The notes under the pieces are model-generated. The model was not told where the DNA came from. It ran no database searches and saw nothing but the letters and a program-made list of their open reading frames with translations. From assembly GCA_016871725.1 (NCBI GenBank), contig VHCL01000010.1, forward strand, positions 1 through 44,545: a stretch of DNA of 44,545 nt, in the 5' to 3' direction. The translations under genes were made by a program, and so were the position numbers. The DNA comes from Verrucomicrobiota bacterium (GTDB lineage Bacteria; Verrucomicrobiota; Verrucomicrobiia; Opitutales; UBA953). Each line of letters opens with the position of its first letter. Position 1 is the stretch's first letter. Shown in pieces: positions 1 to 44,545 of this stretch.

Positions 1-1
1 C

Positions 2-112
2 GTCTGGTATGGCCATTGCACGCCGGAAAACCTGGATCGGATCATCGCCGAGCACCTGGTGGGCGGCAAGGTCGTCGCCGACCTACGTCTGGCCGGGCCG
101 TCGACGCGCTGA
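2..112 (+). CDS. (2Fe-2S) ferredoxin-like protein, C-terminal fragment
   Basis: Only the last 36 residues are in the window; the gene starts upstream. The fragment reads [20 protein letters not shown] followed by a GGK turn and stops at TGA 110-112. A VWYG...TPE...I...HLVGGKPV ending is what I know from small thioredoxin-fold [2Fe-2S] ferredoxins (about 100 residues), where it follows the last cluster-binding Cys. The cluster cysteines themselves are outside the window, so the call rests on the C-terminal signature alone. It converges with the glutathione peroxidase gene, with 6 bases between the stops. Confidence 0.6.
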
Positions 113-118
113 CGCCGC

Positions 119-661
119 TTACCGCAGCGCCTTCTCGATGGCCATCTCGAGCTCCGCGGCGTCGGGCTCGACGTCGGAGCCGAAGCGGGCGAGGAGCTTG
201 CCGTCGGCGCCGATGAGGAACTTGTGGAAGTTCCAGCCGACCGGACCCGGATGGCCGGAAGTCTTGCCGGTGAGCTTCTCGAAGAGCGGGTGCGCGTCAT
301 TCCCTTTGATCGCGACCTTCGCGTACAGCGGGAAGGTCACCTGGAAGTTCGCCTGGCAGAACTTCTTGATGGCCTTCTCGGTCGCCGGTTCCTGACCGCC
401 GAAGTCATTGCACGGGAAGCCCGCGACGACCAGGCCGCGGGACTTGTAGCGCTCATGCAGGGATTGCAGCCCGGCGTACTGCCGCGTGTAGCCGCATTGG
501 CTCGCGACGTTGACGACGAGCCAGGCCTTGCCGCCCTTCACGGCGCCGAGCGTGGTGGCCTTGCCATCGATGTCCTTGACCGGCACGCCGAGCAGGCCGG
601 GGGCTTCTTCCGCCGAGGCGAAGGCGGCGAACAGGAGCAAGGCCGATGCTATGTATTTCAT
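119..661 (-). CDS. Secreted glutathione peroxidase (Cys type)
   Basis: 180 residues with an N-terminal signal peptide (about residues 1-17, MKYIASALLLFAAFASA), so it should act in the periplasm. The glutathione peroxidase signature NVASQCGYT has Cys56 as the peroxidatic residue, where some family members carry selenocysteine. Gln90 (in GGQEP) and Trp143-Asn144 (WNF) complete the usual catalytic tetrad. Cys102 in FCQANFQVTFP matches the resolving Cys of yeast Gpx3-like enzymes, which suggests thioredoxin-type rather than glutathione reduction; that is inference. It would reduce hydrogen or lipid peroxides at the cell envelope. It is divergent from the lipoprotein gene at 757, with a 95-base shared upstream region. 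Confidence 0.93.
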   Translation of the reverse strand: MKYIASALLLFAAFASAEEAPGLLGVPVKDIDGKATTLGAVKGGKAWLVVNVASQCGYTRQYAGLQSLHERYKSRGLVVAGFPCNDFGGQEPATEKAIKKFCQANFQVTFPLYAKVAIKGNDAHPLFEKLTGKTSGHPGPVGWNFHKFLIGADGKLLARFGSDVEPDAAELEMAIEKALR

Positions 662-756
662 AGCCCCGTTTTTAAGAGCAAAACGAGGGGGCGCAAGCGT
701 GCTGAGAAATCAAATCCGCTTGAAGGGGCCGGTGCTGGATTATCATCAGTGCTGCT

Positions 757-1287
757 ATGAAACGTGATCTCCTCCTCATCACCCTCCTCGCCGCCGCGCT
801 CTGCGCCGGCTGCGCGTCGCAACCGGTCGTCCAGAGCCGCGGCTCCCTGCAGGAAGTCGCCAAGCAAGGCACGACCTATCATCTGGACGCGCGCCGTTCG
901 GGCCTCGGTGAGAACGAAATCCGCGGGCTCCGCGATCGCCTCCAGAAGGCCGGCCTGAGCCCGGCTTCGGCCGAGTCCGCCAAGCTGATCGTCACCCTGG
1001 CCAGCGACCAGCGTTCGGTCACCGAACGCCAGCATACCGGCGGCAAGAACGGCGTCGCCTACGACCGGCAGGTCAACGAACGCCGCCTCACGCTGACCGT
1101 GACGGAAAGCCGGCCCAGCGAAGACCGGGCCCGCCTGGAACGCCGGCACACGGGCGGCAAGAACGGCGTCGCCTACGACCACCGCATCGACGACCAGGGC
1201 GTCCTCCTGGAAGTCAGTTCGGCCGACGTCGGCTCGGCCTCGGCCGAAAGCCTGCTCACCGCGGCCCTCGCGGGCCTCGGCCGCTGA
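757..1287 (+). CDS. Small lipoprotein with internal duplicated motif, function unknown
   Basis: 176 residues. The N-terminus is a lipoprotein signal with lipobox LCAGC and lipidated Cys19. I do not recognise the family. The mature part has two near-identical segments, QHTGGKNGVAYDRQVNE (from about residue 92) and RHTGGKNGVAYDHRIDD (about 38 residues later), each inside a charged, beta-prone stretch such as RRLTLTVTE. The DNA of the two copies is also nearly identical, which suggests a recent duplication. The first part (RGSLQEVAKQ to AKLIVTLAS) resembles envelope lipoproteins with a small alpha/beta domain, but I cannot name one. A terminator follows directly, so it is probably monocistronic. 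Confidence 0.85.
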   Translation: MKRDLLLITLLAAALCAGCASQPVVQSRGSLQEVAKQGTTYHLDARRSGLGENEIRGLRDRLQKAGLSPASAESAKLIVTLASDQRSVTERQHTGGKNGVAYDRQVNERRLTLTVTESRPSEDRARLERRHTGGKNGVAYDHRIDDQGVLLEVSSADVGSASAESLLTAALAGLGR

Positions 1288-1309
1288 GCGAACCGCGGAA
1301 GCACCCTCA

Positions 1310-1345
1310 GGCGGAGCCGGCCGAGCCGGACTCCGCCTTTTCTTT
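1310..1345 (+). terminator. Rho-independent terminator after the lipoprotein gene
   Basis: GGCGGAG (1310-1316) pairs with CTCCGCC (1331-1337). An inner CCGG/CCGG pair extends the stem, and the T-rich tail TTTTCTTT follows at 1338-1345. It lies 22 bases after the lipoprotein stop codon. No T tract is present for the opposite strand, so it serves the plus-strand gene only. Confidence 0.85.
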
Positions 1346-1363
1346 AGCCGGACAGCCGGGAGG

Positions 1364-2719
1364 TCAGACCGGATCTTGATGCGCTTCCGCCGCAGGCTTT
1401 TCGAAGAACCTGTAGAGAATCGCGTAGATGATCAGCGCGGAAAGCACGCCCGTCAGGAAATCCGTCAAGGGCACCATCACGGCGGTATAGACCATGAGGC
1501 AGGCATGGAACCGGTCCTTCCTCCAGACTTCCTTGATCTCGTGGGGCTTGACCATGTTGGTCGCGACCCAAAGCAGGATGCCGGCGATGCAGGCCATCGG
1601 CACGTATTCCAAGTAGCTCGCGAGGAAGAGGACGATGACCAGTTTGAGGATGCCCTTGAAATAACCGGCCAGAGGCGTCACCGCGCCGGCCTTGATGCTG
1701 GTGGCCGTCCGGGCGAGGGCTCCTGTGCAGGGGAAGCCGTTGACCAAGGGAACGACGACCTGAACGATGCCCTGCCCCCACAGTTCCTTTTCCGCGTCGA
1801 ATTTCGTCTTACGGTTATCGGCCAGACGGTCCGCCATCGTGGAACAAAGGACGCTCTCGACCGCCGACACGAAGATGATGGCGAAGGCGAAGTAAGCCAG
1901 GTCGTAGAGCACGGAAGCCGTCCAGCCGGGGAAATACGGTCCCGTGAACAGGAAGAAGTCCGTGGGGATGCCGGCAGGGTAACGATCCTTGATCAGCAGC
2001 ACGCCGTTGTCCTTGAAGAAGTAGACCCCCAGCGCGGTCCCTAGGGCCATCGCGATGAGGGGCGCGGGGATGAAGATCGAGATCTTCAGCATCACGCGGG
2101 TCATCACGAGCGTTCCGAGGGCGATGAAGAGGGCGAAGTAATTGAAGTTGCCGGCCTGCGTGGCGAGGCTCTTGATCTTCTCGATCATGCCGCCTTTCAG
2201 CGGGAGCTGGACACCCACCGCTTCGCCGAAATTCGACATCGCGATGACGACGGCGATGCCGACGGTGAAGCCGACGATGATCGAGTCAGGGACCAGCTTG
2301 GCGTACTTCCCCATGCCGAGCAGACCCATGACCATGAGCACGACGCCGGCGATGATGCTGGCGAGGACCAGGAATCCATGTCCTTGGGCGAAAGTACCGC
2401 CCCCGGCTTCGCCGTATTTCGCCATCAAGCCGGCGATGACGGGGATGAACGCAGCCGTCGGACCGTACACCTGGTACTTCGAGCCGCCGAAAGTCCGGCC
2501 GACGATGCAAGCAAGAGCGCCGGCGATGATGCCCTGCTCAGGCCGGAGACCGGAGGCGATTGCGAAACCCATCGCCATGGGGATCGCAGTCAGCGCCACG
2601 ATCAGCCCGGCGCTGAAATCCCGGTAAACGATGGACTTCCAGGTCCCACGGTCGAGGTCCTCGAAGCGCGCGTCGAAAAATTTTCCGAACCGAAGGAAGC
2701 GTTGCCAGATTTCAGTCAT
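1364..2719 (-). CDS. SulP-family inorganic anion transporter lacking a STAS domain
   Basis: 451 residues, almost all hydrophobic membrane segments. The N-terminal region DFSAGLIVALTAIPMAMGFA followed by SGLRPEQGIIAG is the SulP/SLC26 signature, and VYGPTAAFIPVIAGL is the conserved substrate-region loop. The family moves sulfate, bicarbonate or other anions, with symport or exchange differing by clade; the substrate cannot be read from sequence. Typical bacterial members are 550-600 residues with a cytoplasmic C-terminal STAS domain. This one ends soon after the last membrane helix (RFFEKPAAEAHQDPV), so STAS is absent rather than frameshifted: no STAS-like reading frame follows. It is last in the minus-strand series after clpC but has a 190-base AT-rich upstream gap of its own. 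Confidence 0.93.
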   Translation of the reverse strand: MTEIWQRFLRFGKFFDARFEDLDRGTWKSIVYRDFSAGLIVALTAIPMAMGFAIASGLRPEQGIIAGALACIVGRTFGGSKYQVYGPTAAFIPVIAGLMAKYGEAGGGTFAQGHGFLVLASIIAGVVLMVMGLLGMGKYAKLVPDSIIVGFTVGIAVVIAMSNFGEAVGVQLPLKGGMIEKIKSLATQAGNFNYFALFIALGTLVMTRVMLKISIFIPAPLIAMALGTALGVYFFKDNGVLLIKDRYPAGIPTDFFLFTGPYFPGWTASVLYDLAYFAFAIIFVSAVESVLCSTMADRLADNRKTKFDAEKELWGQGIVQVVVPLVNGFPCTGALARTATSIKAGAVTPLAGYFKGILKLVIVLFLASYLEYVPMACIAGILLWVATNMVKPHEIKEVWRKDRFHACLMVYTAVMVPLTDFLTGVLSALIIYAILYRFFEKPAAEAHQDPV

Positions 2720-2739
2720 GGTAGGTCAGGGGAGTGAAG

Positions 2740-2830
2740 GTGATGAAAAAGAGAGCGGCTCATTCGGCGAGGCTTTAAATATACTTTTACCTATTACCAA
2801 AATATACTTAAAACTATAAAAACGGCCTTC
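2740..2830 (-). promoter_or_regulatory. AT-rich upstream region of the SulP gene with a 10-base direct repeat
   Basis: This is one of the very few AT-rich stretches in the window. On the plus strand AAATATACTT occurs at 2777-2786 and again at 2800-2809, 23 bases apart (AAGTATATTT on the gene strand). The repeats contain TATATT/TATAGT-like hexamers usable as -10 elements, or they could be two operator half-sites. A promoter for the transporter is likely here; the exact start cannot be fixed by eye. Confidence 0.5.
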
Positions 2831-2909
2831 TCTCCCTTTTTCTCAACTGCAGGATTCCCCTACGGCCCAATTTCACAGGCCCGTCGCCCGCTCGTCACCG
2901 ATCACAAGC

Positions 2910-3296
2910 CTAGGGCCAGACCGCTTTGAGCACGGCACGGAAAGCTTCCGCGTCGACCGACGTGTCAGGCCGGTCGATGACTTCGATGCAGTCGGCGTTG
3001 TCCCAAAACTCCCCTTCCTTCTTCATGTTCCAGAAAGCCAAGGCCAGGGTCTGCCAAAGCTCGAAGCCGGTCAGCTGTCCGCGCGGCAACCAAGCCACGG
3101 CGACCGGGATCTCCTCGGTCAGGTCCGACTCCTCCCAGAGGACGTCGAACTTGCCGCACTCGCTGGGCCCGAGGAACTGCGTCACGAACTCCGTGTGCCG
3201 CGGCCCCGCCTCGAGGTAATATCGGCAGACGACCTCGCGCTCGGCCGGCTCGAGGTCGTCGCCGCCGTCGTCGTGGTAAGTGCAAGGCTCCGCCAT
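2910..3296 (-). CDS. Conserved-looking acidic protein of unknown function
   Basis: 128 residues, soluble and strongly acidic, rich in Trp and Phe (FELWQTLALAFWNMKKEGEF). There is no signal peptide, membrane segment or motif I can assign. The product starts MAEPCTYHDDGGDDLEPAER and ends DAEAFRAVLKAVWP. It lies 35 bases after the DUF423 gene, which follows clpC by 3 bases, so all three may be co-transcribed. Codon usage matches the neighbours, which supports it being a real gene. Function unknown. Confidence 0.7.
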   Translation of the reverse strand: MAEPCTYHDDGGDDLEPAEREVVCRYYLEAGPRHTEFVTQFLGPSECGKFDVLWEESDLTEEIPVAVAWLPRGQLTGFELWQTLALAFWNMKKEGEFWDNADCIEVIDRPDTSVDAEAFRAVLKAVWP

Positions 3297-3331
3297 GCCT
3301 CAAGGTCGGACCCGGCGCCGCCGCGGGCAAG

Positions 3332-3679
3332 TCAGGATTCCCGGCGGACGGTCCAGGCGAGAGCGGCCCAGCCCGCGATCAGCAAGGAACCGCCGACGGG
3401 CGTGATCGCTCCGAACCAGCGCGGCGCGCCCAAGGCCATGGCGTAGAGCGTGCCGGCGAAGACCGCGGCGCCGAGGGCCCAGAGCCGGGCGGGCCACGGG
3501 GAACGCGCGGGGACGGCCCCGACGGCGACGGCGTGGGTGAGCAGGTAGAACGTGGCGGTCTCCCACCAGCCGACGGCCTCCGGGACGAGGGCGAGCCGCG
3601 CCCTCAGGCCGTGGGCGCCGAAGGCCCCCAGCGCGATGGCGAGCGCGCCGAGCAGCCCGGCGGTGACCAGACGAGGCAT
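3332..3679 (-). CDS. DUF423 family small membrane protein
   Basis: 115 residues with about four hydrophobic helices. The N-terminal LGALAIALGAFGAHGLRARL carries the GAFGAHGL signature of DUF423 (YgdD-like inner-membrane proteins). The WETATFYLLTHAVAV segment and the end GWAALAW also fit the family, and the length is typical. The molecular role of DUF423 is not established. The start is 3 bases downstream of the clpC stop, so it is probably translated from the clpC transcript. Confidence 0.88.
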   Translation of the reverse strand: MPRLVTAGLLGALAIALGAFGAHGLRARLALVPEAVGWWETATFYLLTHAVAVGAVPARSPWPARLWALGAAVFAGTLYAMALGAPRWFGAITPVGGSLLIAGWAALAWTVRRES

Positions 3680-3682
3680 GGC

Positions 3683-6235
3683 TTACGCGCCGGTGTCGGC
3701 GCCGCTCTTCTTCTGCGTGAAGACCAGGCCCTTCTCGCCGACCGAGACGATGACCGGCTCCTCCTTGTTGTAGTCGTCGCGCAGGATCGCTTCGGCCAGC
3801 GGATCCTCAAGGAGACGTTCGACCGCGCGGCGGAGCGGGCGGGCGCCGTACTTCTCATCCCAGCCGTTGTCGACCAGATAGCCGCGGGCGGCCTCGTTGA
3901 CCACCAGCTTCACGCCCAGGTCGAGGAGACGCTTGGCGACCTTGTCGACCTCGATGTCGACGATCTTGGTCATGTGGACCTTGGCGAGCTGCTGGAAGAT
4001 GACGATGTCCGTGAGGCGGTTGAGGAACTCCGGTTTGAAGGCGCGCTTGGTCTCGTCCATGATCCGGTCCTTGAGCTTCTCGTAGTCGCGCGTGGAGTCC
4101 ACGCCGACGTCGAAGCCGACCGAGTTGTTGCGCTGCAACACGTCGGCACCGACGTTGGACGTCAGGATGATGATCGTGTTGCGGAAGTCGACGACACGGC
4201 CAAGCGAGTCGGTCAGTCGGCCGTCTTCGAGGGCCTGCAGGAGGAGCTGGATGACGTCCGGGTGTGCCTTCTCGATCTCGTCGAAGAGCACCACGGAGTA
4301 GGGCTTGCGGCGCACCGCTTCGGTGAGCTGGCCGCCCTCGTCGTGGCCGACGTATCCGGGCGGCGAGCCGATGAGGCGGGAGACCGTGAACTTCTCCATG
4401 TACTCGGACATGTCGATCTGGATGACCGCGTCCTTCTCGCCGAACATGCGTTCGGCCAGGGAGCGGGCCAGGAGCGTCTTGCCGACGCCGGTGGGGCCGA
4501 GGAAGAGGAAGGAGCCGATCGGACGGCGGGGGTCCTTGAGGTCGGCGCGGGAGCGGCGGAGGGCGCGGGCCACGACCTCGCAGGCGCGGTCCTGGCCGAT
4601 GACGGCCGTCTGCAGGTCCTTCTCGAGTTCGAGGAGTTTCTTGGTCTCCTTCTTCTCGAGGCGGTTGAGGGGCACGCCCGTCCAGTCGGCGACGATGTGG
4701 AGCATCTCCTCCTCGCCGACGACGATGCGCTTCTCGTCACGCTTCTTGCGCCAGTCCTCGAGCATCTTCTCGCGCTTGGCCCGAAGCTTCTTCTCGGTGT
4801 CGCGCAGGTTGGCGGCCTCCTCGAACTTCTGGTTGCGCGAGGCGTCCTCCTTCTCCTGGACGACCTTGTCGATCTCGGACTGGACCACGTCGATGTCGGC
4901 CGGGACGTTCAACGAACGGATGCGGGCGCGGGCGCCGGCCTCGTCCATGACGTCGATGGCCTTGTCCGGGAGGTGGCGGGAGGTGATGTAGCGGTGCGAG
5001 AGACGGACGGCGGCCTCGATGGCGGCGTCCGTGTATTCGCACTTGTGGTGCTCCTCGTATTTCGCGCGGATGCCGCGCAGGATGAGCACGGCGTCCTCCG
5101 GCGTCGGGTCGTCGACCTTGACGGACTGGAAGCGGCGCTCGAGGGCGGCGTCCTTCTCGATGTGCTTGCGGTACTCGGAGAGCGTGGTGGCGCCGACGCA
5201 CTGGATCTCGCCGCGGGAGAGGGCCGGCTTGAGGATGTTGGAGGCGTCCATGGCGCCTTCGGCGGCGCCGGCGCCTACGATCGTGTGCATCTCGTCGATG
5301 AACAGGATGACGTTCTTGGCGCGCTTGATCTCGTCCATGATGCCCTTGATGCGCTCCTCGAACTGCCCGCGGTACTTCGTGCCGGCGACCATCAGGGCGA
5401 GGTCGAGGGTGATGACCTTGCGGTCGAGCAGGATCTCGGGGACGACGCCGGAGGCGATCTCCTGGGCGAGGCCTTCGACGATGGCGGTCTTGCCCACGCC
5501 GGCTTCGCCGATGAGGACCGGGTTGTTCTTGGTGCGGCGGCAGAGGATCTGCACCACGCGGCGGATCTCCTCCTTGCGGCCGATGACCGGGTCGAGCTCG
5601 CCGGCCTTGGCGAGCTCGGTGAGGTCGCGCCCGAAGGTCTTGAGCAACGAGAGCCGTTCGCCGCGGCCGGGGCGGGCGCCCTCTTCGGAGGAGGAGCGGC
5701 GGGAAGGCGGCGGGGCGTCCTCGGAGGACTCCTCCGAGGGAGGCGGCGTGTCGCCGTCCTTCTTCTCGGACTCGTCGGCGGCGGACGGATCGATGTCGGC
5801 GAGGATCTCCTTGCGGCAGCGCTCCAGGTCGACGTCGAGCTGCTGGAGCACGCGGGCGGCGACGCCCTCCCCTTCCTTCAGGAGGCCGAGGAGGATATGT
5901 TCGGTGCCGACGTAAGCGTGGCCGAGGGCGCGGGCTTCGGTGACGGCATGGGCCATCACCTTCTGCACGCGGGGCGTGAGCGGGATGGTGTCCGGCGCCT
6001 TGGCTTCTTCGGGACCGGGGCCGACCTGCTTCTCGACGGCGCCGCGGACGGTCTTGAGGTCGAGGCCCATGCGGCCGAGGACGTTCACCGCCACGCCCTC
6101 GCCGAGCTTGATCAGGCCGAGAAGGATGTGCTCGGTGCCGACGTAGTTGTGGTTGAACCGGCGGGCTTCCGCCCGGGCCAGTTCCACGACCTTGCGGGCG
6201 CGGGGAGTGAAATTGTTGTTTTTGTCCTTATCCAT
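3683..6235 (-). CDS. clpC: ATP-dependent Clp protease ATP-binding subunit ClpC
   Basis: 850-residue AAA+ unfoldase. Two N-terminal Clp repeats are visible ([19 protein letters not shown] from residue 9 and [20 protein letters not shown] from residue 86, each with [11 protein letters not shown]). The first AAA module has Walker A GEAGVGKT (about 243-250) and Walker [14 protein letters not shown]-type coiled middle domain ([20 protein letters not shown]) is the ClpC hallmark that separates it from ClpA. The second AAA module has [19 protein letters not shown] and [16 protein letters not shown] tripeptide (NNSVGFDVG) sits where the ClpP-docking loop is expected. The linker at residues 149-190 is long, acidic and Ser/Pro-rich. 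It would feed proteins to ClpP, which is not in the window. No CtsR or McsAB neighbours are present. Confidence 0.97.
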
Positions 6236-6281
6236 GGAAAGTAGGTCGGGGGTGTGAGGCCGTCGGGGTTTGGTAGCAGGG

Positions 6282-6309
6282 ACTATGCCCGAACCACGGG
6301 GAGGTTCAA
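6282..6309 (-). promoter_or_regulatory. Candidate sigma-70 type promoter for clpC
   Basis: On the minus strand TTGAAC (6309-6304) is followed after 16 bases by CATAGT (6287-6282), about 45 bases upstream of the clpC start. Each hexamer matches four of six consensus positions. It lies in the 155-base region shared with the divergent nrnA operon. No CIRCE or CtsR heptad repeat was seen. Confidence 0.4.
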
Positions 6310-6390
6310 GCGTTCCCCCGAAGTTGGGGATAACCCCGCCTTTTGCCTTTGCCAGCGGTGGGACCCGCCTGTTTCTTCATCCGCAAAACC

Positions 6391-7392
6391 ATGGGTATCA
6401 GCATGCAAGCGGCGGGCGAGGCCCTCCGGGACCTCATCAAGGGTCTCAAAGGGCGGAAAGTGGCCGTATTGGGCCATATGCGGCCGGATGGCGACTGCAT
6501 CGGCTCCCAGACCGCCCTGTGCCGGATGCTCCTCGCCGAAGGCGTGGACGCGCTCTGCGTGAACCGCGACCGGATCCCCCCGAACCTCGTCCCCTACGCG
6601 GAGGGCGTGACGTTCGTCAAAGGCGCCGATTATGACGCGACGGACCGGGTCGCCGTCACCGTCGACTGTGCCGATGCGTCCCGCGTCGGGACGGAACTGC
6701 TCGCCAAGTTCCCGGCCGGCATCCTGGCCAACATCGACCACCACGCCTCCAACCCGGACTACGCGCAGACGAATATCGTCGTCCGCGAAGCCGCCGCCAC
6801 CTGCCACATCCTCGCCGCCGGCGCCCTCGCCCAAGGCCTCGCCGTCGACGCCGTCACCGCCAAGGCCCTGCACCTCGGCATCCTGACCGACACCGGGCGC
6901 TTCTGCTACCGCAGCACCACCGCCGACGTCTTCGCGATCGTCGCCGAACTCGTCCGCCGTGGCGCCGACCCGGCCGAGGCCAACTTCCGCGTCTTCGAGC
7001 AGGAGAGCCGCGGCAAGCTGGAGCTCACGAAACGCTTCCTGAACACGATAGCCTTCCACGAGGACGGCAAGATCTGCTCCGGCGAACTCACCCAGGCGGA
7101 CTACGCCGCGACCGGCACCTCCAAGGAGGACAAGGAAGGCCTCGTGGAATTCCCCCGTTCCGTGGAAGGCGTCGAGATCGCCGTGCTGATGGAGGAAGGC
7201 GCCGACGGCATCCGTGGCAGCCTGCGCGGCCGCGACCCGAAGCTGCGCCTCGACCTCTGCGCCGCGAAGCTCAACGGCGGCGGCCACATGCTCGCGGCCG
7301 GCTTCAACATGCAGGGCTGCCGCCTGCCCCAGGACCGCGCGAAGATCCTCGGCATCGTCATCGCCCACTACCGCGAATACTCGGCGCGATGA
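6391..7392 (+). CDS. nrnA: DHH-family phosphoesterase, NrnA-like oligoribonuclease / pAp phosphatase
   Basis: 333 residues. The N-terminal metal motif [12 protein letters not shown] supplies His29, Asp33 and Asp35, the DHH motif is IDHHASN (Asp116-His117-His118), and the DHHA1 substrate-binding motif [10 protein letters not shown] lies at 296-305. This is the layout of NrnA, which degrades short oligoribonucleotides and dephosphorylates 3'-phosphoadenosine 5'-phosphate. The start at 6391 ([10 protein letters not shown]) is chosen because the open frame upstream (PLPAVGPACFFIRK) does not look like this family; Met at 6403 is an alternative. No clear Shine-Dalgarno precedes it. The stop overlaps the truB start by ATGA, giving an nrnA-truB-ribF operon, an order common beside infB/rbfA in other bacteria, although those two are absent here. 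Confidence 0.92.
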
Positions 7393-8108
7393 GCGAGCCC
7401 GCCGCCGAACCCGCGGGCGTGCTGCTCGTCGACAAGCCGCAGGGCATCACTTCCCATGACGTCGTGGACAGCGTGCGCCGTCTCTACCGCACGCGCCGCG
7501 TGGGCCACGCGGGGACCCTCGACCCGATGGCGACCGGCCTGCTCATCGTGCTCGTGGGCAAGGCGACCAAGGCTTCGGACCAGCTGATGGCCGAGGACAA
7601 GGAATACCTCGGCGAAGCGACGCTCGGCGTCGTCACCGACACCCAGGACGCCGAAGGCGCGCCCCTGGAGACGAACCCCGTCCCCGAGGTCACCGAAGCG
7701 CAGGTCCGCGCGGCGCTCGCCTCGATGCTCGGCGACCAGCTGCAGGTCCCGCCGATGCACTCGGCCAAGAAGATCGGCGGGCAGAAGCTCTACGACCTGG
7801 CGCGCAAGGGTCTCGAGGTCGTCCGTGAACCCCGCGCGATCCGCATCTCCGAGTTCGAACTGCTCTCCTGGCGGAGCCCGCGGATCAACTTCCGGGTCCG
7901 CTGCACCAAGGGCACCTACGTGCGCACGCTGGCCTACGACCTCGGCCGCAAGCTCGGCCCGGGCGCCCACCTTTCGATGCTCCGCCGCACGCGTTCCGGC
8001 CGGCTCGACCTGGCCCGCGGCCATACGCTCCCCCAGCTCGGCGCGATGACCGACGCGCAGCTCGTCGCCGCCCTCGTGCCCGTCGCCGAGGCGACTTCCG
8101 CCGCATGA
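7389..8108 (+). CDS. truB: tRNA pseudouridine(55) synthase TruB
   Basis: 239 residues. The N-terminus [20 protein letters not shown] and the catalytic block [14 protein letters not shown] (nucleophile Asp45) are diagnostic of TruB, which isomerises U55 of the tRNA T-loop to pseudouridine. The [13 protein letters not shown] block, another TruB motif, follows near residue 175. The C-terminal part is short, so any PUA-like extension is minimal. It overlaps nrnA at its start and ribF at its end by 4 bases each, so translation is probably coupled. Confidence 0.96.
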
Positions 8109-9010
8109 ACGCGCCCCTCCATCTCGCCATCGGCGCCTTCGACGGCGTGCACCTCGGCCACCGCGCCGTGCTGCACTCCGCCCGCGAGGCCGCCCGGGCG
8201 GACGGGGGCGTCGTCGGCGTGCTCACCTACGACCCGCACCCGAGCAAGGTGCTGCGGCCGGAATCCGCCGTGCCGCTGATCTTCACGCGCGCCCAGAAGG
8301 ACGGACGCCTGACCGAAGCCGGCGCGCAGCTGATCCATCACGAGAAGTTCGACCGGGCCCACGCGGGCATCGAAGCCGCCGGCTTCCCGAAGTGGCTGAA
8401 GCAGACCTTCCCGCAGCTGAAGTCGCTTCACGTCGGCGCCAATTTCCAGTACGGCCGGAGCCGCGCCGGCAACGGCGAGACCCTCATCGCGCATGGCGCG
8501 GCCGAAGGCCTCGGCGTCAGGCTCGTCGACGCGGTCAGGCTCGGCGAGGAGACCGTGAGCAGCTCGCGGATCCGCCAGTGCCTCGCCGCCGGGGACCTCG
8601 CCCTCGCGAACGCGATGCTCCTCCGGCCCTACGAGGCCGAAGGCGTCATCATCGGCGGACGCCGCCTCGGCCGGACCATCGGTTTCCCGACCGTGAACGT
8701 CGCCTGGCAACCCGAACTCAGGCCCGCCTACGGGGTCTACGCCGTCGAAGTCATCTTCCAGGGCGAGGCCCTGCCCGCCGTCGCCAACTACGGCCAGCGA
8801 CCGACGGTCGAGAGCGGGCCGGTCGCGCCGCTGCTGGAAGCCCACGTCCTCCGCGGGGCGGCGCCGACCACCGGTGACATCGTCCGCGTCCGCTGGATGC
8901 GCCGGCTGCGCGCCGAGGAGAAGTTCGCCGACCTCGCCGCCTTGCGGGCGCAGATCGCGCAGGACTCCGCCCAGGCCAGGCAAGCGCTCGGCTTGCTCGA
9001 CCAGGCTTAG
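8105..9010 (+). CDS. ribF: Bifunctional riboflavin kinase / FMN adenylyltransferase
   Basis: 301 residues. The N-terminal nucleotidyltransferase domain starts [17 protein letters not shown], the FAD synthetase HxGH-type motif. The C-terminal flavokinase domain (about 180-300) contains [14 protein letters not shown] and NYGQRPTVE. The two domains convert riboflavin to FMN and then FAD in the cytoplasm. The ATG overlaps the truB stop by ATGA, and it is last in the operon. Its TAG stop overlaps the stop of the convergent small membrane protein gene. No terminator was seen between them. Confidence 0.95.
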
Positions 9011-9201
9011 GACTTGGCGTTCAGCCGGGCCCGGGACCAGAAGAACAGCACGTTCCAGAGCATGAGGCCGGAGAGCCCGAAGAGCGGGAAGTGCAGCTCC
9101 GTCCCGCCGTTGAGCTTCACGATGAACCAGCCGAGGACGGCGAGGACGTCGGCGAGGATCATCAGCCAGACGGCTTTGTTCGAACGGAGGAAGGCTTCCA
9201 T
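9007..9201 (-). CDS. Small two-helix membrane protein, unknown function
   Basis: 64 residues. Two hydrophobic segments (AVWLMILADVLAVLGWFIV and PLFGLSGLMLWNVLFFW) are joined by a short polar loop and followed by a basic tail (SRARLNAKS), so the C-terminus is probably cytoplasmic. The start lies 2 bases downstream of the mpl stop, so it is likely translated from the mpl transcript. I do not recognise a family. The length and hydrophobic pattern support a real gene over chance. Confidence 0.65.
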   Translation of the reverse strand: MEAFLRSNKAVWLMILADVLAVLGWFIVKLNGGTELHFPLFGLSGLMLWNVLFFWSRARLNAKS

Positions 9202-9203
9202 GG

Positions 9204-10616
9204 TCAGACGGCTTGGGCGAACTTCTTGATGATGCCGCCGAAGGCGCCGTTCGAGAAGAAAATCACGCAGCGCGGGGACCGGTCGGCTTTCACGAGCGCG
9301 GTGAGTTCGGCGAGCAAGGCGTCGTTCGAAGCCGGGGCGAAACCCTGCCTGCCGGCGGCGTCGAGCGCGGCGGCGACGCCGGCGCTGTCGAAACGCTCCT
9401 CGCCGAGCTTGTCGGCGCGATGGGGCGGTGCCAGGAAGACCTCGTCGGCCTTCCTGAGGGCCTCGCGGAAGGCGTCCTGCATGACCTTGCGGGCGGCGGT
9501 GTTGCTGCGCGGCTCGAAGCAGGCGACGAGGCGGTGACGCGGATAACGGGCGCGCAGGGATTCCAGCGTCAGCTCGAGCGCGGTCGGGTGATGACCGAAA
9601 TCCTCGATGACGGTGAGGTCGGGACGGTCGACGAGCACCTGCTGACGACGCTGCACGCCTTGGAAGGAATTGAGCGCGTCGAGCTTCAGCTTCGTCGGAT
9701 CCCGGGCGTCGAGCAGGAGCCCGGCGGAGACGGCGGCCATGGCGGCGTTACGGGCGTTGAAGAGGCCCGGCAGGGCCCACTTCACCCTGCCCCACTCCCG
9801 GCACTTCCAGAGGAGCGTGAAGGAAGAGCCCGTAGGCGATTCCTGGAAATCGGCGATGACCGCGTCGTTGCCGGCGCCCGTGCCCACGCGCACGACCGGA
9901 GCCCAGCTGACGTTCTTCACCAGGCCGAGGACGTTGGCGTCGTCGCCGTTGGCGACGATCGCGCCGTCGCGCGGGACGATGCGGATGACGTGCGCGAACG
10001 TGCGCAGGACGTCGTCGAGGTCACGGAAGATGTCCGCATGGTCGAACTCGCAGTTATTGATCGCGAGCACGTGCGGCAGGTACTGGATGAATTTGCTGCG
10101 CTTGTCGAAGAAGGCCGTGTCGTATTCGTCGCCCTCGATGACGAAGGGACCGCCCGGCCGGCCGGGATGCGACGAATCCGGGAGGTCACGGGGCACGCCG
10201 CCGACGAGCCAGCCGGGGTCGGCGCCGTTGGCCTTGAGCAGCACCGCGGCCATGCAGGTCGTGGTGGTCTTGCCGTGGGTGCCGGCGACGACGACGTTGC
10301 GTCTTTCGTTCAACAGGCGGGTGCGAAGAAGCTCCGGAAGGGAGACGTAAGGCTGGGTGCGGGCTTCCAGCAGCCACTCCACTTCGGGGTGCCCGCGGGA
10401 GGCGACGTTGCCGACCACGACCAGGTCCGGCTTGAGCCGGGCGAGACGTTCGGCGGACCAGCCCTCGAGGATCTCGACGCCGGCGCCGCGCAGGTGGTCG
10501 GACATCGGCGGATAGACGCCCGTGTCGGAACCCATGACCTCGTGGCCCAAGGCGCGCATCAGCAAGGCGGCGTTACCCATCGCCGTGCCGCAGATGCCCA
10601 TGAAATAAATGCGCAT
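9204..10616 (-). CDS. mpl: UDP-N-acetylmuramate:L-alanyl-gamma-D-glutamyl-meso-diaminopimelate ligase
   Basis: 470 residues, Mur ligase superfamily. The N-terminus IYFMGICGTAMGNAALLMRA is the Mpl form of the Rossmann motif, and the ATP-binding loop is AGTHGKTTTT (111-120). The NNCEFDHADIF block and EDFGHHPTALELTL are typical of Mpl rather than MurC. The enzyme re-attaches recycled murein tripeptide to UDP-MurNAc. Its presence implies a diaminopimelate peptidoglycan and cell-wall recycling. The first Met aligns with the family start, so the start is firm. A terminator-like hairpin ends a few bases before it and no Shine-Dalgarno is present; see the findings. Confidence 0.94.
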   Translation of the reverse strand: MRIYFMGICGTAMGNAALLMRALGHEVMGSDTGVYPPMSDHLRGAGVEILEGWSAERLARLKPDLVVVGNVASRGHPEVEWLLEARTQPYVSLPELLRTRLLNERRNVVVAGTHGKTTTTCMAAVLLKANGADPGWLVGGVPRDLPDSSHPGRPGGPFVIEGDEYDTAFFDKRSKFIQYLPHVLAINNCEFDHADIFRDLDDVLRTFAHVIRIVPRDGAIVANGDDANVLGLVKNVSWAPVVRVGTGAGNDAVIADFQESPTGSSFTLLWKCREWGRVKWALPGLFNARNAAMAAVSAGLLLDARDPTKLKLDALNSFQGVQRRQQVLVDRPDLTVIEDFGHHPTALELTLESLRARYPRHRLVACFEPRSNTAARKVMQDAFREALRKADEVFLAPPHRADKLGEERFDSAGVAAALDAAGRQGFAPASNDALLAELTALVKADRSPRCVIFFSNGAFGGIIKKFAQAV

Positions 10617-10621
10617 GGGCC

Positions 10622-10649
10622 AGATAAAAGCCCTCGGGGGCCCGAGGGC
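10622..10649 (-). terminator. Terminator-like hairpin directly before the mpl start codon
   Basis: On the minus strand GCCCTCGG (10649-10642) pairs with CCGAGGGC (10637-10630) around a 4-base loop and is followed by TTTTATCT (10629-10622). The mpl ATG begins at 10616. The shape is that of an intrinsic terminator for transcripts coming from hpf, or of an attenuator controlling mpl. Confidence 0.65.
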
Positions 10650-10895
10650 GAGAAACTTAGGCGGCGGCGACCTCCGCCAAACAGGAGGACCCCGGCTACC
10701 TTGCGGCGGCCGGGGTCCTGTACCGTACTTTGACTGTGCTAGCTTGGCTTGCGTTGTCTGTTACCTGACTGACCGTCTGCTACCTTTCTCCGTCTGACTG
10801 GCTTTCCGTCTGTTTTCACCGACTTCGGGCCCTTCCGACTTCGACTTTCACCGACTTCCAGCCCTCACCGACAACCGGCCGGTTCCGCACCGTCC
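10650..10895 (-). repeat. Non-coding tract with short repeats between hpf and mpl
   Basis: No plausible gene is seen. Read on the hpf strand, it begins with the palindrome AACCGGCCGGTT. It continues with three GTCGGTGA units and three GAAGTCGG units that partly overlap, and then with three CAGACGG units. After these comes the 11-bp hairpin at 10686-10719. The opposite strand is strongly pyrimidine-rich. It could be a long structured 3' UTR of hpf, a small RNA, or a leader of mpl. Confidence 0.55.
10686..10719 (-). other. Perfect 11-bp inverted repeat
   Basis: AGGACCCCGGC (10686-10696) and GCCGGGGTCCT (10709-10719) form a perfect stem with a 12-base loop. Neither strand has a T tract after it, so it is not a simple terminator. 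It lies inside the hpf-mpl spacer. Confidence 0.7.
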
Positions 10896-11255
10896 TTACG
10901 CCGCGCGTCCCAGGTCGCCCAGGTCGGTCGGATGCGGATGATTCCGCTTCTCCTTGTCCAGGCGATGGCGGCGGCGAAGCTGGCGATCGACTTTGTCGAT
11001 CAGAATATCGATGGACTTGTACAGATCGTCCGACTCCTCCCGGACGACGATGTCCGGGCCGGGGATCTCCAGCCTGATCTGGGCCCCGAACTCGCGACTG
11101 TGGTCGCTGCAGCGGGTGTGGACGAGTTCGACGTGCACGCGGATGATCCGCGGGTTGTGGCGCAGCAGTCTTTCGACCTTGGCGCGCACCGTTTCCTTCA
11201 GGGCGTCGGTGAGGTCCAGATGGATCCCGGTCACGACGATCGGAGCACTTGTCAT
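10896..11255 (-). CDS. hpf: Short-form ribosome hibernation promoting factor (HPF/RaiA family)
   Basis: 119 residues. Start APIVVTGIHLDLTDALKETV, then KVERLLRHNPRIIRVHVELV and ESDDLYKSIDILIDKVDRQL match the sigma-54 modulation/HPF fold; the basic end RRRHRLDKEKRN also fits. There is no long C-terminal domain, so it is the short form, which binds the 30S decoding region during stationary phase. The start is placed at Met 11255 (MTSAPIVVTG) because the open frame upstream is unlike the family and would run into the divergent SDR gene. The leader before ATG is A/C-rich (CCCCCAAAAACACAACACAC) without a Shine-Dalgarno. Confidence 0.92.
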   Translation of the reverse strand: MTSAPIVVTGIHLDLTDALKETVRAKVERLLRHNPRIIRVHVELVHTRCSDHSREFGAQIRLEIPGPDIVVREESDDLYKSIDILIDKVDRQLRRRHRLDKEKRNHPHPTDLGDLGRAA

Positions 11256-11295
11256 GTGTGTTGTGTTTTTGGGGGTGACGTGAGACCCTGCGCCC

Positions 11296-12114
11296 ATGTC
11301 AAAGAACAAGACCGTCGATGATTTCTTCAGGAGTTTCTCCGTGGTCATCATATCAGGGGCTTCTTCCGGGATCGGACGCGCGATACTCTCGCGTATCAGG
11401 GATTCTGAGACCAAGGCGGTCGTGTTCAACCTTTCGCGGACCGCCCCGGAGGGCGTCCCGAATTCCCTTAACTTCACTCACCTTACCTGCGACCTCTCGC
11501 AAGCCGCTGACCTCGCGGCGGTTGTCTCCGAATTACGGAAACTAATGCCCGGCGAAGGCAGGATACTGCTGATTAATAACAGCGGTTTCGGGGCCTACGG
11601 GGAGTTTCCGGCGCCCGGCGTCGACCACACCTTGCGGATGATCGACGTCAACGTGCGCGCACCGGTCGAACTGACGGCACGGCTCTGGGACGAGATCAGG
11701 ACGCGCGGCGGCCAGGTCGCGAACGTCGCTTCGCTCGCGGGCTTCCAGCCCACGCCGCTGATGACCACCTACGCGGCGACGAAGTCCTTCCTGCTCGACT
11801 GGAGCGTCGCGCTCGACGCCGAAGCCAAGCCGCACGGCGTCCGCTGCGTGGCGATCTGCCCGGGCCCGGTCTCGACGAATTTCTCCAAGGCCGCGGGCTT
11901 CGCGAGTTCCACCGGCCTCGGCGGCCAGACCGCGGACGAATGCGCCGACGAAGCCGTGCGCGGGATGGCGGCCGCGCGGCCGGTCGTGGTCACCGGCTGG
12001 AAGCACCGGCTCCTCGCCGTCTTCTCGGCGCGCCTGCCCAAGCCCTGGGCGGCCGCGATCGGCCTGCGCATGATCCGGCGGCTGCGGCTGGACCGCTTCG
12101 TGAAGCAGGCCTGA
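11296..12114 (+). CDS. Short-chain dehydrogenase/reductase (SDR)
   Basis: 272 residues. The NAD(P)-binding motif GASSGIG is at 21-27, the NNSG motif near 94-97, and the catalytic set Asn119, Ser146, Tyr159 and Lys163 (YAATK) is complete. PGPVSTNF follows at the usual position. The substrate is unknown. The C-terminal part (HRLLAVFSARLPKPWAAAIG, then basic residues) resembles SDRs that sit at membranes, as in DltE-like or fatty-acyl-related enzymes, but this is weak. It is divergent from hpf with only 40 bases between the start codons. It ends 2 bases before the convergent recN stop. Confidence 0.93.
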   Translation: MSKNKTVDDFFRSFSVVIISGASSGIGRAILSRIRDSETKAVVFNLSRTAPEGVPNSLNFTHLTCDLSQAADLAAVVSELRKLMPGEGRILLINNSGFGAYGEFPAPGVDHTLRMIDVNVRAPVELTARLWDEIRTRGGQVANVASLAGFQPTPLMTTYAATKSFLLDWSVALDAEAKPHGVRCVAICPGPVSTNFSKAAGFASSTGLGGQTADECADEAVRGMAAARPVVVTGWKHRLLAVFSARLPKPWAAAIGLRMIRRLRLDRFVKQA

Positions 12115-12116
12115 GC

Positions 12117-13778
12117 CTACTTCGCGCCGTCGAGGAGCTCGCGGGCGTGGGAGAGCGCCACCTTGCTCGCGCGGTCGCCGAGCATGCGGGCCAGTTCGGA
12201 TTCGCGGTCCTTGCGCTTGGCATGGACGGGGGCGATCGCGACGGTCGTCGACTTCTCGTCCTGCGTCTTCGTGACGACGAGATGGGCATGCCCGAGCGCG
12301 GCGACCTGCGGAAGATGGGTCACGCAGAAGACCTGGTGGCCCTGGCCGAGCGCGGCGAGCTCGCGGCCGACCTGCGCGCCGATCTCACCGCCGACGTTGG
12401 CGTCGACCTCGTCGAAGACCAGCACCGGGGTGCGGTCGACGGCGGCGAGCACGGTCTTGAGGGCGAGCATCACGCGGGCGGCTTCGCCGCTGGAGGCGAT
12501 CTGGTCGAGCGGCAGGAGATCCTGGCCGGCGTTGGGGCAGAACAGGAAGCGGACCGCGTCGGCGCCGTGCGGGCCGAGTTCGGCGACGGCGACCTCGATG
12601 CGGAGATCGGCCTTCTTGAAGCCCAGCGAACCGAGCATCTTGCGGGCGGCGGCGGCGAGCCTGTCGGCTGCCTTCGTGCGGGCGGCACGGAGGGCTTCGG
12701 CCTGCTTGCGCAGGTCCTTCTCCACCTTGGCGGCCTCCGCCTTCAGCTTCGCCACGCGGGCTTCGACGTCGCCTTGCGAAGCGAGGCGGCGGCGGAGCGC
12801 CTCGCGCTTCTCGCGCACGGCGTCGGCGCCGGGGCCGTACTTGCGCCGGAACTCCAGCCAGAGGTTCATCTTCCCGTCGAGTTCGGCGGCGGACTCGTCG
12901 TCGGAGGAAAGTCCGCGGCCGAGGCGCGCGAAGTCGGCGCGGATGTCCTCCGCCTCCGCGGCGAGCGCATTCAGGCGGTCGCGCAGGGCGGAAGCTTCTT
13001 CGTCGATGCGGGCGACGTCGTCGCCGGCCTTGAGGAGCTTAGGCAGGACTTCGCCCAGGCCGTCGGAGCCGAGGCCGGCTTCCAGCTGGCCGAGCAAGGC
13101 CGCGAGTTCCTGGGCGCGGGACGAGCGCGCGTGGTCGCGTTCGAGCTTGGCGATGGCCTCCTCGGAGAGGTCGAGCGCATCGAGCTTCTCCAGCTGCGAG
13201 CGGAGGAAGGCCTCCTCGTCCTCGGAAAGGCGTTCAGCCGTGGCCGCATCGGCGGCTTCGCGGAGCAGCTCGTTGCGCTGACGCCAGCCGGCGCGGTAGG
13301 TCGCGAGCGGGGCGGCCAGGCCGGCATGCAGGTCGAGCATCTCCAGCTGCGTCTCGGCACGCATCAGCTTCTGCGGTTCGCCCGGGCCGTGGAAATCGAT
13401 CCACAGCTCGCCGAGCTGCTGGAGCTGCGTGAGCGTCGCCGCACCGCCGTTGACGGAGATGCGGCCCGCCTTGGCGGCGTGGACCGAACGCTTCAGGATG
13501 AGCAGGCCGTCGTCGCAGGCCGGGAGGTCGAGCGCCTTCAGCGCCTCGTCGAAGCGCTTGTCGCCGTCGGTCTCCAGCTCGGCTTCGACCGAGCACTCTT
13601 CGGCGCCCTTGCGGACGATCGTCTTCGCCGCGCGGTTGCCGGCGAGCAGCGAGAGCGCGCCGAGCAGCACGGACTTGCCGGCGCCGGTCTCGCCCGTGAC
13701 CACCGTGAAGCCTGCGCCCAGTTCGAGCGAGGCGCGGTCCATCAGGGCGAGGTCGCGGATTTGGAGGCGGCGGATCAT
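12117..13778 (-). CDS. recN: DNA repair protein RecN
   Basis: 553 residues, SMC-like ATPase. The N-terminus MIRRLQIRDLALMDRASLEL leads into Walker A GETGAGKS. The middle is long Ala/Glu/Arg-rich coiled coil, and the C-terminal head has Walker B LVFDEVDANVGGEIG followed by QVFCVTHLPQVAALG. RecN acts early in double-strand-break repair. The start at 13778 fits the family; the 15 residues upstream in the open frame do not. Its ATG overlaps the yggS stop (ATGA), so the two are co-translated. Confidence 0.96.
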   Translation of the reverse strand: MIRRLQIRDLALMDRASLELGAGFTVVTGETGAGKSVLLGALSLLAGNRAAKTIVRKGAEECSVEAELETDGDKRFDEALKALDLPACDDGLLILKRSVHAAKAGRISVNGGAATLTQLQQLGELWIDFHGPGEPQKLMRAETQLEMLDLHAGLAAPLATYRAGWRQRNELLREAADAATAERLSEDEEAFLRSQLEKLDALDLSEEAIAKLERDHARSSRAQELAALLGQLEAGLGSDGLGEVLPKLLKAGDDVARIDEEASALRDRLNALAAEAEDIRADFARLGRGLSSDDESAAELDGKMNLWLEFRRKYGPGADAVREKREALRRRLASQGDVEARVAKLKAEAAKVEKDLRKQAEALRAARTKAADRLAAAARKMLGSLGFKKADLRIEVAVAELGPHGADAVRFLFCPNAGQDLLPLDQIASSGEAARVMLALKTVLAAVDRTPVLVFDEVDANVGGEIGAQVGRELAALGQGHQVFCVTHLPQVAALGHAHLVVTKTQDEKSTTVAIAPVHAKRKDRESELARMLGDRASKVALSHARELLDGAK

Positions 13779-14473
13779 GCGGTGGGCCGGCTGCCGAACA
13801 AGGCGGAGCCGACGCGGACACAAGTAGAACCTGCGGCGACCGCGGATTCAAGGTCTCCGCTCATCCCCATCGACAATTCCGGGAGCGCCACGCCGAAGCG
13901 GGCGGCGAGGGCGTCGCGGCAGAGACGGAGCTCGGCGAAGGTACGGTCGGCGACCGCGGGGTCGTCAGAGAGCGGCGCGACGGCCATCAGGCCCTTCACG
14001 ACGAGGGCCGGCTGGGCGAGGGCGGTCTCAAGCAGCCGGGGCGCGTCCGCCAGGTCGCAGCCGAACTTCGCGGGATCGTCGCCCGCGTTGACCTGCAGCA
14101 GCACCTCGCGGCGCAGGCCCATCTCGCCGGCCAGCCGACCGAGGCGGGCGGCGAGTTCGGGGGAGTCGACGCTCTGGATGACGTCGAAGGCCTGCAGGGC
14201 GTGCTTGGCCTTGTTCGACTGCAGGTGGCCGATCAGCTCCCAACGGAGGTCGGCGGGCGCCAAGGGACGCTTCTGGGCGGCTTCCTGGACGCGGTTCTCG
14301 CCGACGGCCCGCAGGCCGAAGCCATAGGCCAGCAAAGCGGCCTCGACCGGGTGGGTCTTGGTGACCGGCAGGAGGCGGACGGCGGACGGGTCGCGGCCGA
14401 CCCGGGCGCAGGCGGCCCGGATGCGGGCCAGCACCCCCTCGCAATGGGCCTTGAATTGGTCGGAGGTGACCAT
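13775..14473 (-). CDS. YggS/PLPBP family pyridoxal-phosphate-binding protein
   Basis: 232 residues. The PLP lysine is Lys39 in LLPVTKTHP; the GLRAVGENRVQEA, ELIGHLQSNKAKHA and LSMGMSGDLESAVAAGST blocks are diagnostic of the YggS (PROSC) family of PLP homeostasis proteins, which have an alanine-racemase-like barrel but no known catalysis. The start at Met 14473 (MVTSDQFKAH) is chosen because the upstream open frame is Pro-rich and unlike the family; a GGGGGAA stretch lies just before it. It is the first gene of a two-gene unit with recN and is divergent from the lysR-type gene. Confidence 0.94.
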   Translation of the reverse strand: MVTSDQFKAHCEGVLARIRAACARVGRDPSAVRLLPVTKTHPVEAALLAYGFGLRAVGENRVQEAAQKRPLAPADLRWELIGHLQSNKAKHALQAFDVIQSVDSPELAARLGRLAGEMGLRREVLLQVNAGDDPAKFGCDLADAPRLLETALAQPALVVKGLMAVAPLSDDPAVADRTFAELRLCRDALAARFGVALPELSMGMSGDLESAVAAGSTCVRVGSALFGSRPTA

Positions 14474-14578
14474 TTCCCCCAGAGGGAGGGAGAACGGGCG
14501 GGGAGTCAACCAAGGGGGCTCCCCGGGCCACCCCGAGGGACTGACCTCAGGATTAGCAGGTCTACACTTGAAGGCCTT

Positions 14579-14604
14579 CGCCATTAGTTTTATTAATCAT
14601 GGCG
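14579..14604 (+). promoter_or_regulatory. Probable LysR-type operator (T-N11-A dyad)
   Basis: ATTA at 14583-14586 and TAAT at 14594-14597 are separated by 7 bases and form the T-N11-A dyad typical of LysR regulators. They are flanked by CGCC (14579-14582) and GGCG (14601-14604), which extend the symmetry imperfectly. The site is 12 bases before the regulator start codon, in an AT-rich patch, and lies between the divergent yggS and lysR-type genes. Negative autoregulation is the simplest reading. Confidence 0.55.
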
Positions 14605-14615
14605 ACCTTCCTTCC

Positions 14616-15515
14616 ATGCATATCGAGAACCTGAAGATCTTCCGCGACCTGGTGGACAACGAAAGCTTCTCCAAGGCCGCCAAACTCAACGCCATCACCC
14701 AGTCGGCCGTCAGCCAGCAGCTGCGATCGATGGAGAAGCACTTCAACGTCCTGATCGTCGACCGCAGCCAGAAGCAGTTCCGGCTGACGCGCGAGGGCCG
14801 GAGCCTCTATGAGGCCGCCAAGGACATCCTCAACCGCTACGAACAGGTCGGCAGCGAGATGCAGGAGATGCGCAAGGTCGTCAGCGGCACCGTGCACATC
14901 TCGACCATCGTCTCCATCGGCCTCCATGAGCTGCCGCCGCACGTGAAGTCGTTCATGCAGGAATTCCCCCACGTCAACGTGCGCGTCGAGTACCGCCGTT
15001 CGAACCTCGTCTACGAGGACGTCATCTCCAACGCCGTGGACTTCGGCCTCGTCGCCTTCCCGCAGAAGACCCGCCAGGTCGAGATCATCCCGCTCATGGA
15101 GGACCAGCTCGTCGCCATCTGCTCGCCCAGGCACAAGCTCGCGGCGAAGAAAGAGATCGACCTCGCCGACCTGCAGGGCGGCAAGTTCATCGGCTTCGAC
15201 CAGGACATCCCGACGCGCAAGGCGCTCGACCAGTTCTTCCGCGAGCAGCGCATCGAGCTCGAGCCTTCGATGGAGTTCGACAACATCGAGACGCTCAAGC
15301 GCGCGGTCGAGGTCGACGCCGGCGTGGCCCTCGTGCCCGAAGGCACCATCCGCCAGGAAGTCGAGCAAGGCACGCTCGTCATGCTCCGCCTGCGCGACCG
15401 CCGCGTGGCGCGACCGCTGGCCATCCTGCACCGCAAGGGCCGCGTGCTGACGCCGGCCATGAAACGCTTCATGACGCACCTCATGAACAGCGCCGGCGGC
15501 AAGGCCGCGGCCTGA
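14616..15515 (+). CDS. LysR-family transcriptional regulator
   Basis: 299 residues. The N-terminal winged helix-turn-helix (MHIENLKIFRDLVDNESFSK, then AITQSAVSQQLRSMEKHF) is classic LysR. A linker helix and a periplasmic-binding-protein-like effector domain follow, with strands such as SGTVHISTIVSIGLHELPP, EDQLVAICSPRHKLA and EVDAGVALVPEGTI. The start is set at 14616 by the family N-terminus. Targets and ligand are unknown; the divergent yggS-recN pair shares its upstream region. Its TGA abuts the stop of the convergent membrane protein gene with no bases between. Confidence 0.94.
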   Translation: MHIENLKIFRDLVDNESFSKAAKLNAITQSAVSQQLRSMEKHFNVLIVDRSQKQFRLTREGRSLYEAAKDILNRYEQVGSEMQEMRKVVSGTVHISTIVSIGLHELPPHVKSFMQEFPHVNVRVEYRRSNLVYEDVISNAVDFGLVAFPQKTRQVEIIPLMEDQLVAICSPRHKLAAKKEIDLADLQGGKFIGFDQDIPTRKALDQFFREQRIELEPSMEFDNIETLKRAVEVDAGVALVPEGTIRQEVEQGTLVMLRLRDRRVARPLAILHRKGRVLTPAMKRFMTHLMNSAGGKAAA

Positions 15516-16112
15516 TCAGACCCGCTGACGGGCTTCCCGGGCCGCCACGGCGAACCCGGGCAGCGCCTGCGCGCCGAGCATGCCCAGGCCGAGCCAGAGC
15601 AAGGCCTCGTCGGCCGGCGCGCGCAGCGCGGTCGCGGCCAGACCCCACCAGAGGAGCGCGCCGACGAGCGGGGGCCAAGCCCGGCGCAGGGCGGCCCGCG
15701 CGAGGGACCAGGAACCGAGCAGCGCGGCCCCGAGGGCCGCGGCGACGGGGGCCGCGATCGCCCCGAGCGCGAAGCGCGCGTAGGCGACGAAACCGAGCGA
15801 GACGAGGAGGCCGGCGAGCACGGCGGCGTTGACGCGGAAGTGCGTGGGGAGCAGGTGGAGCTTCACGCGGTGGGCGTGGAGGTAATAGAGCGAGGCGACC
15901 GTGCCCATCACGAGGGTGAGGGTCCAGACATAGAAGGCCCCGCTGACCGGGATGGCGTACCGCGCGATGGCCCACTGCGCGAGGAGACACTTGGCCAGGA
16001 TGAGCGACCAGATCGCGCCCAGCCGGTCGGTGACCAAGGCCTCGCGATAGGCCCGCTCCACGGAGAGGGCGAGTTCGGTCTGTTGGGCGGAAGGAAGCGA
16101 CGTGGCGGGCAT
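15516..16112 (-). CDS. Polytopic membrane protein of unknown function
   Basis: 198 residues. A short polar N-terminus with an ERAYREALVTDR helix is followed by about five or six hydrophobic segments, for example VSGAFYVWTLTLVMGTVASL near 55-75, an Ala/Gly/Leu-rich pair near 95-135, and PPLVGALLWWGLAATAL. The C-terminus is basic (AAREARQRV). I recognise no family. It starts 6 bases after the stop of the 482-residue protein and is very likely co-transcribed with it, so the two may act together. Confidence 0.75.
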   Translation of the reverse strand: MPATSLPSAQQTELALSVERAYREALVTDRLGAIWSLILAKCLLAQWAIARYAIPVSGAFYVWTLTLVMGTVASLYYLHAHRVKLHLLPTHFRVNAAVLAGLLVSLGFVAYARFALGAIAAPVAAALGAALLGSWSLARAALRRAWPPLVGALLWWGLAATALRAPADEALLWLGLGMLGAQALPGFAVAAREARQRV

Positions 16113-16118
16113 GGCGGG

Positions 16119-17567
16119 CTATCTGGCCCACAACTTGAGGCTTCGGATCGCGACCGCAACCGACGGCGGCACTTCCTTCTCCCAGTCCGGCACGCCCTTG
16201 CGGATGCGTTCGGCCAGGGTGCGGGGCTGGCAGGCCATCGCGACGGGATCGGCGCCGGTGATGGGGACGAGGAACCCGTTGTTGAGCAGATGCTGGAAAA
16301 GCCCGGCGACGGAAGGGCGCATCTGGATGTCGGAAGCCGTGACCACGGAATCCTCGGCGATGCGGTAGCTTTCCGGGAAGCAGACCTTGCAGGCGACGGG
16401 ATCGAGGATGAGGCGGCGCAGCTGGTCGCCGAGCATCGGGTAGACCATGACCCGGACGCCGTCCTTGAAGAGCCGGCCGCAGGACTCCAGCACGCCGCCT
16501 TCGAGGTGCGTGTAGTGCTCGGGATTGAAGAGGTCCACGAGGTTGTTCATGCCGGCCACGAGCGTGATGCCGCCCGTGGTGTGGAGGCGGAAGTAAGCGG
16601 GCAGGCGATACCAGCCGCGGTGCCGGGTGACCAGCAGGGGGTGCTGCATCGCGCCGACGAGGCGGATGCGGTCGATCAGCTCGGCCTCGGGGTGAGGGTC
16701 GGAACCGATGCACATCTCGAAAAGCGCGAGGACGTCCTTGCCGCCGTCCGGCAGCGCGCGGAGCGCGCAGGCGAGCATGTCCTCGTTGACGAGGGAGACC
16801 GGCCGGAACGTGCCGCGCGCGACGAGCACGGAACGTTTGTAGAAATACTCGCTGGGGACCTGCGGGTCGCCCTCGGGGCCGAAGAGCACGGCGTCCGTCA
16901 GGCCGAGCCGCACCAGGCGTAGGGCCGCGGCGCGATTGTCGAACGCGCCGAACGCGGGGCCGCTGAAGTGCGCGAACTCGATCTCGACGCGGCCGGAACC
17001 GACCTCGTCGACGAGGGCGGTGAGGAAGCTGTCGACGCTGTCGCGGGTGTTGAGGGCGGCGTGGATCAGGTTGACGCCCACGGCGCCGAGGGCGTCCTGC
17101 TGCCGGCCCGCGTCCTTGTCCCAGAGGCGAAGATGGAGGATGACCTCGCTGGGCTCGGCGCCCGGCTGGTCCTGGAAGCGGATGCCGATCCAGGAATGCC
17201 CCTGCCCTTTCCCGTCATGGGGCGTGGTCGCGACGGTGTCGGCGAAGGCGAAGAAGCGGGTGACCGAGCCGCGTTCGGCCTTCAGCCGGTCGACCAGGAG
17301 CCCGTATTCGTGGTCGAGCATCTGCTCGAGACGCTGGCGGGAGACGTAACGCTGCGGGTGGCCGTAGATGGCGTCGCTGATCCGCATGTCGTAGGCCGAG
17401 ATGCTCTTCGCGACGGTCCCGGAGGCCCCGCCGGCCTTGAAGAAGTGGCGGACGACCTCCTGGCCGGCGCCGATCTCGGCGAAGGCGCCGTAGGCGGAAC
17501 GGTCCAGGTTGATGGCCAGGGCCTTGCGGGAGGTGGCGGCTCCGGCCGATGACGTAGGCTCAGACAT
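16119..17567 (-). CDS. Uncharacterised conserved protein with FAEIGAGQEVVRHFF motif
   Basis: 482 residues, soluble, no signal peptide. The N-terminal stretch ALAINLDRSAYGAFAEIGAG, then QEVVRHFFKAGGASGTVAKS and SAYDMRISDAIYG is highly patterned; I recall similar N-termini in predicted proteins of diverse bacteria, annotated inconsistently and without a function I can defend. Later blocks include FFAFADTVATTPHDGKGQGH, FSGPAFGAFDNRAAALRLVR, NNLVDLFNPEHYTHLEGGVL and VYPMLGDQLRRL. No Walker, Rossmann or metal motif is obvious. It is followed after 6 bases by the polytopic membrane protein and is divergent from sppA. Confidence 0.85.
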   Translation of the reverse strand: MSEPTSSAGAATSRKALAINLDRSAYGAFAEIGAGQEVVRHFFKAGGASGTVAKSISAYDMRISDAIYGHPQRYVSRQRLEQMLDHEYGLLVDRLKAERGSVTRFFAFADTVATTPHDGKGQGHSWIGIRFQDQPGAEPSEVILHLRLWDKDAGRQQDALGAVGVNLIHAALNTRDSVDSFLTALVDEVGSGRVEIEFAHFSGPAFGAFDNRAAALRLVRLGLTDAVLFGPEGDPQVPSEYFYKRSVLVARGTFRPVSLVNEDMLACALRALPDGGKDVLALFEMCIGSDPHPEAELIDRIRLVGAMQHPLLVTRHRGWYRLPAYFRLHTTGGITLVAGMNNLVDLFNPEHYTHLEGGVLESCGRLFKDGVRVMVYPMLGDQLRRLILDPVACKVCFPESYRIAEDSVVTASDIQMRPSVAGLFQHLLNNGFLVPITGADPVAMACQPRTLAERIRKGVPDWEKEVPPSVAVAIRSLKLWAR

Positions 17568-17688
17568 GACCCCAGATTAAGTCCGCCCGCCGAGCGGCAT
17601 CGAGAGGAAACCGCGGGCTAAAAAATCCGCTTTGGATTGGCGAAAACAAGACAGGGAAGCATCATTTCGGCATCACCCGTCCCTCGCC

Positions 17689-19491
17689 ATGAAAGATTTC
17701 CTCAAGTCGGTCCTCGCCTCCGCCCTCGGCACGGTCCTCGCCTTGTTCGTCGGCGTCTTCCTGCTGATCGTGCTGCTCGTCGGCATGGCCGGCTCGGCCG
17801 GCGACGGCCAGGCCTCGGCGCACGTGGCCGTGAAGCCGAAGAGCATGCTCGTCATCGGGGGCGGACTGACGATCGAGGACACCCCGGAGCACGGCGCGCC
17901 GGGCCTGGACGCGCTGCTCTTCGGCCCGGCCGGTCCGCGGCTCGACCTCCTGCGCGCCCTCGAGGCGATCGACCTCGCGGCCAAGGACAAGCAGATCGCG
18001 GGCGTCCTCCTCAGCGGAGAGCTCGCCGCCGGACTGACGCAGAAAGCCGAGCTCCGCCGGGCGCTCACGGCTTTCAAGAAGAGCGGCAAGCCGGTCATCG
18101 CCTGGGTCGAGAACGCGTCGCAAGGCGAGTACTACCTGGCGAGCGTCGCGGACAAAGTCTACGCGCACGTCAGCGGCGAGGTCGAGTTCAAGGGACTCGC
18201 CTCGTACAACATGTACTTCGGGGACACCCTCCGCCTCGCCGGCCTCGGCGTGCAAGTCACCAAGGTCGGGAAATACAAATCCGCCGTGGAACCTTACCTC
18301 GGAAGCACGATGAGCGCCGAGGCCAAGGAGCAGGCCGAAGTCCTGATGAACGGCCTCTGGAAGCGCCTGCTCGCGGACGTGGCCCGTTCGCGCGGCCTCA
18401 CGACCGAACGCCTGACCAAGGTCGTCGAAAGCGGCGGCATCTTCGCGGCGCGTAAGGCCGTCGAACTCAAGCTCGTCGACGCCGTCCTGCATCGCGACGA
18501 ACTCGTCAGCCGGGTCCGCGAAGCGGGCGCGGGCGCCGACGACGCGGGCACCTCTTTCCGCCGCGTCGGCCTGCACCGTTACGCCCACAAGGTCGCCCTG
18601 CCCTCCCGGGGCGGCAAGATCGCCATCGTCTACGCCGAAGGCGAGATCGTCGACGGCTGGGGCGGGGCCGGCGAGATCGGCGGCGACCGGCTCGCCCACG
18701 ACCTGCGCTCGATCCGCGGTGACGACGATTTCAAAGCCGTAGTGCTCCGCGTCAACAGCCCCGGCGGCTCGGCGTTCGCCAGCGACGTCGTCGCGCGCGA
18801 AGTCTCCCTGCTCAAGAAGAAGGGCGTGCCCGTGGTGGTCTCCATGGGCGACGTCGCCGCGAGCGGCGGCTACTACATCGCCGCGCCGGCCAGCCTGATC
18901 ATGGCGGACCCTTCGACCATCACCGGTTCGATCGGCGTGTTCGGCCTGTTCCTCAACTACGAAGACCTCGCCAAGAAGGTGCAGCTCGGCACCGACGGCG
19001 TGAAGACCGCGCGCTTCGCCGACCTGCTCTCCGATCATCGGCGCGCGACCCCGGAAGAACTCGCGGTCATCCAGTCATCCGTCGACGGCGTCTACGAAGA
19101 CTTCCTCGCCATCGTGGCCGCCGGCCGCGGACTCAAGCGAGACGGCGTGCACGAGATCGCCCAAGGGCGCGTCTGGCTGGGCGAAGACGCCCGCGGCCTG
19201 AAACTCGTCGATCAGTTGGGCGGCCTGCGCGATGCCCTCAAGGAGGCCAGGCGTCTGGCCAAACTCGATGATGCCGCCTGGGTCCAGGTGCCGGCCCTCC
19301 ACTCCGGTCGGGAGACCTTCCTGCAGCAGCTGCTCTCGGATGACGACGACCAGGCCCCCCTCTTCGCCAAGGTCTCCGGCGATCCCGCCAAGGATTTCCT
19401 GCGAGCCAACGCCCGTTGGCTGCGCGCGATCCGCGCCCTCAACGACCCGCGGGGCGTCTACCTGACCTGCCCCTTAGTCGCCCCGCGCTGA
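17689..19491 (+). CDS. sppA: Signal peptide peptidase SppA, 67K type
   Basis: 600 residues, tandem-domain form. One N-terminal membrane anchor (about 12-33) is followed by two SppA/crotonase-fold halves. The catalytic Lys is Lys197 in YKSAVEP in the first half, and the nucleophile is Ser392 in GDVAASGGYY in the second, matching the Ser/Lys dyad of E. coli SppA (Ser409/Lys209). VNSPGGSAFASDVV and STITGSIGVFG are also typical. It cleaves remnant signal peptides in the membrane, facing the periplasm. Met at 17689 (MKDFLKSVLA) is chosen because the preceding open frame is polar and would bury the anchor. It converges with the M48 protease gene, with 6 bases between the stops. Confidence 0.96.
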   Translation: MKDFLKSVLASALGTVLALFVGVFLLIVLLVGMAGSAGDGQASAHVAVKPKSMLVIGGGLTIEDTPEHGAPGLDALLFGPAGPRLDLLRALEAIDLAAKDKQIAGVLLSGELAAGLTQKAELRRALTAFKKSGKPVIAWVENASQGEYYLASVADKVYAHVSGEVEFKGLASYNMYFGDTLRLAGLGVQVTKVGKYKSAVEPYLGSTMSAEAKEQAEVLMNGLWKRLLADVARSRGLTTERLTKVVESGGIFAARKAVELKLVDAVLHRDELVSRVREAGAGADDAGTSFRRVGLHRYAHKVALPSRGGKIAIVYAEGEIVDGWGGAGEIGGDRLAHDLRSIRGDDDFKAVVLRVNSPGGSAFASDVVAREVSLLKKKGVPVVVSMGDVAASGGYYIAAPASLIMADPSTITGSIGVFGLFLNYEDLAKKVQLGTDGVKTARFADLLSDHRRATPEELAVIQSSVDGVYEDFLAIVAAGRGLKRDGVHEIAQGRVWLGEDARGLKLVDQLGGLRDALKEARRLAKLDDAAWVQVPALHSGRETFLQQLLSDDDDQAPLFAKVSGDPAKDFLRANARWLRAIRALNDPRGVYLTCPLVAPR

Positions 19492-19497
19492 GCGCGC

Positions 19498-20268
19498 TCA
19501 GGGCTTCTTCGGCATCTGCGCCTTGGCCTCCGGCATCCACTTGCGGAGCTGGGCGACGCGGGTGCTGTCGGCGGGGTGCGTCGAAAGGAACTCCGGAGGC
19601 TTGCCGCCTCCCGCCTTGGCGAAGCGCGTCCAGAAAGCCGGGGCCGCCTCGGGGTCGTAGCCGGCGCGGGCCATGAAGACGAGGCCGAGCCGGTCGGACT
19701 CGGACTCATGGCTGCGGCTGAACGGCAGCAGGATGCCGTACTGGGCGCCGAGGCCGACCGCGGCCATCCAGGTGCCGCGGGTCTTGGCGGAGGAATCGCG
19801 GGTGGCCTCGTCGGCGACGGCGGCGGCGATGGCGACTCCCATGGCCTGGGAGACGCGCTCGGAGCCGTGCCGGCAGATGACGTGCGCGACCTCGTGGCCC
19901 ATGATCACGGCGAGGTCGTCGTCCGTCGGGGCGAAGGCGAACATGCCGGCGTGGAAGCCGATCTTGCCCCCGGGCATCGCGAAGGCGTTGGGTGACTTGT
20001 CGTCGATGACGGCGAACTCCCAGCGGGAAGCGGGCGGCAGGACGCCGGCCTTGTCGTCACGGCGCGCGGCCGCGACGATCTTGAGGCCGATCTCGCGGAG
20101 CTTGGGCAGCCGCGGGTCGGCCGGCAGCTTCTTCATCTTCGCGAACTCGGCGGCCGAGAGGGAGGCCACCTCGCTTTCGTCGACGAGGATGAACTGCGAG
20201 CGCCCGGTCACCGGGACTTGCTGGCAACCGACGATGGCGAGGGACGCGAGGAGCAGGAACAGGCGCAT
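19498..20268 (-). CDS. M48-family metallopeptidase lipoprotein
   Basis: 256 residues. Lipoprotein signal with lipobox IVGC (Cys15), then the family opening VPVTGRSQFILVDESEV. The zinc site is HEVAH in VIMGHEVAHVICRHGSERVS, with the third ligand Glu in SHESESDRLGL and the substrate motif LSTHPADSTRVAQL near the end. This matches LoiP/YggG-like periplasmic Zn proteases that act in outer-membrane quality control. It begins 15 bases after the wzc stop and may be the last gene of the export unit. Confidence 0.94.
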   Translation of the reverse strand: MRLFLLLASLAIVGCQQVPVTGRSQFILVDESEVASLSAAEFAKMKKLPADPRLPKLREIGLKIVAAARRDDKAGVLPPASRWEFAVIDDKSPNAFAMPGGKIGFHAGMFAFAPTDDDLAVIMGHEVAHVICRHGSERVSQAMGVAIAAAVADEATRDSSAKTRGTWMAAVGLGAQYGILLPFSRSHESESDRLGLVFMARAGYDPEAAPAFWTRFAKAGGGKPPEFLSTHPADSTRVAQLRKWMPEAKAQMPKKP

Positions 20269-20283
20269 GGGGGGCGGGGGAAG

Positions 20284-22554
20284 TCAGGGAGTCGGCGGGG
20301 CCGGCGCGGACGGTTCGTCGACGTAGTACTTACGGTATGAGGAATCGTACGTGTCCGTGTAGGCCGAGGCCATGCGCAGGGACATCGCGTTGAGGACCAC
20401 CCCGAGCAAAGGAGCCTGGGCGTCGCGCAGGCGCCCGAGGCAGGCCACGGCGTTACGCAGGTTGACCGTGTTGTAGCGGACGACGTAGAGCACGCCGTCG
20501 ACCTTCGGCAGGAGGTGCAGGGAGTCGGAGACGGCGCCGATGGGCGGCGAATCGATGAACACGCGGTCGTAGCGGCCGCGCAGCCCCTCGATCATCTCGA
20601 GGAACCTGGGGTGATTGATGACCTGGGTCGGATTCTTGCAGCTGAGGCCGACGGGCAGCACGTCCAGGCCGGGCGTCACGTCGCGGACGATCGCGTCGTC
20701 CAGCGACACCTCGCCGTTGAACCAGCGGCTCAGGCCGGCGTCGCCGGTGAAGCCCAGCGACGGACCGACGTTCGGCAGGCGCAGGTCGGCGTCGATGACG
20801 AGCACGCGCTCGGAATGCTGGGCGAAGATCAGCGCGAGGTTCGTGGCGACGAAGGTCTTGCCTTCGCTCGGCCGCGTCGAGGTCACGAGGAAGACGCGCG
20901 CCTTGGCGACGGCGGGGTTGACCTTGAGCGCCGAGTAGATCGAGCGGACGGCCTCGGTGGCGATCCGGTCCTTGTCCTGGCGCGCGAGCAGCGCGCGGTC
21001 CGGGCCGGCGGTCGCCACGATCCGGGGGATCGTGCCGATCAGCGGCAGGCCGAGGGAGCCCTCGACGTCCTGGGCCGACTTGATGCGGTCGTCCAAGGTG
21101 CCGAGCACGACGACGAGCACGACGCCGAAGCCGAGGCCGAGGCCGAGGCCCACGAGGGCGCTGAAGTAGTAGTTCTTGTTGATCGGCTTGTCCGACACGG
21201 AGGGCATGTCGAGGATGCGGATCGAGGTGCTGGTGCCGGAGGTCGAGGAACGCAGCTTGGCCTCCTCGTAATTGAGCTTCTGCCGGGCGAGGAACTCCTC
21301 GTTGGCGCGGATGTCCTTGTCGACGCGTTCCAGCTCGACGTTGGCCGCCTGCAGCTTGGAGATCTCCTCCTCCTTGGCGACCAGGTTGCGGAGGATGGCC
21401 TCGTGCCGGGCCTTGGCGTTCTCGAGGGCGGCGCGGCGGGACTTCACCGCCTGCGCGACGGCGTCCTTGAGCTGCCGTTCCACCTGGTTGTAGGCCTCGC
21501 GCTCGGCGACGAGCTTCGGATGCTGCTCGGTGTAGGTCTCCATCATCTGGCTGATGCGGATCTTCGAGGCGCTGAGGGCCGTCTGGGCCGCGGCGACGTC
21601 GGCGTCGGCGCGGATCTGCGGGATGTCGCCGACCGGACGGCCGGCCTGCTCGTAGCTGGCGATCACGGCGACGAGGATCTCGTTCTCGTCGATCTGCTTG
21701 CGGGTCTCCTCGCGGTCCTTGACGAGCACCGAGCGCTCGGTGGTGAGCGTGTTGGTGTCCTTCGCGATCGAGAGGAGCTTCTGGTTCTTGATGAGCTCGT
21801 TCTTCTGCTCGTAGAGCCGGCGGACCTTGTCGTCGAGGGTCTCGATCTCGATGCGGGCCTTCTCGACGAGCGGGTTGGTGACCATCAGGCGGTCGTCCTC
21901 GCTGTACTTCTGGATGGACTCGCAGAAGAGGCGGGCGACCTGCCGGGCGAGGTCGCGGTTCGGATGGGTGAAGTCGACGTTGATGACGAGGGTCTGCCGC
22001 TGGGGGGTGATCCCGCGCTGCTTGGCGAAGACCTCCTGCTCGGTCAGCGGGCCGGAGAAGATGTTGCCCGCCTGGTAAGGCTCGAGGACGAGCTTGCGCT
22101 CGGCGGTGGTCAGCCGGCGCGAGACGCCCTCGATGATGTTGGCGCTGCGCATCGCCTCGACGGCGGTGAAGAAGTCGTCGTTGGAGACGATCTTGAAATT
22201 GTCGTCGGCCGCCGACGAGCCGCCGCTGATGTTCGGGGCCAGGCGGAAGACGCGGAGCCGGCCGGTGGCGCGGTATTCGGCGGTCGTGTTGAAGGTGTTG
22301 AGCAGCGCGAGCGTGAGGAAGACGAGCGCCGAGAGGATGATCCACCAATAGCGCTCCCGGAGCATGAGCAGGTAGCCCATGACCGGGTTGGCGGAGCCGC
22401 CGCGGGTCCCGGCGCCGTAGGCGCCGTAGCCGTAGCCGTAGCCCTGCCCTTGCCCGGCGCCGTAGCCGCCGTAACCATAGGAGCCATAACCGCGGGAACC
22501 GCCGCGGGCGGGCTCAGGCGGACGGCCGGAGGAAGCGGGATCGGGCGTGGCCAT
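20284..22554 (-). CDS. Wzc-like polysaccharide co-polymerase with BY-kinase domain
   Basis: 756 residues. An unusual N-terminal tail (19-52) is rich in Tyr-Gly. First membrane helix about 69-88, then a long periplasmic Wzz-type region with coiled coil (NELIKNQKLL, KLQAANVELERVDKDIRANE), second helix about 460-485 (SALVGLGLGLGFGVVLVVVL). The cytoplasmic BY-kinase part has Walker A TRPSEGKT, Walker A' VLVIDADLRLPN and Walker B RVFIDSPPI. A C-terminal Tyr cluster (Y732, Y736, Y740, Y743, Y744) is the expected autophosphorylation site. It should control chain length and export of an exopolysaccharide together with the Wza-like protein encoded 6 bases upstream. Confidence 0.95.
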   Translation of the reverse strand: MATPDPASSGRPPEPARGGSRGYGSYGYGGYGAGQGQGYGYGYGAYGAGTRGGSANPVMGYLLMLRERYWWIILSALVFLTLALLNTFNTTAEYRATGRLRVFRLAPNISGGSSAADDNFKIVSNDDFFTAVEAMRSANIIEGVSRRLTTAERKLVLEPYQAGNIFSGPLTEQEVFAKQRGITPQRQTLVINVDFTHPNRDLARQVARLFCESIQKYSEDDRLMVTNPLVEKARIEIETLDDKVRRLYEQKNELIKNQKLLSIAKDTNTLTTERSVLVKDREETRKQIDENEILVAVIASYEQAGRPVGDIPQIRADADVAAAQTALSASKIRISQMMETYTEQHPKLVAEREAYNQVERQLKDAVAQAVKSRRAALENAKARHEAILRNLVAKEEEISKLQAANVELERVDKDIRANEEFLARQKLNYEEAKLRSSTSGTSTSIRILDMPSVSDKPINKNYYFSALVGLGLGLGFGVVLVVVLGTLDDRIKSAQDVEGSLGLPLIGTIPRIVATAGPDRALLARQDKDRIATEAVRSIYSALKVNPAVAKARVFLVTSTRPSEGKTFVATNLALIFAQHSERVLVIDADLRLPNVGPSLGFTGDAGLSRWFNGEVSLDDAIVRDVTPGLDVLPVGLSCKNPTQVINHPRFLEMIEGLRGRYDRVFIDSPPIGAVSDSLHLLPKVDGVLYVVRYNTVNLRNAVACLGRLRDAQAPLLGVVLNAMSLRMASAYTDTYDSSYRKYYVDEPSAPAPPTP

Positions 22555-22560
22555 GCGGGC

Positions 22561-23322
22561 TCAGATGCGGCTGTCGCGGACGTAGATCTGGTCTTCGTCC
22601 TCGAGGACGAAGTCCGGCTCGTCGCCGTCGTCGATGCGACGGACGTCCTTGGTGATGACCATGGGGGCGCCCGGGCGCTGGCGCTTGATCGTGACTTCCG
22701 AGCGGTTGCCGCGGGGGAGGACGCCGCCGGCCATCGCGAGGGCGCGCCCGAGCGTGAGGGTCTCTTCGGGCGGGATCGAGACGGGGCCGGGCTTGCCGAC
22801 GTAACCGGAGACGTAGACGCGGCGCTCGGCGTAGGTGACGATGGAGATGGCGACCTGGGGCTTCTTGAAATACTGCCGGAACTGGTTGGCGAGTTCGACC
22901 TGCGCCTGCGTGACGGTGAGGCCGGCGACGGGCACGAGCTTCTTCAGGAAGGGGATGTCGACGGTCCCGTCGGAGTTGATGCGGCGCTCGATCTGGGTGT
23001 CGGGTTCGTTGATCACCAGGATGCGGACGAAATCGCGCGGACGCAGGCGGTAGCTGTTCTGGCCGTCGGCCGGATCGGCCTGCACCGTCGGCGTCGCGAC
23101 GACGTACTCCGCGGGCGCGGCGGCCGGCTTCACGACGTCGGCCGCGACCGGCGAAGGGACGAAGCCGGCGGCGACGGGCTCGGCGGCCCCGGCGCCGATC
23201 GTGAGCACGTTCTCGGGCTCGAGGGCGGTGGAAGAGAAACCAGCGCCGTCGGAGGCCGCGCAAGCCGTGAGGAGCAAGGCGAGGCAGCCGACTCCGAGCA
23301 GGCGATGAAGGACGGAAGTCAT
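22561..23322 (-). CDS. Wza-like polysaccharide export lipoprotein (Poly_export / SLBB)
   Basis: 253 residues. Lipoprotein signal with lipobox LLTAC (Cys21). A variable Ala/Pro linker leads to the Poly_export domain (YRLRPRDFVRILVINEPDTQ, then INSDGTVDIPFL, VELANQFRQYFKKPQVAISI). One SLBB-type beta-grasp repeat follows (VYVSGYVGKPGPVSIPPEET, LGRALAMAGGVLPRGNRSEV). The protein should form the outer-membrane export channel partner of the downstream Wzc. It is shorter than E. coli Wza, with one SLBB repeat instead of two, as in many OPX proteins. The end EDEDQIYVRDSRI is typical. Confidence 0.93.
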   Translation of the reverse strand: MTSVLHRLLGVGCLALLLTACAASDGAGFSSTALEPENVLTIGAGAAEPVAAGFVPSPVAADVVKPAAAPAEYVVATPTVQADPADGQNSYRLRPRDFVRILVINEPDTQIERRINSDGTVDIPFLKKLVPVAGLTVTQAQVELANQFRQYFKKPQVAISIVTYAERRVYVSGYVGKPGPVSIPPEETLTLGRALAMAGGVLPRGNRSEVTIKRQRPGAPMVITKDVRRIDDGDEPDFVLEDEDQIYVRDSRI

Positions 23323-23384
23323 GAGGGCAAGGTAAGCGTGAAGCCGGGCCGGGTCAACCGGTCCCGCCGGAGACCCCGGGGGCT

Positions 23385-23411
23385 GCGGACCGGTCCCGCG
23401 GACCGGTCCGC
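23385..23411. repeat. Perfect 12-bp inverted repeat in the OMP-wza spacer
   Basis: GCGGACCGGTCC (23385-23396) and GGACCGGTCCGC (23400-23411) are perfect inverted arms around CGC. Each arm itself contains the palindrome GGACCGGTCC, and a further ACCGGTCCCG copy lies upstream near 23357. No T tract follows on either strand. It lies between the OMP stop and the wza start and may moderate transcription or stabilise the OMP mRNA end. Confidence 0.6.
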
Positions 23412-23425
23412 CCCTCCCCTGCCGC

Positions 23426-24691
23426 TCAGTAGCGGAAGGCGGCGGACACCGAGAAGCTGTTCGCGTTGAAGGTCGACGAGGCGTTGGAGGACTTGGCGTC
23501 GGTGAAGTTGTAGTTCGCCTGGAAGCTCAGGTGCGAATTGTACTTGTAGCTGGCGCCCAGGACGTAGGTCCAGGTGTCGATCGTCGTCAGGAGGGAATTG
23601 GCGGCCACCTGGACGTCGCTCTTGGACACGGAAAGATTGAAGTCCAGGTCCTCGGCGGCGGCGTAGCTGACGCCGTAGTTGTAGGAGATGTTCTCCATGC
23701 GTCCGTTGGTCGTGGCGCCGTTGATGTCCCGGCCGAGGGTCAGCGAGTGGCTGAGACGCTCGGTGAGGACGTGGCTGAGGCTGACGGAATAGGACGGGTC
23801 GGTCTGGGCCTCGGTGTTGTCGAAGTTGAAGCGGTTGAAGCCGGCGCGGATCACGCCGTTGAGCTTGCCGGACTCGGTCAGCTGGCCCTTGGCGGTGAGG
23901 CCGTAGAAGTCCTTCTCGAGCCGCTGGTGGTCGAGGGCCGGACGGGCGGTCGCGCCGGGGCCGGAGCTCAGGTAAGGAGCGGCGGAGAAATCGGTGACGT
24001 CATGCTGCAGCACGAGGCCGAAACTGAGCTTCTCGAAAGCCTGGTAGTCGAAGCTGAGCGGCATCGACTGGGTGTTCAGCTCGGTCAAGGGGTTGGTGTT
24101 GTAGGTCGAGGTGCCGCCGGAGACGAGGGTCACGGGGTCGAGGTACTGGTTGAAGCTGTTGACGTAGCCGAGGCCGACGGAGAGGCGCTCGGTCAGCTTG
24201 TAGTCCGCGCGGAAATTATGGACGTAGTTGCCCTGGCGGACCAGCGTGGCGCCGATGACGGAACCGCTGACGCCCTGGAACTGGAGGTCGTCGTTACGGG
24301 CGGTGACGCGGTAGGAGGAGTTGAGCGAGAGCTTCAGCGGACCGCCGTCGGCGTAGGTGACGCCGAGGCTGAGGGCGTCGCGGTCATCCTCGAGGCCGGC
24401 GAACTGGGCGCCGTTGAAGTGGACCAGGGAGCGGCTGGCCTTGAACTCCACGGACAAGGCGGAATCCTTGCCGTACTCGAGGGCGAGGCCGGGGGTGACG
24501 AGCCACTGCGTGGCGGACTTCTTGGTCGCGCCGGAGAAAAGGTTGTCGGTGACTTCCAAGTAGGTGGAGGCGTCGAAGAAGAGGTCGCAGTCGTTGCCGA
24601 TCTGCACGAGGGGCGAGGTCGGGACCCAGTTTGCGCCTTGGACCAAGGTCGTGACGGTGAGGGCCGAGGCAGCGATAAGGAAGCGGGACAT
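23426..24691 (-). CDS. Outer-membrane beta-barrel protein of a polysaccharide export locus
   Basis: 421 residues. Signal peptide about 1-19 (MSRFLIAASALTVTTLVQG). The rest alternates short amphipathic strands and turns (DCDLFFDASTYLEVTDNLFS, LKLSLNSSYRVTARND, LSVGLGYVNSF, HLSFQANYNFTD) and ends NSFSVSAAFRY with a terminal aromatic, the usual barrel sorting signal. Similar barrel proteins accompany EPS loci. The start at 24691 follows an internal promoter-like region and gives a clean signal peptide; the 20 residues upstream in frame do not fit. It is the first gene of the OMP-wza-wzc(-M48) series, with 103 bases to wza. Confidence 0.88.
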   Translation of the reverse strand: MSRFLIAASALTVTTLVQGANWVPTSPLVQIGNDCDLFFDASTYLEVTDNLFSGATKKSATQWLVTPGLALEYGKDSALSVEFKASRSLVHFNGAQFAGLEDDRDALSLGVTYADGGPLKLSLNSSYRVTARNDDLQFQGVSGSVIGATLVRQGNYVHNFRADYKLTERLSVGLGYVNSFNQYLDPVTLVSGGTSTYNTNPLTELNTQSMPLSFDYQAFEKLSFGLVLQHDVTDFSAAPYLSSGPGATARPALDHQRLEKDFYGLTAKGQLTESGKLNGVIRAGFNRFNFDNTEAQTDPSYSVSLSHVLTERLSHSLTLGRDINGATTNGRMENISYNYGVSYAAAEDLDFNLSVSKSDVQVAANSLLTTIDTWTYVLGASYKYNSHLSFQANYNFTDAKSSNASSTFNANSFSVSAAFRY

Positions 24692-24716
24692 GGGGGTGTT
24701 CTTGGGGGGTATCCGA

Positions 24717-24744
24717 GAGATAAGTGAAATGCGGATGGCTTCAA
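24717..24744 (-). promoter_or_regulatory. Candidate promoter for the OMP-wza-wzc group
   Basis: On the minus strand TTGAAG (24744-24739), a 16-base spacer and TATCTC (24722-24717) lie between the rpoC terminator and the OMP start at 24691. The -35 match is good and the -10 match is partial. The position, directly after a strong terminator, makes a promoter here necessary for the downstream genes. Confidence 0.4.
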
Positions 24745-24768
24745 CCCCCAAACAGCGGGAAATAGCCT

Positions 24769-24803
24769 AAAAACAAAGACCCCGCCCGATCAGGGGCGGG
24801 GTC
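24769..24803 (-). terminator. Rho-independent terminator after rpoC
   Basis: On the minus strand GACCCCGCCC (24803-24794) pairs with GGGCGGGGTC (24787-24778) around a 6-base loop. TTTGTTTTT follows at 24777-24769. It lies 22 bases after the rpoC stop codon and closes the rplKAJL-rpoBC cluster. Confidence 0.92.
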
Positions 24804-24825
24804 GTGAACGACCTCAATGCCGGCT

Positions 24826-29160
<4,335 letters not shown>

Positions 29161-29195
29161 GTCGGTTAAGTGCGGGGGTTGGGTGCGGCGGACGC

Positions 29196-32993
<3,798 letters not shown>

Positions 32994-33080
32994 GGCTGGT
33001 GAAGGTGGGCTCGGAGTGTCGGGTGGTTTCGGTGGTGCTGACTGGTTTGCCTGGTGGGGTCGGACGAGGCGGCCGGGGGG

Positions 33081-33132
33081 AAGAAAAAGCGGGGAGGGGT
33101 CGCCGGACCCGGGAGGGTGCTACCCTCCCCGC
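33081..33132 (-). terminator. Hairpin attenuator/terminator between rplL and rpoB
   Basis: On the minus strand GCGGGGAGGG (33132-33123) pairs with CCCTCCCCGC (33098-33089), and TTTTTCTT follows at 33088-33081. The 24-base loop contains a second GC-rich palindrome. A partial terminator in the rplL-rpoB gap is known in E. coli, where it sets the ratio of ribosomal protein to polymerase; the same role is inferred here. Confidence 0.8.
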
Positions 33133-33158
33133 TCTGCGGATATGCGTCGGAAGACGGA

Positions 33159-33542
<384 letters not shown>

Positions 33543-33695
33543 GGTATCTGGTTTCCTTGAATGGTTAGCGTCCGATGAAGGACATTTGAGGGCGCGAGGC
33601 CCCTAACCGGGGTTCTTTGGATGTGTGTTGTTTTTGGGTTTGGGTTCCCCCCGCTCGGACGCCGCCACATGGCGACGCCTCCGCGAGGAAAGGGG

Positions 33696-34184
33696 TCAGG
33701 CGGCCTTCTCGTCCTTCTGGCGCTTGGCGTCCAGGAGGCGGACGAACTGCGACGCCGGGGTGGAGAGCAGCGAAAGGAGCTGGGCGCGGATGCCGTCGAG
33801 GGACGGCAGCTTCGACAGGGCTTCCACTTCGGCCTTGGTGAGGATCTTGGCGTCGAGGACGCCGCCCTTCACCTCGAGCTTGGAGAAGTCCTTGAAGAAG
33901 GTGACGAGGACCTTGGCGACGCCGGTCGGGTTGTTGCCGCCGGTGACGAGGGCGGTGTGGCCGCTCAGGTGGGCGGAGATGTCCGGCAGCTTCGCCTGCT
34001 TGGCGGCGATGTTCAGGATGCTGTTCTTGACGACGTGGTACTCGGCGCCGTGGGCGCGGAGCTGGGTGCGGACGGCGGTGGCGTTCTCGACGGTGACGCC
34101 GGTGAAGTTGGCGAGCAGCAGGTAGTTGGAGCTGGCCAGCTGGGCGGCGACTTCGTCGACGAGGAATTGTTTTTCAGCGCGCAT
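33696..34184 (-). CDS. rplJ: Ribosomal protein uL10
   Basis: 162 residues. Start MRAEKQFLVDEVAAQLASSN, then NYLLLANFTGVTVENATAVR and KNSILNIAAKQA fit L10, which anchors the L7/L12 stalk to 23S rRNA. The C-terminal helix that carries L12 dimers is present (SQFVRLLDAKRQKDEKAA). The leader to rplA is only 30 bases, too short for the usual long L10 autoregulatory leader. Instead, 153 bases separate it from rplL, with a GC-rich hairpin near 33650-33680 and no terminator tail. Confidence 0.95.
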   Translation of the reverse strand: MRAEKQFLVDEVAAQLASSNYLLLANFTGVTVENATAVRTQLRAHGAEYHVVKNSILNIAAKQAKLPDISAHLSGHTALVTGGNNPTGVAKVLVTFFKDFSKLEVKGGVLDAKILTKAEVEALSKLPSLDGIRAQLLSLLSTPASQFVRLLDAKRQKDEKAA

Positions 34185-34214
34185 GTTCGTGGGTTCGCTT
34201 GGGCGTGGTTAGGG

Positions 34215-34925
34215 TTAGGCGGTCGCGACGGCGGCCGAGTAGGGCTTGAGGTCGACGCCGACGCCGGGGCTCATGCTGGCGCTGATCGTGATCGACTTGA
34301 TGAAACGGCCGCCGGAGAAGCCGGCGGGCTGGGCCTTCACGAGGGCGGCCAGGGCGGCCTGGGCGTTCTCGGTGAGCTGGGCGGCGGAGAAGGACTTCTT
34401 GCCGATGACGATCACGATGTTGCCCGTCTTATCCATCTTGAATTCGACGCGGCCGGCCTTCACTTCCTTGATGGTCTTGGTGAGGTCGTCGGAGACCGTG
34501 CCGGACTTCGGGTTCGGCATGAGGCCCTTCGGACCGAGGACGCGGGCGACCTGGCGGACGTCCTTCATCGCGGAGACGGTCGAGATGGCGACGTCGAAGT
34601 CGAGGAAGCCGCCGTTGACCTTGGCGATCAGGTCGGCGAGGCCGGCGTAATCGGCGCCGGCGGCGAGGGCTTCGGCCGGGTTCTCGGTGAAGGCGAGGAC
34701 CTTGATCTTCTTGCCGGAACCGTTCGGGAGCGAGACGGTGCCACGGACCATCTGGTCCGACTGCTTGGGATCGACGCCGAGGAAGGCGGAGATCTCGACG
34801 GTCTCGTCGAACTTGGCGCCGGGCATCTTCTTGATGATCTCGGCGGCCTGGGCGACGTCGTACTTGGCCTTCAGGTCGGCGACCTGGAGGGCGGCGCGGT
34901 AGCGCTTGCTGGGTTTCTTGCTCAT
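34215..34925 (-). CDS. rplA: Ribosomal protein uL1
   Basis: 236 residues. Start MSKKPSKRYRAALQVADLKA; the core contains DETVEISAFLGVDPKQSDQM, LGPKGLMPNPKSGTV and VEFKMDKTGNIVIVIGKKSF, all L1 signatures. L1 forms the mobile E-site stalk and in many bacteria represses its own operon by binding the mRNA leader; I could not find a convincing L1 site before rplK. A GGAG lies about 13 bases before the ATG. It sits 58 bases after rplK. Confidence 0.97.
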   Translation of the reverse strand: MSKKPSKRYRAALQVADLKAKYDVAQAAEIIKKMPGAKFDETVEISAFLGVDPKQSDQMVRGTVSLPNGSGKKIKVLAFTENPAEALAAGADYAGLADLIAKVNGGFLDFDVAISTVSAMKDVRQVARVLGPKGLMPNPKSGTVSDDLTKTIKEVKAGRVEFKMDKTGNIVIVIGKKSFSAAQLTENAQAALAALVKAQPAGFSGGRFIKSITISASMSPGVGVDLKPYSAAVATA

Positions 34926-34983
34926 AGCGACTTTTGGTCTCCTGCGGGATGCAGTGGTGTGGTTGGTTTAGGGTTGGGTGAAA

Positions 34984-35409
34984 TCAGCCGACGACCTCGA
35001 TGCCCATCGAACGCGCGGTGCCGGCGATCATGCGGGCGGCGTTGTCCGGGTTGACGGCGTTGAGGTCCTTCTTCTTCAGCTCGACGATCTCGAGGAGCTG
35101 CTTCTTGGTGACCTTGCCGACCTTGTCGCGGTTCGGGACCTTGGAGCCCGACTCGATCTTCGCGGCCTTCTTGAGGAGGACGGAAGCGGGCGGGGACTTC
35201 AGGATGAAGGTGAAGGACTTGTCCTGGTAGACGGAGATGATGACCGGGAGGATCATGCCGGCCTGGTCCTTGGTCTTGGCGTTGAACTCCTTGCAGAACG
35301 CCATGATGTTGACGCCCTTCGCGCCGAGCGCGGGGCCGACGGGAGGAGCGGGGTTAGCGGCGCCCGCGGGGAGCTGGAGCCTGATTTCGCCGACGACTTT
35401 CTTTGCCAT
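34984..35409 (-). CDS. rplK: Ribosomal protein uL11
   Basis: 141 residues, normal length. [20 protein letters not shown] (the proline-rich N-terminal loop bound by thiostrepton-type drugs), [20 protein letters not shown] and the end [15 protein letters not shown] are diagnostic. It lies at the base of the factor-binding stalk. The gene has the usual place between nusG and rplA. Its leader before ATG is A/C-rich (CAACCATCTAAACACCCACC) with no Shine-Dalgarno. Confidence 0.97.
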
Positions 35410-35445
35410 GGTGGGTGTTTAGATGGTTGGGTTGATGAGAAGGGA

Positions 35446-36015
35446 TCACTCGCGGTCGTCGCGCTCGACCTGCCAGAACTCGAGCTCGACCGGGGTGGAG
35501 CGGCCGAAGATGTCGACGGAGACCTCGAGCTTGCCGCGGTCGGCGTCGATCTTGTCGATGTTGCCGGCGAGGTTGGCGAAGGGGCCGTCGGTGATCTTCA
35601 CGCGTTCGCCGATGTTGAAGCTGATCTTCGGGACCACCTTGTCGGCGGCGTCGGCGACCTGCTGGAGGATGGTGTTGATCTCCTCGGCCTTGAGGGCGAC
35701 GGGGTTCTGCCCGCCGATCAGGCCGATGACGCCGTCGGTCTTGCGCAGGAAGCTCCAGGGAGCCTCGAGCAGCGTGCCTTCGTCGTCGAAGAGCCGGGCG
35801 CGGACGAAGAGGTACGAAGGGTAGAGCTTCATCTCGCTCTCGCGCTTCTTGCCGTTGCGGAAGTCCTTGACGGTCTTCACCGGCATGAGGATCTCGGCGA
35901 CGAAATCGCCCATCTCCTCGTCCTTGATGGCCTTGTCGAGCAGGCGCTTCACCTTGCTCTCGTTGTTCGAGAGGGTCTGGAGGGTATACCAGCGGAAATC
36001 AGAGGGAGAGGACAT
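35446..36015 (-). CDS. nusG: Transcription elongation/antitermination factor NusG
   Basis: 189 residues. The NGN domain begins FRWYTLQTLSNNESKVKRLL and contains LYPSYLFVRARL. The KOW domain follows at about 130-185 with FNIGERVKITDGPFANLAGN and DIFGRSTPVELEFWQVER. It links RNA polymerase to Rho or to the ribosome. It starts 9 bases after secE, the universal secE-nusG pair. Confidence 0.97.
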   Translation of the reverse strand: MSSPSDFRWYTLQTLSNNESKVKRLLDKAIKDEEMGDFVAEILMPVKTVKDFRNGKKRESEMKLYPSYLFVRARLFDDEGTLLEAPWSFLRKTDGVIGLIGGQNPVALKAEEINTILQQVADAADKVVPKISFNIGERVKITDGPFANLAGNIDKIDADRGKLEVSVDIFGRSTPVELEFWQVERDDRE

Positions 36016-36024
36016 GGCGGCGGA

Positions 36025-36231
36025 TCAGCGCACGAGCTTGGTCGCGAGCTGGACGAAGTTGGAGAGGGAGAAGTCGCAGAGGAAGACGACGGCGCCCAGG
36101 AGGGCGACGGCGGCGATCACGACCAGCGTGGAGTCCGCGAGCTCCTTGGCGGTGGGCCACGAAGCCTTGACGAAGACCTCGGTGATGGTCTCGTTCCAGA
36201 AAGCGCGGAGGCGTCCGAGGAAGCTGAACAT
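36025..36231 (-). CDS. secE: Preprotein translocase subunit SecE
   Basis: 68 residues with the short single-helix form of SecE. The amphipathic helix RAFWNETITEVFVKASWPTA (with the conserved V..SWP block) precedes KELADSTLVVIAAVALLGAV, the start of the one membrane segment. Unlike E. coli SecE it has no extra N-terminal helices, which is usual outside gammaproteobacteria. It lies between tRNA-Trp and nusG, the standard location. Confidence 0.95.
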   Translation of the reverse strand: MFSFLGRLRAFWNETITEVFVKASWPTAKELADSTLVVIAAVALLGAVVFLCDFSLSNFVQLATKLVR

Positions 36232-36256
36232 GGTGCTGGTGGTGTGTGGTGGAGAG

Positions 36257-36332
36257 TGGCAGGACGGGTGGGAGTCGAACCCACAACCAACGGTTTTGGA
36301 GACCGCTACTCTGCCAATTGAGCTACCGTCCT
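36257..36332 (-). tRNA. tRNA-Trp (anticodon CCA)
   Basis: On the minus strand AGGACGG pairs with CCGTCCT as acceptor stem. The D arm has AATTGGCAGAG, and the anticodon stem-loop is CGGTCTCCAAAACCG with anticodon CCA. The T arm is GGGTTCGACTCCC. The discriminator is G, as expected for tRNA-Trp, and the 3' CCA is encoded (36259-36257). It lies between tuf and secE. Confidence 0.96.
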
Positions 36333-36355
36333 GTGCTGGTGGTTAAAGAGACGAA

Positions 36356-36385
36356 TGCCGGGGCCCTTTTGAGGGGGCCTCGGCA
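36356..36385 (-). terminator. Hairpin between tuf and tRNA-Trp, terminator- or processing-like
   Basis: On the minus strand TGCCG and GGCCC pair with GGGCC and CGGCA around a CCTCAAAA loop, with one A-C mismatch in an 11-position stem. The tail ATTCGTCTCTTT is only moderately T-rich. It could be a leaky terminator after tuf or an RNase processing signal ahead of tRNA-Trp and secE. Confidence 0.5.
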
Positions 36386-36413
36386 CCGTAGGAGGTCGTT
36401 TTTGGTCAGGAAA

Positions 36414-37601
36414 TCACTTGGTGATCTCGAGGATCTGGCCGGCGCCGATGGTCTTGCCGCCTTCGCGGAGGGCGAAGCGCTGGCCCTTTTCCATCGCGAC
36501 GGGCTTCTGCAGCTCGATCGTGATCGTGACGTTGTCGCCGGGCATCACCATTTCCACGCCTTCCGGGAGGATGACGGTGCCGGTCGCGTCGCAGGTGCCG
36601 AAGAAGAACTGCGGGCGGTAGTTGTTGGCGAACGAGGTGTGACGGCCGCCTTCGTCCTGCTTGAGGACGTAGATCTGGGCCTTGGCCACGGTGTGCGGCT
36701 TGATGGAGCCGACCTTGGCGAGGACCTGGCCGCGCTCGACCTGGTTCTTCTCGACGCCACGGAGGAGGAGGCCGACGTTGTCGCCGGCCTGGCCCTGGTC
36801 GAGCTCCTTGCGGAACATCTCGACGCCGGTGACGGTGGTCTTGATGGTGTCGCGGAGGCCGACGACTTCGATTTCTTCGCCGACCTTGATGACGCCGCGC
36901 TCGATACGACCGGTGGCGACGGTGCCGCGGCCGGTGATGGAGAAGACGTCTTCGACGGACATCATGAAGGGCTTGTCGGTCTCGCGCTTCGGCTCAGGGA
37001 TCTCGGCGTCGAGAGCGTCCAGGAGGTTCTGGATGGCCTGCTCGCCTTCGGGCTTGGCTTCGAGGGCGGCGGTGGCGGAACCACGGACGATCTTGGCGTT
37101 GTCGCCGTCGTACTGGTACTTGTTGAGGAGGTCGCGGACTTCCATCTCGACGAGGTCGATCAGGTCGGGCTCGGAGAGGTCGACCTTGTTGAGCCAGACG
37201 ACGATCTTCGGCACGCCGACCTGGCGGGCGAGCAGGATGTGCTCCTTGGTCTGGGGCATGACGCCGTCGGCGGCGGAGACGACGAGGATCGCGCCGTCCA
37301 TCTGGGCGGCGCCGGTGATCATGTTCTTGACGAAGTCGGCGTGGCCCGGGCAGTCGACGTGGGCGTAGTGACGGTTGACGGACTCGTACTCGACGTGCGA
37401 GGCGGCGATGGTCACGGTCTTGGTGGCGTCACGGACGGTACCACCCTTGGTGATCTCGGAGTAGGACTTGTTCTCAGCGAGGCCTTTGCGGGCCTGGACG
37501 GCCACGATCGCGGCGGTGGTGGTCGACTTGCCATGGTCGATGTGACCGATGGTGCCGACGTTGACGTGAGGCTTGGTGCGGTTGAACTTCTCTTTGGCCA
37601 T
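36414..37601 (-). CDS. tuf: Elongation factor Tu
   Basis: 395 residues. The GTPase motifs are GHIDHGKST (19-27), DCPGH and NKVD. The switch I region reads [20 protein letters not shown], where many bacteria have an E(E/K)xRGITI form, so it is somewhat divergent but the TKTVT ending aligns. Domains 2 and 3 are complete and end [13 protein letters not shown]. The start at 37601 ([20 protein letters not shown]) is certain; the longer frame runs through tRNA-Thr. EF-Tu delivers aminoacyl-tRNA to the ribosome. The leader is A/C-rich (CCTCACCACCAAAAACC) without Shine-Dalgarno. It is flanked by tRNA-Thr and tRNA-Trp. Confidence 0.98.
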
Positions 37602-37648
37602 GGTTTTTGGTGGTGAGGAGGTGGTTGGGTTTGGTGTGTGGAAAGTGG

Positions 37649-37724
37649 TGGAGCCCCCGACTGGATTTGAACCAGCGACCTCGTCCTTACCAAGGACGCG
37701 CTCTGCCAACTGAGCTACAGGGGC
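37649..37724 (-). tRNA. tRNA-Thr (anticodon GGT)
   Basis: On the minus strand GCCCCTG pairs with CGGGGGC (one G-T wobble) as acceptor stem. The D arm has AGCTCAGTTGGCAGAGC, the anticodon loop is CGTCCTTGGTAAGGACG with anticodon GGT, and the T arm contains TGGTTCAAATCCA. The discriminator is T and the 3' CCA is encoded (37651-37649). It is the first transcribed element of the tuf-secE-nusG-rpl-rpo cluster and lies 47 bases before tuf. Confidence 0.96.
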
Positions 37725-37762
37725 GAACCGTCGACGTACTTGAAGACGCGAAGGGAAGGGTT

Positions 37763-37791
37763 TGAATGACCATCCCGCCCCCCACCGTCAA
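37763..37791 (-). promoter_or_regulatory. Candidate promoter of the tRNA-Thr-tuf operon
   Basis: On the minus strand TTGACG (37791-37786), a 17-base spacer and CATTCA (37768-37763) end about 38 bases before the 5' end of tRNA-Thr. The -35 box is near consensus and the -10 box weak. A 7-bp hairpin AAGGGTT/AACCCTT lies just upstream (near 37803-37820), with no T tail in the useful direction. Confidence 0.4.
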
Positions 37792-37832
37792 GCGGTTTTT
37801 TGCAAGGGTTTTACAACCCTTCCGGCGGCCTT

Positions 37833-38606
37833 TCAGGGGCCGATGATCAGGCGATAAACCCCAGCAGGAAGCCGGCTACCCCATTCGACCGTGGCTGCCC
37901 AGCGCCGCAGAGCCTCATCGACCGATTTCGACCCGGAGGAACGCAAGATCGACCCCAAAGGAGCCTTCCCCAGGCTGTCTACGCTCAAAATAACCTCAAA
38001 GTACCCATCAAGTGGGGCATTTTTTGATTTAAAAGATGTATTTTCGCTATTTTTAACCTCTAAGTGTTCAATTTTCCCACTAATAATGGATTTTACGCCC
38101 CCTCCGAGCGGTAAAACCTCAAAAAAAGCCATCCTAGGCTCCAATCGGACATCACGAAACCCAGCCGAGCCAAAGGTGGTGAGCGGCTCCTGGGCCGTCA
38201 AAGGGATGGCCAAGGCCGCGGGCGGGGCGGTCTGGCGGGGCACCTGCAGCGTGGAATCCTTCCCCAGCGGCTTGGCCGGATCAAATTGCAACACGGGCTG
38301 GGCGGCGGCGAAAGGGGCGTCCTCAGGCTGGCCGACCTCGCCTCGGCCGACCTTGGACCTCTTCGCCGGCGAGGGCAGGTAGACCGCGGAGCTGTCCAGC
38401 AGCACGACGCTCTCGGTACGGGCGTCGCCAGGCGAGACCAGCCGGACCCCTTGGGTGAGCGGACGCGCGGCCGGGCGCCCCCCTGCCCCGGGACTGAAGA
38501 AGACCAAGGCGGCGATGAAGACGGTCAGCCCGCAGAGCAAGGCCGTCCGTGTCAGCGGCGGCAGCCGGCCGCCGGTCAGGTTGCGGATGGTGGAAAGCGC
38601 GCCCAT
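37833..38606 (-). CDS. Single-pass membrane protein with TonB C-terminal-like domain
   Basis: 257 residues. One membrane helix near 19-40 (TALLCGLTVFIAALVFF), then a linker with Pro and Ala stretches. The C-terminal part GYFEVILSVDSLGKAPLGSI, then LRSSGSKSVDEALRRWAATV and EWGSRLPAGVYRLIIGP, has the strand-helix-strand pattern of TonB C-terminal domains (vd.dG.v....rssG...lD.aa). That assignment is inference from pattern. The coding DNA from about 37985 to 38115 is far richer in A and T than everything around it. It starts 2 bases after the htrA stop and is probably co-transcribed. No ExbB/ExbD genes are adjacent. Confidence 0.7.
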   Translation of the reverse strand: MGALSTIRNLTGGRLPPLTRTALLCGLTVFIAALVFFSPGAGGRPAARPLTQGVRLVSPGDARTESVVLLDSSAVYLPSPAKRSKVGRGEVGQPEDAPFAAAQPVLQFDPAKPLGKDSTLQVPRQTAPPAALAIPLTAQEPLTTFGSAGFRDVRLEPRMAFFEVLPLGGGVKSIISGKIEHLEVKNSENTSFKSKNAPLDGYFEVILSVDSLGKAPLGSILRSSGSKSVDEALRRWAATVEWGSRLPAGVYRLIIGP

Positions 38607-38608
38607 GC

Positions 38609-39718
38609 TCAGCGGTCGAGCGGGCGCTCCGCGACCGTGAGACGCGCGAGCGCGCCCCGCCCTTCGCGGATGTAGTTCAGGGTGAGCACCTCGCCCGGCC
38701 GACGCCGGGAGATCTCGAGCCGCATCTCGTTCCAGTTTTCGACGGGCTTGCCGTTGAGGCCGACGACGATGTCGCCGACCTTCAGGCCGGCCTTGGCCGC
38801 CGGCAGCTCATCCGAGACGACGACGAGGCGGACGCCGCCCGCCTGGCCCAGAGAGAGCTTCGTGGCTTCGGCTACGGAGAGGTCTTCGCCCTGCACGCCG
38901 ATCAGGCCGCGGACGACGCGTCCCTGGTTGGCGAGGTCGAGCGCGACCGCGGTGATGAGATTCGAGGGGATCGAATAGCCCAGGCCGACGCTCAGGCCCG
39001 TGCCGGACTTGATGGCGGTGTTCATGCCCAGCAGACGGCCTTCGAAATCGATCAGAGGCCCGCCGCTATTGCCCGGATTGATGGCCGCGTCGGTCTGGAT
39101 GAAATCCTCGAAGGCCATGCCCATGCCGAGCTTGCCGGAACGGCCCAAGGCCGAGACGATGCCCGAGGTGACGGTCAGGCCGGCGTCAAGCGGGTTGCCG
39201 ATCGCGAAGACGACGTCGCCCACGCGGGCCTTGTCGCTGTCGGCGAAGCGGGCGTAGGGCAGTCCCTTCCCTTCGATCTTGAGCACGGCGATGTCCGTGC
39301 CGGCGTCCACGCCCAGGACCTTGGCCCGGAACTCGCGCCGGTCGGCGAGCTGGACGATGACGGTCTTGGCGACGCTGCGACGGTTCTCCTGCAGCACGAC
39401 GTGGCGGTTCGTGATCACGTAGCCGTCGGGATGGATGATCGTGCCCGAGCCCAGGCCGGTGGGCAGGAGCACTTCGCCGGTCTGCTCGTCCTGCAGGACC
39501 TTCTCCGGGTCGATGCGCCCGCGGTAACGGTTCAGGACGGACTGAGGGATGACCTCGGCCGTGCGCACGCTGACGACGGCGGGCATGATCCGGGCCAGCA
39601 TGTCGGCGTAGCTGGAGCCCGGGGCGCCGCGGTTGACCGGGCGGGGGTCGGTCTCGAAGGTGACGCCGGCGAGCGCCATGGCCGGCAAGAGGACAAGCGC
39701 GGTGAGATGACGGAGCAT
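38609..39718 (-). CDS. Periplasmic serine protease, HtrA/Do-like (S1C) with one PDZ domain
   Basis: 369 residues. Signal peptide about 1-17 (MLRHLTALVLLPAMALA). The trypsin-like domain has the full triad: His106 in TNRHVV, Asp142 in GTDIAVLK, Ser218 in NPGNSGGPL. One PDZ domain follows (about 275-360: GVRLVVVSDELPAAKAGLKV, then GDIVVGLNGKPVENWNEM), so the layout is DegS-like in number of PDZ domains but with a cleavable signal rather than an anchor. It would degrade misfolded periplasmic proteins. It lies 43 bases after smc and 2 bases before the TonB-C-like gene. Confidence 0.95.
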   Translation of the reverse strand: MLRHLTALVLLPAMALAGVTFETDPRPVNRGAPGSSYADMLARIMPAVVSVRTAEVIPQSVLNRYRGRIDPEKVLQDEQTGEVLLPTGLGSGTIIHPDGYVITNRHVVLQENRRSVAKTVIVQLADRREFRAKVLGVDAGTDIAVLKIEGKGLPYARFADSDKARVGDVVFAIGNPLDAGLTVTSGIVSALGRSGKLGMGMAFEDFIQTDAAINPGNSGGPLIDFEGRLLGMNTAIKSGTGLSVGLGYSIPSNLITAVALDLANQGRVVRGLIGVQGEDLSVAEATKLSLGQAGGVRLVVVSDELPAAKAGLKVGDIVVGLNGKPVENWNEMRLEISRRRPGEVLTLNYIREGRGALARLTVAERPLDR

Positions 39719-39761
39719 GACTCCCCCACCCTAGCCGGCCCGCCGCCCAAGGCAAGCGACC

Positions 39762-43514
<3,753 letters not shown>

Positions 43515-43563
43515 CGAGGGGTGAACCGAACGATTGCCCTGCCCTACCCCCGCCGCAAGCGTC

Positions 43564-43648
43564 TTGTGCCCTCCGGGAGTCCCACTTATTCACGGCCGCA
43601 AATACCCTTGGATTCGGGGTTGACGAAAGGCCTCCCCCCTTGTTCTTT
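43564..43648 (+). promoter_or_regulatory. Candidate promoter region of rpsU
   Basis: Two weak sigma-70 type candidates precede rpsU. The first is TTGTGC (43564-43569), 17 bases, TATTCA (43587-43592). The second is TTGACG (43620-43625) with a poor -10 near 43643-43648. The region is shared with the divergent smc gene. No Shine-Dalgarno is seen before the rpsU ATG (CCCTCCAAACGCTCAC). Confidence 0.3.
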
Positions 43649-43667
43649 CGACCCTCCAAACGCTCAC

Positions 43668-43868
43668 ATGTCCGTAGAAATCAAGATTCGCAAAGGCGAG
43701 ACCGTCGACAAGGCTCTCCGCCGCCTCAAGAAGAAGATCGACCGCGAGGGCATCATCAAGGACGCCCGCGCCAAGCGAGGCTTCGAGAAGCCGGCCGAAC
43801 GCCGTCGCCGCAAGAAGAAGGTCAAGAACTTCAGCGCCTACCTGCGCAAGAAGTGGGACAACGTGTAA
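43668..43868 (+). CDS. rpsU: Ribosomal protein bS21
   Basis: 66 residues. MSVEIKIRKGETVDKALRRL, then a run of basic residues (KPAERRRRKKKVKNF) and the end AYLRKKWDNV are the S21 pattern. bS21 sits near the 3' end of 16S rRNA beside the anti-Shine-Dalgarno, which matters here because most leaders in the window lack a Shine-Dalgarno. The start at 43668 is fixed by the family N-terminus. A terminator follows 24 bases after the stop. Confidence 0.96.
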   Translation: MSVEIKIRKGETVDKALRRLKKKIDREGIIKDARAKRGFEKPAERRRRKKKVKNFSAYLRKKWDNV

Positions 43869-43892
43869 GCGTCCCTCCCGACCCGAGCACCT

Positions 43893-43928
43893 GAAGGCCC
43901 GTCATCGCGACGGGTCTTCTGCTTTGGG
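43893..43928 (+). terminator. Rho-independent terminator after rpsU
   Basis: GAAGGCCCGTC (43893-43903) pairs with GACGGGTCTTC (43909-43919) around ATCGC, with one G-T wobble, and TGCTTT follows. The T tail is short but the stem is strong. Confidence 0.75.
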
Positions 43929-43956
43929 GAAGCCGCCGGCCGGGCCGGACGCAGGC

Positions 43957-43989
43957 ACAAAAAGGGCCGAACCCGGAGGTTCGGCCCTT
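43957..43989 (-). terminator. Rho-independent terminator after glnN
   Basis: On the minus strand AAGGGCCGAACC (43989-43978) pairs with GGTTCGGCCCTT (43973-43962) around a 4-base loop, followed by TTTGTG. It lies 23 bases after the glutamine synthetase stop codon. Together with the rpsU terminator it separates the two convergent genes. Confidence 0.9.
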
Positions 43990-44012
43990 GGTCTCGGCGA
44001 AGCCGGCGAGGC

Positions 44013-44545
44013 TCAGCGGAGGAACAGCAGCTCCTGGTAGGACGGCAGCGGCCAGTATTCGTCGGCGACGATCTCTTCGAGGGCGTCGGCGGCGGCGCGG
44101 ACCTTGAGCATGGCCGGCAGGACCTTGTCGCACGAATGCTTGGCCTGGGCGTGCGTGTCGGACTTGCTGACGTCGCGGGCGGCGTCGAGGGTGTCGATGG
44201 CCGAGGCCAGCTCGTCGGCGAGGGCGACGACCTGCTTGCGAAGCTTGCCGCCCGACTTGGTCTTCTCGACCGGGGTGAGGTCAGCGGCGTACTTGAGGGC
44301 GGCCGGCAGGAGGAGCGTCTTGGCGATGTCGGAGACGAGCTTCGACTCGGTGTTGATCGCGAGCACGTAGGAGTGCGTGTAGATCTCTTCGCGGGACTCG
44401 AGCTCGGCCTTGGAGAGGACGCCCTGGCGCTCGAAGACCTCGATGGACGACTTGGCGACGATCTCGGGGAGCGCGTCGGGGGTCGTGCGGAGGTTCTTGA
44501 GACCGCGCTTGGCGGCTTCCTTGTGCCACTCCTCGGAGTAGCCGT
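44013..44545 (-). CDS. glnN: Glutamine synthetase type III, C-terminal part (continues beyond window)
   Basis: The last 176 residues are in the window, starting in frame at 44543 with GYSEEWHKEAAKRGLKNLRT and ending EIVADEYWPLPSYQELLFLR. Blocks such as TTPDALPEIVAK, FERQGVLSKAELESREEIY and the ending DEYWPLPSYQELLF are typical of the large GSIII (GlnN) enzymes of Bacteroidetes, cyanobacteria and Verrucomicrobia. The catalytic core is outside the window. The enzyme makes glutamine from glutamate, ammonia and ATP and is usually nitrogen-regulated; its promoter is not visible here. Confidence 0.92.
   Translation of the reverse strand, partial: GYSEEWHKEAAKRGLKNLRTTPDALPEIVAKSSIEVFERQGVLSKAELESREEIYTHSYVLAINTESKLVSDIAKTLLLPAALKYAADLTPVEKTKSGGKLRKQVVALADELASAIDTLDAARDVSKSDTHAQAKHSCDKVLPAMLKVRAAADALEEIVADEYWPLPSYQELLFLR

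Follow-up and report, generated by a model that had tools for sequence, protein, structure and literature searches.

In this Verrucomicrobiota bacterium, mpl is most likely expressed as a leaderless mRNA from a promoter whose putative −35 and −10 elements are CTCGCCC and TTTTAT, and we hold this reading, which is drawn from sequence comparison, with good confidence. In the proposed mechanism, a sigma-70-type polymerase would recognize TCGCCC and TTTTAT, 16 bp apart, and RNA would begin 6–8 nt after the −10 element, at or within ~2 bases of the A of the ATG, yielding an mpl mRNA without a leader. The hairpin that precedes the start codon looks like an intrinsic terminator. Its apparent T-tract would instead be the −10 element, and its stem, which spans the promoter spacer, would mostly be a by-product of that spacer in the nearest relatives. 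Transcription of the neighboring gene hpf would stop earlier, at a terminator at 10718-10687. All positions refer to the window, meaning the whole stretch of 44,545 nucleotides that was analyzed, and the features are collected in Table 1.

Table 1. Features of the hpf–mpl region, in order of position in the window.
Feature	Position	Strand	Description and basis
mpl	9204..10616	minus	470 aa, ATG at 10616; NCBIfam profile TIGR01081
Start codon and putative transcription start (within ~2 nt)	10614..10616	minus	6–8 nt from −10 to ATG; genome-wide pattern
Putative −10 element TTTTAT	10624..10629	minus	23 nt after CTCGC start in 39/46 loci; held-out model
Reported stem-loop	10630..10649	minus	Lies across −35/−10 spacer; structure not conserved
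Putative −35 element CTCGCCC (hexamer TCGCCC 10651-10646)	10646..10652	minus	CTCGC conservation; best −35 of model trained without mpl
Likely hpf terminator	10679..10718	minus	Stem GGACCCCGG..CCGGGGTCC 10718-10687, tail TCCTGTTT 10686-10679
hpf, ribosome hibernation promoting factor	10896..11255	minus	119 aa; TIGR00741, 70 bits, cut-off 40.9

The mpl start codon and the hairpin in front of it

The product of mpl is UDP-N-acetylmuramate:L-alanyl-gamma-D-glutamyl-meso-diaminopimelate ligase, an enzyme of cell-wall recycling. In an NCBIfam profile search, it matched TIGR01081 with an E-value of 3.6e-111 and a score of 372.4 bits, slightly below the model cut-off of 388.7, and the alignment begins at residue 2 of the product. 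There is no in-frame ATG, GTG or TTG upstream of the mpl start, and the position of the ATG is kept in 49/49 same-genus loci. The start codon therefore looks firm, which bears out an earlier, sequence-only reading of this DNA that had called it so on the grounds of a complete N-terminus.

That reading had also described a terminator-like hairpin ending a few bases before the mpl ATG, and the hairpin is present exactly as written. On the minus strand, the arm GCCCTCGG (10649-10642) is followed by the loop GCCC (10641-10638) and the arm CCGAGGGC (10637-10630), and then by TTTTATCT (10629-10622), GGCCC (10621-10617) and the ATG. The hairpin has the build of an intrinsic terminator, a G+C-rich stem followed by a T-tract, with a tract that is short (TTTTATCT). 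It ranks first among 16 sites in a terminator scan of positions 3000-22000, where shuffled sequences give 9.5 ± 3.4 sites. RNAfold places it in both the minimum-free-energy and centroid structures of a 161-nt stretch; for a 336-nt stretch it is found in the minimum-free-energy structure and is absent from the centroid.

The G+C content of the genome is 68%, and comparable stems before start codons are not rare. In a sample of 346 genes whose upstream gap is 60 nt or longer, a perfect stem of at least 8 pairs (G-U allowed) occurs in the region −42 to −6 in 23, compared with ~10 in mononucleotide shuffles. A stem of at least 6 pairs with a T-rich tail at most 60 nt from the start is found in 14 of the 346, mpl among them. 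Two other genes of the same genome, L204 and L199 (starts at 6217 and 4107 in gene-strand coordinates), have longer stems with T-rich tails; the stems comprise 15 and 13 pairs and end 7 and 6 nt upstream of the called start codon.

Conserved boxes and hairpins within the genus

We searched 57 genomes, including the genome studied here, for Mpl and 79 genomes of the family for the spacer DNA. The same genus is represented by 55 genomes (own genome included), 45 of which gave 46 loci with an mpl start; G030 has two such loci, and a second, partial mpl in G021 was left out. The remaining ten genomes yielded three intact loci, one piece without a 5′ end and, in six cases, nothing at E ≤ 1e-40. In total, 49 loci in 48 same-genus genomes were compared. 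Thirty of the first 45 genomes were chosen by Mpl protein alone, with the spacer playing no part in the choice, and the other 15 came via the spacer search. Judging by sample names, the named relatives close in Mpl appear to be mainly freshwater.

Two short boxes are conserved at a fixed distance in these loci. CTCGC is found at −35, −36 or −37 from the ATG in 46/46 loci and in all three later ones, and in 39 of the 46 the first base of TTTTAT lies exactly 23 nt beyond that of CTCGC. Box and hexamer move together relative to the ATG (−36/−13 in 26 loci, −35/−12 in 10 and −37/−14 in 3), and the sequence between them is less conserved than the boxes themselves. The seven loci without TTTTAT (L015, L018, L021, L029, L031, L070 and L071) have other T/A-rich hexamers nearby. 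A leaderless promoter is expected to hold its −10 element about 6–8 nt before the start, which is where TTTTAT (−12 to −14) or, in the seven loci, another T/A-rich hexamer lies, and its −35 element at 16–18 bp from the −10, where TCGCCC is found at 16 bp. In the sister genus g24 (L061-L065), CTCGC was not seen upstream of mpl; there, T-rich sequence carrying repeated TTTAATC- or CTTTAA-like units stands before the start.

The stem, by comparison, is lost in many relatives. In the 46-row alignment (37 distinct rows), 69.3% of stem cells are paired versus 69.7% with shuffled partners, and covariation is 0.099 versus 0.122, the observed value being equalled or exceeded in 471 of 500 shuffles. The stem does beat slid partners on the fraction of cells paired (41–58% when slid). 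All 8 pairs form in 13 loci, 7 in 6, 6 in 4, 5 in 6, 4 in 11, 3 in one and 2 in 5; the stem is thus whole in 13/46 loci and retains at least 7 pairs in 19/46. Across the 46 loci, neither pairing nor covariation exceeds the shuffles, and we see no conservation of the stem through paired changes. The sequence-only reading had proposed a search of related genomes for compensatory changes and had counted a stem not kept there as evidence against itself, which, as regards structure, is what the comparison returned. Short boxes that are kept at rigid spacing, while the fold is not, form the pattern expected of a promoter. The stem may nevertheless play a role in close relatives, for example in the 13 loci that retain all of its pairs.

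These observations bear on two other explanations of the hairpin. It could be a working intrinsic terminator, with mpl expressed by regulated read-through from hpf (attenuation), as its strong G+C-rich stem followed by TTTTATCT, the top site of the terminator scan, would suggest; hpf is also the same-strand upstream neighbor of mpl in 45/46 loci, the remaining locus being cut by a contig end. However, the stem is not kept as a structure, its T-tract coincides with the conserved TTTTAT, and the genus has another terminator-like hairpin farther upstream. We consider attenuation very improbable.

We give a probability close to negligible to the idea that the hairpin masks the mpl ribosome site as an RNA switch or thermosensor. 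The 3′ arm of the stem does contain GAGGG, but this sequence lies 14 nt before the ATG, beyond the usual Shine-Dalgarno spacing, and it is not kept in relatives. Furthermore, the stem lacks covariation, the genome has no excess of Shine-Dalgarno sequences, and no Rfam family matches at gathering score. At that score, only two tRNAs were found in the whole window, both elsewhere, and at E ≤ 10 the hpf–mpl spacer gave only weak matches far below gathering. A conserved RNA structure holding the ribosome site, the mark of a riboswitch or thermosensor, is not found before mpl, nor is a Shine-Dalgarno sequence at the usual spacing. Of the three routes to mpl expression that had been proposed from the sequence alone, the comparison therefore favors the leaderless mRNA, while attenuation and an RNA switch both suffer from the stem not being conserved. 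The accompanying remark that an mpl-specific promoter would have to overlap the hairpin is likewise favored by the comparison.

Under the leaderless promoter reading, transcripts of hpf probably end before the reported hairpin, at 10718-10687, because a terminator-like hairpin is kept there and a near-copy of it follows 5S rRNA. It sits ~40 nt upstream of the reported hairpin, between the hpf stop and the CTCGC box. Its sequence is common to 32 loci, in which 95.1% of cells pair, compared with 29–56% for slid partners; a few pairs change on both sides, though covariation is not clearly above shuffles (64/500 as high). In other loci, different hairpins occupy this position, and several of them have longer T-tracts (L016, L017, L019, L012, L073, L031, L070, L071 and L074). 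As a raw count without a shuffled baseline, a stem with a T-rich tail at −14 kcal/mol or better lies between hpf and the mpl box in 43/46 loci. Weaker stems are found in L014, L015 and L029, of which L014 nonetheless keeps the common stem. The T-tract of the proposed terminator, TCCTGTTT, is poor. The near-copy of the hairpin lies 4 nt after an Rfam 5S rRNA match in 5/6 loci of other genomes, the sixth being at a contig end. The earlier proposal that a transcript coming from hpf ends at the hairpin next to mpl is thus not favored, since the hairpin kept across the genus is the one at 10718-10687.

The near-copies after 5S rRNA (L076, L078, L079, L080 and L081) and the hairpin at 10718-10687 have a CCGCAAGG loop region in common, and a second GACCCCGG hairpin of the own genome is located on G000 contig C58. 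Between the hpf stop and the terminator, within 10720-10895, the longer spacers contain ~155 nt of purine-rich, repetitive-looking sequence. Several relatives do not have this stretch, and their spacers are 99–127 nt long versus 259–299 nt. The purine-rich stretch might be a 3′-UTR RNA.

Predicted promoter architecture across the genome

The arrangement of boxes before mpl recurs across the genome. We sampled 844,545 of 2,374,465 bases, in which a codon-model caller blind to upstream sequence identified 671 genes. Promoter statistics were taken from the 346 genes whose upstream gap reaches 60 nt or more, with 216 genes whose gap is below 30 nt serving as a contrast set. In the 346 genes, TTG peaks at −35 (31 genes) and −34 (30), compared with a mean of 6.9 per position. 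At −36 to −33 it is present in 78/346 genes versus 16.0 in eight control windows (p 2e-31); these windows omit −52 to −37, a region in which TTG is elevated as well (37 to 47 per 4-nt window), as would be expected from short leaders. The contrast set shows no TTG peak. Where TTG stands at −35 or −34 (61 genes), position −11 is A in 54% and position −7 is T in 59%, while the 261 genes without TTG at −37 to −33 show a weak −10 bias only. A strict TANNNT at −12 is present in only 9/346 genes, which is still its top position. Because the strict motif is rare, the evidence across the genome comes mainly from TTG at −35/−34. C at −1 is found in 69% and is not specific, as it is equally high in G066, a genome without TTG excess.

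A two-block, free-position model assigned 35% of promoter mass to a −10 block at −16 to −12, a share that also takes in very short leaders, versus 7% in shuffled and 8% in operon-internal sequence. In other genomes (54–88 genes each), the same model gave 7–21%. Its share of genes with any promoter is unusable, being 0.58 for shuffled and 1.00 for operon-internal sequence. In five same-genus genomes, TTG is present at −36 to −33 in 5/44, 15/42, 12/46, 9/47 and 14/55 genes, or 55/234 when pooled, versus 14.9 (p 2e-17). Outside the genus the picture is mixed: 9/138 in G066 (control 6.9, p 0.25), 17/121 in G070 (8.1, p 0.003), 11/94 in G049 (3.6, p 0.001), 15/136 in G055 (10.1, p 0.08) and 14/88 in G040 (7.1, p 0.01).

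The elements of this genome are degenerate, and a scan for TTGACA/TATAAT found no promoter in 19 kb. The mpl boxes are themselves off consensus, with TCGCCC lacking TTG and TTTTAT lacking an A at its second place. TCGCCC differs by one base from TTGCCC, and TTGCC and CTTGC are the most enriched pentamers at −38 to −34 in the genome. When mpl was left out of training, the best promoter that the model found in the 100 nt upstream was CTCGCCCT/CTTTTATC, at 9.7 bits, which falls between the median (8.6) and the upper quartile (10.1) of the 345 training genes. A TCGCCC/TTTTAT-type pair scores best in 42/46 loci, which are not independent given that 39 of them have identical boxes, and in 1/3 later loci. 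We infer a transcription start at the mpl ATG from the 6–8 nt between the −10 element and the ATG together with the genome-wide pattern.

The CTCGCCC sequence might instead be bound by a regulator or a different sigma factor that serves mpl and only a few genes besides, with the inverted repeat as an operator; transcription may still be leaderless in that case. Consistent with this idea, CTCGC is invariant in 49/49 loci, more than expected of a −35 element alone, and the exact pair CTCGC-N18-20-TTTTAT is found once in the whole genome, at mpl. On the other hand, CTCGC lies at −35 at a fixed distance to the −10 element and is over-represented at −38 to −34, where it precedes 13 genes, mpl included, versus ~2.5 expected, and the opposite half of the inverted repeat is variable. 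We regard such a dedicated site as unlikely. As a genome-wide regulon, CTCGC-N18-20-TTTTAT was rejected, mpl being its sole occurrence.

Shine-Dalgarno use and comparison with known systems

The own genome shows no enrichment of Shine-Dalgarno-like tetramers (5.2% vs 6.4%). The usual 3′ end of 16S rRNA was found in 0/55 genus genomes, both as an exact and as a looser pattern, and Rfam RF00177 likewise in 0/55, with the control ringing in 9/14. In the 14 genomes behind the named loci, 16S-end matches occur in 9, at 13 places; of the 8 places inspected none is 16S-end-like, and the 6 of these scanned with Rfam gave no match. The 16S gene is probably missing from the genome copies examined, because 23S and 5S are present in some same-genus genomes without detectable 16S.

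Zheng et al. 2011 (PMC3160421) recognize leaderless genes by a TA signal ~10 bp before the start. Verrucomicrobia are not named in that article among the groups with leaderless genes, the word being absent from its main text, and it is also absent from the accessible text of PMC5397173. In Deinococcus-Thermus, the accessible text of PMC12340547 reports a −10 element adjoining ~30% of ORFs. The mpl gene resembles the leaderless genes of both studies (PMC3160421; PMC12340547) in having a −10-like element 6–8 nt before the start, as do many genes in its genome. It differs in that the −35 element is the clearest signal here, the −10 is degenerate and the phylum is another one.

A Cappable-seq study of Akkermansia muciniphila found 10% of mapped start sites to be leaderless (PMC4782308), and leaderless mRNA is thus already known in the phylum. 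Akkermansia belongs to a distant class of the same phylum, and its start sites were mapped whereas ours are predicted. Akkermansia and strain IMCC26134 are listed, in the part of PMC10783764 available to us, among Shine-Dalgarno-scarce organisms with CCUCC. These Verrucomicrobiota, in which CCUCC is conserved, share with the present genus little sign of Shine-Dalgarno use. However, that study scores 16S/mRNA pairing and not promoters, and no 16S 3′ end was found in our genus. Among the matches listed in the open-licence literature (titles and abstract starts), we found no treatment of leaderless genes in Opitutae.

Beyond mpl, it is conceivable, if rather doubtful, that leaderless starts from full −35/−10 promoters are a main mode in this genus, with no visible Shine-Dalgarno use, and that a distinct subset of these promoters, that of mpl among them, is marked by CTCGCC and served by a sigma factor or regulator of its own. 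The mpl case illustrates how a −10 element beside a stem formed by chance may be mistaken for a terminator where a genome is G+C-rich and has leaderless promoters. Leaderless, Shine-Dalgarno-free translation is best documented in Actinobacteria and Deinococcus-Thermus; in this genus of Verrucomicrobiota, too, a sizeable share of genes appears to have leaderless mRNAs that are translated without the help of a Shine-Dalgarno site.
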